Origin: Mucilaginibacter rubeus
GTDB taxonomy: Bacteria > Bacteroidota > Bacteroidia > Sphingobacteriales > Sphingobacteriaceae
Reading direction: 5' to 3'
DNA: 64,000 nt
Assembly (NCBI RefSeq): GCF_014643835.1
Contig: NZ_BMKD01000002.1
Span: 62,001 to 126,000 of the forward strand
Below the pieces are notes generated by a model that was not told where the DNA came from, did not search any database, and was given only the letters and a program-made list of their open reading frames with translations. The position numbers and the translations under genes were made by a program. The first letter of the stretch is position 1, and the number at the start of each line of letters is the position of its first letter. This document shows, in pieces, positions 1-64,000 of the stretch.

Positions 1-40
1 ATATTGAAGGTGTTATATTTTGAATACCACAAGCGGATTA

Positions 41-3000
41 TTAAAGCTTAATTTCCCTACACCGGCCATCGTTAGATACAATCTTAACTTTCTGCACGTC
101 CGGGCTTATTTTCAGAAACCTTGCCGATTGTGATAAAAAAGACGAGCCGTAATAAAACTCCTGCTTGGTAACCGAACCATCTTTTGCAGATACTTCCGCA
201 TAGGCATCCTGCGGCCCGATCTTTATGGTTTTTCCCGGTGCGTTGAGCTTTAACAACTTCAAATTGCCGTTATGCTCGCTGGCCGCGAGGTAGTAACGGC
301 TATCGTTCCCCTTAAGTTTTACCAGGGCTTTCCCATCGCCGGGGAAACAGATCCCGCTTTGCAAAATCGTTAATGGCTTAAACCCTCCTTTACCATCACC
401 TTTTAAAAGCAATCCGTTTAAGGCATCGTACCGGCCTACCGAAACATTTGTACTGTAATCGTTCCCGTTTATGGCTACGTCTAAATTGCCATCACCGTCA
501 AAATCATCCACTACCATTCCGTTAATGGCAGAAACCTGCGCATAGTTTGGCAGAGGGTACATTTTAAATTTCCCGTTTCCTAAATTTTTGAGATAACATG
601 AAGTAAGCGTATTGGCTTTTAACCGCAAGGCATTTTTCAGTTGTTCAGGCGATAACAAATCCTGCAACGTTGCGTGGCCAAAGGATCTGTAATTAACAAA
701 CTTTTTTCGGAGACTGATCATTTGCTTAATAGCATCGTCGCGAACAAAAGATGGAAATTCACGTTTCACCCCGTCAGTGTCGGGGAGGAATAGGGATGGA
801 AAGGCATCAGTGGTTTTACGTTTATCAAAATCGCCTGCCGTGATATATACGGGCTCTTTATCGCTGGCTTTGAAAAAACTATTCTTTCCCAGGTTGCCAA
901 CAATATAGTCTATCTTACCGCAATGCCTGAAATCGCCGGCCGCGATGGAATTCCACCAGCCGATCTTATCAGCAATACCAGACGCTGCTGTGGAGTTAAC
1001 GAATTTGCCCCCAACGTTTTTGATAAACGTAATGGGCATCCATTCACCCGCTATAACAAGATCCGGCCAACCGTCATTATCATAATCTGTAACCAGGGCA
1101 TCACAGGTTAGCCCCAGATTTTTTAAGCAAGGGGCAACTGATGCCGTTACATCTGTAAATTGCAGCTTCCCGGGTTTACTGTCGTTTCGTAAAATAAAAC
1201 TGGATACCGGGTTGGGATAATGCCAGGGATCAACCCGACCGGTTACCAGCAAGTCGAGCTTGCCATCCTTATTATAATCGAACGCTCTGACACATAGCTT
1301 ACTTGTAAAATTACCGGGTAAGGCACCTTTTTGTTCGCTGAACCGCCCGCGGCCATCGTTAAGGTAGATGCGGTCTGCATAATTTTTTGAACCCGGCGCG
1401 CTTTCATATCCCCCGCTGGCCATATACAGATCTGGCTTCCCATCGCCATCGGCATCAAAGAACAATAAACTTTCATCCTTATAATTTGCACTGTCCGGTT
1501 TTACATCAATTAAATTTCGCTGATTAAATTTACCGTTAGCCTGCTGCAGGAAAACCTGAGCGGGAAATTTCGTGTTACCGCCAATAGCGATATCATCAAG
1601 CCCGTTGCCATCAATATCTTCGGCTGCAAGCGCCGGAGCGTACGCCGAAAATTTGTGAGGCAATAATTTCTGAATGGTAAAATCCGGAAAATCATCCTCC
1701 TTGTGCCTGTAACTAATACCTGCCGTGCCTGTAACTTCAGTAAACAGTGCCCCCCTGTTTTTTTGGGGTATAACCCAACTATAAGCCTGACGCGCATCAT
1801 TGATATTTACTTTCAGCGTTTGATTAGCGCTTACATTTTTTAATACCTGCTTATAATTATTCGACCATCTCACTACTACAGAATCGAGCTTATTGACTTT
1901 GCCGAGGCCAAAGTGCGCGATGTTTTGGATAGAAGATAAATATCCACGATAAGGATTGTTCTCGTATACCTGGTGTTGCTTGCCTGCATAATAGATATCT
2001 ACCCAGGCACCAATGCCATCCCTGTTAAAGTTGTTGCCATTCAATTTTACCTGCAAGTAATTTGATGGTTTGGAGGTAAGTGCGCGGCTATTGTTTTTAT
2101 AGATAAGAGCCTCGTCATTGATGTTATTGATCACCATATCCATTGCACCGTCACTGTTCAGATCAGCATAAGCGGCGCCGTTTGAAAAGGTCGGTAAATC
2201 CAATCCCCATTGGCTGGAAACATCACCAAAGTTTAGGTCGCCATTATTTTGAAAAGCATAATTATGGATCTTGACTGTAGGAATCTGGTCAATAACAGTT
2301 TTTTTTGAGGCTGTGGAATAAGGATTGTTTCGGTAAACGATAAAGTCATGATCAGTAACATCCTTCGGAAATCCATTGGTTACAATGATATCACGGTAAC
2401 CATCATTGTTGAAATCTGTTATCAAAGGCGTCCAGCTCCAGTCGGTCTCTGTAACTCCGCTCAAGAACCCGGTTTCACTGAATACGGAGTTCTTGATAGA
2501 ATCATTCTGCCCCAATCCCGGCCCCTGGTTTATCTGCAAGGTGTTACGTGCATATTGATATTGGTATGCATAATGATTAAATAACTCGTACGACTGGTAG
2601 CTTTCCGGCATCGACATCATTTTTTTCCGGTAATTATCCGGTGGTGACATGTCCAGTTCAAATACATCGGCCAAACCATCGTTATTTAAATCTTCGATGT
2701 CCTGCCCCATCGAGTTCATCGAGGTGTGCTTAAAGTATTCTTTAGATCTATTGGTGAATGTACCATCACCATTATTGATGTAGAGAATATTGGGCGATAT
2801 AAAATCGTCGGTAACATAAATGTCCTTCCAACCGTCTTTGTTTATATCCACAATAGTTGCCGCGTGCCCATAGCCTTCAATGGATATACCGGCTTTTTTG
2901 GATACATCGCTAAACACCGGGTGTTTAAGCTGGGCATCCCATTTGCTTTCATATAACCTCCCTGTACTCTTACCGCTGCCGTCCGCGATTATCGGGCGAA

Positions 3001-3613
3001 ACTGGTTTGCGTAATAGCCATCGCCGGGGCGGTTAACGGTAAGATACATGTCCAGCTTGCCATCATTATTGTAGTCAAAAAAGGTTGCCATGGTAGAATA
3101 TGCGTGTATATTTAGGCCATATTCTTTGCCTTCTTCCTTAAAGTGCGGTACCCCCTCTTTATCTGCCCCCTGGTTTATGTAAAGCAAATTTTGCCTTTTA
3201 ACGCTATCCTGTAGCAGCGAATTGCATACATAAATATCCTGCAAGCCATCATTATTAATATCAATAACGGCAACGCCTCTGCCCCATTTTCCTAAACCAT
3301 TAACGCCGGCTTTATCGGTGATATCATCGAACTTGAAGTCGCCACGGTTCAAGTACAGCTTGTTTGATACCATATTACCCGAAAAGTAAATATCCTGCAA
3401 GCCGTCGTTATTAAAATCACCTATACCAACTCCGCCACCATTGTAAACGTTGGCATTGTCAATCGGGTTGATAGAGTCGTTTTCGGTAATTAAATTATTG
3501 AAAGTAACGCCCGAATGCGAAGACGGTATCAATTCGAACAGTGTTGCTTTCTTTTTAGCACATGAAAAAAGAACAACACTAACGAGTAATAAAGCCGGGT
3601 AAAATTTCTTCAT
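41..3613 (-). CDS. FG-GAP/VCBS repeat lipoprotein with ASPIC/UnbV domain (CRTAC1-like)
   Basis: A 1190-residue exported protein. The N-terminus has a lipoprotein-type signal ending LFSCAKKK, so it is probably anchored to the outer membrane, facing the periplasm or the cell surface. Many FG-GAP/VCBS calcium-binding repeats of the form DxNNDGxxD (for example DFNNDGLQDIY, DYDNDGWPDLV) cover roughly residues 60-510 and 640-1130 and predict beta-propeller blades. Between them, about residues 520-610, lies an ASPIC/UnbV-like segment (GIGAWVDIYYAGKQHQVYENN...HFGLG). It follows susD by 108 bp on the same strand and is third in the susC-susD operon, so it may bind glycan at the surface. Family members often lie beside SusCD pairs, but their biochemical role is unknown. 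Domain call sure; function inferred. Confidence 0.9.
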   Translation of the reverse strand: MKKFYPALLLVSVVLFSCAKKKATLFELIPSSHSGVTFNNLITENDSINPIDNANVYNGGGVGIGDFNNDGLQDIYFSGNMVSNKLYLNRGDFKFDDITDKAGVNGLGKWGRGVAVIDINNDGLQDIYVCNSLLQDSVKRQNLLYINQGADKEGVPHFKEEGKEYGLNIHAYSTMATFFDYNNDGKLDMYLTVNRPGDGYYANQFRPIIADGSGKSTGRLYESKWDAQLKHPVFSDVSKKAGISIEGYGHAATIVDINKDGWKDIYVTDDFISPNILYINNGDGTFTNRSKEYFKHTSMNSMGQDIEDLNNDGLADVFELDMSPPDNYRKKMMSMPESYQSYELFNHYAYQYQYARNTLQINQGPGLGQNDSIKNSVFSETGFLSGVTETDWSWTPLITDFNNDGYRDIIVTNGFPKDVTDHDFIVYRNNPYSTASKKTVIDQIPTVKIHNYAFQNNGDLNFGDVSSQWGLDLPTFSNGAAYADLNSDGAMDMVINNINDEALIYKNNSRALTSKPSNYLQVKLNGNNFNRDGIGAWVDIYYAGKQHQVYENNPYRGYLSSIQNIAHFGLGKVNKLDSVVVRWSNNYKQVLKNVSANQTLKVNINDARQAYSWVIPQKNRGALFTEVTGTAGISYRHKEDDFPDFTIQKLLPHKFSAYAPALAAEDIDGNGLDDIAIGGNTKFPAQVFLQQANGKFNQRNLIDVKPDSANYKDESLLFFDADGDGKPDLYMASGGYESAPGSKNYADRIYLNDGRGRFSEQKGALPGNFTSKLCVRAFDYNKDGKLDLLVTGRVDPWHYPNPVSSFILRNDSKPGKLQFTDVTASVAPCLKNLGLTCDALVTDYDNDGWPDLVIAGEWMPITFIKNVGGKFVNSTAASGIADKIGWWNSIAAGDFRHCGKIDYIVGNLGKNSFFKASDKEPVYITAGDFDKRKTTDAFPSLFLPDTDGVKREFPSFVRDDAIKQMISLRKKFVNYRSFGHATLQDLLSPEQLKNALRLKANTLTSCYLKNLGNGKFKMYPLPNYAQVSAINGMVVDDFDGDGNLDVAINGNDYSTNVSVGRYDALNGLLLKGDGKGGFKPLTILQSGICFPGDGKALVKLKGNDSRYYLAASEHNGNLKLLKLNAPGKTIKIGPQDAYAEVSAKDGSVTKQEFYYGSSFLSQSARFLKISPDVQKVKIVSNDGRCREIKL

Positions 3614-3636
3614 TTATAAATTGGTTTATATGGAAA

Positions 3637-3663
3637 AGATAGGCTGCTATGCACAGCCTATCT
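3637..3663 (-). terminator. Hairpin between susD and the FG-GAP gene (attenuator-like)
   Basis: A perfect 10-bp inverted repeat (arm AGATAGGCTG, 7-nt loop) sits between the susD stop and the next gene. On the minus strand it is followed by a short T tract (TTTTCC). The U run is short, so it could be a partial terminator or a 3'-end stabiliser that lets susC-susD be expressed above the downstream gene. Confidence 0.6.
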
Positions 3664-3721
3664 CTTTTAACAAGTCCGAAACTCTATACTTTTTAACTGC
3701 TATATATAAGCAAGTTAAGTA

Positions 3722-5281
3722 TTAATAGCCAGGGTTTTGATGTCCGTTTACCTTAGGGTTATTATCCAGCTCGGCCTGAGGAATTGGCAATAGTTCATCT
3801 CTTCCTTTTCTGAAATATGGGAATGGGTCAGTGGTGAAGTATTGCTTTTTCCTCCAGCGAAGGATGTCGATATTTCGTATTTCTTCGCAACCCATTTCTA
3901 CCATTTTTTCGTGCATGATGGCTTTTACCACATCAGCTTTTGACGCTACAGGAAATTGCGCTGTTGGATAAAGAGGCATAGCAACATCCGCACGTGCACG
4001 AACCATATTGAGGTAGTTAATTGCTGCAGGAATATTACCCAGCTCATTTTCACATTCGGCCAGCATCAATAAAACCTCGGCATAACGGATAATGCGTTGA
4101 TTATTGCCGCCCGGGTGGAAACCCGCTGCCGGCAAACCTTCCTTGTAGATGATCATGAACTTACGAAAACTGATCTTTTTGGTTACGCCGTTCATCACTG
4201 ACGAGTTGCCGTTCTGGTCGCCGTCTGTTAGCACCGACGCACCTTTATTATAAGTGTCGCCCGATTGGTAACAGGTGTAGTGAAAACGGGGATCAGATTT
4301 GGCCGCGCCGGTAGCAGTGTTCTCAAATTCGTTAATCAATTTGTTTGACGGAATAAGATTTCTCCATGCTATGGGGTTGTATTCCTGGTTACGTACGGTA
4401 GACTGCGCTTCAGTAGGACTGTCACCGCCCCAGTTAAATCCGCCGTCGCCTTTGTCAACAAAAACGATCTCGAAGATGGATTCGCTATTGAATTCGGTCT
4501 CCTCCTCAAAGTTGTCGAGGTACCTGGCAGTAAGGGTATAGCCGTTTGCTCCGGTTGTAGGGATCTTTAAAAGCGCAGCTTTAGCACCGGCATAATCACC
4601 GGTTTGCATTAATACGCGGCCCAGCATAGCATTTGCCGCAGAAGCGGTTGCCCGGCCTTTATCGGTACCGGTTTTTTCAGGAAGAACGGCTGCTGCATCC
4701 TGAAGATCTTTAACAATTAAGGCATAAACCTCTGCTTCGGATGAGCGTGGCTGAAAATCGCCAACTGCCTTAGCAGGCGTTGTATAAACCGGCACCCCTC
4801 CCCATTGTGAAACCAGGTCGAAATAAGCCCAGGCGCGCAAAAACTTAGCCTCGCCAACCAACCGGTCACGCAGGGCCGTGTTATCAGTTACATTAGGCCC
4901 ATTCGCAATAACTACATTCGCCCTGAAAATAGTTGTGTACCAGGTATTCCAAACAGAGTTCATCACCGAGTTGGCAGGATCAACATTACCGTTAAGCATC
5001 TGTCCCCTTGGGGCTTCAAGCTGCCCGCCGCCGCTTGCAACTTCATCACTTCTGAGGTCGTGAATAAAAAACCACTCCCTTGATACCAGCCCCAGGCTAT
5101 GTATGGCAACATAAATAGCGTTTACCCCCTTGGTTAACTGATCGCTGGTTTTGTAGTATTGGTTCGTTGTTACATTATTAGGGTCGCTGGTGTCAAGGGA
5201 CCCTTTTTTGCAGGAGTTAACCGTTGCCGTTACCATAATAGCTGTAAGGGCCGACCATATGTATATTTTCTTCGTTTTCAT
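3722..5281 (-). CDS. SusD/RagB family outer-membrane glycan-binding lipoprotein
   Basis: A 519-residue SusD-family protein. The signal ends VNSCKKGSLDTSDP, a lipobox with Cys near residue 24 followed by the usual short acidic linker. The N-terminal helical region contains LRDRLVGEAKFLRAWAYFDLVSQWGGVPVYT, interrupted by TPR-like helices, which is the SusD signature. The C-terminal part has the RYAEVLLMLAECENELGN and MVEMGCEEIRNIDILRW segments and ends with NPGY, all typical. It lies 24 bp after susC in the same operon. Known role: it forms the lid of the SusC barrel and captures oligosaccharides at the surface. The gene neighbourhood suggests xylo-oligosaccharides, but the substrate cannot be read from this protein alone. 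Confidence 0.96.
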   Translation of the reverse strand: MKTKKIYIWSALTAIMVTATVNSCKKGSLDTSDPNNVTTNQYYKTSDQLTKGVNAIYVAIHSLGLVSREWFFIHDLRSDEVASGGGQLEAPRGQMLNGNVDPANSVMNSVWNTWYTTIFRANVVIANGPNVTDNTALRDRLVGEAKFLRAWAYFDLVSQWGGVPVYTTPAKAVGDFQPRSSEAEVYALIVKDLQDAAAVLPEKTGTDKGRATASAANAMLGRVLMQTGDYAGAKAALLKIPTTGANGYTLTARYLDNFEEETEFNSESIFEIVFVDKGDGGFNWGGDSPTEAQSTVRNQEYNPIAWRNLIPSNKLINEFENTATGAAKSDPRFHYTCYQSGDTYNKGASVLTDGDQNGNSSVMNGVTKKISFRKFMIIYKEGLPAAGFHPGGNNQRIIRYAEVLLMLAECENELGNIPAAINYLNMVRARADVAMPLYPTAQFPVASKADVVKAIMHEKMVEMGCEEIRNIDILRWRKKQYFTTDPFPYFRKGRDELLPIPQAELDNNPKVNGHQNPGY

Positions 5282-5305
5282 TGCTGTATCTTTTTAAATT
5301 AATCA

Positions 5306-8300
5306 TTAAAAGGTCGCCTGTAAACCTAGCTGAACTGTTCTTGGCTGCGGATACTGGCCGTAATCAATACCGTTGGTAAGGGTACCATTACGAGAGCCGA
5401 TTTCGGGATCAAGACCTTTATATTTAGTAAATGTTAAAAGATTGGTTGATGCCACGTAAATCCTGAGCCTGTTCAACGCGTTGTCTGTTTTTGACTTTAA
5501 CCATGAGGTTGGGAAATTATAGCCTATCTGCATATTTTTAACCCGCAGGTATGAGCCGCTTTCAATCCACCTGGTTGAAGGCCTTTTGTTGCCGTTCGGA
5601 TCACCTGAAATGGCGCGCGGGATATTTGTGTTGGTATTTGTAGGTGTCCATGCCTTTAACACATTGGTACCGGCATTGAAAAGCCTTGGCATGCCTTCGA
5701 GGATAATCCTTTCGCCATTAAATATCTTGTTGCCATAAACGCCCTGGAAAAACACTATCGCGTCGAAATTTTTATAGGAAGCGCTGTAGTTTAACGAGTA
5801 GGTGAATTTTGGCAGATAGCTACCAATAAAAGTGCGGTCAGCATCAGTGATAACACCATCGTGGTTTATATCCCTGAACTTGATATCGCCGGGAGCGGCA
5901 TTCGTTTGCTTTGCTGAATTAGCAACTTCACCGGCGTTTTGGAATATCCCATCTGCAATATAGCCAAAGAATGATTGAACCGGCTGCCCAACTGCTGTTT
6001 TGGTTATAGGATCACCACCGCCATAATCCGCGTCGCCGCCGGCGGTAATGGAAGCATTGGCGGTACTAAGCGTTAAAACCTTGTTTCTGTTGAGGGAAAA
6101 ATTTCCGGTAATATCATATTTAAATTCGCCGTGTGTTTTATGATAACCTAAACTAACTTCAAAACCGCGGTTACGCATTGAACCCACGTTAGCTAAGGTC
6201 CCGGTACCGTTAAAACCGAGGCTGGGCGAGGTAGGTACTGTTAATAGAAGATTATCGGTTTTCCTGGTATAAACCTCGGCAGATAATGTAAAGACATCCT
6301 GGAACAAGCCCAGATCTAAACCAATGTTGGTTTGTTTAGTTGTTTCCCATGACAAATTGAGGTTACTTAAACCACTGTAAAACGAAGCATTTCCAAGATC
6401 GGCCAGTGAACCGTTGAACGGATAGGTAGCTATGTTAGATGATATCGGTTGCAAATAAGGATAATTGCCCAATACGGTGCCATTGATACCTGTTACACCA
6501 TAACCGGCCCTCAGCTTTAATGACGAAACCGACTTGAGCGACTTCATGAAATCTTCCTGGTCTACCTTCCAGCCTAATGACGCGGCAGGGAAACTTTCAT
6601 GTTTATGCCCCGGCGCAAATACAGATAAACCGTCGCGACGTATAGAGCCTGATATCAGATATTTGCCTTCAAAATCATAACCCAAACGGGCTACTTCTGA
6701 AACGAGGAGATTGGTGCCGTAGGTATAATTAGTGAAAAGATTAGTCGCGCCATTTAGTGTCCTTACCGTATTGGTATTTTGGTTACCCGAAGAAACCTGA
6801 TTGTCGCCGCGTGAGCTTTGGGCCTCGTAAACTAAAACGGCATTAACATGGTGCTTGTTGCCGAACGTTTTATCGAAAGTAAGCTGCTGCGAGTACAGTT
6901 GCGTGGTGCTGGTGCCCCTGGTGTAATTAATAACCGCGGTTGGCGATTGAGAGGTACCACCGTCATTATAAATAGGCGTGTAAGTATTATTCATGTTGCT
7001 GCCATAATCAATACCATAAATTGATTTAAAGTTAAGCCATGAAGTAAACTTCAGCGTAGCGTAAGCATTACCGTGGATAGTATAACCGTGATTGGTATTA
7101 TCAATCAGTTTGGCTGCCTCAATCGGATTGGTCGGGTCCGAGCCATCGAAACTATTTTGTGGCCCCATAAACCCGCCGGCGTTATTTGGATTGTAGATTG
7201 GCAGATATGGCTGCATCCTCACCACATTTGTTATGGCAGACCGGTTACCCGCATCTACGCCGTAACGCTGATGATTGATGATGGCATTGAATGTTTCGCC
7301 AAACGACAGGATTTTACTGATCGTATGATCGGCGTTAACCCGAATTGCCTTGTGGTAGGCACTCAAGCCCTGGGCGATACCCTGCTGATCGAAGTAATTT
7401 GCCGAAGTATAAAAGCGGGTCACCGCGTTGCCACCGCTCAATGCCACATTGTGCTGCTGGATAGGAGCATTACTCCTGAAATACGCGTCCTGCCAGTTGG
7501 TATTTGTTTGAGCAAAGGTTTGGGAACTACCCGCATAAATTGGTTTGTTAAAGTTTTCTGGCAGCAGGCGCGGCGGTATGGCTATAACAGGAGTGGCTGA
7601 ACCGTTAAGAGCGCGCTCATATTGCAAGTATTGCTGGGTATTAAGCAGGTCATACTTTTTGATTACATTTTGTATGCCATAGTATGAGTCGATAGTTATC
7701 TCTGTGCGGCTATTGTTGCTCCCCTTTTTAGTGGTTATAATAATAACACCATTTGTACCCCTGGAACCATAGATCGCCGCAGCACTCGCATCCTTCAACA
7801 CGTCGATACTTTGAATATCCTTAATATCAACGCCTGTGAGGCTGCCCGGATATCCATCAACGATGTATAAAGGATCAGATCCGAAATTCACAGAGCTAAT
7901 ACCACGCAATGAAATAATAGCCCCGGTTCCCGGACCGCCGTTATTGGTAACAGTAAGACCAGCTATACGGCCTTGCAAAGCTTCAATGCCACCCACAGGC
8001 AGAGAGGCAAGAGTTTTGCCGCTAACCGATGAAACCGCTCCCGTTACCTTAGCACGTTTTTGCGATCCGTAACCAACCACAACAACCTCTTCCAGGTTCT
8101 TGGTATCTTTTTTCATTTGCACCTTTAGCTCGGCAGCGCTGGTAACCGTTATCTCTTGCTGTGCAAAACCAATTAATTTGAAAACGAGCACGGCTGAATT
8201 TCCGGGCACTGCTATTTTGAAGTTACCGCCGGCATCAGTAGTTACGCCTTGTGTTGTGCCTTTTATGGAAACCGCTACGCCGGGCAGGGGTTGGTTATCG

Positions 8301-8503
8301 TCATCAGTAACTTTGCCCGAAACGTTGAATGCAGGCTTCATTTTCAAAGCGCCATTTTTGTTAATGGTAATGCCATTCAATGAACCTGCTGAACCACGAT
8401 TATGTGCAATTGACACCGATGGCATTGCGAGCGCGCATCCGGTTAAGATGAGCGTAGCGTAACGCCATTTGTTATTATAAATTTTTTGTAAAGAATACTT
8501 CAT
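5306..8503 (-). CDS. SusC/RagA family TonB-linked outer-membrane transporter
   Basis: A 1065-residue TonB-dependent oligosaccharide importer. After a long signal region (to about residue 33) come a CarboxypepD_reg-like domain (about 58-140, VSGKVTDDDNQPLPGVAVSIKGTTQGVTTD split over two motifs), the TonB-box-like linker LEEVVVVGYGSQKR, and a plug (about 150-265) with LRGISS, DPLYIVDGYPG and DVLKDASAAAIYGSRG motifs. The rest is the 22-strand barrel ending in aromatic-rich VQLGLQATF. It is first in an operon with susD and the FG-GAP gene. Length fits the SusC family. The upstream 1.28-kb divergent gap presumably holds its promoter. Xylan-derived oligosaccharides are the likely cargo by neighbourhood. 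Confidence 0.96.
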   Translation of the reverse strand: MKYSLQKIYNNKWRYATLILTGCALAMPSVSIAHNRGSAGSLNGITINKNGALKMKPAFNVSGKVTDDDNQPLPGVAVSIKGTTQGVTTDAGGNFKIAVPGNSAVLVFKLIGFAQQEITVTSAAELKVQMKKDTKNLEEVVVVGYGSQKRAKVTGAVSSVSGKTLASLPVGGIEALQGRIAGLTVTNNGGPGTGAIISLRGISSVNFGSDPLYIVDGYPGSLTGVDIKDIQSIDVLKDASAAAIYGSRGTNGVIIITTKKGSNNSRTEITIDSYYGIQNVIKKYDLLNTQQYLQYERALNGSATPVIAIPPRLLPENFNKPIYAGSSQTFAQTNTNWQDAYFRSNAPIQQHNVALSGGNAVTRFYTSANYFDQQGIAQGLSAYHKAIRVNADHTISKILSFGETFNAIINHQRYGVDAGNRSAITNVVRMQPYLPIYNPNNAGGFMGPQNSFDGSDPTNPIEAAKLIDNTNHGYTIHGNAYATLKFTSWLNFKSIYGIDYGSNMNNTYTPIYNDGGTSQSPTAVINYTRGTSTTQLYSQQLTFDKTFGNKHHVNAVLVYEAQSSRGDNQVSSGNQNTNTVRTLNGATNLFTNYTYGTNLLVSEVARLGYDFEGKYLISGSIRRDGLSVFAPGHKHESFPAASLGWKVDQEDFMKSLKSVSSLKLRAGYGVTGINGTVLGNYPYLQPISSNIATYPFNGSLADLGNASFYSGLSNLNLSWETTKQTNIGLDLGLFQDVFTLSAEVYTRKTDNLLLTVPTSPSLGFNGTGTLANVGSMRNRGFEVSLGYHKTHGEFKYDITGNFSLNRNKVLTLSTANASITAGGDADYGGGDPITKTAVGQPVQSFFGYIADGIFQNAGEVANSAKQTNAAPGDIKFRDINHDGVITDADRTFIGSYLPKFTYSLNYSASYKNFDAIVFFQGVYGNKIFNGERIILEGMPRLFNAGTNVLKAWTPTNTNTNIPRAISGDPNGNKRPSTRWIESGSYLRVKNMQIGYNFPTSWLKSKTDNALNRLRIYVASTNLLTFTKYKGLDPEIGSRNGTLTNGIDYGQYPQPRTVQLGLQATF

Positions 8504-9342
8504 GTTATTAAGGTTTAAAATTTTCGATTCGATTAAGGAAACGTTGACGTGATTTGCTCTCGGGGCAACATTTACCGATATCGTTTAAGCTGTAAATGCC
8601 TAAAATTATCCTGGCCTTACCTAATGGTAACTACCGGATTTAAATGAACGACGAAACCTATCCGTTAGCTGTTCCGTACTTATCCAGGATCTGAAAATCT
8701 CTTTTTTGTCTTTCCATAATTTTTCTTGTTAGTTAATTGATTGATAATTGATATGTAGGTGTTATTAGTTTTCAATTTCAAACAGTATCCCACGCCGAAC
8801 CGGACAGCAAACGACAAATGCCACGAATGCTCCATTATTGGTCAACATGTTTATAATTGGTAATCTGTACGTTGTAATGCCAACAGTACTTATTGTTACA
8901 TCCTGCAAAAAGCAGGTTGTAATAACAGGGGTAAAATTATCTTTCGCGGTTGGGCAGGTAGCGCAGTATTTATCTTAATCTTACAACATTTGTTTAAGCA
9001 AGTTCCCTACAACAAGGTTTTCTTTCCATGTTAAAACAGTTTTCCCGCATGATATATGACGTGCCTCAATGTAGATTTTTGAGACCGATAAAAATTACAA
9101 ATAACTGATTTTAAGCTATTTAAATACAAAACAAAAATCAAAACGAGTTGAACACTGGTGATTTTCTTTACCAGAAACTGGCACTGGTTTGTTAATTTGA
9201 AGGCAAAAATACCGCCAACAACAATCGATTGCGAAACTTGCCCGAAACACGGTATTTAGGTATTGTTAAAACAATAAATCTTATTGATTTATAGCTATAG
9301 AAATAATAAATATTTTTAGCATACCTGCTTACAGGAAACAAA

Positions 9343-9367
9343 TAAGGACAGCCTCGCGCTGTCCTTA
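9343..9367 (-). terminator. Orphan hairpin with minus-strand U-rich tail
   Basis: A 10-bp perfect stem (arm TAAGGACAGC, 5-nt loop CTCGC). Read on the minus strand it is followed by TTTGTTTCC, resembling an intrinsic terminator, although no minus-strand gene lies upstream. It may end a small RNA. Confidence 0.5.
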
Positions 9368-9664
9368 CAACCAATTTTAAAAAAAGAAAAGTAATAAAGG
9401 TGAGGTATTATATCTTGTAAGTATGTGATAAAGTATTTGCGCGTTAACGCAAATGCTACAAATAATTATTGATCATATCAGTAAACTTTGTTAAGGTTAT
9501 GTAGTCCAGGATTAGTACACCTCAAGCAATCAAATGTATTAAGGATGGTAAACTTTAAATGACACACATGTTGAAAAGGTTAACACATTGGTTTACTAAA
9601 CGCACAATCGCTCCCCCATTCCTAACTTATTGCTGTTCTTTGTAGACTATTGCAAAATGCCCTA

Positions 9665-9695
9665 AACAATTGTTATAGCACTTTCAACAATTGTT
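9665..9695. promoter_or_regulatory. Two AACAATTGTT decamers, 21-bp phased (candidate activator site)
   Basis: Identical 10-bp palindromes begin at 9665 and 9686, exactly two helical turns apart. They lie just upstream of a possible -7 element TATTTTTA at 9721-9728 and about 85-115 bp before the esterase start. AraC-type dimers commonly contact same-face sites about 21 bp apart, so the hybrid regulator encoded at 10712-14896 is a natural candidate binder. This is inference. Confidence 0.45.
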
Positions 9696-9780
9696 GTAAT
9701 AGTATGATTATGGGTTAGCCTATTTTTATCAGCAAGCCGGCCGGCAATTTTGACTGCCGCGAAACCTAAAAGAACATCAA

Positions 9781-10674
9781 ATGAATCTAAGGATCTTTTC
9801 TCTTACCCTGTTGGCAATCGTCTTGTTATTTGTTGGTAATGCATCAGCCCAAAACAAAAAGTTTTATATTTTTTTGTGCTTCGGCCAATCAAATATGGAA
9901 GGTAACGCACGCATACAGCCACAGGATACCGTAGTTGATCCGCGTTTACAAGTACTGGAAACTGTTGACTGCTCTAACCTTAAACGGGCAAAGGGCAACT
10001 GGTACACCGCCGTACCACCATTAGCACGCTGCAATACCGGCCTCACCCCTGCCGACTACTTTGGCCGCACCCTGATAGCAACCCTGCCCAGCGATGTAAC
10101 AGTTGGTATTGTGAACGTATCGGTAGCTGGTTGTAAAATTGAATTGTTCCAAAAAGACAGTTATAAGGACTATGCAGCCACCGCCCCTTCCTGGATGGTG
10201 AATATGATCAACGAATATGGCGGCAATCCCTATGGCCATTTGGTCGAGATGGCTAAACTGGCACAAAAATCCGGTGTAATTAAAGGCATCTTGCTGCACC
10301 AGGGCGAATCTAACCCAAATGATACGCTTTGGACACTGAAAGTGAAAGGCATTTATGATATGCTATTAAAAGATCTTCACCTGAAGTCCAAAAAAGTTCC
10401 CTTGCTGGCTGGCGAGCTTGTTAATGAAGACCAGGGCGGCAAGTGCGCTGCTATGAACCACATAATTGATAAGCTTCCTGAAGTTATCTCCAACGCATAT
10501 GTGATCAATTCAAGCGGCTGCCCGGCCGCATCAGATAAGCTGCACTTCACCGCTGAGGGTTATCGAGTTTTAGGCACCCGATATGGATTACAAATGCTCA
10601 ATCTGTTGGGTTACAAAGCATCAGCCACCACCTATCCTATACAAGTTCAAACAACAGGGAATGCCGGCAGGTAA
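9781..10674 (+). CDS. SASA/CE6-like carbohydrate acetyl esterase
   Basis: A 297-residue secreted SGNH-type esterase with a cleavable signal (cleavage near NASAQ, residue 23-24). The nucleophile block is FGQSNMEG with Ser37, followed downstream by LLHQGESN and the Asp-His block DKLHFTAEGYR, which is the pattern of the sialate-O-acetylesterase/acetyl xylan esterase (SASA, CE6) group. In this locus the likely job is removal of O-acetyl groups from xylan so that the GH10 and GH43 enzymes can act. It is divergent from susC and convergent with the regulator gene, whose stop lies 38 bp away. The ATG at 9781 gives a clean signal peptide. Confidence 0.88.
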   Translation: MNLRIFSLTLLAIVLLFVGNASAQNKKFYIFLCFGQSNMEGNARIQPQDTVVDPRLQVLETVDCSNLKRAKGNWYTAVPPLARCNTGLTPADYFGRTLIATLPSDVTVGIVNVSVAGCKIELFQKDSYKDYAATAPSWMVNMINEYGGNPYGHLVEMAKLAQKSGVIKGILLHQGESNPNDTLWTLKVKGIYDMLLKDLHLKSKKVPLLAGELVNEDQGGKCAAMNHIIDKLPEVISNAYVINSSGCPAASDKLHFTAEGYRVLGTRYGLQMLNLLGYKASATTYPIQVQTTGNAGR

Positions 10675-10711
10675 CATCGATATTTTTCTATCCGATAAAA
10701 TGAAAACTTTC

Positions 10712-13700
10712 TTAAGCCACACTTTTGACATCTATTTTCTTCACCCGGTACTCGGATGGCAGAACATTATATTTTGCCTTGAATGATTTGGTAAAATAAT
10801 GAGGCGTCGAAAAACCGATGGAGTATGCTATCTCTGCAATGGTCAAATCGGTTTTTTCGAGCAGTATGGCTGCTTTGTCCAGTTTTATGGAGCGGATAAA
10901 CTCCACAGGTGGCTCGCCGGTTAGTTCGGTGATCTTGCTATAGAATGATCCCCTGCTCATACTAAAATGATGGCTGATCTCCTCGACGGAAAATTTAGGG
11001 TTGTTGATGTTTTTCTCAATATACATCACCACATCTTTAATGAACCGTTCTGACGAGGATTCGATATCCATGTCTGCCGGGATAACTTTTATTTTTTTCT
11101 GATAGGTTTCTTTAAGCGACTTATTTAGATGAAGCAGGTTTTTAATTTTGATATTCAGGATATCGAAGTTGAAAGGTTTGGTCAGGTAATCGTTCACGCC
11201 CAATTCCAGCCCTGCAAGTTGCTCTTTTTGGCTGGCCATCGCCGTTAATAATATAATGGGAATATGGCTGGTCCTTTTATCAGCCCTAAGTTTACAACTT
11301 AGCTGAATCCCATCCATATATGGCATACTGATATCACTAACTATCAGGTCGGGATGGACGGCAAGTGCTTTATGCCACCCTTCACGGCCATTAGCCGCCT
11401 CCGAAACTTTGTAAGTTGCAGCCAGGCTTTCTGACAAGTATTGCCTCATTTCATCATTATCTTCAATAACCAGAACATGGAGCCGGTTAACACCTGTGGC
11501 AATCGCCGTCTTCGGTTTATTGTCCCTGTCATCGTCGATAATAACTGGGGCAGCCTCAGGCGTATTTTGCTCATGCATTGCTGTCTCCGATAGATTAATT
11601 ACAGGCAATGAAATTGATAAGGAGAAAATTGAGCCTTTGCCTAATTCACTTTTCACACCAATCTCGCCGCCATGCAACTGCACAAGCTCGCGTGTTATCG
11701 ATAAGCCTATCCCGCTTCCCTGATTAAGTATGGCAGGCTGGGCATCTGCCTGATAAAACCTGTCAAAAACATGCTTAACCTGCTCGGTTGCTATACCGGT
11801 ACCTGTATCCGCAACCGAAATACCCAAGCGATATGAATTGCCGTCTTCTGATATAACAGGGGCGGTAACTTCAACAGTAATTTGCCCGCCAGGCATCGTA
11901 AATTTAAATGCGTTGGATAGCAAGTTAAATAATATTCGCTCCACTTTATCATGATCAAATTTTACAAATAACCTTTCCCCGGCAGTTTTAAATACCGTAA
12001 CAATTTTTTTTCTATTGGCCAGGTCATAAAACGAATCTGCTACTTCGCGAACAAAAGAAATAAACTCTCCCTCAACCAAATTCAACTTAAGCTCATTCTC
12101 TTCAAGTTTCCTAAAATCGAGCAGTTGGTTAACCAGGTTAAGCAACCTGCGCGAGTTTCTTTTAATAACACCTAATTGTTCGGTAACAGGCCCGCTGTTA
12201 GGCTGCTCCAAAAGCTTATCAACAGGCGCCATTATCAAAGATATCGGTGTCCGGAATTCATGGCTCAGGTTGGTTAAAAACTTAATTTTCATCTCATCCA
12301 GTTCATGACGGGCTTCGGCTGCTTTACGTTCCTGCTCATCGTGCAATTTCTTTTTAAGCTTTTTAACACCCTGCCTGCGGATGAGCAACAACACGCCAAA
12401 GGCCAGCAAAACATAAAGCACATAAGCATATATAGTCATCCAAAAAGGCGGCTTCACTATAATTTTCAACGATGTACCGGTATCATTCCATTTACCATCA
12501 TTATTGGATGCCCGTACCCGGAACGTGTATTCTCCCGGATCAAGGTTGGTATAACTGGCCGTTGTTGATGTTCCTGCATTTTTCCAGGTATTGCTAAATC
12601 CCTCTAAAATGTACGAATAGCGATTTTGCTGTGGAAGGGTATAATTGAGCGCCACAAAGTTTATGGAGATGTCTTGTTTATACTTTATGGTGATCTCTTT
12701 TGCCTCACTGATATTAACAGGCAAGGGGTTATCACGATTAGGCGAAATACGTTTATTATCTATACTCAGGGTAGTTAATACAACCGGGGGCAGATTTTTA
12801 TTAAGCCTTACATCTGATCCCTTAAAATAATTGAACCCGTCTACCCCGCCAAAGTAAAGCGTGCCATCTGCGGCAATAATACCCGACCCGTTTAAAAAAA
12901 CATTGTTTTGAAGCCCGTTATCGTTACAATAAACATACAGTTTCTGATCAGCAGGATCAATTCTCCCGATACCCTGGTTTGTACTGAACCAAATATTATT
13001 GGTTTTATCCTGCAAAATTTTACAAATTACACCGTTCGGCAACTGGCTATTGTATTTAAACGGGGTTATTTTTTTAAGCCGATGATCATAAAAGAAAAGG
13101 CCATCGCCGTTGGTACCTATCCACATATTGCCGTTAGTATCGCGTTTTAAAGACAACACCTCTGCTATAGGCAAACCTGTATTGATTGGATTAAGTGTAT
13201 CGAACACTTTGGTAGCCGGGTTATAAATAGCGATGCCCGTACCGTACGACCCGATCCACATATTACCGTCATTATCCTCTTCAAAAGCCCTGATATAACC
13301 ATTTGATGGCATTTTATAGCCTTTTACGGAGACTAAGGCAGGTTTAAACCGGCGGAAGCTATCAGCCTTCGCGTCAAAAATATCGATACCCGCGCCGTTA
13401 GTACCTATCCATACATTACCAGAGCGGTCTTCCTTGAAGCAGAAAATGTTATTTTGACTGATATTTAGCTTTCCGCTACCGCCGGTGAATTGTGTATAGC
13501 TATTGTTTGCAGTATTGAGTTTAAAAAGCCCGTGGCCGAATGTTCCTATCCAAAGTTGTTTTTTATGATCCAATAACATAGCCAGAACAGGCAGGCCTGC
13601 CGAATTTATTTTTTCCTTCGGCTGAATAGCGATATGAGTGAAACGGTTGGTTTTGTTGTTGAAAATGCTAAGGCCGCCGCCGTCTGTCCCCACGTATAGC

Positions 13701-14896
13701 TCATTGTCATTTTTTTGCGCGAAAGATGATACGATTGGCGCGCGCAAACCGTAAGGGTCTAACTCAGTGGGTTGCACATAATTAAACAATGTGAGGTTTT
13801 TGTCGTATTTATTGATGCCGCCCATATAGGTACCCACCCAATAAATGCCTTTAGGATCGATATAAATGCTGCGGATGGATTTACTGTTAAGGCTGTACGG
13901 ATCGCGCGGGTCATGGCGGTAACGGATGGATTTCCCGGTGTGGATATCCATAACATTCAAACCGCCTTCGGTACCAACCCAGATGTGGTCTTTATCATCA
14001 GCGGCAATGCTGTAAACAATGTCACCACATAGCGACGTCTCATCCTTATCATTATAACAGTAATTAACAAAGTGTTCACCATCCTTATCCAGGCGGCTTA
14101 AGCCATTAGCTGTACCTACCCACAAATTGCCCGCTTTATCCTGCGAAACTGTCATTACAACATCCGAGGGTAAACTACGGGTATCGTTTTTTTGATGACG
14201 GAAGGCTTTAAAACCTTTATGCGTATCATCATATAAATACAAACCTAAATTGGTACAAATCCATATCCTGCTGTAACTATCCTCAAAAATACAGCCCATG
14301 CTTTTAACAGGTATCTGCCCTGGTTTGCCTGTCCCGGTTTCAAAATGGCTGATATATTTACGATCGGGGCTGATCACATCAAGGCCGTTTACCGTTCCCA
14401 CCCAGATCTCATTTTTATCGTTTGCACAAACGGCGGTAATAACACCCTGGCTTAAACGCTGCCCTTTTAAGGGCGAACTAAAGCTTTTGAAATCATCCGC
14501 CGCCTTATCGTAATAATACAAACCAAAACCGATGGTGCCTACCCATAGCGTACCAGCACGGTCCATACTGATGCTGCTTATTTCGTAGGAGCCCGGCTCT
14601 ACCTGCCTTTTGGCACCCAATGTATAAACTTTAAACTTCCTTCCGTCATACCTGTTCAGGCTTTCGGAGGTGCCAACCCACATCATCCCGTTATTATCTT
14701 TTACGATGGCATTTACGGCGTTACCCATTAACCCTTGCCTGGTGGTTAATGCGGTAAATTTCAGGTTAGGCTTTTGAGCATTTGCCAGGAAACTGAGGTT
14801 GGCCAAAACGACTAAGGTGAGTATAACGCGCACAGTGCCTGCCAGCACTGTATTGATCTTTTTGCGAATACACAAATCGGGTACAGAATGCATCAT
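10712..14896 (-). CDS. Hybrid two-component system sensor/regulator (HTCS) of the xylan locus
   Basis: A 1394-residue one-protein signalling system. Order: N-terminal membrane/signal segment (about 20-40); two-bladed propeller of reg_prop repeats (about 45-720, many xxMWIGTxxGL motifs); Y_Y_Y domain (about 745-815); transmembrane helix (about 818-838); HisKA with LSHEFRTP, phospho-acceptor His879; HATPase_c with DTGTGIA and GSGIGLSI; receiver domain with phospho-acceptor Asp1188 in VSDISMPYMDG and Lys in DYLTKPF; C-terminal AraC-type HTH (about 1288-1390). All catalytic motifs look intact. Known role of the family: the periplasmic propeller binds a specific oligosaccharide and the HTH activates the linked locus. 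Here it presumably senses a xylo- or arabinoxylo-oligosaccharide. Confidence 0.96.
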   Translation of the reverse strand: MMHSVPDLCIRKKINTVLAGTVRVILTLVVLANLSFLANAQKPNLKFTALTTRQGLMGNAVNAIVKDNNGMMWVGTSESLNRYDGRKFKVYTLGAKRQVEPGSYEISSISMDRAGTLWVGTIGFGLYYYDKAADDFKSFSSPLKGQRLSQGVITAVCANDKNEIWVGTVNGLDVISPDRKYISHFETGTGKPGQIPVKSMGCIFEDSYSRIWICTNLGLYLYDDTHKGFKAFRHQKNDTRSLPSDVVMTVSQDKAGNLWVGTANGLSRLDKDGEHFVNYCYNDKDETSLCGDIVYSIAADDKDHIWVGTEGGLNVMDIHTGKSIRYRHDPRDPYSLNSKSIRSIYIDPKGIYWVGTYMGGINKYDKNLTLFNYVQPTELDPYGLRAPIVSSFAQKNDNELYVGTDGGGLSIFNNKTNRFTHIAIQPKEKINSAGLPVLAMLLDHKKQLWIGTFGHGLFKLNTANNSYTQFTGGSGKLNISQNNIFCFKEDRSGNVWIGTNGAGIDIFDAKADSFRRFKPALVSVKGYKMPSNGYIRAFEEDNDGNMWIGSYGTGIAIYNPATKVFDTLNPINTGLPIAEVLSLKRDTNGNMWIGTNGDGLFFYDHRLKKITPFKYNSQLPNGVICKILQDKTNNIWFSTNQGIGRIDPADQKLYVYCNDNGLQNNVFLNGSGIIAADGTLYFGGVDGFNYFKGSDVRLNKNLPPVVLTTLSIDNKRISPNRDNPLPVNISEAKEITIKYKQDISINFVALNYTLPQQNRYSYILEGFSNTWKNAGTSTTASYTNLDPGEYTFRVRASNNDGKWNDTGTSLKIIVKPPFWMTIYAYVLYVLLAFGVLLLIRRQGVKKLKKKLHDEQERKAAEARHELDEMKIKFLTNLSHEFRTPISLIMAPVDKLLEQPNSGPVTEQLGVIKRNSRRLLNLVNQLLDFRKLEENELKLNLVEGEFISFVREVADSFYDLANRKKIVTVFKTAGERLFVKFDHDKVERILFNLLSNAFKFTMPGGQITVEVTAPVISEDGNSYRLGISVADTGTGIATEQVKHVFDRFYQADAQPAILNQGSGIGLSITRELVQLHGGEIGVKSELGKGSIFSLSISLPVINLSETAMHEQNTPEAAPVIIDDDRDNKPKTAIATGVNRLHVLVIEDNDEMRQYLSESLAATYKVSEAANGREGWHKALAVHPDLIVSDISMPYMDGIQLSCKLRADKRTSHIPIILLTAMASQKEQLAGLELGVNDYLTKPFNFDILNIKIKNLLHLNKSLKETYQKKIKVIPADMDIESSSERFIKDVVMYIEKNINNPKFSVEEISHHFSMSRGSFYSKITELTGEPPVEFIRSIKLDKAAILLEKTDLTIAEIAYSIGFSTPHYFTKSFKAKYNVLPSEYRVKKIDVKSVA

Positions 14897-16580
<1,684 letters not shown>

Positions 16581-16607
16581 ATACCAATTACATTCACGTG
16601 GCCATAC

Positions 16608-16650
16608 ACAAAGAAGCCCTGCCGGCAAAATGCCGGCAGGGCTTCTTTGT
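16608..16650. terminator. Bidirectional terminator between esterase and GH9 genes
   Basis: A 20-bp perfect inverted repeat (left arm 16608-16627, right arm 16631-16650) with a 3-nt loop. The outer arm carries AAAG/CTTT ends. It stands between two convergent genes and can terminate both. Confidence 0.85.
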
Positions 16651-16740
16651 AATAAACGGGTTGACCTAAATCCACCTCCCCGATCTCTTCTATTCGAAAT
16701 CGGGGAAGTGATTGTTTAATTGAAATAATGCTCCTTTAAC

Positions 16741-19293
16741 TTAATTATGCTGACCTAACTGATTAACAGCTCCTGACAAAACAATGTACTGCGCACAGCC
16801 GGCTATTGTAACTTCATTCTCCCCCCAGAAAAACGGCCAGTCTTCCTTATTCTCCGGAAAATCGGGTTTAAGCAGCAAAATACCGGGCACTACGCCGCCG
16901 GCAATAAACCTGAAGTCGGCCCGGTTATTACCGTAGGTTACTTTTTTTGAACGTACACCTACCGCCGATACAAACGAAAGGTTGGAATAAGGATGACATC
17001 CAAAGATATAATTCAACCCTTTGTAAACATATTCCGGACCGATTATATTAGGGAAATACTTATTGGCGTAATAGTTGGTAATGGCGTAGTTAATAACCTG
17101 CCCGCTACCACCCCAGCCTCCTGGAGTAACCGGCACACCGTAGGGGTTCTGTTTATCGTACTCATCGCATGAAGCTTTGTACTTTTGCATATAGGCTGCT
17201 ATTTTATCCTGATAATCTTTATCCATATAAGGGTAAGCGTGGAGCGCGCTTATCATAACAAAGCCGGGAAAGCGATCAAGCATCGGCATAATCAGCTTTT
17301 TGAAATGATCTGCATACTGCTGATCTTTGGTTGTGATATACAATTGAAGAGCGGCAAGCATTTCGTTACCGGCAAGGAACCTGTTACGTGCCCGGGCAGC
17401 CGAGTCCATGTGCATTTTCAGGCTGTCGTCTTCGTGCCAGAGTTTCAACGCACTTTGCAAACTTTTAACAGACAGCGTATCGTTGTACCCTTTTAGCGCC
17501 CTGCTAGCAGCGGCAAGCGCGGCGGTAGCCTGGTAATCCAATGCTATATTCCTTGTAGTGAATGCCCATCTGTCATCCATGGTACCACTTGATTTACCGT
17601 CGGTTTGGTAGGGCTTCAGCGAGGCGTTATAAGGCAGGTTATCTGTTTCGTTAACGGCGTCCCCGAGGTGATGATACTGGTGCAAATTAGGCACTATGAT
17701 TCCGCGCGCCGGGTGGCCAATGTTCACTACCTGCGCCACCAGGTTAAGTGTACCATGTTCTATTTGCTGTAAAAGATCAGGCTTACCGTCAGGGCGGTGT
17801 ATATCTACGTACCGGGTTGGGTAATCTACATATGTTTCGTCGCGATCGATCTTGAAATTCTCCCAGGCTTCAACAAAATTCAGCACAACGCTGCAGTGCG
17901 ATGGCGTTTCAACATCAAAATCGCCGGCATCAAACCAGCCGCCAACATTAAGCCCGGGGATGCGCTCAAGCGGTTTATATTTTGTGTCAGTAGTTGGCCC
18001 CATCTGGTACGTATCAAAATGCTGGTGGTTTGGAGGTGCCTGCAAGGCGTCATCAAGAAAAGGCGCGCCGTGCCATACTCGGTAGGCCTCGTTAACCATC
18101 ATGTGATCCATCTGAACCGGGAACCAAACATCCATTGTGGGATGCCCTATATTTTCATAAACATTTGCATTGATGGGGAATGCATTGGTTTTTTGGTCGC
18201 CGTAGGCTATCACATATAAACCTGCTTTTTTCACACTGCTGAAGTCGAACTTCAAATAATTGTAACGGGTAAATTGTCCCCAGTGCTGTACAGCTGCTTT
18301 AAGCCGCTCAACGTATTTCCCATCGGGAGTTATCTCAAAAAGTGTGGCGGTTTGTAATGGCGTGTCATTTTTATCCAGTTCTATTACTGCGGTCTTTTGC
18401 TGCTCCGGGCGGTAACCAACCTGCGAAAACTCAATTACGGGCGCACGCTTCCAACCAGGTACGGCATTTGGCTCAATATACCAGGTTAATACTTTGCCCG
18501 TTTTTCCTGCCGGTAATAAACTGCGCACAATAAACCATCCGTTTTGCGCAAGGCTTCGGCCGTCAAACAACTTAAGGTCGGCATCAAATGATTGAATTTT
18601 AATGGTGCGCTCAGGATCTTCGGGCGCCATCACCAATGTTTTACCGGTAGCCAATGGTGCGGGCTCGATAAATTCATTGCGGCCACGATCGTCAAATGTG
18701 CTGTGGCCGGCAAACTGCGGGATTTTTTGACTTGAAGGAAGCATTTTTGTTAAACCTGCCGGGTACAGCGGAAACTCGCCCGGTTTTCCATCAATCAAAA
18801 ATGTTTTCTCAAAGTAAGCAGATGGTATAATTTCCAGGTTGAAACCTGCCCTGCCTGCTAACTTTTCCGGCACCGGTTTATCAAGGTATAAATTCAATTC
18901 AACGCCATTGCCTTTCGGCGTAACGGTGATCCTGGAATCAAAATCATAATCGGCGTAACGCATGGTAACATCAATTTGATGGTTGACGCTATCAACCTTA
19001 CGGTTAACCAGTGTGGGCACCAGGTCCCATTGCTCGGGTGTGTTTTGCAGCCGTACCGCGCCGCCTGTAATTGTACGCACGCCGTGATGTATCAACTCAA
19101 CACCTGCTGTCTTTTCGTCCTGAAAGATCCCATTATACTGGTTACTAAATACGAGGACGTTGACGCCGGGCGTTTCGAAATAACCCAACTTGTTTAGTTT
19201 TAGTTTTTGAGCCGTGCCCCGGAGGGATGACAGGCAAAAAATTAATGCCATCACCATCATGACCGGCTTCGGTAAGTAAATTTTCAATTGCAT
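16741..19293 (-). CDS. Glycoside hydrolase family 9 enzyme with CelD_N Ig-like domain
   Basis: An 850-residue secreted enzyme (signal ending LRGTAQ). An N-terminal beta region of about 280 residues is followed by a cellulase N-terminal Ig-like domain (about 285-375, FSQVGYRPEQQKTAVIELD). The GH9 catalytic (alpha/alpha)6 domain (about 385-845) carries GGWFDAGDFDVE, with the conserved Asp pair, and near the C-terminus FFWGENEVTIAG with the likely acid Glu, plus the HPYSNLSFVSAVG block. GH9 enzymes cleave beta-1,4-glucans and related polymers. In a xylan locus it may release xylan from cellulose or act on mixed-linkage glucan; this is inference. The long N-terminal beta region is larger than in simple GH9 cellulases. 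Confidence 0.88.
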   Translation of the reverse strand: MQLKIYLPKPVMMVMALIFCLSSLRGTAQKLKLNKLGYFETPGVNVLVFSNQYNGIFQDEKTAGVELIHHGVRTITGGAVRLQNTPEQWDLVPTLVNRKVDSVNHQIDVTMRYADYDFDSRITVTPKGNGVELNLYLDKPVPEKLAGRAGFNLEIIPSAYFEKTFLIDGKPGEFPLYPAGLTKMLPSSQKIPQFAGHSTFDDRGRNEFIEPAPLATGKTLVMAPEDPERTIKIQSFDADLKLFDGRSLAQNGWFIVRSLLPAGKTGKVLTWYIEPNAVPGWKRAPVIEFSQVGYRPEQQKTAVIELDKNDTPLQTATLFEITPDGKYVERLKAAVQHWGQFTRYNYLKFDFSSVKKAGLYVIAYGDQKTNAFPINANVYENIGHPTMDVWFPVQMDHMMVNEAYRVWHGAPFLDDALQAPPNHQHFDTYQMGPTTDTKYKPLERIPGLNVGGWFDAGDFDVETPSHCSVVLNFVEAWENFKIDRDETYVDYPTRYVDIHRPDGKPDLLQQIEHGTLNLVAQVVNIGHPARGIIVPNLHQYHHLGDAVNETDNLPYNASLKPYQTDGKSSGTMDDRWAFTTRNIALDYQATAALAAASRALKGYNDTLSVKSLQSALKLWHEDDSLKMHMDSAARARNRFLAGNEMLAALQLYITTKDQQYADHFKKLIMPMLDRFPGFVMISALHAYPYMDKDYQDKIAAYMQKYKASCDEYDKQNPYGVPVTPGGWGGSGQVINYAITNYYANKYFPNIIGPEYVYKGLNYIFGCHPYSNLSFVSAVGVRSKKVTYGNNRADFRFIAGGVVPGILLLKPDFPENKEDWPFFWGENEVTIAGCAQYIVLSGAVNQLGQHN

Positions 19294-21682
<2,389 letters not shown>

Positions 21683-21720
21683 TTAATGATCAAAAAAATC
21701 AGATCAAACACATTCTGTTC

Positions 21721-23064
21721 ATGAAAAATATTAAGTTCTGGCTATTGCTATTCGGATCAGTATTGGGCTTCGCCGGGCGATCCATGGCACAAAATCCATT
21801 AATCAGGGACCAGTTTACGGCCGATCCCTCAGCCCGCGTTTTTGGCGACAGGGTATATGTTTATCCATCGCATGATATTAAGGCAACGCCCGGCCATGGT
21901 CGCCCTGGTTGGTTTTGCATGGAAGATTACCACGTTTTTTCATCAGCAAACCTCACCGACTGGACTGATCACGGCATGATCATCAGTCAAACAACAGTGC
22001 CCTGGGCCGACCCTGCTTCGTACAGCATGTGGGCTCCCGACTGCATTTTCCGCAACGGCAAATATTATATGTACTTCCCTACTACCATGAAAGGCAGCGA
22101 AAACGGTCGCGGCTTTACAATTGGTGTTGCCGTGGCCGATAAACCTTATGGACCGTTTACCCCTCAGCCAGAACCTATAAAAGAGGTGCATGGCATCGAT
22201 CCTAATGTATTTATTGATAAAGACGGACAAGCCTACTTGTATTGGGCACAGGGAAACCTGTATGCTGCAAAACTTAAAGAAAACATGCTGGAACTTGCTT
22301 CAGAACCAATAATTTTAGCCCAACTGCCTGATAAAGGGCTGAAAGAAGGCCCTTACCTGTTCGAACGCAATGGCATTTATTACCTCACCTATCCGCATGT
22401 GGCCAATAAGATTGAGCGATTGGAATATGCTATCGGCAACAACCCGATGGGGCCTTTTAAATTTGCAGGCGTGATTATGGATGAGTCGGCTTCCGGCTGC
22501 TGGACCAATCACCAATCAATCATCCAGTTTAAAAATCAGTGGTACTTGTTTTACCACAACGACGACCTATCGCCGAATTTCGACAAAAACAGATCGATAA
22601 GGTGCGACAGCCTGTTTTTTAACGCCGACGGAACGATCAAAAAAGTTATCCCAACCCTGCGTGGCGTGGGGATCACCAAAGCCTCAGAAAAAATACAGAT
22701 AGACAGGTACAGCGATAAGGACAGTACCGTTAAAATCTCCTTTCTTGATACCGCAAAAAGATTTGACGGCTGGAAGACTACGTTCAACAATGCAGGCAGT
22801 TGGATCCGTTACAATCGTGTTGACTTCGAAGGCAAAAAGTTTAAAGAATTGCAGATTCTGGCAAATGCAGCAAGCAAAGCGACTATAGAAGTTCGGCTGG
22901 GCGATCCTAACGGACGTATATTGGCTTCAGCAAACATTGCCGAAGGGAACGACTGGCAAGTTATACAAACCCGCCTCGCTTCTCTCCCATCTAAAACCGC
23001 CAACCTGGTCATAGTATTAAAAAGCGGCACCGGCGTTAATATCGACTGGATAAGTTTCAAATAA
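21721..23064 (+). CDS. GH43 glycosidase with C-terminal CBM6
   Basis: A 447-residue secreted five-blade propeller enzyme (signal ending GRSMAQ). The GH43 triad is visible: base Asp in ADPSARVF, pKa-modulating Asp in GIDPNVFID, and acid Glu in LKEGPYLFERNG, with supporting MWAPDCIFRNGKYYMYF and NHQSIIQF blocks. Residues about 325-447 form a CBM6-like sandwich (WIRYNRVDFEGKKFKELQI...GTGVNIDWISF), which binds xylan chain ends in known members. Likely activity: beta-xylosidase or arabinoxylan arabinofuranosidase; the subfamily cannot be fixed by eye. Second gene of the xylan operon, 38 bp after the double esterase and 29 bp before GH10. Confidence 0.92.
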   Translation: MKNIKFWLLLFGSVLGFAGRSMAQNPLIRDQFTADPSARVFGDRVYVYPSHDIKATPGHGRPGWFCMEDYHVFSSANLTDWTDHGMIISQTTVPWADPASYSMWAPDCIFRNGKYYMYFPTTMKGSENGRGFTIGVAVADKPYGPFTPQPEPIKEVHGIDPNVFIDKDGQAYLYWAQGNLYAAKLKENMLELASEPIILAQLPDKGLKEGPYLFERNGIYYLTYPHVANKIERLEYAIGNNPMGPFKFAGVIMDESASGCWTNHQSIIQFKNQWYLFYHNDDLSPNFDKNRSIRCDSLFFNADGTIKKVIPTLRGVGITKASEKIQIDRYSDKDSTVKISFLDTAKRFDGWKTTFNNAGSWIRYNRVDFEGKKFKELQILANAASKATIEVRLGDPNGRILASANIAEGNDWQVIQTRLASLPSKTANLVIVLKSGTGVNIDWISFK

Positions 23065-23093
23065 ATTAAAATTACACCTGCAACTGATCCAAC

Positions 23094-24275
23094 ATGAAAT
23101 TTAAAACGATTACAACATTAAAATTCCCGCTGTTACTAACTGGATTTGTCGCTCTGGCATCCTTTACGAACCGACAGGCCCTACACCATAACGCAGATTA
23201 TGGCCGGGCTGCAACCTCATCACATAAGGCTGATAAGGGATTGAAAGATTATTACCGAAAGTATTTTCCTATCGGTGTTGCAGTAAACGCGGCTGCACTT
23301 AGCGGACCTGAAGCAGAACTGATTGCAAAGGAGTTTAACAGCGTAACACCGGAAAACGACATGAAAATGGGCCCCATTCATCCGCGCGAAAATGAATATA
23401 ACTGGAAAAACGCCGATGCTATCGTAGCATTCGCGCAAGAGCACCACATGAAAATCAGGGGCCATAATTTGCTTTGGCATGCCCAGGCACCTGCATGGAT
23501 GTTTAAAGACAGCACGGGCAAACAGGTAAGTAAAGATGTGTTACTGAAGCGGCTTAAGGATCATATTACCACGGTAGTCAATCATTTTAAGGGTAAAATA
23601 TACGCGTGGGACGTAGTTAACGAAGCCATTGATGATAAACCCGATAACTACCTGCGTAACTCATTATGGTACCAGATATGCGGCGAGGATTTTATTGCCA
23701 AAGCGTTTGAATATGCCCATGAAGCCGACCCGGAGGCCCAACTTTTTTACAACGATTACAACAGTGAGGTTCCATCCAAACGGGATAAGATTTGTAAATT
23801 GCTCAGGAACCTTAAAGACGCCGGTGTACCGGTAACCGGAGTAGGCCTGCAGGGCCACTGGAAATTAAATGACCCCAGTTTGCAACAAATAACTGAAGCT
23901 ATGGATAAGTATGCAGCACTTGGATTAAAGCTGCAGATCACGGAGTTGGATGTTACGGTACGCACCGGCCCGCCGCGTAAAGCAGGCGATCAAACGCTGA
24001 CGGATTCCGCTTATACTGAAACCATGGCCGCTCAGCAAGCCGAAAGGTATAAAGCAATTTTTGAGATCTTCAGGAAATACAAAAAGGTAATAACCGGGGT
24101 TACTTTTTGGAACGTATCAGACCGGTACAGCTGGCTTGATTTCCGCGGTGGCGGTATTGCCGGCGGCGCAGCTGCGACCGAGGGCACAACTCGCAAAGTT
24201 ATCAAAGCCTACCCGCTGTTGTTTGATGAAAAACTTCAGCGAAAAAAGGCATATTGGGAAGTGGTTAACTTTTAA
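23094..24275 (+). CDS. GH10 endo-1,4-beta-xylanase
   Basis: A 393-residue endo-xylanase, a single catalytic TIM barrel behind an N-terminal signal or anchor (about 1-25). The acid/base is Glu177 in WDVVNEAID and the nucleophile Glu284 in LQITELDVT. Substrate-binding blocks NSVTPENDMKMG, GHNLLWHAQAPAW and TFWNVSDRYSWL are all present. It cleaves the xylan backbone internally, giving oligosaccharides for SusCD uptake. No carbohydrate-binding module is attached. It sits between two GH43 genes in the same operon (11 bp to the next gene). Confidence 0.97.
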   Translation: MKFKTITTLKFPLLLTGFVALASFTNRQALHHNADYGRAATSSHKADKGLKDYYRKYFPIGVAVNAAALSGPEAELIAKEFNSVTPENDMKMGPIHPRENEYNWKNADAIVAFAQEHHMKIRGHNLLWHAQAPAWMFKDSTGKQVSKDVLLKRLKDHITTVVNHFKGKIYAWDVVNEAIDDKPDNYLRNSLWYQICGEDFIAKAFEYAHEADPEAQLFYNDYNSEVPSKRDKICKLLRNLKDAGVPVTGVGLQGHWKLNDPSLQQITEAMDKYAALGLKLQITELDVTVRTGPPRKAGDQTLTDSAYTETMAAQQAERYKAIFEIFRKYKKVITGVTFWNVSDRYSWLDFRGGGIAGGAAATEGTTRKVIKAYPLLFDEKLQRKKAYWEVVNF

Positions 24276-24285
24276 CGTAAAATGA

Positions 24286-25860
24286 ATGAAAACAAAAAAT
24301 ATCGCATTTCTTAAACTGACAGTTACCTGCCTTTTATGGCGACTGGCAGTTATGCCTTTAAACGCGCAAACAGCACAAAATCCTATCATATATGCAGACG
24401 TTCCGGATGTATCGATGATCAGGGTTGGCGATACTTATTATGCAAGCAGCACCACTATGCATCTCAGTCCCGGGCTGCCAATCATGAAATCAAAAGATTT
24501 GGTGAACTGGCATATCGTGAGTTACGCATATAATACGCTTGATGGTGGGGATGCCCTTAACCTGGCAAACGGAGCAAACGCATATGGCAGGGGATCATGG
24601 GCAAGCAGCTTGCGTTATCATAACGGTACTTTTTACGTTTCTACATTTTCGGGCACTACCAATAAAACCTATATCTACAGCACAAAAAACATTGAAAAAG
24701 GCCCATGGAAAGAAATGTCCTTTAAGCCGGCATTACATGACCACTCACTTTTTTTTGATGATGACGGCAAAGCTTATATGATCTATGGGAGCGGCAAGAT
24801 CATGCTGGCCGAACTGAATGATGACCTGTCTGACGTCAATCCTGATAAAAAACCGCAAATCCTGATCGAGAATGCAAGCGCTGCTGCCGGTCCCAATATT
24901 GGTTTGCCTGCCGAAGGCTCGCAGCTATTCAAAATTAAGGGGAAATATTACCTTTTCAATATCAGCTGGCCTAAAGGGGGTATGCGTACCGTTTTAATCC
25001 ACCGGGCCGACAAGTTGACCGGTCCTTATGAAGGCCAGGTAGGGCTCCAGGATAAAGGTGTAGCCCAGGGCGGGCTTATTAATACCCCAAAAGGCGATTG
25101 GTATGCCTATTTATTCCGTGATTTTGGCGCCGTTGGCCGGGTGCCGTACCTGGTACCGGTTACCTGGACAGACGGATGGCCTGTATTGGGTATTGATCAC
25201 AAAGCACCAGATACGCTTGATTTACCTGCAAATAAAAGCCTGATCCCGGGCATCGTATCCCCGGATGAATTTAGCCGTAAAAACGGGAAGCCAATGCTGC
25301 CTTTGGTATGGCAATGGAACCACAATCCGGATGATCAGTTATGGTCGTTAAAAAAACGGCCCGGCTATCTGAGATTGACCACCGGACGGCTTGACAGCAC
25401 AGTACTATCGGCACGTAACACCTTAACGCAGCGCACCATCGGTCCCCAATGTTCGGGAACAACTTTAATAGATGTTTCCAACATGAAAGATGGAGACTTT
25501 GCAGGGCTGGTTTTACTGCAAAAAAAGTACGGCTTCGTTGGTGTAAAATCAGATCATGGCTCTAAACAAATAGTTATGATCAGCGCGCAATCCGGATCGG
25601 CTATTGAAGCGGCCAGCATACCTCTAAAGCAAACAACCATTTACCTTAAAGTAAGCTGCGATTTTACTAACCGGGCAGACAAAGCCTACTTTTTTTATAG
25701 TCTCAACGGGCGCAAATGGGAACCTATTGGCACACCGCTGCAAATGGTTTATACGCTCCCCCATTTTATGGGATATCGCTTTGGCCTGTTTAACTATGCA
25801 ACCAGGCAATCGGGCGGTTATGTTGATTTCGATTTTTTTCACATCAGCAATGCACAATAA
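24286..25860 (+). CDS. GH43 beta-xylosidase-like with C-terminal concanavalin-like domain
   Basis: A 524-residue secreted protein with signal ending near NAQTAQ. The propeller (about 30-325) begins NPIIYADVPDVSMIRVGDTYY, split here by function into the base-Asp region, and continues with HDHSLFFDDDGKAYMIYG and the acid Glu in PAEGSQLFKIKGKYY. A C-terminal beta-sandwich (about 335-522, GYLRLTTGRL...GPQCSGTTLIDVSNMKDGDFAGLVLLQ in part) matches the GH43_C2 type that completes the active site of family beta-xylosidases. Likely exo-acting on xylo-oligosaccharides or arabinosyl branches. It complements rather than duplicates the CBM6-bearing GH43 encoded upstream. Confidence 0.9.
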   Translation: MKTKNIAFLKLTVTCLLWRLAVMPLNAQTAQNPIIYADVPDVSMIRVGDTYYASSTTMHLSPGLPIMKSKDLVNWHIVSYAYNTLDGGDALNLANGANAYGRGSWASSLRYHNGTFYVSTFSGTTNKTYIYSTKNIEKGPWKEMSFKPALHDHSLFFDDDGKAYMIYGSGKIMLAELNDDLSDVNPDKKPQILIENASAAAGPNIGLPAEGSQLFKIKGKYYLFNISWPKGGMRTVLIHRADKLTGPYEGQVGLQDKGVAQGGLINTPKGDWYAYLFRDFGAVGRVPYLVPVTWTDGWPVLGIDHKAPDTLDLPANKSLIPGIVSPDEFSRKNGKPMLPLVWQWNHNPDDQLWSLKKRPGYLRLTTGRLDSTVLSARNTLTQRTIGPQCSGTTLIDVSNMKDGDFAGLVLLQKKYGFVGVKSDHGSKQIVMISAQSGSAIEAASIPLKQTTIYLKVSCDFTNRADKAYFFYSLNGRKWEPIGTPLQMVYTLPHFMGYRFGLFNYATRQSGGYVDFDFFHISNAQ

Positions 25861-25914
25861 AACAACTATGCATCAGCCCGATCATCATTTCAGAATAACT
25901 AAGGAATACCACCA

Positions 25915-28014
25915 ATGACAAAAAAGCTATTATTCTTATCTGCTGTATGTTTAAGTGCATTCAGCGGTCTACAGGCGCAAACCCGCCTCAACCTGGATCT
26001 TACCAAAGGTGTGAACGTAAGTCCGAAATTGTACGGGCTCATGACCGAGGAGATCAATCATTCCTATGACGGGGGATTATATGCCGAACTGATCCGTAAC
26101 CGGGTTTTTAAGGATAACCCAAATCAGCCCGATGGCTGGAGCGTTGTTCAGGATGGCGATAGCAAGGCATCGATACAGCTAATTGGTGCCGATCCGGCCA
26201 ATGTGTCTTTTGATCAGGGGCGCAATGCTATTAACGCGGCACTTACAACCTGCCTTAAGCTTACGGTTAGCCAGGCAAACGGTAACCGCGCGGGTATTGC
26301 CAACAATGGCTTTTGGGGTATTCCGGTTACACCGTCAACTACTTATCGCTGCTCCTTTTATATCAAAACCGGCACTGTCAATTTTCCGCGGGGTAACAGG
26401 CCTGATGCTACGCCTCCTGCAACAGCAGTTACAGAAGATGGCCCCGGTATTATCAACATTAGTTTGGAAAGCACCGATGGCAAAACAACCTACGCAAGGG
26501 GCACAATCAACCTCGAAAAAAGCACGTACTGGAAAAAGCATGAGTTAACCATTACAACTGCTCCAAATATTAAACCTACTGCCGACGCGCGTTTTGTAAT
26601 TTCATCTAACCGGACAGGCACTTACTATTTTAACCTCGTTTCCTTATTTCCCCCAACGTATAAAAACAGGCCGAATGGCAATCGCATTGATTTAATGCAG
26701 ATGATGGCCGATATGAAACCTACTTTTCTACGCTTTCCGGGAGGCAACTTTTTAGAGGGGCCATACCTGGGAGATGCCTTTCCATGGAAAACAACCTTAG
26801 GCCCGCTGGAGCAGCGTCCCGGCCATACAGGCAGCTGGGGTTACCGGGCAAGCGACGGTATGGGCCTGCTGGAATTTTTAGAGTGGTGTGAAGATTTAAA
26901 AATGGAACCGCTTTTAGCAGTTTTCGCCGGTTACTCATTACGTGGTGACCACATAGATGCGGGGCCTTTATTAGAGCCATATGTTAAAGACGCGCTGGAC
27001 GAAATTGAGTATTGTATTGGCGATACCAAAACTTACTGGGGTGCAAAACGGGCTGCCGACGGCCATCCCGCCCCTTTTAAACTGACAGATATAGAGATTG
27101 GAAATGAGGACTGGTTCGACAGGTCGCATAGCTACGATGGGCGCTTTAAGCAATTTCAGGCTGCTATAAAAGCTAAATACCCCCAGTTACGCTGTATCTC
27201 TACCATTGAAAGTTATAAGCCCGATAAGGTGACCAGCGTTAAACCCGAAATGGTTGACGAGCATTATTACCAATCGGCCTGGCAGATGGAAGAAGACGCG
27301 GCGAAGTATGATAGCTATGACCGTGCAACCAGCCCTAAAATATTTGTGGGCGAATGGGCCACCCGCGAAGGCGCGCCTACCACTAACCTGAATGCCGCCC
27401 TCGGAGACGCCGCCTGGATGACCGGAATGGAACGCAACAGCGACCTGGTGGAGCGGTCATGCTATGCGCCCTTATTCGTGAACGTAAACCAGGCAGGTAA
27501 CGGCCAACCTAAAGCCTGGCAATGGGACTCTGATCTGATTGGTTATACAGCCCTTAAAAGTTATGGATCTCCATCTTATTATGTACAAAAAATGTTCGGC
27601 AGCTACCTTGGCACTAAGGTGGTGCCAATAACAGCCGAAAATGCCCCCTTACGCAAACCGGCAGTTAAAGACACGGCCGGCATAAGCCATTGGCCGGCAA
27701 ACGCGCGGCGCCCTAAGGCCGAGCGTCCGGCGTTATTTTTTGTTTGTACCCAGGATGCCAAAAACGTGTATCTGAAGGTGGTAAATACCGACGATATGGC
27801 CCGCGAGATCACAGTCAACCTGAAGGGCGGAGATGTGGCTGCAAATGGCACCCTGGTTGTACTAAAGGGCGATAAACCGGAAGATACCAATACCATTGAT
27901 GAGCCAACAAAAATCGTCCCGGTTACGTCGACCATTACGGGACTTGGCCGGTCATTCAAACACACCTTCCAGCCTTATTCTATCAACGTCATCAGGCTGT
28001 CGAAGCGCAAATAG
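25915..28014 (+). CDS. GH51 alpha-L-arabinofuranosidase
   Basis: A 699-residue secreted enzyme (signal ending GLQAQ). An N-terminal segment with MTEEINHSYDGGLYAE precedes a CBM4-like insert (about 90-240), then the TIM barrel with acid/base Glu398 in EIGNEDWF and nucleophile Glu480 in FVGEWATREG, and a C-terminal beta-sandwich (about 560-699). Larger than the simple GH51 enzymes of about 500 residues because of the insert, as in the Bacteroidota group. It removes arabinofuranosyl branches from arabinoxylan or arabinan. Last gene of the operon, with a hairpin terminator 42 bp after the stop. Confidence 0.94.
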   Translation: MTKKLLFLSAVCLSAFSGLQAQTRLNLDLTKGVNVSPKLYGLMTEEINHSYDGGLYAELIRNRVFKDNPNQPDGWSVVQDGDSKASIQLIGADPANVSFDQGRNAINAALTTCLKLTVSQANGNRAGIANNGFWGIPVTPSTTYRCSFYIKTGTVNFPRGNRPDATPPATAVTEDGPGIINISLESTDGKTTYARGTINLEKSTYWKKHELTITTAPNIKPTADARFVISSNRTGTYYFNLVSLFPPTYKNRPNGNRIDLMQMMADMKPTFLRFPGGNFLEGPYLGDAFPWKTTLGPLEQRPGHTGSWGYRASDGMGLLEFLEWCEDLKMEPLLAVFAGYSLRGDHIDAGPLLEPYVKDALDEIEYCIGDTKTYWGAKRAADGHPAPFKLTDIEIGNEDWFDRSHSYDGRFKQFQAAIKAKYPQLRCISTIESYKPDKVTSVKPEMVDEHYYQSAWQMEEDAAKYDSYDRATSPKIFVGEWATREGAPTTNLNAALGDAAWMTGMERNSDLVERSCYAPLFVNVNQAGNGQPKAWQWDSDLIGYTALKSYGSPSYYVQKMFGSYLGTKVVPITAENAPLRKPAVKDTAGISHWPANARRPKAERPALFFVCTQDAKNVYLKVVNTDDMAREITVNLKGGDVAANGTLVVLKGDKPEDTNTIDEPTKIVPVTSTITGLGRSFKHTFQPYSINVIRLSKRK

Positions 28015-28055
28015 GTATCGCGCTGAAGTTCAATTCAAATATATTATCAAATGCG

Positions 28056-28078
28056 AAAAGCCGGCCTCCCGGCTTTTT
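28056..28078 (+). terminator. Intrinsic terminator of the xylan operon
   Basis: Stem AAAAGCCGG / CCGGCTTTT around a 4-nt loop, running into TTTTT. It lies 42 bp after the GH51 stop and closes the plus-strand operon. Confidence 0.85.
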
Positions 28079-28432
28079 GCGTTTAATTTAAGTGTTCGGG
28101 CAAATAGGCTTGTCCTCTTCAGCTGGCCTGAACCAATAGTTAATTTGCCCGCGATGCCATAAGAGAGGGTTTACCTTGTAAAACCATAGCGCCCGAGAGG
28201 GGGTTAACAGGGTTAACACAATTTCAAAAATCAGCTTACAAACAACTGATAATCAATTAAATAAAATCAACCTGGGTTACACTATTTTTCAATCAGAAAG
28301 TGATTTTTCAGATAATACACTGATAATCAGAATCATACACAAAACAACAGGGTTAACACAGTATTTTTTGCTAAAAACATTAGTATATTTACACTAAATT
28401 CCCGATCTTTATTCAAAAGATTGCCAAACCTG
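28079..28432. other. Repeat-bearing region upstream of the HTH gene
   Basis: No gene seen. It contains ACAGGGTTAACACA twice (28207-28220 and 28347-28360), with a tandem GGGTTAAC half-copy at 28201 and a degenerate CTGGGTTACAC copy near 28272, and ACTGATAATCA twice (28245-28255 and 28319-28329). The elements interleave and could be operator or iteron-like sites for the adjacent HTH protein. Confidence 0.55.
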
Positions 28433-29089
28433 ATGGAACCTGAAAATACCTTATCAAATTTAACGCCTTCAAGAGAAAAGCTCGACCGTGTATTGGGCCT
28501 GCAGAAGATCACCTTAGCAGATATTGAAGATTTGAACGATGCTGAACGCAATTACCTTGCCGAATTCAGTACCGAAATGCTGCAACGGTTAACGGATGAA
28601 GAACGGGACAAGTTTATAGATAAAATAGCGGAGATCATGCTGCCGAGCACAAATGAGCAGATCTGGGAACATAACCACTTAGTTATTAGCCGGGCCATCG
28701 AAAAGCTGATTGCCCAAAATGGCTCCATGCCCCCTAAATTTGTAATAGCCCGGGAATGCGGCCTGAGCCGGCAAACTGTTGCCAAACACCTTACAGGCTA
28801 TAAAACACATCCACAATACCTTGCCGAAATGGAACAGTTTAAATATATGGTCCCTAAAATACTGGCCAACGTTTGTAAACTTGCCTGCAACGGCGATGTA
28901 AAAGCCGCCCGGCTTTATTTTGAAACGGTTGGCGCTATAAACAAACGCCGGCCCAACACCGTTATCAACGAGCAAAATAACTACCTGCAAATAAACAACA
29001 CCATATTAAGCCAGGAAAACCTGAAACAGCTGAGCAAGGAGCAACTGAATCAGATTGAGTTGATTGTTAGTGGAATTGGGGGGAAGTGA
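28433..29089 (+). CDS. Helix-turn-helix protein, terminase-small-subunit/phBC6A51-like
   Basis: An intracellular protein of 218 residues from the ATG at 28433; a TTG 12 bp upstream is a weaker start. The first 80 residues are acidic and helical. The centre holds a helix-turn-helix, FVIARECGLSRQTVAKHLTGYKTHPQYL, split by a turn at GLSRQ, which resembles phage terminase small subunits and transposase-like HTH proteins (phBC6A51 type). The C-terminus is Asn/Gln/Leu-rich (NEQNNYLQINNTILSQ), also seen in terminase small subunits. No portal, large terminase or capsid gene lies nearby, so it may be a domesticated phage regulator. It marks the left edge of the accessory island and is preceded by paired repeats it might bind. 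Function unknown. Confidence 0.6.
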   Translation: MEPENTLSNLTPSREKLDRVLGLQKITLADIEDLNDAERNYLAEFSTEMLQRLTDEERDKFIDKIAEIMLPSTNEQIWEHNHLVISRAIEKLIAQNGSMPPKFVIARECGLSRQTVAKHLTGYKTHPQYLAEMEQFKYMVPKILANVCKLACNGDVKAARLYFETVGAINKRRPNTVINEQNNYLQINNTILSQENLKQLSKEQLNQIELIVSGIGGK

Positions 29090-29423
29090 GTTTTGGGGTT
29101 GATGGTAAAGTGGATTTTTTGATTGGTGCGGTTGTGATGTGCTGAGTTGTTTGAAGTGGCATTTGTGGATTTTGCCGTGATATCTGCTCGCAATGGCCCA
29201 TTATCAACTTTACGATTTGGTTCCTGAAGAACTCGCCATTATTGAGTAGTGATAAAAATACTCCAACTCAAGTCGAATTACTCTAAATTTTTAGCTAAAT
29301 CAACCAAAATTAATAAATTGAATATTGTTAGAAGTTTTAATACTTTTCAACAGAAAGAAGAAATCTGTTGATAGTGACGATTTTTAATCTATTTTTATTA
29401 ATCAATATAATAACCAAGACCTA
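29090..29423. other. 334-bp intergenic stretch with methyltransferase scrap and promoter region
   Basis: The first 90 bases are G/T-rich without a reading frame, then comes the degraded methyltransferase tail (29181-29249). From 29250 the DNA is very A/T-rich and carries an 8-bp inverted repeat, TCAACAGA at 29347-29354 and TCTGTTGA at 29364-29371, 53 bp before the next start codon. Confidence 0.6.
29181..29249 (+). pseudogene. C-terminal scrap of an Eco57I/PglX-type DNA methyltransferase
   Basis: A 22-codon open stretch ending in TAG reads AHYQLYDLVPEELAIIE at its end. This matches the typical tail of Eco57I-type restriction-modification and PglX-like N6-adenine methyltransferases, which finish LVYxLYGLTxEEIxIVE. 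A TGA stop precedes the stretch and no catalytic motif is found, so only the tail remains. If right, a larger restriction-modification gene once occupied this spot. The match is from memory of the family and is short. Confidence 0.4.
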
Positions 29424-30578
29424 ATGGAATCACTAAATTGTTTTAACTGTGACACATCAGTGGTAGAAACTGATAACTTTTGCGCAAAGTGCGGAAAAGG
29501 ACTAAAATGTAAGTCTTGTAAAACATTTATCAAAAAAGATGCTGAATTCTGCTTCAATTGTGGCGGAGCTTTTTATGATACAAAATCTACAGAACATAGT
29601 CCGCTGAATACTATCAAATATCGCAAGAGTGATGCTGAAATTTCATGTGAGATTTCGTTCACTGACAACGTGGGCAAGGAAAGGATGAATGATTTGTTGT
29701 CTGCTATAGTAAATAATAGATCAGGAATGTTAGGTAATCAAAATGGCAGTCAATTAAATAATAGATTAAAAATCGGGGATGAAAATGATACTTATGAACT
29801 AAATGATCATGAGGAGTTACACACGAGCATTTCATCAAATAACCCATCAGAAGAATCAAATGAAATACCTCATTTAAATGACATTGCAAGTAAAATCGAG
29901 TGTAGCGAAAATTCCTGGATAGGAATTCACGCTTTTTATATAAGTGAATTCGGAGCAAAGAATTTCGACAAAGACACTGTGAGGAATGCTTATATGGAGC
30001 GAAGAAAGACTGACAGTAGGTCAAGCAATTTTTCCAAGGAATGGCAAAAAGCCCATCAAAAATATTTTAAGACTATTAGAGATAACGAGTTCAATTTTCA
30101 GAATGGAGCAATAGCCGAAATTGAAAATATTATTTTAGAAAAAAAGAATAAAACTACTTCAAAAACAAAAAAGAAGACAGCAGCAACTGGTTCAAAAAAA
30201 ACGCCCAGCAGATCAATTGCAATTGAAGAATTCGACTTATCTAAAGGTGTCAATCCAGCAAAACCTTCATTAGAAGAATTCATGTCTATCAAAAAACCGG
30301 GCAATAGCACCTATGACCGAATTGTTGTTATTGCGTATTATATCACGAGATTAAACAAAAATGAACACTTTACCGAAGGGCAAGTGGAGTTTGCATACAA
30401 AGCTTTGCAATTAAGTGATCGCCCAGGCCACTTAAGACAAACGATTAATAATATAAAGAACACTAAAGTTTGGTTTAAGGATGTTTCTCAAGGCCAGTGG
30501 ACGCTTGAACGAATTGGTGAGATCTATGTGGATGAAAAACTTCCGTCCAAAGAAGTAAATAGTCAAAATATAATTTAG
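29424..30578 (+). CDS. Double zinc-ribbon protein with winged-helix-like domains
   Basis: A 384-residue intracellular protein, not recognised as a named family. Residues 6-46 form two zinc ribbons (Cys6, 9, 20, 23 and Cys29, 32, 43, 46). A low-complexity polar stretch follows. Residues about 161-215 (SWIGIHAFYISEFGAKNFD) and 280-372 (EEFMSIKKPGNSTYDR, VVIAYYITRL, GQWTLERIGEIYV) look like two copies of one winged-helix-like fold, joined by a Lys-rich linker (about 233-262). The second copy aligns by eye with residues 71-158 of the 192-residue protein at 32979-33557 (EFxxxKxPxxxxxRIVxxAYYxT ... GExxV). It starts a two-gene operon (5-bp gap). DNA or RNA sensing is plausible but inferred. A/T-rich coding unlike the flanking operons. 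Confidence 0.72.
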   Translation: MESLNCFNCDTSVVETDNFCAKCGKGLKCKSCKTFIKKDAEFCFNCGGAFYDTKSTEHSPLNTIKYRKSDAEISCEISFTDNVGKERMNDLLSAIVNNRSGMLGNQNGSQLNNRLKIGDENDTYELNDHEELHTSISSNNPSEESNEIPHLNDIASKIECSENSWIGIHAFYISEFGAKNFDKDTVRNAYMERRKTDSRSSNFSKEWQKAHQKYFKTIRDNEFNFQNGAIAEIENIILEKKNKTTSKTKKKTAATGSKKTPSRSIAIEEFDLSKGVNPAKPSLEEFMSIKKPGNSTYDRIVVIAYYITRLNKNEHFTEGQVEFAYKALQLSDRPGHLRQTINNIKNTKVWFKDVSQGQWTLERIGEIYVDEKLPSKEVNSQNII

Positions 30579-30583
30579 ACCCA

Positions 30584-31213
30584 GTGCTCCCTGCAAAAAA
30601 ATCCAACACTTTACTGACTACTGATAGGAGTAACTATTTGAACAAGATTGCTCAATCTATGTTCGAACAAGATTCGGACGGGTCAGATTACGATTTAATT
30701 ATTACACTTAGTGATACTGATATTTCATTCAGAGAATTTGGAAGCTTTTTGATAACTATTGATGATTTTTATGGAAGGTTCTACAAAAAAGGGTTTCTTA
30801 GTTATGCGAAGACACAGAAGGCCCATTTAAAAGCTTCAGAAATAAGGCATGGATCAATTGAAATTATCGTCCAAGAAATTTTAAAAAAGTTAGCGATACA
30901 CGACACAATATATTTTTTTTTGATGATTAAGTATCTGCCAGCGGTAATAAAAGAGGGCAGCGAAGTACTAAAAAATTTGACAGAATCTTTTCATAATTAT
31001 GAAAACGCCAAATTGGTAAGATTACAGAAGAAAAGTTTAAGCAAGGAACTTCGAAAAGATGAACTCCTTGAAAATTTGACAGATGAAGAAATCAGGAAGT
31101 TAAATCGAAACTTAAAAGCTAAATATCCTAATGATAAAAAAAAGCTAAAGGGTGCATCTAAATTTGCGTCTCAGAAACTTCTTAGTGTACAAATTCAAAA
31201 GAAAAAAAATTAA
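30584..31213 (+). CDS. Unrecognised 209-aa protein of the accessory island
   Basis: Function unknown. The longest frame starts at a GTG (30584), 5 bp after the previous stop; a TTG at 30638 behind an AGGAG-like stretch and an ATG at 30659 are alternatives, so the true N-terminus is uncertain. Residues about 35-105 have alternating hydrophobic strands (YDLIITLSDTDISFREF, RHGSIEIIVQEIL), with a GS(I/D)xI motif seen in some defence-associated proteins of unknown function. A hydrophobic helix (YFFLMIKYLPAVI) follows and the C-terminal third is strongly basic, suggesting nucleic-acid contact. It is convergent with the alarmone-synthetase gene: the stops share the TTAA at 31210-31213. Confidence 0.65.
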   Translation: MLPAKKSNTLLTTDRSNYLNKIAQSMFEQDSDGSDYDLIITLSDTDISFREFGSFLITIDDFYGRFYKKGFLSYAKTQKAHLKASEIRHGSIEIIVQEILKKLAIHDTIYFFLMIKYLPAVIKEGSEVLKNLTESFHNYENAKLVRLQKKSLSKELRKDELLENLTDEEIRKLNRNLKAKYPNDKKKLKGASKFASQKLLSVQIQKKKN

Positions 31214-31222
31214 CTTTTTTTC
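31201..31222. terminator. A/T hairpin holding both convergent stop codons
   Basis: A near-perfect A8/T7 palindrome with TTAA at its centre. The TTAA is read as TAA on both strands. Each strand ends in a U run after the stem, so it could terminate both operons despite the lack of G/C pairs. Confidence 0.5.
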
Positions 31223-31965
31223 TTTTTTTCGTTGGTGTTGACTTCTTTAGATATATTTTTAGCCACCTTCGCTAATTCATGATTATATGTACTAAATATC
31301 GAATCAACTAACCTGCTGCAACTTGAAGTTACTCTTGCCAAAGTTTTTATTTGTTCGCGACATGAATGACTTTCAGAAGTATGTGGGTAGTTTATTTTAT
31401 GATCTACCTCGCCCCAAACTTCTTCACTTAAAGTTCTTACTTGGATTTCACAAGTAATTGGTGTAGAATTATTGGGTTTTAAAATGTAATGAACACTTGT
31501 GTACAAACGTTCATTATTGGAAGTTGCCACTCCAATACTTTCAAAATAAGCTTTGGTTTCATCGTCCCAAATTCGTGCATTAGGCCCCTCAATAATTTGC
31601 CACCGTTGTTCTGCGAAAATTCTATTTAATGCAATGTTAATCTGCTCAAATTGAGTTGTATGTAAATGCAAAATTCGAAACCCCACCAAATCATTGATCT
31701 TAGAAAATAAGTTCTCAGTAGTGTAATCAAACGCTTCTCCTTTCTCAATACAATTGTTAGCCTTTCGAATCAATTTATCCCGCAAATGATCCACATCTTT
31801 TATTCGAGATTTATGAGAATGTATCACTTTTTTCAATCCTTCGTCGTTTTCTATGACACTATGCAAACCATCATTTAGAATTGCGAAAATTGGTTTGTTT
31901 TTGACAAAGTGCTCCACTAATTGATCGATTAATTTTAATTGTCTAACACCTATATGCTTAGCCAT
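31210..31965 (-). CDS. Single-domain RelA/SpoT-type (p)ppGpp synthetase-like protein
   Basis: A 251-residue protein carrying only the alarmone-synthetase fold; no HD hydrolase, TGS or ACT domain. Motifs appear complete: SRIKDVDHLRDKL with the ATP-binding RIK at 54-56; NDLVGFR with metal Asp92 and Arg97; LYTSVHY with Tyr155, Ser157, His159; CEIQVRT with Glu173, Gln175, Arg177; and EVWGEVDHK with Trp184, Glu186, His189. Known relatives are small alarmone synthetases (RelP/RelQ) and toxSAS toxins, which make (p)ppGpp, (p)ppApp or pyrophosphorylate tRNA. The tail is Lys-rich. It is the last gene of the operon, 3 bp after the ParA gene. The ParA/winged-helix context is unlike housekeeping synthetases and favours a toxin or defence effector; that is inference. 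Confidence 0.85.
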   Translation of the reverse strand: MAKHIGVRQLKLIDQLVEHFVKNKPIFAILNDGLHSVIENDEGLKKVIHSHKSRIKDVDHLRDKLIRKANNCIEKGEAFDYTTENLFSKINDLVGFRILHLHTTQFEQINIALNRIFAEQRWQIIEGPNARIWDDETKAYFESIGVATSNNERLYTSVHYILKPNNSTPITCEIQVRTLSEEVWGEVDHKINYPHTSESHSCREQIKTLARVTSSCSRLVDSIFSTYNHELAKVAKNISKEVNTNEKKKKS

Positions 31966-31968
31966 AAA

Positions 31969-32982
31969 CTATGTATTAGATGTTAATGAAATAATTTTGT
32001 TCGCGATCAATTGAAACTCTTTTTTTGCATCTTTTTTCATAGAAACATCGCCCCCCTCTACGTCAAAAAAAGAAAGACCCTGTGTTTGTGAAAAGGGTAC
32101 CAGGCTTGCAAAATCTTTAACTTGACCGAGTTTAGTTTGACTTAGGGTTCCTTTAGCCAAATCTTTATCAATTCTTCGTAATACTTCCGTAATGTCGCTA
32201 TAGGTGCTCTTCTCAACTTTTCCGGCGTACCCTGCAAATTGACTTGCTATCGCTCCACCGTACATTCTAAATCTCTGAAGAATATATCCTAAATATTTAG
32301 GTCGTCCTGGAAGAAGTAAAGAATTGTCTGGAGCTAACTGTGCAATAACCTGCCATTCTAAAATCCAATCATATAACGATTTGCCCAATGTTTTTAATGC
32401 CCTTACTGAAAACAAGTCGCAAGCTGCTGGAATTATAAAAAAATCACAATCCAATAGGATAACTCTGTTCAGAGGACCTATATTAGGACCAACATCATAA
32501 AATACAAAATCAATATTTTCTTTTTTTGCTATAACGTTGACAATCTCGCTAATTGCAGAGGCGCCTTTAAATCCTCTAACTTTTCTTTGCAAACAGTCAA
32601 CCCAAATCTGATTTAATTCTTGTTCAAATTCAGAAAGACGGATATCACCGGGGAGTAAATAAACGCCTTCTTGCCGCTCGAAAGGTTTTACGAAATTTAA
32701 GTCGCCATAACTTTCCATAAAAGGCTTGATAGCGGACCAAATCGTACTTCCATTTTCCGAATCAGAATTATCAAGCCATTCATCAACTACATCTGTATCA
32801 ACCAAATAAGAAGTTAAATTACATTGTGGATCAGCATCGACGAGCAAAACTCTATAACCTAATGAAGCAAGTGCAGATGCTATGTTAACAAGGAGCGTGG
32901 TTTTTCCAACGCCACCTTTATGATTGTATAGTGTTAACCTCGTCGACCTGTGTCTAATTAAATTATTAATTTTTTTACTCAC
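31969..32982 (-). CDS. ParA/Soj-type P-loop ATPase of the accessory island
   Basis: A 337-residue cytosolic ATPase. The deviant Walker A HKGGVGKTT (signature Lys22, Lys27) is at residues 21-29, the switch VDADPQCNL at 48-56, and a Walker B-like FVFYDVGPNIGPLN near residue 165. Such ATPases dimerise on ATP and often bind DNA. No ParB gene or parS-like repeats are seen, so plasmid partition is unlikely. It overlaps the winged-helix gene by 4 bp (ATGA) and precedes the alarmone synthetase by 3 bp, so the three are co-translated. It may act as a sensor or control subunit for the synthetase. Longer than minimal ParA proteins (about 250 residues), with an extra C-terminal segment. Confidence 0.88.
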   Translation of the reverse strand: MSKKINNLIRHRSTRLTLYNHKGGVGKTTLLVNIASALASLGYRVLLVDADPQCNLTSYLVDTDVVDEWLDNSDSENGSTIWSAIKPFMESYGDLNFVKPFERQEGVYLLPGDIRLSEFEQELNQIWVDCLQRKVRGFKGASAISEIVNVIAKKENIDFVFYDVGPNIGPLNRVILLDCDFFIIPAACDLFSVRALKTLGKSLYDWILEWQVIAQLAPDNSLLLPGRPKYLGYILQRFRMYGGAIASQFAGYAGKVEKSTYSDITEVLRRIDKDLAKGTLSQTKLGQVKDFASLVPFSQTQGLSFFDVEGGDVSMKKDAKKEFQLIANKIISLTSNT

Positions 32983-33557
32983 GGTTGCTCGGTTTTGTTG
33001 GATAGACTTTTGCTTGCGGGCCTTTTTACACGCCGTTTGATTTTCATGCTCGCAATACTGGCTTTAGCAGCTTCTCTATCTGGTAGAGCCTGCACAAACG
33101 TTTCTCCCATTGAACTAATTTGCTTACTGCCTCTCACGGCCTGGACAAGATACCCATTCTTCGTCGCGTTATCTACCGCAACTGTCGGGTTTGATAGTTT
33201 TGGTTGAGCTGCTTCTGTATTAAGAGTACTAAGATCTACAGTTTTAAAATGAAGCGTATCTCTATAATGAGTTAAATAATATGCTAAACAAACAATGCGC
33301 TCAATATCTGTTTTTGGTGATTTATCTCTTAAAAAATCTTTTGGAGATATCGCACGATTTTCAGAAAAAGGAACATCGCTTTTAGTTTGGCTGGATAAAT
33401 CATAAGATTTCAAAGCAACATGACTTTCAGAGGTCCTTAAAGGAATATCAAGAAAAGTTGCTACAGCTTGAAGTGTTCTTTTCTGTGAATCAACATCCAT
33501 ATCTTTTAACAATGAGATTATGGTTGTCAAGGCTTCAATATTCGTTTCGCTTGCCAT
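32979..33557 (-). CDS. Winged-helix-like regulator of the ParA/alarmone operon
   Basis: A 192-residue intracellular protein, first gene of the operon. Residues 1-45 are helical. Residues 71-158 (SPKDFLRDKSPKTDIER, CLAYYLTHY, FKTVDLS, ISSMGETFVQALP) form the winged-helix-like domain also found at the C-terminus of the zinc-ribbon protein at 29424. The tail is basic (KIKRRVKRPASKS). It lies just downstream of a 13-bp perfect inverted repeat that overlaps the promoter region, consistent with DNA binding and autoregulation. It may also be the antitoxin-like partner of the alarmone synthetase. No named family recognised; role inferred from position. Confidence 0.75.
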   Translation of the reverse strand: MASETNIEALTTIISLLKDMDVDSQKRTLQAVATFLDIPLRTSESHVALKSYDLSSQTKSDVPFSENRAISPKDFLRDKSPKTDIERIVCLAYYLTHYRDTLHFKTVDLSTLNTEAAQPKLSNPTVAVDNATKNGYLVQAVRGSKQISSMGETFVQALPDREAAKASIASMKIKRRVKRPASKSLSNKTEQP

Positions 33558-34014
33558 TTTTCTTTTTTGTTAAAGGTAAAAAGAATATATTGAATACGTA
33601 AAAAAAACGTATTCAATATCTAAAAAAAATAGGATTGTATCTAATTTTTAAACCAAGATATCAAAAAACAAAGATTATTGAGTCAAACCAGCGCGAGTAT
33701 ATAGCCCCGCTACCGCAAGCGCCCACGCTTATGGCCCGTGTTCAGGTAAATAAAGTTTTATTTACACCAACTTCACGGTTGCAATGATCACAACATGACA
33801 TGCAGAGCAAAACGATCAGCATACCGGCTATACACACCATTCATCAAAATGCACAACAAGTTTTTTTAAATGGAAGATACTCCGAAAACACCCTTTAACA
33901 GGTGCTCCGGGCCTTTTTTCGCACCGACCATTTAAATAAATGTTAAATAATTTTACGAAAAGTAAAATACATCAATAATTATAGTTATATTGCACACTTA
34001 TTAATAACAATATA
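33558..34014. other. 457-bp intergenic region, operon promoter and island edge
   Basis: The left part holds the minus-strand promoter and a long inverted repeat (33587-33619). A G/C-richer patch at about 33690-33745 differs sharply from the A/T-rich sequence around it, followed by a hairpin GTAAATAAA/TTTATTTAC at 33746-33765. The right end is the promoter region of the cold-shock gene. No gene was found. Confidence 0.6.
33571..33619 (-). promoter_or_regulatory. Promoter and 13-bp inverted-repeat operator of the wHTH-ParA-alarmone operon
   Basis: The minus strand shows TACCTTTA (33578-33571), close to the Bacteroidota -7 consensus TAnnTTTG, 13 bp before the start codon region. Directly upstream is a perfect inverted repeat with arms ATATTGAATACGT (33587-33599) and ACGTATTCAATAT (33607-33619) around seven A residues, covering the expected -33 position. 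A dimeric DNA-binding protein here would block transcription, so autorepression is likely. Confidence 0.55.
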
Positions 34015-34206
34015 ATGCAACAAGGAACAGTAAAATTTTTTAATGAAGCCAAAGGTTTCGGATTTATCACACCTAACAATGGTGGCAGCGAAATCTTCGT
34101 TCATTCAACAGGTCTGATTGACAATGTTCGTGAGAACAGCGCCGTTAGTTATGACGTTGAAGAAGGCCGTAAAGGTCCGAATGCAGTAAATGTAAAAATA
34201 GCTTAA
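34015..34206 (+). CDS. Cold-shock protein, CspA family
   Basis: A 63-residue single cold-shock domain, an RNA-binding OB fold. The RNP1 motif KGFGFI and RNP2 motif EIFVHS are intact. The family destabilises RNA secondary structure and also acts in growth at normal temperature. A strong hairpin terminator begins 18 bp after the stop, so it is largely a single-gene unit. A possible TATATTGC -7 element lies about 35 bp upstream. Confidence 0.96.
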   Translation: MQQGTVKFFNEAKGFGFITPNNGGSEIFVHSTGLIDNVRENSAVSYDVEEGRKGPNAVNVKIA

Positions 34207-34224
34207 TCACTATATCATCATTTT

Positions 34225-34258
34225 AAAAGCATCCTCCCATCCGGGGGGATGCTTTTTT
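34225..34258 (+). terminator. Intrinsic terminator after the CspA-like gene
   Basis: Stem AAAAGCATCC / GGATGCTTTT with an inner CCC/GGG extension, followed by TTTTTT. It lies 18 bp after the stop codon and immediately before the next gene. Confidence 0.88.
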
Positions 34259-34277
34259 GTTACACTTAATCAAAAAC

Positions 34278-34730
34278 ATGGGTAGATCCACCGAAACATT
34301 TAACAAGAAAGAGCGCGAAAAGAAAAAGCTCAAAAAACAACAGGACAAAAAAGAAAAGGCCGAAGATCGTAAAGCCAACGCTGTTAAAGGACAGGGCTTT
34401 GAAGATATGCTGGCTTATGTTGACGCAAACGGCAACATTACCTCCGTGCCCCAGGACCCCGGTAATCGGAAAAAGGTATTGGCGCAGGACATCCTCATTG
34501 GTACGCCAAAACAAGAGGAAGTTGAAGTAGAAATTGTAAGAAAAGGCACAGTAACATTCTTTAATGAATCTAAAGGGTTCGGTTTCATCAAAGATCTGCA
34601 AACCCAGGAAAGCATTTTTGTTCATGTCAACGCGGCTTCTTTTGCCATCAAAGAAAATGACAAAGTTACCTTTGAAATAGAACAGGGGCAAAAAGGGCCT
34701 ACCGCTGTCAAAGTCGCTAAAGCGAGCTAA
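34278..34730 (+). CDS. Cold-shock-domain protein with basic N-terminal extension
   Basis: A 150-residue protein from the ATG at 34278; a TTG 21 bp upstream overlaps the terminator and is unlikely. Residues 1-45 are very rich in Lys/Glu (KKEREKKKLKKQQDKKEK), a probable charged helix. Residues about 85-148 are a cold-shock domain with KGFGFI (RNP1) and ESIFVHVN (RNP2). Proteins of this layout are common in Bacteroidota and probably bind RNA; the extension may bind ribosomes or RNA. Close similarity to the 63-residue neighbour suggests tandem duplication followed by extension. Confidence 0.88.
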   Translation: MGRSTETFNKKEREKKKLKKQQDKKEKAEDRKANAVKGQGFEDMLAYVDANGNITSVPQDPGNRKKVLAQDILIGTPKQEEVEVEIVRKGTVTFFNESKGFGFIKDLQTQESIFVHVNAASFAIKENDKVTFEIEQGQKGPTAVKVAKAS

Positions 34731-34788
34731 GGCTTAATTAACCATTGCAACAATAAACAAGATAAATCCTCATACAATAAATATCAGA

Positions 34789-35115
34789 ATGACCGATAAA
34801 CAAACAGCACACTACAAAGCCAGCGAATATATTTATGACCTGGGTAATACCGCTTTGGAGAATGGTTTTAAACCCGACGAGCATTGGGAGGTACAAATGG
34901 CTACCGCCGCTGAGAAAAAAGCTTTTGAGAAACAGTACTACCCTACGGTAGCGACAAGTGTACTGCCCGAACTGTTAAAAGCGACTTTTGCCCTGGTAAA
35001 AACGCAATTGAACCAGGTGATGAAGGCACAAACAGTGATACCGTCGGATCGTTTCGCCCCCGAGCCGGTGTACGAATACCTGGTTGCCTTTAATTTAAAC
35101 CGCGTAAGGCGTTAA
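34789..35115 (+). CDS. Hypothetical 108-aa protein
   Basis: A 108-residue soluble protein without signal peptide or recognised domain. It is helical by composition (AAEKKAFEKQYYPT, LLKATFALVKTQLNQVM). It lies 58 bp after the cold-shock-domain gene and in the same direction, and has codon use like the surrounding chromosome, so it is probably real. Function unknown; co-transcription with the cold-shock gene is possible since no hairpin separates them. Confidence 0.6.
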   Translation: MTDKQTAHYKASEYIYDLGNTALENGFKPDEHWEVQMATAAEKKAFEKQYYPTVATSVLPELLKATFALVKTQLNQVMKAQTVIPSDRFAPEPVYEYLVAFNLNRVRR

Positions 35116-35280
35116 TGTTGATAGTTTCCCAACCTGGCGCGGGTATGCAGGGCTGGGTTTAGATGCGGCATACCAGTGACTTTCAAAGTAAAAAAGTGAT
35201 TTTCACCCATATTTTCGCACCTTAAATTGCAAACATCAGCCTAACCCTGATTATCTTACGGGATTATTAGGATTGACTGA

Positions 35281-37686
35281 ATGACCCGTACACTTTTACT
35301 CTTTCTACTGGCCCTGTTACCCCTGGGCGGCTTTGCACAGCAGTTTACGCTGATAGTTGTTAAAGAAAACGCCCAGCCCGCCGATGGTGCTACCGTTAAA
35401 CTGATACAGGCAAACAAACAGGCCAGTATGATCGTAACTAACGCCCGCGGCCAGGCCAGGTTTCAGAACATTGCGCAGGGAGCATTCAGCTTCTCGGTAA
35501 CTTATACGGGATATCAGCCCCAAACCACCCGCAGCTATACCATTGCGGAGAATATTAAGCAGGATACCATCCGCATACAAGCCCTGAGTACTGTACTGAA
35601 AGAGGTGAACATCACTGCCAAAACGCCGCCGGTAGAGGTGAAGCAGGGAAAGGTGATCGTAAACGTTGATGCTTCGGTTACGAATGTGGGGGCCACGGTA
35701 CTGGAGGTATTGGAGAAATCGCCGGGGGTAATGGTCGACCGTAATGGCGGCATTGCTTTACAGGGCAAGCCCGGGGTGCTGGTGATGATAGACGGCAAGC
35801 CTACCTACCTCTCCGGCGCCGACCTCAACAACCTGCTCAGCAGCATGAGCTCCACCCAGGTGGCGCAAATTGAACTGATTGCCAATCCCACCGCACGGTA
35901 TGATGCCAGCGGAAACGCGGGGATCATTAATATTAAAACCAAAAAGAACCGGCAAAAGGGTTTCAACGGGTCGGTTACGGCTACGGTGGCGCAGGGAGTT
36001 TACTTCAAAACCAATAACACGCTCACGCTCAATTACCGCGCCGGGCGTGTCAGCACTTTCTTTAATTACAATATCAGCCGGCAGAAGTATCTTACCAACC
36101 TGTACGCGCTGCGTAAATACACCGGCGCCGACGGGGCGACCACCGCAACGCTGGATCAGCCATCACACTTCACCGGCACACTGCTGAACAATACGGCCAA
36201 AGCGGGGCTGGACTATGAAGTTTCGCCTAAAACAACGGTTGGCATTGTGCTCGGCGGAACCATGATCCATCGCGAGGGCAACAATACAGCTTCGGCGCGC
36301 TGGCTCAACCCAAGTGGTGCGGCAGATTCTGTCATCGCTACCGATAACGCCAATAACAGCCGGTTTAAAAACGGCCAGGTGAGCCTGAGCCTCCGCCATG
36401 CCATCAGCAAAAACCAGGACATCAGCGCTGATGCCGACTGGCTGCACTACAACATTACCAGCGACCAGAATTTCAACAACCGCCTGCAAACCACCGGCGG
36501 TTATAACGAATCTACACGCGCCAACATCCCCACCACCATCAACATATTCACTGGCAAAGCCGACTATACGCTTAAAACCGACAGCGATGGCCAATTTCAG
36601 GCGGGCTGGAAATCGGCACACAGCAGTACCGATAACTCCGCCGGTTACCAAAACCTCAATGCGGGCCAATGGACTGATGACCTGACCCGCAGTAACCATT
36701 TCCTTTACAGTGAGAACATCCACGCGGTTTACACGCAATGGGAGCGCAAGCATAAGGCCATTTCCTATCAGGTAGGCTTACGTTATGAGCATACCGATTA
36801 TCACGCCCATCAACTGGGTAATGTGCTGCAAAAAGATTCGGCCTTTTCGCGCAACTACGGCAGCTTTTTTCCCAGCGGCAATTTCAGTTACCAGGCCGAT
36901 ACTGCAAATAGCTTTACTTTAACGGTAAGCCGCCGTATTGATCGCCCGGTTTACCAAACGCTTAACCCATTTTATTTTATCATTAACAAGTACACTTATC
37001 AAACGGGCAACCCTTATATTTTACCTCAATACAGCTGGAACCTGGAGCTGAGCCATCAATACAAAAACCTGCTCACCACCACGGTATCTTACAGCAATAT
37101 CAACAACTACTTTTCGCAGATCTTTTTGAGCGACCCTACCCTTGCGGGTATTTTGCTGTATACACAGGGCAACGTGGGGCGCACGTATATCATCGGCGTA
37201 TCCGAAGCTATCACGGCCTCCCCCACCAACTGGTGGACGCTTACAGCACAGGCGCTGTACAATTACAAAAAACTGAGCGGTTTTAACGGCAATCATTACA
37301 CATCAGATATTAACCAGCTTAACCTCAATGCCAGCAACCAGTTCACCATGGGCAAACGTTTTACGGGCGAGGTATCGGGCTTTTACACCACCCGCGCCCG
37401 CAACGATGTGCAGGAACGGCTATACCCTACCGGGCAGCTCTCGGCAGGGCTGGGCATGTCGGTATTTAAAAAGAAGGCCACCCTGAAGTTGAGCATGCGC
37501 GATATATTCTATACCAATGCCATGGAAGGCTTAACGCAGTTCCCCAACGCCACCGAGTATTTTAAGATTAAGCGCGATAGCCGCGTAGTGGTGCTCGCGT
37601 TCACCTATCGTTTCGGCAAAACCTTCAAAACGGCCAAGCGCGACAACGGCGCGGCCGATGAAATGCAGCGTGTAGGGAATGGGTAA
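35281..37686 (+). CDS. CarboxypepD_reg/TonB-receptor-like outer-membrane barrel protein
   Basis: An 801-residue outer-membrane protein (signal ending GGFAQ). A carboxypeptidase-regulatory-like Ig domain (about 22-100) is followed by a plug-like domain (about 105-225, NVGATVLEVLEKSPGVMVD, VLVMIDGKPTYLSG) and a barrel of the OMP_b-brl_3 type. It lacks the SusC length and TonB-box style, and no SusD gene is adjacent. The cargo is unknown. Its G/C content is visibly higher than that of the neighbours. It resembles the protein at 60784-63222 in domain order. Confidence 0.9.
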   Translation: MTRTLLLFLLALLPLGGFAQQFTLIVVKENAQPADGATVKLIQANKQASMIVTNARGQARFQNIAQGAFSFSVTYTGYQPQTTRSYTIAENIKQDTIRIQALSTVLKEVNITAKTPPVEVKQGKVIVNVDASVTNVGATVLEVLEKSPGVMVDRNGGIALQGKPGVLVMIDGKPTYLSGADLNNLLSSMSSTQVAQIELIANPTARYDASGNAGIINIKTKKNRQKGFNGSVTATVAQGVYFKTNNTLTLNYRAGRVSTFFNYNISRQKYLTNLYALRKYTGADGATTATLDQPSHFTGTLLNNTAKAGLDYEVSPKTTVGIVLGGTMIHREGNNTASARWLNPSGAADSVIATDNANNSRFKNGQVSLSLRHAISKNQDISADADWLHYNITSDQNFNNRLQTTGGYNESTRANIPTTINIFTGKADYTLKTDSDGQFQAGWKSAHSSTDNSAGYQNLNAGQWTDDLTRSNHFLYSENIHAVYTQWERKHKAISYQVGLRYEHTDYHAHQLGNVLQKDSAFSRNYGSFFPSGNFSYQADTANSFTLTVSRRIDRPVYQTLNPFYFIINKYTYQTGNPYILPQYSWNLELSHQYKNLLTTTVSYSNINNYFSQIFLSDPTLAGILLYTQGNVGRTYIIGVSEAITASPTNWWTLTAQALYNYKKLSGFNGNHYTSDINQLNLNASNQFTMGKRFTGEVSGFYTTRARNDVQERLYPTGQLSAGLGMSVFKKKATLKLSMRDIFYTNAMEGLTQFPNATEYFKIKRDSRVVVLAFTYRFGKTFKTAKRDNGAADEMQRVGNG

Positions 37687-37775
37687 AGCCCCACCCAAAC
37701 CCTCCCCGGAAGGGAGGGCTTAAAAAAATGCACATCAAAAAGTCTCCCCTTCCGGGGGAGATTTAGCGGGGGCTT
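37687..37775. repeat. Inverted pair of G/C-rich intergenic repeats
   Basis: Two diverged copies of one element face each other: AAGCCCCACCC...CTCCCCGGAAGGGAGGG (37686-37721) and the reverse form CTCCCCTTCCGGGGGAG...CGGGGGCTT (37740-37775). Each can form its own hairpin. Such CCCCTCCGGAAGGGG elements are common between genes in Bacteroidota genomes. One copy may serve as the terminator of the upstream gene. Confidence 0.6.
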
Positions 37776-37824
37776 ATTGCTTTAATCTTGCGGTCGTTTG
37801 CAACAAGCGCTGATATTGCTTTTA

Positions 37825-37925
37825 TGTAGAGACGCATCACATGCGTCTCCCATAGGTCAAGCTGCTTTACAGTTCATGAACATCAGGAATCTGTATGCGG
37901 AAGACCCATGTGATGCGTCTTTACA
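37825..37925. repeat. 101-bp inverted-repeat element (MITE/REP-like)
   Basis: A 24-bp arm at 37825-37848 (core GACGCATCACATGCGTCT) is repeated inverted at 37902-37925 with two mismatches, separated by 53 bp. The arm itself contains an imperfect palindrome. It looks like a non-autonomous mobile repeat or REP-type element. No transposase is encoded inside. Confidence 0.6.
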
Positions 37926-37950
37926 TTAAACAATTGAATTTGAACTGGCA

Positions 37951-38880
37951 TTAAAGAAATGTAACCTGCTGGCCTGATTGGGCCCATGCATCAATCCCTC
38001 CTACTAAAGGCCGGATGCGCTTCAGGCCAACTTTACGCAATTTCTCGGCATACCTTGCAGCGGTTATTTCATTGGGGCACGAACAGTAAATAACAATCTC
38101 CTTATGCCCGGCATATCGGTCGGCAATATCATTAAAACTGTTTTCGTCTATGGGAACTGAGCCCGGTATAAATCCATTTCTTGTGCGCTGATCTATCGGG
38201 CGTGCATCAAGTATCACAGGGTTCGATTCTCCGTCAATCAGTTCTATCAAATCATTCACAGTTAACCTATCCGTTTCAAACTGCCTGATAAGGCGATAAC
38301 GACGCAGCCATTTGAACAAAAGGTATAAACCGAACAGCACGACGACAAATAAACCGCCCATCGTGCCATAATGACTTAATGCAGCGATCAAGCCATCAAC
38401 CTGGTGCCGAAAAACTGCACCCAGCGTCACCGCCGCGCCGAGATAGATAAGTGCTGCGATAGATGAAAAAAACACAAATAATGTCACCCGCATTGCATAA
38501 ACTCCGGCAACAACAGGTGCCAGTGTTGACAGCCCCGGAATAAATTTAACAATGGTTAACGCCGGGGCGCCGTAGCGTTCAAAAATATCGCCGGTACTGC
38601 GAACACAGGTATCCGGTGACATAGAAATTTTACATAATTTCCCAAGGATCCCTGTTCCGTATCTCTTCCCGGCAAAATATAATATAAGGTCGCCTGCTAA
38701 GGTACCCAGTGATCCGGTTAAAATGAGTATGATGATATTAGCTTCGGTTGCAGGCGTTACAGCAGTAGTTACAATCAATACTGCAAATGCAGGCAGCGGC
38801 AATCCAACACTCTGTAAAAGAGTGATCAAAAATACCAGCCACAGCCCATAGGTTTGTATTAAATCAACTAATGCGTTCAT
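37951..38880 (-). CDS. DedA-family membrane protein fused to a rhodanese domain
   Basis: A 309-residue inner-membrane protein. Residues 1-200 form a DedA/SNARE-associated domain with several membrane segments and the family motif FARYGAPALTIVKFIPGLSTLAPVVAG shape (here ERYGAPALTIVKFIPG). Residues about 207-309 are a rhodanese-like domain with the active-site loop IYCSCPNEI, whose first Cys is the expected sulfur carrier. DedA proteins take part in lipid (undecaprenyl phosphate) flipping and proton-dependent homeostasis; the rhodanese may deliver sulfur or sense it. It is transcribed away from the thiamine operon, which also contains a rhodanese fusion. Confidence 0.92.
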   Translation of the reverse strand: MNALVDLIQTYGLWLVFLITLLQSVGLPLPAFAVLIVTTAVTPATEANIIILILTGSLGTLAGDLILYFAGKRYGTGILGKLCKISMSPDTCVRSTGDIFERYGAPALTIVKFIPGLSTLAPVVAGVYAMRVTLFVFFSSIAALIYLGAAVTLGAVFRHQVDGLIAALSHYGTMGGLFVVVLFGLYLLFKWLRRYRLIRQFETDRLTVNDLIELIDGESNPVILDARPIDQRTRNGFIPGSVPIDENSFNDIADRYAGHKEIVIYCSCPNEITAARYAEKLRKVGLKRIRPLVGGIDAWAQSGQQVTFL

Positions 38881-39134
38881 ACTTCAGTTGCAGCTAAGAT
38901 AAGACACTTATTTTTATTGACCGGCCCGATTTTGCCGATTAACAATTATTTGACATCAGGTTGAGAGTAGTCTATTATTTCATGGATTTTAGGCTAAGCC
39001 GATGATAGCTTGCCTGATGTTTTAAAATTATTTTCGCCAGTATTAATACCATTCAATCGTTTGACATTCAACACACTTACACGTTAAAACAAATTACCAT
39101 CAATAGTAACCAGATAGTCTTAACATAAAATTGA

Positions 39135-39167
39135 TTTGGATTAATCAATTTTATTCCTTTAGCTTTA
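39135..39167 (+). promoter_or_regulatory. Promoter of the thiamine operon
   Basis: A TTTG at 39135-39138 and TAGCTTTA at 39160-39167, separated by 21 nt, fit the Bacteroidota -33/-7 pattern (TTTG, TAnnTTTG). The start of transcription would fall at about 39173, exactly at the beginning of the riboswitch. Confidence 0.55.
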
Positions 39168-39172
39168 CTGCA

Positions 39173-39249
39173 ACTTTAGGGGTGTCCTGACGGACTGAGA
39201 TAATACCCTTTGAACCTGATCCGGGTAATGCTGGCGAAGGGAAAAGTGA
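39173..39249 (+). ncRNA. TPP riboswitch (THI element)
   Basis: The aptamer hallmarks are present in order: GGGGTGTCC, CTGAGATAATACCC, CTTTGAACCTGATCCGGGTA and ATGCTGGCGAAGGGA. Flanking ACTTT (39173-39177) and AAAGT (39244-39248) close stem P1. It binds thiamine pyrophosphate and lies directly before the thiamine operon. A hairpin terminator follows at 39251, indicating control by transcription termination. Confidence 0.97.
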
Positions 39250-39250
39250 C

Positions 39251-39279
39251 GATAACACTATTGGTGTTGTTTTTTCTTT
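39251..39279 (+). terminator. Riboswitch expression-platform terminator
   Basis: Stem GATAACAC / GTGTTGTT with two G-T pairs around loop TATTG, followed by TTTTCTTT. It forms immediately after the aptamer and would end transcription when thiamine pyrophosphate is bound. Confidence 0.8.
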
Positions 39280-39324
39280 CCTAATACGGGGACATTCCTA
39301 CAGTTGAAATTTTAATGCAACGTA

Positions 39325-39528
39325 ATGGAAGTAACCGTTAATCAACAAAATTTTATTGTGCCTGATAACTGCAATGTGCAGGCTTTGCTCGCTGATGTCT
39401 TGCAGCACCCTGACCGGGGGCTGGCCATTGCCATCAACGAAGCTATTGTTCCCAAAACCCAATGGGAAAACCACAAGCTCAATCGGGGCGATAAAATCAT
39501 CATTATTAAAGCCACCCAGGGAGGATAA
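39325..39528 (+). CDS. thiS: Sulfur-carrier protein ThiS
   Basis: A 67-residue ubiquitin-like protein ending in the required Gly-Gly (KATQGG). The C-terminal Gly is adenylated by the ThiF-like enzyme and thiocarboxylated, giving sulfur for the thiazole ring. First gene of the operon, 17 bp before thiC. Confidence 0.96.
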   Translation: MEVTVNQQNFIVPDNCNVQALLADVLQHPDRGLAIAINEAIVPKTQWENHKLNRGDKIIIIKATQGG

Positions 39529-39539
39529 ACACCCAATAG

Positions 39540-41428
<1,889 letters not shown>

Positions 41429-41429
<1 letters not shown>

Positions 41430-42025
41430 TGGAATTGATCGTGATATCGGCCCCGGATACTGTGACGGATGAAGCACAAATAATCAACCGCTTGTTCGGG
41501 GCCGGTTTACAGCGTTTCCACCTGCGCAAACCGGATTGGGATCTCGATCAATGTACCAATCTGATTACTCAGATTGACCAGGCCTATCATCATGCTATAG
41601 TTTGTCATCAGCATCATAGGCTGGCCAAAGTTTTTGAGATGCACTATTTACATTATCCCGAAAAGGATCGTATCAAAAGCGACCACCTGGATTTAAATAT
41701 TCAGCTTAATCAGGGTTACCGATTGAGTACTTCGGTACATGATGTTAGCGCCACATCCTCACTAAAACATTTTGAGTACACATTTTTAAGCCCGGTGTTC
41801 AACAGCATATCCAAGCCAGGTTATCAAAGCATGCTGCCTGCCGGTTTTTGTTTAGACCGTAATAAGTCCGGACCAAAAATAATAGCGCTTGGCGGCGTGG
41901 ATATAACCAATTTAAACCTGCTAAAAAAAATGAATTTTGACGGAGCGGCGGTTTTGGGTGCTATCTGGCAAGATCCCAAGCAGGCTGTTTCCAATTTTAT
42001 AAGCATTAAAAAACAAACCGAATAA
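41429..42025 (+). CDS. TenI/ThiE-family protein, probable thiazole tautomerase
   Basis: A 198-residue TIM-barrel paralogue of ThiE. It lacks the QLRxK, HLGxxD and GPYRFTTTK blocks of true thiamine-phosphate synthase, whereas it has LSTSVHD with a His at the position used by TenI tautomerase and TFLSPVFNSISKPGY in the phosphate loop. TenI converts the ThiG product to the aromatic thiazole carboxylate phosphate. The authentic ThiE is encoded immediately downstream, so a distinct role is likely. Tautomerase assignment is inferred from the His motif and neighbourhood. Confidence 0.78.
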
Positions 42026-42033
42026 TTAAATCC

Positions 42034-42678
42034 ATGATTGATAAACTGCATTATATCTCTCAACAATCTCAAAATGGCACGCACCTTAGCGCTATCAAAG
42101 CGGCTTTGGATGCGGGCTGTAAATGGATACAGTTGAGGGTTAAAGATCAGCCCGAAGACATCATTCTGCAATATGCCATCGAGGCCGTTAAACTTTGTGA
42201 CGGGTACGGTGCCAGATTAATAGTGAACGACCATCCTGAAATTGCAAAAAAGGCGGGTGCCCACGGGCTGCACCTGGGTTTACAGGATATGCCCATACAA
42301 CAGGCCCGTCAGATTGTTGGCCATGATATGATCATCGGTGGTACGGCCAATACATTTGCGCATGTAAGACAGCGCGTTGCCGAGGGCGCCGACTATATCG
42401 GCCTTGGCCCTTACCGTTTTACAACTACCAAACAAAAGCTGAGCCCTATTTTGGGGCTGGACGGTTACCGGGATATCATGGATCAGATGCGTCTTGCAAA
42501 TATGAGGATCCCGGTAATCGCTATCGGCGGCATTGTGCCGGCCGATATACCGCTGATCATACAAAGCGGCGTATATGGTGTTGCGCTGTCCGGCGCCATC
42601 ACCCACGCCACCAACGCCAGGCAAGTGGTTTCGGAATTATACCATCATTTAAATCAACCTTCGTTTAACGAAGCTTAA
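42034..42678 (+). CDS. thiE: Thiamine-phosphate synthase ThiE
   Basis: A 214-residue TIM barrel that joins hydroxymethylpyrimidine diphosphate and thiazole phosphate into thiamine phosphate. Visible family motifs: [43 protein letters not shown] and GVALSGAI. It has the complete set, in contrast to the paralogue just upstream (8 bp gap). Confidence 0.96.
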
Positions 42679-42688
42679 AATCAACACT

Positions 42689-43456
42689 ATGTTAACCATC
42701 GCTGATAAAACTTTTCAGTCGCGCTTATTTTCAGGCACCGGCAAATTTAACTCGCCTGCCATGATGGAGGAGGCTTTGCTGGCCTCAGGCTCTGAACTGG
42801 TAACCGTAGCCCTGAAACGTGTTGATGTAAAAAACAACGACAACGACGATCTGTTGCTGCGTTTAAAATATCCGCATATTAACCTGCTGCCTAATACTTC
42901 AGGTGTGCGGAATGCTAAGGAGGCTGTGTTTGCCGCCCAACTTGCCCGCGAGGCGCTGGAAACCAACTGGATAAAACTGGAGATCCATCCCGATCCCAAA
43001 TACCTGATGCCCGACCCTATAGAAACCCTAAAAGCTACCAAAGAACTGGCGAAACTGGGTTTTATAGTATTGCCCTATATCCATGCCGACCCCGTATTAT
43101 GTAAAAGGCTTGAAGAAGCGGGTACTGCGGCCGTGATGCCTTTAGGATCGCCGATAGGTAGTAATAAGGGCCTTAAAACCATCGATTTTTTAGAGATCAT
43201 CATCAGCCAAAGCAGCGTACCCGTTATTGTTGATGCGGGTATAGGTGCTCCGTCTGATGCAGCCAAAGCGCTTGAAATAGGCGCCGACGCCGTACTGGTA
43301 AACACCGCCATCGCGGTATCAAGTAATCCAGTACAAATGGCCGAAGCATTTAAACTGGCCGTTAAAGCCGGCCGGATGGCTTTTGAAGCAAAACTGGCAC
43401 AACCGGTATCACATGCTATGGCAAGTAGTCCACTTACTTCTTTTTTAGATGAGTAG
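42689..43456 (+). CDS. thiG: Thiazole synthase ThiG
   Basis: A 255-residue TIM barrel that builds the thiazole ring from deoxyxylulose phosphate, dehydroglycine and ThiS thiocarboxylate. The Schiff-base Lys is in VTVALKRVD; later blocks PLGSPIGSN and [13 protein letters not shown] fit the family. It overlaps thiH by 8 bp, indicating translational coupling to the enzyme that supplies dehydroglycine. Confidence 0.97.
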
Positions 43457-44561
43457 TTTTAACGACATTTTTGAAACCTATAACTGGGATGATACCAAGG
43501 CCAGCATCTACGCTAAAACCAGCGCGGATGTTGAACGCGCCCTGGCCGCAGATAAACGAACATTGGAGGATTTTAAGGCCCTGGTATCACCTGCTGCAGC
43601 GCCCTACCTGGAGCAAATGGCGCGGATCAGCCAGCGCCTGACCCTGAAACGTTTTGGCAAGGTGCTGCAGATGTACGTGCCGCTTTATCTATCCAACGAA
43701 TGCAGCAACATCTGTACCTATTGCGGCTTTAGTTACGATAACAAGGTAAAACGCAAAACGCTTTCGCCAATGGAAATTATGCAGGAAGTGGCCGTTATTA
43801 AAGAGATGGGCTACGAGCATGTTTTACTGGTAACCGGCGAGGACAACGTGAATGTGCATGTTGATTATTTTAAAAAAGTGCTCGAGCTGATCAGGCCGCA
43901 TTTTGCCCATATCTCGATGGAGGTGCAACCGATGGATCTGGAAGACTATCAACAGCTAACGTCTTATGGCCTCAATACCGTGCTGGTATACCAGGAAACT
44001 TATCATAAAGAGGATTACAAAAAACACCACCCCAAAGGCAAAAAATCAAACTTTAAATACCGGGTGGAGACGCCCGACAGGTTGGGCCAGGCCGGGATCC
44101 ATAAAATGGGACTGGGCGTTTTAATAGGTTTGGAAGACTGGCGCACCGATTGTTTTTTTACCGCAATGCACCTTAATTACCTCGAAAAAAAATACTGGCA
44201 AACTAAATACAGCCTTTCATTCCCGCGGCTAAGGCCTTTTAGCGGCGGCCTCGAGCCAAAGGTAGAAATGAATGACCGCGAACTGGTACAACTGATCTGC
44301 GCTTATCGTTTATTTAACGAAGAGGTTGAACTTTCGATATCTACACGCGAATCGGCTAACTTTCGCAATAATATCATCAAGCTGGGTATCACCTCTATAA
44401 GCGCCGGTTCAAAAACCAATCCGGGCGGGTACGCGGTAGAGCCTGAGTCGCTGGAGCAGTTCGAAATTTCAGACGAGCGCAGTCCAGCGGAAATTGCAGA
44501 GATCATTGCCCAACAGGGTTACGAGGCGGTTTGGAAAGATTGGGACAACTGTTTAACCTAA
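43449..44561 (+). CDS. thiH: Tyrosine lyase ThiH (radical SAM)
   Basis: A 370-residue radical-SAM enzyme that cleaves tyrosine to give dehydroglycine for ThiG. The iron-sulfur motif is CSNICTYC (Cys-x3-Cys-x2-Cys). Its presence, and the absence of thiO, indicates the anaerobic-type route to dehydroglycine. The start overlaps thiG; ThiG and ThiH form a complex in known systems. Confidence 0.97.
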
Positions 44562-44565
44562 GGAT

Positions 44566-45627
44566 ATGCTGGAACGTGAAGAACTGAAAAGATACAACCG
44601 GCAAATGATATTGCCCGAGCTGGGCCTGCACGGACAAGAAAAACTAAAAGCCGCCCGGGTGTTGATGATAGGTGCCGGCGGCTTAGGTTGCCCGGTTTTG
44701 CAATACCTGGTTGCAGCTGGAGTAGGCACCATTGGTATTGTGGATGCTGACGTGGTTGATATCAGCAACCTGCACCGGCAAATATTATATGCTCCCGCTG
44801 ATATTGACCAGCCAAAGGCTTTGATAGCCAAACAAAAACTAAACCAGCTTAACCCCTTTGTGGAGCTGATAGCTTATACCGAAAGGATTATTGCTGCCAA
44901 TGTGCAACAACTGATAAGCAATTTTGATGTGGTGATAGATGGCTCTGATAACTTTGCCACCCGCTACCTGGTAAACGATACCTGCGCCGCCCTTGGTAAA
45001 CCGCTGGTATTTGGCTCAATATTTAAATTTGAGGGACAGGTATCTGTGTTTAACCATCAGGGCGGCCCCAGCTATCGTGACCTATTTCCAGAAGCGCCAC
45101 CCGAAAATGAAGTGCCCAACTGTGCCGAAATTGGTGTTATTGGCGTGTTACCCGGTATAATAGGTACTTATATGGCCAACGAAACCATTAAATTGATTTG
45201 CGGTATTGGGGAGCTATTATCTGGCAAACTATTAACCCTGAATGCGCTTGACAACAGCATCAGTATTTTCAAAATTTCTGCCGCAACGCCTTCACTCCCG
45301 GTTAACACATCTCAGCCGGTTGAAAGTGATAGGGTTGCCGATGAAATCGACGCCGACACCTTCAAAAAATGGCACGCGGAAACACCCGACGAAATTTACC
45401 TGGTTGATGTACGTGAAACTTATGAATTTGACGATGAAAATATAGGAGGAATAAATATCCCGCTTTATGATTTACAAGAACACGCTAATATTTTTCCAAG
45501 CGGTAAAAAGCTGATATTTATCTGTCAAACCGGGCAACGCAGTAAAATAGCGGCTCAGCAAACCAGGTCTTTGTCGGGGATAGCGGCCTTCAGTTTAAAA
45601 GGGGGCATTAACGCCTTTAATTTTTAA
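44566..45627 (+). CDS. thiF: ThiF/MoeB/HesA-family adenylyltransferase with C-terminal rhodanese
   Basis: A 353-residue E1-like enzyme that adenylates the ThiS C-terminus. The nucleotide site GAGGLGCPVLQYL and the metal/Arg block DADVVDISNLHRQ are intact, with a probable catalytic Cys in VPNCAEIGV. The two CxxC pairs that bind structural zinc in MoeB/ThiF are missing (SYRDLF replaces the first). Residues about 255-353 are a rhodanese domain with CQTGQRS, the sulfur-carrying Cys. Fusing both activities lets one protein activate ThiS and pass it sulfur. ThiF or MoeB naming depends on partner; thiamine role is inferred from the operon. Confidence 0.9.
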   Translation: MLEREELKRYNRQMILPELGLHGQEKLKAARVLMIGAGGLGCPVLQYLVAAGVGTIGIVDADVVDISNLHRQILYAPADIDQPKALIAKQKLNQLNPFVELIAYTERIIAANVQQLISNFDVVIDGSDNFATRYLVNDTCAALGKPLVFGSIFKFEGQVSVFNHQGGPSYRDLFPEAPPENEVPNCAEIGVIGVLPGIIGTYMANETIKLICGIGELLSGKLLTLNALDNSISIFKISAATPSLPVNTSQPVESDRVADEIDADTFKKWHAETPDEIYLVDVRETYEFDDENIGGINIPLYDLQEHANIFPSGKKLIFICQTGQRSKIAAQQTRSLSGIAAFSLKGGINAFNF

Positions 45628-45633
45628 AACGAA

Positions 45634-46467
45634 ATGATGCAGTATTATCAATATTGTTCGGTATTAACCATCGCCGGCTCCGATAGCGGCGGCGGTGCGG
45701 GCATTCAGGCCGACTTGAAGACCTTTGCCGCCCTGGGTTGTTACGGCACCTCAGCCATTACTGCCATTACCGCGCAAAACACCCTGGGAGTAACTGATAT
45801 TCACGTTATTCCACCGGCAATGGTGCAAAATCAGATCAGCGCAGTAATGAGCGATATCCGGCCTTTGGCAGTGAAGATCGGGATGCTGCCAAATGCGGAA
45901 ACTGTGCAGGCGGTAGCCGATGCTTTAAAAAAATACGAACCGCTACCCATCATCCTCGACCCAGTTATCAGCTCAAGCAGCGGAAAACAACTGGCAAATA
46001 ACGAAGCATTGCTTGCCATGAAGGAGCTACTTTTTCCAATGGTAACCCTGCTCACGCCAAACCTGAATGAAACAACTCAACTAACGGGCAAACATGCCGG
46101 CAATGTTGATGATATGATAAACGCGGCAGAAGCATTGTTAGATTTAGGTAGCCAGGCCGTTCTTGTAAAAGGCGGCCACTTAGATGGGCTTGAACTCTAC
46201 AACGTATATGCTGATCGGCAAGGTGTAAGAAAAACTTTCGCTTACCCTTTTATAAACTCCTTAAACACACACGGAACAGGTTGTACACTGGCTTCAGCTA
46301 TCGCAGCTTATATAGCACGAGGGCAATCCATAACCGAAGCCATTGCTTCGGCCGGGGTTTACGTTAACATAGCCATCAAAGAAGGGCAGAATGTAAAAAC
46401 CGGCGAGGGATCCGGGCCTCTTAATCATTTTTTCAAGCCTCGTAAGTTGGCGAAGCTCAATTTCTGA
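45634..46467 (+). CDS. thiD: Hydroxymethylpyrimidine (phosphate) kinase ThiD
   Basis: A 277-residue ribokinase-like enzyme that phosphorylates hydroxymethylpyrimidine twice for ThiE. Motifs: IAGSDSGGGAGIQADLKTF at the N-terminus and NTHGTGCTLASAIAA with the anion hole and catalytic region. Last gene of the operon. The ATG at 45634 is adjacent to a second ATG at 45637. A hairpin terminator lies 128 bp downstream. Confidence 0.97.
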   Translation: MMQYYQYCSVLTIAGSDSGGGAGIQADLKTFAALGCYGTSAITAITAQNTLGVTDIHVIPPAMVQNQISAVMSDIRPLAVKIGMLPNAETVQAVADALKKYEPLPIILDPVISSSSGKQLANNEALLAMKELLFPMVTLLTPNLNETTQLTGKHAGNVDDMINAAEALLDLGSQAVLVKGGHLDGLELYNVYADRQGVRKTFAYPFINSLNTHGTGCTLASAIAAYIARGQSITEAIASAGVYVNIAIKEGQNVKTGEGSGPLNHFFKPRKLAKLNF

Positions 46468-46809
46468 AGGCATATATATCAAGTTTTTAAAGAATCGGCA
46501 GTGGTCCGTAATTAAAAACTGTGCTTTGCCTCTACGGTATTTCTAATTTTTATGAGCACGATCTATTTACATCCCCATTAGTTCAACCGATTTAACAACC
46601 ACATAAAAAGCATTGCTCTGTTTATGTGGTTGTTTCTGTTTCAGGATATACCTTTTCAATTCAGAAGCTTTTATGGAGCATTAAAAATGAATTAGGTTTA
46701 ATCTCCACATCCTGTATTGAAAAAATGCCTTGTGCCTCCTCCTATTTGTTTCTGCCAAGGCTACGCTGCACTCACCGCCTGTACCATGGATGTGCTGATC
46801 GGCCTGTCT
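46468..46809. other. 342-bp convergent intergenic region
   Basis: Holds one hairpin (46595-46633) and otherwise no gene. A 70-codon frame at 46626-46838 starts inside the hairpin and overlaps the end of the receptor gene, so it is not credible. Confidence 0.7.
46595..46633. terminator. Hairpin terminator of the thiamine operon
   Basis: A perfect 13-bp stem (ACAACCACATAAA / TTTATGTGGTTGT) around a 13-nt loop, with a U-rich tail TTCTGTTTC on the plus strand. Position between convergent genes suits bidirectional use. Confidence 0.7.
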
Positions 46810-49173
46810 TTAATATCCTACTGATATACCAAAGTTAAACGCTGTGCCTCTGCCTTTTGAATAGAATCCCGGTTGCATGAACCATTGCGCACGTGCCGGA
46901 AAATAGTCTTCATTAAACAGGTTTTCAATGCCCAGGCTCAACCGGGTATTCTTATTCACTTTATACCCGGCGGCCAGGTTGAACAGGTTATAGGCTTTTA
47001 CAGCTCCTTCATTGCCATTGTAGATACCGGCAGCATTTTTTGCGAAACGGTTGCGGTTGCCAATTCCTGTATAATTCAGGGTTATGTCCACCACCCGGAT
47101 TGGTGAATAAGTAACATTACCGGTAATCTTAGGAGCAGAAATGCGCCTGCCATTCAGGTAGGCATCTTGCGGGTCATCGTATTTCCCGTTTTGATTAACG
47201 TCCCTTTTTCCATCTGTATAACTGTAACTACCGCCTACAGTTAACCGGCGGCTAAATATGTAGCTGGCAGCTAATTCAAAACCGTAAATTTTTTCAGGGC
47301 TGCGCGCGGTATTAAATAAGCCGGTGGCCGGATCATATAATACCTCAATTCCCAACTTAGAGGTGCTTTGATAGGCTGAAGCTGAAAATGCCAGATTTTG
47401 ATAACGGCTTTCAAAACCCGCCTCATAATTATTCACTTTAACAGCATCGGTATTGATCTTATTAATACTGTTCACCCTGGCATCGCGTAAAGCCAAACCG
47501 ATGTCCATTACAGAAAAACCCTGGGAGAAACTTACATAAGGACTGAACAGCTCAAAACGATTATACTTTAAACCGGCATTAAACAAAGCGGTATTATATT
47601 TCAACACGCCGCCTGTTACATCAAATGATGGAGTTACCGTAGCACCGCTTGCATTGGTGATGCGTAATGTACGATAATTGTCAACATCAATATTTACACG
47701 CTCATACCGGAACCCTGTTTTGAACACCAGGTCCCGAATGATCATTAGGTCAGCTTGCGTAAATGGCGCCAGGTTGGTCATGTCCATGGTCGGTACCCAA
47801 ACACGGCCGTCTACCAGCGGTTGTGAGGTTTTGTCTTTCAGCAAATCTATACCATAAGACAGGTTAGCGTTCAGCAACGGACGGCTGACCAGTGGAGTTT
47901 GGAGGAATAATCGTATGCCTTTTTTATCATTATGTGCTAATGACTGACCGTCGCCGCCATCAAAGCGACCTAAGGACACATAAAACACATCCTGGCGTTT
48001 TTCATAATAAGCATCCGCGTTCAGGCTCGTATGCGCAAAAAGATTGTCAACCTTGTAAGATAAATGCAGGTTGTGATTGTAAGCCGCCCCGGTAGGAATG
48101 CCTGCCGGTTTACCAAGTACCCCGGTAGCTTTCTGACCTGTTGCCGGGTTGCCGTTCACCAGCGTAAAGTTGCTGTTCTGTAAGCTGCTATAATAGTTAT
48201 ATACCAGTTGCAAACGCTGGTTACGCGTTGGCTGATAACCCAGTTTAGCAAAGGCATTATAGGTGTTTGTTTCACCAAGGCTGTAGTTGGGCCCAACCAC
48301 ATCGCCTTTGGCATCTTTGTATTCTCCGGTTTCCTCTGCCATGCCGCTTGCTACATAATCGAATTTCCCTGCTTTGCCATAAAACATCTGACTGACGCGA
48401 CCGCCTACCGAATTACGTACTTTCACCAGTGAGCCGTTTAAATAAACGTCGGTTTTACCGGCAAACTTTTCCGAAGTATCAGGCACCAATGTTACATAGT
48501 TAACCAGGCCGCCGGCGGCACCATTACCGTAAATGGCCGTTGCCCCTTTTACGACTTCAATTTGCTGCAATACAGACGGATCAATAGACCGCAGGTCCAC
48601 CTCAGCATTTCTGAGTGGTGACGACTGGCTCACACCATCAATCATAACCAGCATGGGACGCCCCCTTAAGTTTTGACCAACATTACTGCCCGATTGCGCT
48701 GTCGGGGCAAAGCCGGGCACCTCATTTGCCAGGATGCTGGTTAGGTCCGGGTTAACAGCAATCTCATTATCGAGTTTCTTTTTTGAAACGATGCTCACTG
48801 CTGATACAATATTCCTGGGGCTTTCCGGTCTTCTGGTTGCGGAAATTAAAACCTCACCAAGCGCCTGGCTGGCTTGCAGTAAGCGCCAGTTAATGGCCGT
48901 GTCGCGCGTTAAAGCAGGAAGTGATATCAATATGGGCTGATAGCCGACGGCAGAAATTTCTATTGTCAGTTGCTGTCCTGCCGGTACAAAAGCCGTGAAG
49001 CGCCCTTTGGCATCACCACTTATCTGCGCGGTTTTCAACTTGATTGTGGGATAGGCCACTCCAGATACGGAGTCGCGGACGCTACCTTGTATTTTCACGT
49101 TTTGAGCTGATGCAAAACAGGATAATAATAAAAAACAGGTAGTAATAAAGTGTAATGGTACATGTGATTTCAT
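46810..49173 (-). CDS. TonB-dependent receptor, siderophore-receptor-like
   Basis: A 787-residue outer-membrane receptor (signal ending CFASAQ). A CarboxypepD_reg-like domain (about 25-105) precedes a plug (about 115-235) with NLRGRPMLVMIDGVSQSSPLRN and EVVKGATAIYGNGAAGGLVNYVT, then a barrel ending FNFGISVGY. The plug wording is of the siderophore/vitamin receptor group rather than SusC, and no SusD is nearby. A Fur-box-like palindrome lies 26-48 bp upstream, suggesting iron control. It could also import thiamine or a cofactor since it abuts the thiamine operon, but no riboswitch is present on its strand. Confidence 0.9.
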   Translation of the reverse strand: MKSHVPLHFITTCFLLLSCFASAQNVKIQGSVRDSVSGVAYPTIKLKTAQISGDAKGRFTAFVPAGQQLTIEISAVGYQPILISLPALTRDTAINWRLLQASQALGEVLISATRRPESPRNIVSAVSIVSKKKLDNEIAVNPDLTSILANEVPGFAPTAQSGSNVGQNLRGRPMLVMIDGVSQSSPLRNAEVDLRSIDPSVLQQIEVVKGATAIYGNGAAGGLVNYVTLVPDTSEKFAGKTDVYLNGSLVKVRNSVGGRVSQMFYGKAGKFDYVASGMAEETGEYKDAKGDVVGPNYSLGETNTYNAFAKLGYQPTRNQRLQLVYNYYSSLQNSNFTLVNGNPATGQKATGVLGKPAGIPTGAAYNHNLHLSYKVDNLFAHTSLNADAYYEKRQDVFYVSLGRFDGGDGQSLAHNDKKGIRLFLQTPLVSRPLLNANLSYGIDLLKDKTSQPLVDGRVWVPTMDMTNLAPFTQADLMIIRDLVFKTGFRYERVNIDVDNYRTLRITNASGATVTPSFDVTGGVLKYNTALFNAGLKYNRFELFSPYVSFSQGFSVMDIGLALRDARVNSINKINTDAVKVNNYEAGFESRYQNLAFSASAYQSTSKLGIEVLYDPATGLFNTARSPEKIYGFELAASYIFSRRLTVGGSYSYTDGKRDVNQNGKYDDPQDAYLNGRRISAPKITGNVTYSPIRVVDITLNYTGIGNRNRFAKNAAGIYNGNEGAVKAYNLFNLAAGYKVNKNTRLSLGIENLFNEDYFPARAQWFMQPGFYSKGRGTAFNFGISVGY

Positions 49174-49198
49174 CAGATTAAATTTTGCACGAAAGTAT

Positions 49199-49221
49199 TT
49201 ATTTAATCTAATTCTAAATAA
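49199..49221. promoter_or_regulatory. Fur-box-like palindrome upstream of the receptor gene
   Basis: TTATTTAATCT-A-ATTCTAAATAA: 11-bp arms matching at 8 positions, with perfect outer TTATTTA/TAAATAA. Size and A/T-rich sequence resemble iron-regulator boxes. It begins 26 bp before the start codon. Confidence 0.4.
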
Positions 49222-49419
49222 TAAATCTTAAGAAACCCTGTTAAGTCATATAGTTAAGTCAATATTAAAACTGGCAAATAGCATCTCACATATCAGGGTT
49301 TCGGCGAAACTATTTCTATAGATTACTGTATGGCAGGTCTGTCTTCCGTTTCCTTATTTCAATTGTTTTGCCTGGAAAAAATGTATACAACATGGCCGAA
49401 TGCAAATCTTTTAAAATTT

Positions 49420-49427
49420 TATCTTTG
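49420..49427 (+). promoter_or_regulatory. TAnnTTTG -7 element of the PhnA-like gene
   Basis: TATCTTTG matches the Bacteroidota -7 consensus exactly, 25 bp before the start codon. No clear TTTG partner at -33. Confidence 0.45.
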
Positions 49428-49452
49428 CCGATGAAATCAAATACTACAAAAG

Positions 49453-49791
49453 ATGAGTGAACTTGCCCCCTGCCCAATATGTAAATCTCCCTATGCTTAT
49501 GAAATGGATAACCTGCTCATATGTCCGGAATGCGGCCACGAATGGAACCCGCAAGATAATCCTGTAAGTTCAGATCTGTTTGTGGTGAAGGATAGCAATG
49601 GAAATATTCTCCAGAACGGGGATACTGTTGTTACCATAAAGAACCTGCCGGTACGTGGTTCCTCTCAAAGTATAAAAGCCGGGACTAAGGTTAAAAACAT
49701 CCGTTTGGTTGACAGCGATCATAACATTGATTGTAAGATAGATGGGTTTGGCGCTATGGCATTAAAATCTGAGTTCGTTAAGAAAGCATAA
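49453..49791 (+). CDS. PhnA/YjdM-family zinc-ribbon protein
   Basis: A 112-residue protein with an N-terminal zinc ribbon (Cys7, Cys10, Cys24, Cys27) and the PhnA C-terminal domain ([45 protein letters not shown]). The family was once called alkylphosphonate-uptake protein, but a role in phosphonate use is not supported; function is uncertain. Full family length. It is transcribed convergently with the AraC gene. Confidence 0.92.
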
Positions 49792-49827
49792 TTTTTTAAA
49801 AATACAGTCCAAAGCGGGTAAACGCAC

Positions 49828-50736
49828 TTATTTAATGGAAGGAGATCGGCTTTTACGGTATTCTTTGGGACCGTATCCCATAGTTCTGTTAAACAATCTT
49901 GAAAAATAAAGAGGGTCATCAATGCCAATGCGAAAAGCTATTTCACGTATCCTCAATTCCGTGAACTGCAAGTACTGACAGGCTTTTTGTATTTTAAGAT
50001 GATTAAAATAATCTATAGGAGAAAATCCTGTGGTTTTCTTAAATAATGCAGAATAATGACTCACCGATAGGTTTACCGAGGCTGCGAGCTCAGCTAAACT
50101 TAGGGTCTTATCCAGATTGTTCTGCATGAATAAAATAGATCTGTCCTGCGGCTGGGAGTGTGTGTTCAAATTCGTTTTATAATATTTGTCCCTAAACAAA
50201 AAAGAACTTAAATATTGCAGCAACAGTAAATTGACGTAAGTAAGATTTTCTGTACTGTACCCCTGTTCTAAAAATACGTAAAGCTTGTCAAAAAGGGCGA
50301 TCCGATCACCGTCAAATTCGATGCTGTACCGGAAACTCTGGTCCCTTACATAAATTTGCTCTGTTATAGCATCCGCTTGCGGGCCTTTAAAGTGGCACCA
50401 GTAAATTGTCCAGGGGCTGGTTTCATTTGTTTCATAAAAATGCTTAACACCATGAGGAATAACAAAAAAGTCGCCGGGCTTGATCTCATAAGTATGAGTG
50501 CCTATCTTAACCATCCCTTTTCCGTCAACGCAGTAAATCAGGATATTTTGCCCCGCACCTGTATATCGCTCCCTGCGATGAAATTTTGCCTTGGGATAGT
50601 ATCCAATATCCGTTATAAATGCTCCTTGTATAGCCGCATTTCCCTCACAAAACCGCTGTAATATAGTTTTGGGTATCACGATCGCTCGCTGACCTTCAAA
50701 ACCATCTTTTTTGTAACTTGCTGAATATGTGTTCAT
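49828..50736 (-). CDS. AraC-family regulator with cupin sensor domain
   Basis: A 302-residue transcription factor. Residues about 35-130 form the AraC_binding cupin (KGMVKIGTHTYEIKPGDFFVIPHG, HFYETNETSPWTIYWCHF), a sugar-sensing fold. Residues about 200-300 are the double HTH (LSLAELAASVNLSVSHYSALFKKTTGF, then IAFRIGIDDPLYFSRLFNRTMG). It is divergent from the second susC gene and probably controls that locus. This locus therefore uses a cytoplasmic AraC sensor, unlike the hybrid regulator of the first. Confidence 0.94.
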   Translation of the reverse strand: MNTYSASYKKDGFEGQRAIVIPKTILQRFCEGNAAIQGAFITDIGYYPKAKFHRRERYTGAGQNILIYCVDGKGMVKIGTHTYEIKPGDFFVIPHGVKHFYETNETSPWTIYWCHFKGPQADAITEQIYVRDQSFRYSIEFDGDRIALFDKLYVFLEQGYSTENLTYVNLLLLQYLSSFLFRDKYYKTNLNTHSQPQDRSILFMQNNLDKTLSLAELAASVNLSVSHYSALFKKTTGFSPIDYFNHLKIQKACQYLQFTELRIREIAFRIGIDDPLYFSRLFNRTMGYGPKEYRKSRSPSIK

Positions 50737-51584
50737 TTGATTTATTTAAATCCTATCGCGGGTTACACATGTTTGCGAATGCAGACATGCTGTGTTAAAA
50801 GGCGAATAGATACTGTTTTGCCACAGCCGTTATCAATGCCGGATACTGACATTAAAAGTAAAATTTCTGAACGGCTGAATTTCATAAATCCATTAAATTA
50901 TTATCTTTTAAAATACTGCCCTACCCCATTTTTTTGGATATGGACAGGATTTGATATTCATTGATTTCAATCTGTAATTGTTAGTCGGTCAACATTGGTA
51001 TTCACAAAAATATTTAATAACAGGGCATTCTATATAGATGAAAAAATTAAAAACATGGACTATATAACTATCGCCGGAACGCTAAAACACTTTACGTTCA
51101 TTGCGAAAATAAGGTCAGGCTTTTATAAGAAACAAGCCTGATGAGTACCCCTGATTCGGCTATTTATGGCAAACTTTTGTGCTTTTTATCAAACAGGACG
51201 AACTGAAATCATTTAACATTTGTTTTATTCCCTTCAATTTTCTCCTTCCTATAATTTAATGCGCCACTACGCATTCATTTTAATCAGCAATGCCACATTC
51301 GAAAGGCCCTGGCATACTCTATAATTAAATAGTAAAATTATCCATATAGAACGACCAAACTCATGAATGCCCGCCTTTCGTTTTTTTAACTAAAAGAATA
51401 AAATAACTCTACATAGCCCCAAATAGCGAAAAAAAGGCATAGGTTTTTATCAACCAATAAGCAGCAAAACAGCTAAATACAATAACAATCAGAATATTAT
51501 CCATGTATTACATCATATCGTCTATACTCAACGATCCGATTGCCATTAGATTTGTCATCCTTAATAACCCCAAATAACCCAATT
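50737..51584. other. 848-bp divergent intergenic region, AraC / second susC
   Basis: No gene found. It holds an 8-bp-stem hairpin at 51115-51141 (TCAGGCTT/AAGCCTGA) and a TAGATTTG element at 51547-51554, 31 bp before the susC start, that matches the TAnnTTTG consensus. The AraC binding site should lie here but no clear repeat was seen. Confidence 0.6.
51547..51554 (+). promoter_or_regulatory. TAnnTTTG -7 element of the second susC operon
   Basis: TAGATTTG fits the consensus exactly and gives a short leader of about 25 nt before the ATG at 51585. No clear -33 TTTG, which would fit an activator-dependent promoter. Confidence 0.45.
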
Positions 51585-54500
51585 ATGAGAACAAAATTTA
51601 CACTAACATTAGTGTTATTGTTACCACTTTGCAGCCTGGTTTTCGCCCAAACCAAAGCCTTAAAAGGACGTGTAACAGATAACACGCATCAAACGCTTAT
51701 TGGCGTAAGCATTTTGCTTAAGGGCACAAAAACCGGTTCTGTAACCGACGCAGCCGGTCAGTTCCAGATCAGAGCAAGCAAAGGTGACATACTGGTATTC
51801 TCTTACCTTGGTTTCCAGGCCAAAGAGGTTCCGGTGGATGACAGAGAAACTTATGAGGTAACACTTAATCCTGCCGACAATCAGCTTAATGAGGCTGTGG
51901 TAATTGGATACCAAACCATTACCCGCAAAAGCGTAACTACAGCGGTGTCCTCTGTCGGGACTAAAGACATTGCCCCTACCACCACCAGTAATGTTGCAGA
52001 TGCTATTCAAGGTAAAGTACCCGGCCTGCAGGTATTTCAGGGGGGCGGCAATCCCGGCGCGCAACCGAAGCTGCTGATCAGGGGCTTCTCCACAATCACA
52101 GGGTCCAGCGATCCGCTCATTGTTGTTGACGGCGTGATCACCTCATTCGGCGGCCTTAATGACATCAACCCGTCAGATATTGACAAAATCGACGTGCTGA
52201 AAGATGCGGCAGCTACTGCTATTTATGGTTCCCGTGGCGGAGCCGGTGTTTTGCTGGTTACCACAAAAAGAGGGAAAGAGAAAACGCAGATCAATTTTAA
52301 CGGAACTTCGGGCATGAACTATTGGGTGAACCCGAAACTTGCACAGACAGACGAGTTTGTAAGCCATTACCGCCAGATCTATGCTAATAACAACCAGACC
52401 CTTCCGGCCAATGGAACGGTGACAGGTGTTAATACTGATTGGTGGAATGAGGCAACCAAAAAAGCTTACACACATAACTATAATGTCAGCGCATCCGGAT
52501 CAAAAAACGGGCTCACCTTTTACGGAAGCGCCGGGTATTTTGATCAAACCAGCAACTTTGCCGCACAGCGTGGTACTGCTGACTATCAAAAAATCACCAC
52601 CAGGTTTAACATCGATTACGAAATTTCAAAAGTATTTAAATTTGGTGTTAGCCTTGCACCGCGTATGGAGCGATATGGCGACGGTGGCGGCACAAGCCTG
52701 TTCAACATCATGTCTATTGCACCCAACGTAGCGGCAACCAGATCTGCTGCCGAGACGCAAACGGCTGTTAACGCTTATGCAGCAACCAATCCGAGCTGGA
52801 GCTTCACTGCCTATAACCCGGTTTACAGCCAGTTTACGCGTTCCAATTTTAATAATATCAATAATCCATTAGCTGCCATGGCCCGTGATTTTAACCAATC
52901 ACGATTATTCGGCACACAGGGTTCCTCCTATCTTGAAATCAAACCAATTAAAGGCCTGACATTAAGAAGCAGTATTTCCGGCTTTTATAACTCGATAAAC
53001 CAGACTAATTACCAACCTAAATATTACATCGATCCGCAAGACCGCAGTGATATATCAGGCGCATCCCAAAACTCGGTGATCAACTACCGCTGGCAATTGG
53101 ATAATACGATCAATTATATTGGTAGTATCAACAAACATCATTACAACGTTTTGATAGGCCAGTCTGCCGATAATTACACGTATAATAACACTTACGTGTA
53201 CCGCCAGGATATTCCTTATGATGCGGAGCCTTATCACTACATTTCTGCCGGCGCAACGCTTGCCGACGGATCCGGCTCTCATCAACCCGGCGCGGGGCCC
53301 TTCGGTAAAATGAGCTCTTACTTTGCCCGCGTATCTTATGATTTTAATGAAACCTATTTCATTGCCGGCTCTTTCCGGGCAGATGGTTCATCAATGTTAT
53401 CACCCGCCAACCGCTGGGGTTATTTTCCAACCGTTTCAGGTGCTTATGTGATTTCAAACGAGTCATTTATGAAGAACATCAAATGGCTGAACTACCTCAA
53501 ATTGCGCGGATCATTTGGCCGTGTGGGAGGCAATTTGCCAGGCTCGCCAGGCGCATACGAAAGTACTCTGGGCTTATCAGATTATATCAATGGCGCAAAC
53601 AGCCGGGTTTATGGTTATGTTCCCTCTAATGTACCAGACCCAAATATCAAATGGGAAACAACACAGGACGTGACCATCGGCTTTGATGCGGACTTCTTCA
53701 ATAATAAATTATCCATAACTGCTGATAAATACTGGCGCTCGCCTAAAGATATGTTGCTTTACCTCCCGGTACAACCCTCGCTGGGCTATCCGCAGGGATA
53801 TATCCCAACAGTTTATACTAACGTGGGTACCATGCGTACCAGCGGTTGGGAAGCAGCCATCAATTATAAAGACAAAATCGGTGGTGTTTCTTTCGGTATC
53901 GGTCTTACAGTACAGCATTTCATTTCCAAAGCGGTTGACCTGAAGGGACAGATCCTGTATGACGAAATATCCAATGACGTATTTCAGTCTACCCGGAGGA
54001 CCAAAACCGCTGCAGGTGATATTTTAGGCGGTTATTACGGTTATAAGGTACTCGGTGTTTTCCAAACAGCCCAGGACGTACAGAACTATAAAAGCCCTAA
54101 CGGCACTGTATTGCAGCCTAATGCGAGGCCCGGCGATTTTATGTACGCGAACGTTAACGGCGATAATACCATTGATTTGAACGACCGGACATCGATCGGA
54201 AATCCATATCCTAAATTATCATCGGGCTTAAACCTTCAGGCTTCTTACCATGGCTTTGATTTCCGTATGGAATTTTATGGGTCCTTTGGCAATAAGGTAG
54301 CTGATGATTACCTGGTAAGGATGAACCCCATCTACGGGTATAACTTCATCAGCGGTAAAGAAAATAAATTTTGGACAGGTCCGGGCAGCACGAACAGTTA
54401 TCCTGTGTTGAGTTTGAGTGATCCAAACGGCAATTTCTCTAAAAACTCCAGTTTCTTTATCAAAGATGGCACCTATGTACGCAATAAGTTATTGCAACTG

Positions 54501-54701
54501 GGTTACACCGTGCCTGAAAAAGCGTTGGGCGGCCGGGCAAAAGTGCGGATTTACGTATCTGCTCAAAACCTCTTCACCATTACCAAATATGACGGATTAA
54601 ACCCTGAAGTACCATTTGCGGGTGTACTGAGGTATGGCATTGACAACGGACAGAACCCGATCCCCAAATTCTTCAATATCGGATTTAACGCGAATTTTTA
54701 A
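51585..54701 (+). CDS. SusC/RagA family TonB-linked outer-membrane transporter (second locus)
   Basis: A 1038-residue importer from the ATG at 51585, which gives a proper signal ending LVFAQ; the longer frame from 51540 would spoil it. CarboxypepD_reg-like domain (about 22-95, LKGRVTDNTHQTLIGVSI), the NEAVVIGYQTITRKS linker, plug (about 115-225, LLIRGFSTITGSSDPLIVVDGV, DVLKDAAATAIYGSRGG) and barrel ending FNIGFNANF. Starts the second utilisation operon, with susD 19 bp downstream. Substrate unknown. Confidence 0.96.
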   Translation: MRTKFTLTLVLLLPLCSLVFAQTKALKGRVTDNTHQTLIGVSILLKGTKTGSVTDAAGQFQIRASKGDILVFSYLGFQAKEVPVDDRETYEVTLNPADNQLNEAVVIGYQTITRKSVTTAVSSVGTKDIAPTTTSNVADAIQGKVPGLQVFQGGGNPGAQPKLLIRGFSTITGSSDPLIVVDGVITSFGGLNDINPSDIDKIDVLKDAAATAIYGSRGGAGVLLVTTKRGKEKTQINFNGTSGMNYWVNPKLAQTDEFVSHYRQIYANNNQTLPANGTVTGVNTDWWNEATKKAYTHNYNVSASGSKNGLTFYGSAGYFDQTSNFAAQRGTADYQKITTRFNIDYEISKVFKFGVSLAPRMERYGDGGGTSLFNIMSIAPNVAATRSAAETQTAVNAYAATNPSWSFTAYNPVYSQFTRSNFNNINNPLAAMARDFNQSRLFGTQGSSYLEIKPIKGLTLRSSISGFYNSINQTNYQPKYYIDPQDRSDISGASQNSVINYRWQLDNTINYIGSINKHHYNVLIGQSADNYTYNNTYVYRQDIPYDAEPYHYISAGATLADGSGSHQPGAGPFGKMSSYFARVSYDFNETYFIAGSFRADGSSMLSPANRWGYFPTVSGAYVISNESFMKNIKWLNYLKLRGSFGRVGGNLPGSPGAYESTLGLSDYINGANSRVYGYVPSNVPDPNIKWETTQDVTIGFDADFFNNKLSITADKYWRSPKDMLLYLPVQPSLGYPQGYIPTVYTNVGTMRTSGWEAAINYKDKIGGVSFGIGLTVQHFISKAVDLKGQILYDEISNDVFQSTRRTKTAAGDILGGYYGYKVLGVFQTAQDVQNYKSPNGTVLQPNARPGDFMYANVNGDNTIDLNDRTSIGNPYPKLSSGLNLQASYHGFDFRMEFYGSFGNKVADDYLVRMNPIYGYNFISGKENKFWTGPGSTNSYPVLSLSDPNGNFSKNSSFFIKDGTYVRNKLLQLGYTVPEKALGGRAKVRIYVSAQNLFTITKYDGLNPEVPFAGVLRYGIDNGQNPIPKFFNIGFNANF

Positions 54702-54720
54702 GACTTAGCAGTAAACAACA

Positions 54721-56286
54721 ATGAAACACTTGAAATATATATTGCTCGTACTGGTTATTGCCGGCATGAGCGCTTGCAAAAAGACTTTCCTGGATCAGGA
54801 ACCTTATGGTAACGCTATACAGGCCAATACTTTTTATAATACAGTTGATGAAGCCAGTGGCGCAACGATTGCTTGCTACAAATACATTGACTTTGACGAC
54901 TGGTGGCAGACGCAATGGTGGAAGCAAGTAGGCGGCGAGGCCGCCTCCGACAATGAGTGGATCGGTATCAACGGTGGGCAAGGCACGGCGGTACAGGCCG
55001 CGCATTACACATTAAATGCCGAAAATGATCGTATTGAGGCACATTGGATCGAAATCTACAAAAGCATTTATATTTTTAATGCTACCATTGAAGGCATTCA
55101 GAAATCGCAGATTGACGATCCTACCAAACAGAAGCTTATCGCCGAGATCAAGTTTCTGCGGGCTTTCCAATATTTTGAGCTGGTAAGAAACTGGGGCGGG
55201 ATTCCGCTGATCTCTAAGACACTGGGCCCTCAGGAAAATACCTACAGCAGGACCAGCGCCGCCGATGTGTACAATTTCATTAAACAAGATCTTAATAGTG
55301 GTATTGGCATTTTACCGAATAAATCACAGTATAGCGCCACAGATAAGTTCCGCGTATCAAAAGGAGCGGCGCAAGCACTGCTGGCCAAGATCGACCTGTA
55401 TACCGAAGATTGGGCAGGAGCTCAAAATCTGACCAGCCAGATCATCAGCTCTGGTGAATACAACCTGGAAACGTTTTTTGGTAATATATGGCAAACAACT
55501 AATCATAACGGACCTGAGTCTATTTTTGAAATACAATATCAGTATTCTACCCAATACCCAAACCTGGGCAACATTTTTCCTACAACCTCCATGCCCGGGA
55601 CCGAAGGCGGATGGGGATATTTTACGCCAACCAGCGATCTTGAAAATGCCTTTAAATCTCAGGCAGACAGTGTAAGGTTAAACTGGACGATCATGCGCCA
55701 GGGCTTCCCGGTTGCCGGCGATCCGGCCAATACCTCATTCAATGCCAATCCGGCACAATGTAAATCTGCCAGGTACAACCGAAAAGTTTATGTACCTCGC
55801 GGTGAAAGAACACCGAACGGCCGCTTTTCAAAAGATCATATTTACCTGAGGCTGGCAGATGTTTACCTGATGAATGCTGAAGCTGCCGCTATGCAGCAGC
55901 AGTCGGCCCAGGCTTTACAGTCGATGCGTACGGTTAGGAACCGCGTTGGCCTCACTACCGATATGACACTTACCGGCTGGAACCTCATCAACGCTGTGCG
56001 ATTGGAGCGCAGGCTCGAAATGGCCCTGGAAGGAGATCGTTTGTATGACATCAGGCGATGGAAAGATCAAAGCGGACAACCGGTGATCAACAGCATTTTA
56101 GGACCGAACGGAAGTTTTGTTAAATACAATACGCAACAAAGCAAAGACCCATATGAAACTAAGAACCTGAACGAACCTCAAAATAAGGGTGCTAATTTTA
56201 TTGCAGGAACACATAATCTATGGCCTATCCCATCAAAGGAAATTATTGCCTCGAACGGAAAGATTACACAAAACCCGGGATATTAG
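54721..56286 (+). CDS. SusD/RagB family glycan-binding lipoprotein (second locus)
   Basis: A 521-residue SusD homologue with lipobox IAGMSACKKTF (Cys near residue 19). SusD blocks present: EIKFLRAFQYFELVRNWGGIPLI, LRLADVYLMNAEAAAMQQ, RLEMALEGDRLYDIRRWK and terminal QNPGY. Partner of the preceding SusC. A strong G/C hairpin follows its stop and separates it from the glycosidase genes. Confidence 0.96.
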   Translation: MKHLKYILLVLVIAGMSACKKTFLDQEPYGNAIQANTFYNTVDEASGATIACYKYIDFDDWWQTQWWKQVGGEAASDNEWIGINGGQGTAVQAAHYTLNAENDRIEAHWIEIYKSIYIFNATIEGIQKSQIDDPTKQKLIAEIKFLRAFQYFELVRNWGGIPLISKTLGPQENTYSRTSAADVYNFIKQDLNSGIGILPNKSQYSATDKFRVSKGAAQALLAKIDLYTEDWAGAQNLTSQIISSGEYNLETFFGNIWQTTNHNGPESIFEIQYQYSTQYPNLGNIFPTTSMPGTEGGWGYFTPTSDLENAFKSQADSVRLNWTIMRQGFPVAGDPANTSFNANPAQCKSARYNRKVYVPRGERTPNGRFSKDHIYLRLADVYLMNAEAAAMQQQSAQALQSMRTVRNRVGLTTDMTLTGWNLINAVRLERRLEMALEGDRLYDIRRWKDQSGQPVINSILGPNGSFVKYNTQQSKDPYETKNLNEPQNKGANFIAGTHNLWPIPSKEIIASNGKITQNPGY

Positions 56287-56291
56287 CAAAT

Positions 56292-56313
56292 AGCCGCCGG
56301 CATGCCGGCGGCT
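56292..56313 (+). terminator. Strong G/C hairpin between susD and GH30
   Basis: A perfect 22-bp palindrome (arm AGCCGCCGGCA) followed by TTTAAATA. It lies 5 bp after the susD stop and 14 bp before GH30. The U tract is only three bases, so it may act as a partial terminator or an mRNA end-stabiliser rather than a full stop. Confidence 0.6.
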
Positions 56314-56326
56314 TTAAATAACTATT

Positions 56327-57973
56327 ATGAAAATAAATTTGCGATCAGCACTGCTGTTCATGGTAATGCTGGGTGTATCAAACTCATTCAGCTGCGCTAA
56401 AAAAACAGGAATTAAAAAAGGAGACGACGGTTGCATCGTTAATGGCGTTAATATATGCAATACCGGCCCGGCCCGCATCACTATCAATTTGGGAAATGAG
56501 CAGCAAACGATGCAAAGCTTTGGTGCCTCTGATTGCTGGACAACCAAATTCATCGGAAAGTGGAATGATGTTACCAAAAAGAATCAGATTGCTGATTACC
56601 TGTTCAGCATGGAAGCCGACCAGCAGGGCAATCCCAAAGGTATTGGCCTTACACTTTGGCGCTTCAACATCGGCGCCGGGAGCTATGAACAAGGTGCGGA
56701 TAGCGGAATACCGGATGAGTTTCGCCGGGAAGAATGCTTTCTGGATGCAAATAATAATTATAACTGGAACAAACAAGCAGGCCAGCAATGGTTCCTGTCG
56801 GCGGCGAAAGCACGTGGTGTAAAAAACTTCCTGGCATTTTCTGTTTCGCCACCGGTACAGTTCACGCAAAATAATAAAGCTTATGGTTTGGCTAACAGTC
56901 ATCTGAACCTAACAGAAAGCAAAAAAAATGCTTTTGCAGATTTTCTGGTTAGCGTTTTAAAGCATTTTGAATCAAGCAGTACCCCTTTTAATTATCTCAG
57001 CCCCTTTAATGAACCCCAGTGGAATTGGGGAGAAAATCCATCGCAGGAAGGCACTGGTGCTACCAATGCTGAAATTGCAGACTTTATACGCCTGTTGGGC
57101 CCGAAGATGAAAGCTGCCGGCTTAGTAACTACGATATGTCTTGGTGAAGCCAATCAATGGAATTCGCTGGATGCTAACAACAGCGATGGTCGCGGCGATC
57201 AGCTCAACCAATTCTTTAACAAAAGCTCCGCTAATTATATAGGCGATGTCCCTTCGATGGAGCACTTACTATCAGCACACAGTTATTTTACTACCTGCCC
57301 GGGCGCCGATTTGATCAGTTACCGGCAACATGCAGTAGATAAGCAAAAGGCTGTTGACCCAAGTCTTCATCTTTGGCAGTCAGAGTTTGGTATATTAGGC
57401 GATATTTGTGGTCAATTAAATGGTTACCCGAAAAATACCGGTATTGATTACGGCTTGTATGTGGCCAAAGTTATTCATCATGACCTTACGGTGGCCAATG
57501 TAACTTCATGGCAGTGGTGGCTTGCCGTTGATACTTATAATTATAGTGACGGGCTTGTATACATTAACGACCCATCTGGTGGATATGACCTGAACAGCAT
57601 GAAAACCAATGGCCTGGTTAGTGATTCAAAACAATTGTGGTGTTTGGGAAATTATTCACGGTTTATCAGGCCGGGGATGATCCGCGTAAATGCAGCATTA
57701 AGTGATGTTAACGATCCCGTGCTGGCAACAGGAACACAAATGGTTTCCGCATACAAAGATCCCGCTTCAAAACAATTGGTTATTGTGCTGATAAATATGA
57801 GTACCGAAAGCAAACAATACACGGTTGATCCGGGTGGTTCACAATTGGCCGGAAATACATTTGATATGTACACCACAACAGCTCTCAAAAATCTTAAAAA
57901 ATCAACAACTCCCGTCGGGACAATAACACTTGAGCCCCGTTCTGTTACTACTTTAACCGCTCACTATCAATGA
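56327..57973 (+). CDS. Glycoside hydrolase family 30 enzyme
   Basis: A 548-residue lipoprotein-type exported enzyme (signal with SNSFSCAKK, Cys near residue 24). The TIM barrel with side beta-sandwich has acid/base Glu229 in SPFNEPQWNWG and nucleophile Glu353 in WQSEFGILG; the C-terminal beta domain holds LIRPGMIRVNA-like FIRPGMIRV. GH30 covers beta-glucosidase, beta-1,6-glucanase, beta-1,6-galactanase and glucuronoxylanase; the subfamily cannot be settled here. It overlaps the GH2 gene by 4 bp, so the two act on the same substrate. Confidence 0.9.
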   Translation: MKINLRSALLFMVMLGVSNSFSCAKKTGIKKGDDGCIVNGVNICNTGPARITINLGNEQQTMQSFGASDCWTTKFIGKWNDVTKKNQIADYLFSMEADQQGNPKGIGLTLWRFNIGAGSYEQGADSGIPDEFRREECFLDANNNYNWNKQAGQQWFLSAAKARGVKNFLAFSVSPPVQFTQNNKAYGLANSHLNLTESKKNAFADFLVSVLKHFESSSTPFNYLSPFNEPQWNWGENPSQEGTGATNAEIADFIRLLGPKMKAAGLVTTICLGEANQWNSLDANNSDGRGDQLNQFFNKSSANYIGDVPSMEHLLSAHSYFTTCPGADLISYRQHAVDKQKAVDPSLHLWQSEFGILGDICGQLNGYPKNTGIDYGLYVAKVIHHDLTVANVTSWQWWLAVDTYNYSDGLVYINDPSGGYDLNSMKTNGLVSDSKQLWCLGNYSRFIRPGMIRVNAALSDVNDPVLATGTQMVSAYKDPASKQLVIVLINMSTESKQYTVDPGGSQLAGNTFDMYTTTALKNLKKSTTPVGTITLEPRSVTTLTAHYQ

Positions 57974-60705
57974 TGCAGTATTCTTTAAAAAAAACATTTT
58001 TCTTGCTCGCGGCACTGGTAGCAAGTTCTACCATTTCGGCGCAGGTTAAACCAATACCGGTTGCCGGCAAATGGCTGTACAGACTCGATTCGCTCGACAA
58101 AGGTTTGGATCAGAAATGGCAGCAACAGCAATTTACTAATAGCATATGGCTGCCTGGCACCTTAGATGACGCCGGTATCGGAGCGCCTGTAAAGGTGGAT
58201 ACAACTGTGCTGAGCAAGGACATCATGCTGCATCTGTCCAGAAAACACAGGTACACCGGTGCCGTTTGGTATCAGCGCAGCATAAATCTAACCAGCCGGA
58301 TGGCCAACGCCCTGCTGTCGCTTGAAAGGGTGATCTGGAAAACCGATTGTTGGATAGACGGCAAACCAGCCGGGACACAGGAAAGCCTGATTGCACCACA
58401 AGTTTTCAAATTAGGCCCTCTGGCAGCAGGCAAACATGTGATCACCATTCGCGTAGACAATCGCAAGCAGCATGACATCAGCGTAAATGACTTTGCCCAT
58501 GCCTACACCGACGGTACACAGATCATTTGGAACGGCGTTATCGGAAAGATGCAGCTGATCGACATAGGCAAACAAGTTATTAACCAGGTACAGGTATACT
58601 CCTCGCTGGCCAATCACAGCGTAAAGGCAGCTATCAGCCTGGGCGGTTCCCATCGTGGCGATACTTATCTGCGGGCTTCCCTCCTTTCCGGAAAAAAGGT
58701 CGTTAAACAAACCAGCCCAACCGTTATTCAGCATGATCAGCAGGAAATTAACCTCCAGGTTCCGCAGGTGCAATCATGGGACGAATTCCATCCGCAGCTA
58801 TACAGCCTTCGCACGGAAGTAATTGACAGCAAGGGACGAGTTTTGGATGCCAGAACTCAAAGTTTTGGCTTCAGGGATATTAACGCGACCGGGAACGAGC
58901 TTCATATCAATGGTCGTCCGCTTTTTCTGCGCGGTACGCTTGAATGCAATATTTTTCCGCTGGAAGGCCATCCACCAATGAATACAGCCGGCTGGCTGAA
59001 GGTGTTTAAGACCGCTAAAGCTTACGGGCTGAACCATCTTCGCTTTCATTCATGGTGCCCGCCCGAAGCAGCATTTCAGGTGGCCGACTCCCTAGGTTTT
59101 TATCTGCATGTTGAACTGCCGCTATGGGCACTAACCGTGGGCAAAGACCCAAAAACATTGATTTACCTGGAACAGGAAGCCGAAAATATTATCCGGAATT
59201 ATGGCAACCATCCTTCATTTTGTTTTTGGAGCATGGGCAATGAACTGGAGGGCGATTTTGGATGGCTGGAGAAGCTGGTGCGTAAGTTAAAGCAGGAAGA
59301 CAACCGGCATTTATACACCACAACCACCTTCAGCTTTCAAAAAGGGCATGGCAAAAGTCCGGATCCTGCCGATGATTATTTTATTACCCAATACACGGAA
59401 AAAGGATGGGTACGGGGACAGGGTATTTTCAACACCAACCCGCCCGATTTTAAGACAGATTACAGTAAAGCGCTGGAAGGGACAACAGTTCCCCTTATTA
59501 TTCACGAGGTGGGCCAGTATTCTGTTTATCCGGACCTTGAAGAAATAAAAAAGTATACCGGGGTTCTGCGGCCATCTAACTTTGAGGCGGTACGGAACAA
59601 CCTTCGCAAAAAAGGGATGCTTGGATTGGCTCCTGATTACCTTAAAGCAAGCGGAACACTCGCTGTTCAGCTTTACAAAGAAGAAATTGAACGCGCATTG
59701 AAAACCAAGGGTGTTGGCGGGTTTCAATTGCTTGACCTTCATGACTTTCCGGGACAGGGAACAGCACTTGTTGGGATTTTAAATGCTTTCTGGGATAGTA
59801 AAGGCTTGATTTCGCCGGCTGATTTTAGCAAATTCTGTGGCCCGGTGGTGCCATTGATCCGTTTTGAAAAGGCGGCTTACAGCAATCGTGAGCGTTTTGC
59901 TGCGGCTGCCGAAATTGCCAACTATAGCGACCGGCAAATAAATGGCGAAATTCTTTGGTCGGCAATTTCAGCAGATAAGCACTTTAATCTTCGTGGTTCG
60001 CTTGGCCGGCAGTCTATTGCTATTGGCAACGCTTCTGCGGGAAGTTTCTCGATAGATCTCAGCAAAATCGACCGGGCTTGTGAATTACTGATCACTGTAA
60101 GCATAGCCAATACCGGTTATACTAATCACTGGAAAATTTGGGTTTACCCAAATAAAAATCCGGAATCTTTTAATAACGTGATCTTTACTACATCCATCGA
60201 CAGTGCCCTTAGTTATCTGCAAGCGGGGCGAAAAGTGTTGCTTAATCCGGATACTGCCAACGTTAAAGGTATCGACGGCCGTTTCGCTCCTGTTTTCTGG
60301 AGCCCGGTCCATTTCCCCGACCAACCAGGCAGTATGGGCCTGCTCATTGACAAGAAAAATAACGCGCTGGCTGATTTCCCTACTGACTTTTATACGGATT
60401 GGCAATGGTGGGACCTGGTGACCCGTTCCCGGTCGCTGATACTTGATAAATTGAGAGCTCCTGCAACGCCGATAGTCCGGGTGATCGATAACTTTTTCAG
60501 GAACCGTAACCTGGCAACGCTGGTTGAATTCAAGGTTGGTTCCGGGACCTTAATTCTTTGTACAATGGATCTTCATAGCCAATTAACGGAACGGGCAGCG
60601 GCAAGGCAGCTCCGATACAGCTTGTTACATTATGCGGCCGGGGGTGCATTCCGGCCGGTACAGGAGATCAGTACGGGTGATCTGCGCAGGTTATTAGATA
60701 ACTAA
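57970..60705 (+). CDS. Glycoside hydrolase family 2 enzyme (beta-galactosidase/glucuronidase-like)
   Basis: A 911-residue exported enzyme with signal ending TISAQ. Domain order: sugar-binding jelly roll (about 30-185), Ig-like domain (about 190-300), TIM barrel (about 305-610) and C-terminal beta domains. The acid/base is Glu425 in WSMGNELEGD; Glu513 in IIHEVGQYS is the likely nucleophile. Activity could be beta-galactosidase, glucuronidase or mannosidase. The start overlaps GH30 (ATGATG); a bidirectional terminator lies 29 bp after the stop. It presumably trims oligosaccharides made by GH30. Confidence 0.88.
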   Translation: MMQYSLKKTFFLLAALVASSTISAQVKPIPVAGKWLYRLDSLDKGLDQKWQQQQFTNSIWLPGTLDDAGIGAPVKVDTTVLSKDIMLHLSRKHRYTGAVWYQRSINLTSRMANALLSLERVIWKTDCWIDGKPAGTQESLIAPQVFKLGPLAAGKHVITIRVDNRKQHDISVNDFAHAYTDGTQIIWNGVIGKMQLIDIGKQVINQVQVYSSLANHSVKAAISLGGSHRGDTYLRASLLSGKKVVKQTSPTVIQHDQQEINLQVPQVQSWDEFHPQLYSLRTEVIDSKGRVLDARTQSFGFRDINATGNELHINGRPLFLRGTLECNIFPLEGHPPMNTAGWLKVFKTAKAYGLNHLRFHSWCPPEAAFQVADSLGFYLHVELPLWALTVGKDPKTLIYLEQEAENIIRNYGNHPSFCFWSMGNELEGDFGWLEKLVRKLKQEDNRHLYTTTTFSFQKGHGKSPDPADDYFITQYTEKGWVRGQGIFNTNPPDFKTDYSKALEGTTVPLIIHEVGQYSVYPDLEEIKKYTGVLRPSNFEAVRNNLRKKGMLGLAPDYLKASGTLAVQLYKEEIERALKTKGVGGFQLLDLHDFPGQGTALVGILNAFWDSKGLISPADFSKFCGPVVPLIRFEKAAYSNRERFAAAAEIANYSDRQINGEILWSAISADKHFNLRGSLGRQSIAIGNASAGSFSIDLSKIDRACELLITVSIANTGYTNHWKIWVYPNKNPESFNNVIFTTSIDSALSYLQAGRKVLLNPDTANVKGIDGRFAPVFWSPVHFPDQPGSMGLLIDKKNNALADFPTDFYTDWQWWDLVTRSRSLILDKLRAPATPIVRVIDNFFRNRNLATLVEFKVGSGTLILCTMDLHSQLTERAAARQLRYSLLHYAAGGAFRPVQEISTGDLRRLLDN

Positions 60706-60733
60706 AACCAAACCTGGAATATCGAAAAAGGTT

Positions 60734-60771
60734 AATAACAAACAGGCGGTCCCCTCCGCCTGTTTGTTATT
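60734..60771. terminator. Bidirectional terminator after GH2
   Basis: A 16-bp perfect stem (60734-60749 with 60756-60771, core AAACAGGCGG) and a 6-nt loop between the convergent GH2 and barrel-protein genes. A/T-rich outer stem serves both strands. Confidence 0.85.
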
Positions 60772-60783
60772 TGTTAAATGCTC

Positions 60784-63222
60784 TTAGTTCCCCGAAGGCG
60801 CTCCCTGAACATCGTCATTACTGATACCCCGTTTGTTTTTCTTAACCGCTTCCTTCAGTTTGCCGAAACGGTAATTAAGGCTGACGGTAAAGCCCCGGAA
60901 ATAGGCGCGGTTAATATTTGTTTGGGTAAAATCGGGCCCGAATGAACTCCTGATATTATTCCTGTATTTACTGAAAGGGTTATTCACCGTGGCCGAGAAC
61001 GAAAGTTTATCCTTCACTACATCTTTATTAACTGTAAAGGATACACTGGCGTAAGGATTCGATGTACCCTGGATAGAAAGGTTAGGCCCATTCAGAAACA
61101 CGTTGGTACTAACCCGCCAGCCCTTCTCTAAATTATAACCGCTGTTTAGTGATGCGCCATACATAAAGCCCTGATTTTTCACCAGCTGGCCATTCACTAT
61201 GCCCTGCACACGGCCATGCGCAATCCTACCGTTGAACGATGTGCTCCATTTTTTGGTGATGGGGTAATTGATATTAGCGTTAAAGGTGAACAGGCGGGCT
61301 TTGCCGGTGTTATCAAAAGTGCTGCGGGTAATATTCGTAGCCGGATCGAAAATCACAACGGGCATGATCAGGTCGTTAAAATAATTATAGCCAAGCATCA
61401 GGTTTAAGGATGCCTTTTTCGTTCTGCTATAACCCAACTGGATACTATTGGAAACCGCGGGCCTGAGGTTGGGGTTTCCCGACGATTCGAAGTTTGGGTT
61501 CGAGCGATCTACAAAGGGGTTTAGCTGATATATACCCGGACGCTGTATCCTTTGCGAAAACCCGAAGTTCAGCGTACTGGAGTTTTTAAACCGCTTATTA
61601 ATACTTACCGAAGGCACTATATTAAAGAAATTTTTGTTCAGCTGCGATGAGGTAGAAATAAAATCAGCATCAATCAGCGTCTCCTCTACCCTGGCGCCTG
61701 CCTTAAAGCTCCAGTTTTGCAGGGTATAGGTATAGCTGTTGTATGCACCCAGTACATTTTGGTTATTATCGAATTTATTGCTTCGCGATGGGTCGGCCTC
61801 GAAATTACCGGTTGACGCATTAAATCCGAGATATTGAAAGTCACTTTTGTTATCACGAATAATTGCTTTCACCCCCATTTCAATATTCAACTTCTTTACA
61901 GGCTGAACGTAATCTACCTGGACAGTCTGTTCGGAAGATTCACCTTCATTGTGTTGCAGGTAATCGGGCGTCGTATAGTTCACGCGATTAGATGCCGTCA
62001 GCGACGCATCTTGCCTGTTGTTGAATGTATAGTACTGGTACGAAAAGGTGAGCAGCCTTTGCTTATTGCTTTTAAAACCCAGCTGGTAATTTAAACCGAC
62101 ATTCAGGCCCCTGCCGCCTGCCGTATTGTTATTGTACAGGTCGTACCCTTCAACCATGTTGCCGGCTTCGTTCAAAACAGAACTTTGCGTGTTGATGCCG
62201 TCCTGGTTATTTCCGTTAATATTGAATTGTCCCGAAATAAGGTTAAGACTGTCAATTTCGTAACTGATGCCAACTTCCGTATAGCCATTTTTGCCATCCC
62301 ATTTCGCGGTGTTATTCTGGTTAAGGCTCGTAGGGTTGCTCCCGGTGGTAAGTCTCGAAATGGAACTGAGCACTTCGGGCGAATTGGAGATATTCCCGCC
62401 AAAATAGCCTGATAGTTCCAGCTTGCCTTGTTTAGACGAAAATGACCCGCCCAATCGTGGGCCGCCTACCGGGAATACATGGCTAAGGTTTAGCGTGCCA
62501 TTGTACCCGTTACTTATTTTTTTATTGGTCACTATATTAATAATCCCCGCCATTCCCTCGGCATCATACTTCGACGAAGGGTTGGTAATTACCTCGATGC
62601 TTTGAATGGTTGACGCAGGCATACTTTTGAGGATATTCTTCGGATCGCGCTCCATCATACTTGATGGTTTACCGTTAACAAATATCCGGTAGCCGCTATT
62701 TCCCTTTAAAAGGATGTTATCGTCACCGTCTACTGTTAACAAAGGCACTTTGCGCATCATCTCCAGTACACTGCTGCTTTTGCTGTCAGGGTCAGCCTTT
62801 AAGTCGTAGATGAGTTTATCAACCTCCTGCTTAATGATAGGCCTGTCGGCCGTAATAGCCACCGTTTTAAGCTGTGTAGTTTGTGTGCCCAGGGCAATGC
62901 TCCCCAGATTTATAGAGGGTTTATTATTATCTGTAAAATCAACAGGAAGTATTTTCGTCTTAAAACCAACACTGATCATCGAGAGAAGGTATTGTCCTGA
63001 TGGCAGCTTTTCAAACCGGAACGTGCCGTCGGTTTTAGTCACCGTGGTGCGGACTAACTGCTTTGCTTCGTTGCGCAGGTTTACGGTTACATAGGCAAGC
63101 GGTTGTTTCGATAGTGAATCCGTTGCGATGCCGTTTACCGCGAATAACGCCTGCCCCGCCTGCCCGAAGGCCGGGGCCATAACGATTGAAAATAAGATGA
63201 GGAGTAAGAGCTTTAGTTTCAT
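60784..63222 (-). CDS. CarboxypepD_reg/TonB-receptor-like outer-membrane barrel protein
   Basis: An 812-residue protein from the ATG at 63222, chosen because it gives the signal MKLKLLLLILFSIVMAP ending near FGQ; the frame extends 34 codons further without signal character. Ig-like CarboxypepD_reg domain (about 30-115), plug-like domain (about 120-235, VLEMMRKVPLLTVDGDDN, RIFVNGKPSSMMERDP) and OMP_b-brl_3-type barrel. It resembles the protein at 35281-37686. Cargo unknown and no SusD partner nearby. The C-terminus after the barrel is basic (KKNKRGISNDDVQ). Confidence 0.88.
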   Translation of the reverse strand: MKLKLLLLILFSIVMAPAFGQAGQALFAVNGIATDSLSKQPLAYVTVNLRNEAKQLVRTTVTKTDGTFRFEKLPSGQYLLSMISVGFKTKILPVDFTDNNKPSINLGSIALGTQTTQLKTVAITADRPIIKQEVDKLIYDLKADPDSKSSSVLEMMRKVPLLTVDGDDNILLKGNSGYRIFVNGKPSSMMERDPKNILKSMPASTIQSIEVITNPSSKYDAEGMAGIINIVTNKKISNGYNGTLNLSHVFPVGGPRLGGSFSSKQGKLELSGYFGGNISNSPEVLSSISRLTTGSNPTSLNQNNTAKWDGKNGYTEVGISYEIDSLNLISGQFNINGNNQDGINTQSSVLNEAGNMVEGYDLYNNNTAGGRGLNVGLNYQLGFKSNKQRLLTFSYQYYTFNNRQDASLTASNRVNYTTPDYLQHNEGESSEQTVQVDYVQPVKKLNIEMGVKAIIRDNKSDFQYLGFNASTGNFEADPSRSNKFDNNQNVLGAYNSYTYTLQNWSFKAGARVEETLIDADFISTSSQLNKNFFNIVPSVSINKRFKNSSTLNFGFSQRIQRPGIYQLNPFVDRSNPNFESSGNPNLRPAVSNSIQLGYSRTKKASLNLMLGYNYFNDLIMPVVIFDPATNITRSTFDNTGKARLFTFNANINYPITKKWSTSFNGRIAHGRVQGIVNGQLVKNQGFMYGASLNSGYNLEKGWRVSTNVFLNGPNLSIQGTSNPYASVSFTVNKDVVKDKLSFSATVNNPFSKYRNNIRSSFGPDFTQTNINRAYFRGFTVSLNYRFGKLKEAVKKNKRGISNDDVQGAPSGN

Positions 63223-63711
63223 GCTGATGTGATAGGTGAACTGTTTGACCATTAATCTTTTTGAGCCAATCTTAACCAGGCTACAAATCCTATAATACCA
63301 TGCAATACATAGTACTATAACCATAGGACTACCCCCCGAACGAATTTGTTACACCTATTTGAAATAAAAAATTTTAATAATGCTGTCGGGCTGACGTACC
63401 GGCATATATATGCCTGCCTTAAAACGGGTGCATTAGCCAAGTTTTATTAAAAAAAACCAGTAACCTAAGCCCATATTATTCACCGTACCGGCTTAATCGT
63501 GGAGATTTCGTTATTGATTGGGATTGCTTATGAAGTTCAGGATCCAACTAACGTTTTGGGCGTAACAGAAGCGATCACTTCTGTTTTATGCATAAAATGC
63601 CCCCAAATAGTGTCTAACTTTTTGGGGGCAGTAAATTTAAAACGGGCCCTTCACCGGGCTGTTACTTTGCCTTTTATGGTAATGAGAATGCAACACCCTG
63701 TAATGAGGGTG
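63223..63711. other. 489-bp intergenic region with three hairpins
   Basis: No gene. It holds, from left, the receptor promoter region without clear motif, an 8-bp-stem hairpin at 63564-63585 (AACAGAAG/CTTCTGTT) followed by TTTATG, a palindrome TGCCCCCAAA...TTTGGGGGCA at 63598-63630, and the permease terminator. Confidence 0.6.
63598..63630. repeat. 33-bp palindrome resembling insertion-sequence ends
   Basis: Perfect 10-bp arms TGCCCCCAAA and TTTGGGGGCA around a 13-nt centre (TAGTGTCTAACTT). It begins TG and ends CA, as the ends of several insertion sequences do. No transposase is adjacent. It could equally be a hairpin terminator without a U tract. Confidence 0.4.
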
Positions 63712-63713
63712 TT
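63692..63713 (-). terminator. Terminator-like hairpin at the permease stop codon
   Basis: Stem AACACCCT / AGGGTGTT with a 6-nt loop. It overlaps the stop codon of the minus-strand permease gene. No long U tract follows on the minus strand. Confidence 0.5.
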
Positions 63714-64000
63714 ATTCTCCTTTCAAACTTTTTACCGGATTTGTTAATGCAGCCTTGATTGCCTGGTAGCTTACTGTCAAAACAGAGATCAGCAATGTCA
63801 GCGCGGCGGCGATTACAAATACCCAGATATTAATAGAGATCCGGTAACTATATCCTTTCAACCATTGGAACATTAAATACCAGGCTATTGGCGCCGCAAT
63901 GCAAAATGAGATTGCGACCAGCTTCAGAAAATCCCTGGAAAGCAGTGTGGTCACACTGGCAACTGATGCGCCAAGCACTTTTCTGATGCCAATTTCTTTG
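63712..64000 (-). CDS. FtsX/MacB-type ABC permease, C-terminal fragment at window edge
   Basis: The C-terminal 95 or so residues of a membrane protein that continues beyond the window. The stretch KEIGIRKVLGASV at the edge is the typical FtsX/MacB permease motif, followed by two membrane helices and the end NPVKSLKGE, also typical (NPxKSLR/K). Such permeases export macrolides, peptides or lipoproteins with a cognate ATPase, which is not in view. The gene is cut by the window, not broken. Confidence 0.9.
   Translation of the reverse strand, partial: KEIGIRKVLGASVASVTTLLSRDFLKLVAISFCIAAPIAWYLMFQWLKGYSYRISINIWVFVIAAALTLLISVLTVSYQAIKAALTNPVKSLKGE

Follow-up and report, generated by a model that had tools for sequence, protein, structure and literature searches.

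The region described here lies within a 64,000-nucleotide stretch of Mucilaginibacter rubeus DNA, hereafter the window, and carries a minus-strand operon encoding P0003, a ParA-type ATPase and a single-domain RelA/SpoT synthetase (SAS), together with a plus-strand pair encoding a zinc-ribbon protein and a basic protein (Table 1). A preliminary description made from the sequence had listed the same minus-strand genes and plus-strand pair, and these were confirmed to be real; the island claimed there at 28201..33619 also exists, but with different borders. In the nearest genome, G001, from which a 19.9-kb stretch was fetched, sequences matching window positions 18000-29104 and 33705-38440 are ~95% identical, both alignments reaching the ends of the fetched stretch, and since the flanks align up to 29104 and from 33705, the exchanged segment is the 29105-33704 interval. 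The helix-turn-helix gene next to it was rejected as an island member because it is present in the G001 flank too.

Table 1. Features of the exchanged segment and its left border in the window
Feature	Position	Strand	Evidence or remark
Helix-turn-helix gene, 222 aa, common flank with G001	28421-29089		
Exchanged cassette, 4.6 kb	29105..33704	.	flanks ~95% identical to G001
Zinc-ribbon protein, C-terminal part P0003-like	29424..30578	+	Pfam Zn_ribbon_3 7e-8, DZR 1e-6
Basic protein, 209 aa, second gene of zinc-ribbon pair	30584..31213	+	position after zinc-ribbon gene
Single-domain RelA/SpoT synthetase (SAS), 251 aa	31210..31965	-	Pfam RelA_SpoT
ParA-type deviant Walker A ATPase, 337 aa	31969..32982	-	Pfam AAA_31 5.4e-27
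P0003, putative winged-helix protein, 192 aa, subgroup-specific first gene	32979..33557	-	low-confidence model
Perfect 13-nt inverted repeat, 7-nt spacer, candidate operator	33587..33619	.	30 nt 5' of P0003 start

The conserved motifs of the synthetase, which we take to be those of the active site, are invariant in 25 aligned sequences, and its structure model is most like RelQ and RelP, at 16-23% sequence identity in those alignments. In the ATPase the Walker A sequence KGGVGK is invariant among 21 aligned ParA proteins and the following two residues are nearly so. The nearest PDB sequence is 3pg5 (7.5e-34), an uncharacterised ParA-like protein of 361 aa, presumably DIP2308 of Corynebacterium diphtheriae, and the protein also matches PHROG 164, a partition-family ATPase. 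PADLOC holds no good model for either protein. For the ParA tree, near-duplicates were removed (123 rows reduced to 84) and rows below 250-300 aa or with weak scores, including the split L032 and L039, were left out; the window ParA fell into a starred clade of six, the loci of which also carry P0003 and SAS. Joining the two ParA subgroups into one clade was not rejected as a constraint (AU p 0.065), but a quick tree, with long-branch warnings, splits them, and for this reason a single origin was not adopted. Relatives of this ParA adjoin HEPN genes (with the RX4-6H motif), SIR2 and Schlafen-type genes.

A search for conserved adjacency of ParA and synthetase in Bacteroidota had been suggested in the preliminary description. 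Among 34 close SAS relatives, ParA was found directly upstream of SAS on the same strand in 33, the remaining locus starting at a contig end. The scan that yielded most of these loci used SAS as the sole query, so that the adjacency was not selected for, and the arrangement shared by 33 of 34 loci rules out chance. The gap between the two genes is -38 to +15 bp in 31 of the 33 loci, and the carriers, judged by record title, include Nitrospira, Poribacteria and Proteobacteria besides Bacteroidota. In the SAS tree, from which L044 was left out as too short and in which L035 was included with ParA absent from its stretch, a single starred clade unites the window with 33 of the 34 loci and sets them apart from 18 SAS that have no ParA, and the two proteins co-vary (Mantel r 0.835 for 27 loci, with none of 2000 permutations as high). 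Neighbours other than ParA differ from locus to locus, and the larger subgroup of loci has no conserved third gene. The spread of SAS is patchy: of 395 phylum genomes 14 matched at E 1e-3, a single one of them closely (E 2.7e-52), and there was a sole, weak match (E 1.3e-4, 27% identity) in 60 relatives; this patchy presence rules out a genus core gene. Taken together, these comparisons of sequence support the view that ParA and SAS form a conserved, mobile and co-diverging unit.

P0003 may be a winged-helix protein, a reading taken from its low-confidence structure model. Relatives are encoded directly upstream of ParA in L021, L022, L023, L024 and L071, and a search of 296 phylum genomes with their alignment gave a sole match, in G327, a known member, where it precedes ParA-SAS. 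The winged-helix-like gene, earlier counted as part of the module, is thus not needed for it, since besides the window no more than 5 of the 34 loci carry one. The core motif of the palindrome upstream of P0003 has a single, mismatch-free occurrence in the window, where 0.23 would be expected with as many as 3 mismatches allowed, and the repeat is a candidate operator of the operon; it also scores as terminator-like. Upstream of the P0003 relative, L021 has a different 13-nt repeat (92%) and L022 has imperfect ones, while none is listed for L023, L024 and L071.

The five island genes had been described as one set. If all five were one system, the zinc-ribbon and basic proteins could act as sensor or antitoxin of the synthetase. 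The zinc-ribbon protein indeed shares its C-terminal region with P0003 (25% identity, E 2e-5 in a single comparison), and in L022 a relative of this C-terminal part, without ribbons, lies upstream of P0003-ParA-SAS. L022 is, however, the sole one of the 34 close loci with a relative of the zinc-ribbon gene at E <1e-5 in the stretch examined, and the 247-aa gene that follows this relative has no significant similarity to the basic protein, for which a search of 247 phylum genomes, run without a positive control, gave no match. Furthermore, the zinc-ribbon relatives in G076 and G156 are followed by a gene of 246-247 aa, with no ParA-SAS in the 12-13 kb listed. A single five-gene system is therefore very improbable: because zinc-ribbon relatives elsewhere come with a partner gene of their own and with no ParA-SAS in the stretch read, the zinc-ribbon gene was dismissed as a core component, and the five genes are probably two modules, the zinc-ribbon pair being a separate one.

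Two independent contexts place ParA-SAS in slots otherwise holding anti-phage systems. In the first, G001, the only genome with which the window's slot was compared, carries a 4057-bp CBASS plus AbiLi-like cassette (TIR-STING effector, E2-like protein, CD-NTase and AbiLi-like ATPase) in place of the 4.6 kb of the window; the left flank of the window was found in order in none of 12 further genus stretches, 11 of which have a cold-shock relative. In the second, ParA-SAS was detected in 7 of 5426 E. coli genomes, all in chromosomal records, and both loci opened have the pair in the gpA-gpQ interval of a P2-like prophage, bounded by the replication endonuclease with small genes and by the portal gene. 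This P2 locus is a published defence hotspot, according to the excerpts available of Rousset et al. The arrangement is equal in another P2-like prophage (L072), and in L038 the pair follows hsdR and YgjP-like genes that share its strand. The defence reading put forward earlier is thus partly supported by these two clean contexts; the PADLOC count of nearby families, which are families and not distinct proteins, was 103 for ParA-SAS versus 88 for unlinked SAS, no clear difference. For this count 141 proteins were used on each side, on the case side 141 of 165, from 22 of the 26 loci chosen from the 34 (L017, L024, L028 and L071 being left out for size), and on the control side a random draw of 141 from 176. 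Among the 29 close loci from the scan with SAS, 15 lie on contigs >0.1 Mb and 3 on records titled chromosome. L017 lies on a 1.68-Mb plasmid record. Some loci, from Poribacteria and Proteus (L047), have neighbours that look metabolic, as judged by eye.

Since ParA belongs to the partition ATPase family of PHROG 164, the operon could serve to maintain plasmids or plasmid-like prophages: ParA would segregate the DNA, with the P0003-type protein, in loci that have one, as its centromere-binding partner, and the synthetase would punish loss or slow division. The order palindrome, P0003, ParA and the plasmid record of L017 agree with such a role, and the available part of Rousset et al. puts the share of P2-like phages with a putative partition system at gpA-gpQ at about a fourth. 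Plasmid partition genes or ParB as conserved neighbours had been named beforehand as evidence against a defence role. The deviant Walker A ParA of a ParABS system is present, but among the 8 window proteins scanned Pfam gives no hit to a ParB-type family, and the one palindrome found is a single copy in the window, a result for this kind of site. Moreover, the larger subgroup lacks a conserved third gene, and the loci on long contigs or chromosome-titled records and the 7 chromosomal E. coli copies do not suit plasmid maintenance, which we regard as unlikely. Less probable still is a role outside conflict, in niche stress regulation, with SAS as an accessory (p)ppGpp synthetase whose position or timing is set by a MinD/ParA-like ATPase: the housekeeping RelQ and RelP are what the SAS model resembles most, and several loci have ordinary-looking metabolic neighbours, but the patchy presence, the swap with CBASS at one site, the sites in P2-like prophages and the toxin-like partners of ParA relatives all speak against it.

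We favor, as the reasonably probable explanation, a mobile defence-type module in which the ParA-family ATPase controls the small alarmone synthetase. ParA would bind ATP and DNA and form a complex with the synthetase that is silent in uninfected cells; upon infection, a shift in its nucleotide or DNA-bound state would release or license the synthetase, which would then pyrophosphorylate a nucleotide, and growth would halt, phage replication along with it. Because the SAS model resembles RelQ and RelP most, the product is more likely (p)ppGpp or (p)ppApp than a modified tRNA. In the subgroup of the window, P0003 would probably repress the operon at the palindrome or add a sensor. Whether ParA serves as antitoxin or as obligatory activator is about equally balanced: the ParA-HEPN proposal of 2013 favors the former, while the latter is favored by the ParA-Shi precedent and by L017, L032 and L039 (3 of 34 loci), which, if sequencing errors are not to blame, combine a broken ParA frame with an intact SAS, a poor fit with a plain toxin needing ParA as antitoxin. 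More tentatively, and with rather less than even probability, this ParA subfamily might be a switch that senses phages in general, in which the ATPase, bound to the nucleoid, acts as a gate and the killing enzyme can be exchanged (alarmone synthetase, HEPN RNase, SIR2-like, Schlafen-type or cyclase-like). If the defence reading is true, segregation ATPases are tied to alarmone signalling in phage defence; if the gate reading is true, ParA-SAS is the first branch recognised to use segregation machinery as a direct gate on alarmone synthesis in immunity. As a compact two-gene unit in E. coli P2-like prophages, it is directly testable in K-12 with standard phages, and it would help to interpret other ParA pairs, among them the ParA-HEPN pairs of the 2013 prediction.

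Among known systems, 3pg5 is the closest solved relative of ParA by sequence, and RelQ and RelP are housekeeping enzymes, while the window SAS is sporadic, mobile and tied to ParA. The toxSAS group (FaRel2, FaRel, PhRel and CapRel), as described in the available part of PMC11782079, likewise pairs an enzyme whose one domain is SYNTH with a linked gene for its control, and in the window protein, too, RelA/SpoT synthetase is the only domain and its active-site motifs are conserved. Pfam reports none of the known antitoxin kinds (pZFD-like, Tis1-like, PanA or hydrolase) in the island proteins, a result to be read with the fact that small domains can escape HMMs. The three loci with broken ParA and intact SAS speak mildly against neutralisation of the toxSAS type by ParA. 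ParA-SAS is described in none of the matches listed from open-licence PMC main texts, and the accessible portions of PMC12691689, PMC7159879 and PMC5379612 contain nothing on ParA with SAS. The claim of an undescribed system holds to this extent for ParA-SAS, but not for the ParA plus toxin dyad as such, already proposed for HEPN RNases in 2013 by Anantharaman et al. (PMC3710099, consulted in excerpts). By its description in the accessible text of PMC6812849, ParA-Shi of ICEclc is similar in that ParA and an adjoining small partner jointly stop host growth, with Walker A needed; Shi is, however, a short HicA-like protein, and parB adjoins. In the ParA/Soj-HEPN dyad, as far as the excerpts of PMC3710099 go, a ParA/Soj-like ATPase gene is paired with a toxin-type gene as in ParA-SAS, and ParA-HEPN pairs are indeed included among the ParA relatives found here. 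These excerpts make no mention of ParA with synthetases and name the MAE_18760 HEPN family, whereas the ParA-linked HEPN proteins found here match the RiboL-PSP HEPN model; the effector is a HEPN RNase there and a RelA_SpoT synthetase here, in separate ParA clades.

The SAS of the window, a single-domain RelA/SpoT synthetase, gave a single weak match in 60 relatives (E 1.3e-4, 27% identity), and 14 matches at E 1e-3 in 395 genomes of the phylum, the only close one (2.7e-52) being in genome G327. ParA, the deviant Walker A ATPase, adjoins SAS in G327 and in a Caballeronia plasmid record. Three SAS sequences, used to scan the species-genome collection, yielded 49 loci, and scanning of viral contigs with SAS yielded 3. 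The set of 34 close loci [29 species-genome, 3 viral-contig (two with identical SAS), L017 and L021], read by script, carries ParA directly upstream of SAS on the same strand in 33 cases, the remaining locus, L035, starting at a contig end; the gap is -38 to +15 bp in 31 of these 33. The adjacency of ParA and synthetase considered in the preliminary description is thus conserved, and ParA-SAS is shown to be a conserved unit. The titles of close members include Paraflavitalea, Mesonia, Nitrospira, Bryobacterales, Poribacteria, a Bacillota MAG and many Proteobacteria, and one member, L017, comes from a plasmid record of 1.68 Mb. No further gene family common to most of the 34 loci was found among the neighbours read, including the immediate ones. 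The ParA frame is broken with SAS intact in L017, L032 and L039, and SAS is split in L044, all of which may be sequencing errors.

As outgroup we used 20 distant SAS without ParA (L051-L070) from the same species-genome scan, of which L066 and L070, short pieces only, were dropped from the SAS tree by length; L044 was left out as too short, and L035, lacking ParA sequence, was included. In this tree, which like the ParA tree is a quick one with long-branch warnings, a single starred clade unites the window with 33 of the 34 loci and excludes the 18 unlinked SAS. The distances of ParA and SAS are correlated over 27 loci (r 0.835; 0 of 2000 permutations as high), as well as within the large subgroup (0.857) and among the six members of the small subgroup (0.673; 8 of 2000 as high).

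The genes set out in the preliminary description are all present by gene calls and Pfam scan: P0003, a putative winged-helix protein without Pfam family, overlaps ParA by 4 bp, and ParA is separated from SAS by 3 bp, while a zinc-ribbon gene and a gene for a basic protein stand on the plus strand. Since the window aligns to a 19.9-kb stretch of G001, its nearest genome, on both sides (about 95% identity across 18000-29104 and 33705-38440), the foreign segment is 29105-33704 (GC 34%). The island therefore does not start at 28201 as proposed, and the gene at 28421-29089, tried as a member, is ordinary flank inside the G001-aligned stretch. Upstream of this gene, which encodes a 222-aa helix-turn-helix protein, an exact 15-nt direct repeat, AACAGGGTTAACACA, stands at 28206-28220 and 28346-28360 (spacing 140 bp).

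From the proposed three-gene operon, ParA and SAS are conserved, but P0003 is confined to the window and five loci (L021, L022, L023, L024 and L071), in which its relative precedes ParA; the remaining close loci carry a longer ParA (about 370 aa) without a P0003 relative, and a P0003 alignment matched, in 296 phylum genomes, only the ParA-SAS member G327. A perfect 13-nt inverted repeat, occurring once in the window, lies 30 nt upstream of P0003. That P0003 is a repressor is a guess, because the repeat of L021 is different, those of L022 are imperfect, and the inverted-repeat search listed none for L023, L024 and L071.

The plus-strand genes had been counted as part of one island system. Zinc-ribbon relatives were detected in 2 of 247 phylum genomes, G076 and G156, with no ParA-SAS listed in 12-13 kb beside them, which argues against that membership. 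Next after each comes a gene of 246-247 aa (38-64% identical mutually and to its L022 counterpart), replaced in the window by the unrelated basic protein. We read the pair as a putative second module sharing a domain with P0003.

Location of the island genes, the two-gene units and the defence genes at the corresponding site of G001
Feature	Location	Strand	Length	Profile match or remark
P0003	window 32979-33557	minus	192 aa	
ParA ATPase	window 31969-32982	minus	337 aa	
SAS (RelA/SpoT synthetase)	window 31210-31965	minus	251 aa	
Zinc-ribbon/winged-helix-like two-gene unit	window 29424-31213	plus		
Same unit	L213 5431-7340			
Same unit	L214 1947-3876			
Same unit	L022 6504-8212			without ribbons
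CBASS cassette and adjoining AbiLi-like ATPase	L193 (G001 C27:284000-303900), 11107-15163	reverse complement		
TIR-STING effector	G001, window's slot			prok_STING 3.5e-30, CAP12 TIR 8.5e-25, PADLOC 1e-98
E2-like protein	G001, window's slot			PADLOC 1.4e-48
CD-NTase, two reading frames	G001, window's slot			PADLOC 2.8e-75 and 1.2e-10
AbiLi-like ATPase	G001, window's slot			PADLOC 7.6e-84

In G001 the ParA-SAS site is occupied by a defence cassette of known kind, as its proteins match STING/TIR, E2-like, CD-NTase and AbiLi-like profiles. The left flank of the window in order was absent from 12 further stretches of the genus (11 with a cold-shock relative), and the slot comparison is therefore that of one genome pair. 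The ParA-SAS pair was also found in 7 of 5426 complete E. coli genomes (copies >99% alike), and in the two loci opened, each in a P2-like prophage, it is flanked on one side by the replication endonuclease, accompanied by a small gene and one of the DinI family, and on the other by the portal gene; L072 shows the same arrangement in another P2-like prophage. In one E. coli (ST12468; L209 1-1014), the CI repressor of the P2-like prophage in which ParA-SAS sits adjoins a gene with the annotation SNIPE associated domain-containing protein.

This interval, gpA-gpQ, is described as a defence hotspot both by Rousset et al. 2022 (PMC9122126) and by Vassallo et al. 2022 (PMC9519451). In favour of the less probable alternative that ParA-SAS is a partition system, Rousset et al. 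report putative systems of that type at gpA-gpQ in about a fourth of P2-like phages; the main text of their paper names neither ParA nor RelA. PADLOC families (141 proteins each, E <1e-20) numbered 103 near ParA-SAS versus 88 near unlinked SAS, which is not clearly different; the neighbours vary between loci, from type I restriction in L038 to, by eye, plain metabolism in L047. Judged from gene context, a defence role of ParA-SAS is reasonably probable.

A search of 247 genomes of the phylum gave ParA relatives in 19 at E 1e-15. The best 12 of these 19, 80 of 99 viral-contig loci and L018 made up a partner survey of 93 loci. A HEPN-type gene lies directly downstream of ParA in 15 loci (RiboL-PSP HEPN match in 3 of 3 tested, RX4-6H motif in all 4 examined for it), and a SIR2_2 gene, matching LmuA and ThsA profiles, follows ParA by 13 bp in one (L074, G230 C1, 609-2469). 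In eight loci (L075, L076, L078-L083) a gene of one family, typed as Schlafen AlbA_2/HATPase_c_4 from the one tested, lies directly upstream; methylase-like or helicase-like neighbours were seen by eye in some of them. In L109, L110, L117 and L144 a 215-239-aa partner gene overlaps or abuts ParA, with what we take to be a class III cyclase-like motif and no Pfam match in the two of these scanned. The ParA tree places each of four groups, two with SAS, the cyclase-like one and the Schlafen one, in a single starred clade of its own, and the HEPN rows come close to this. Many prophage relatives are without evident partner, and viral-contig loci L102-L107, without synthetase, form the sister group of the window-type ParA; the ParA of L107 adjoins, by eye, tail-like and repressor-like genes.

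No description of ParA-SAS was found among the literature matches listed. Known precedents are the HEPN-ParA/Soj dyad, in which ParA was postulated as the antitoxin (Anantharaman et al. 2013, PMC3710099), and ParA-Shi of ICEclc, the pair of which causes growth arrest (PMC6812849).
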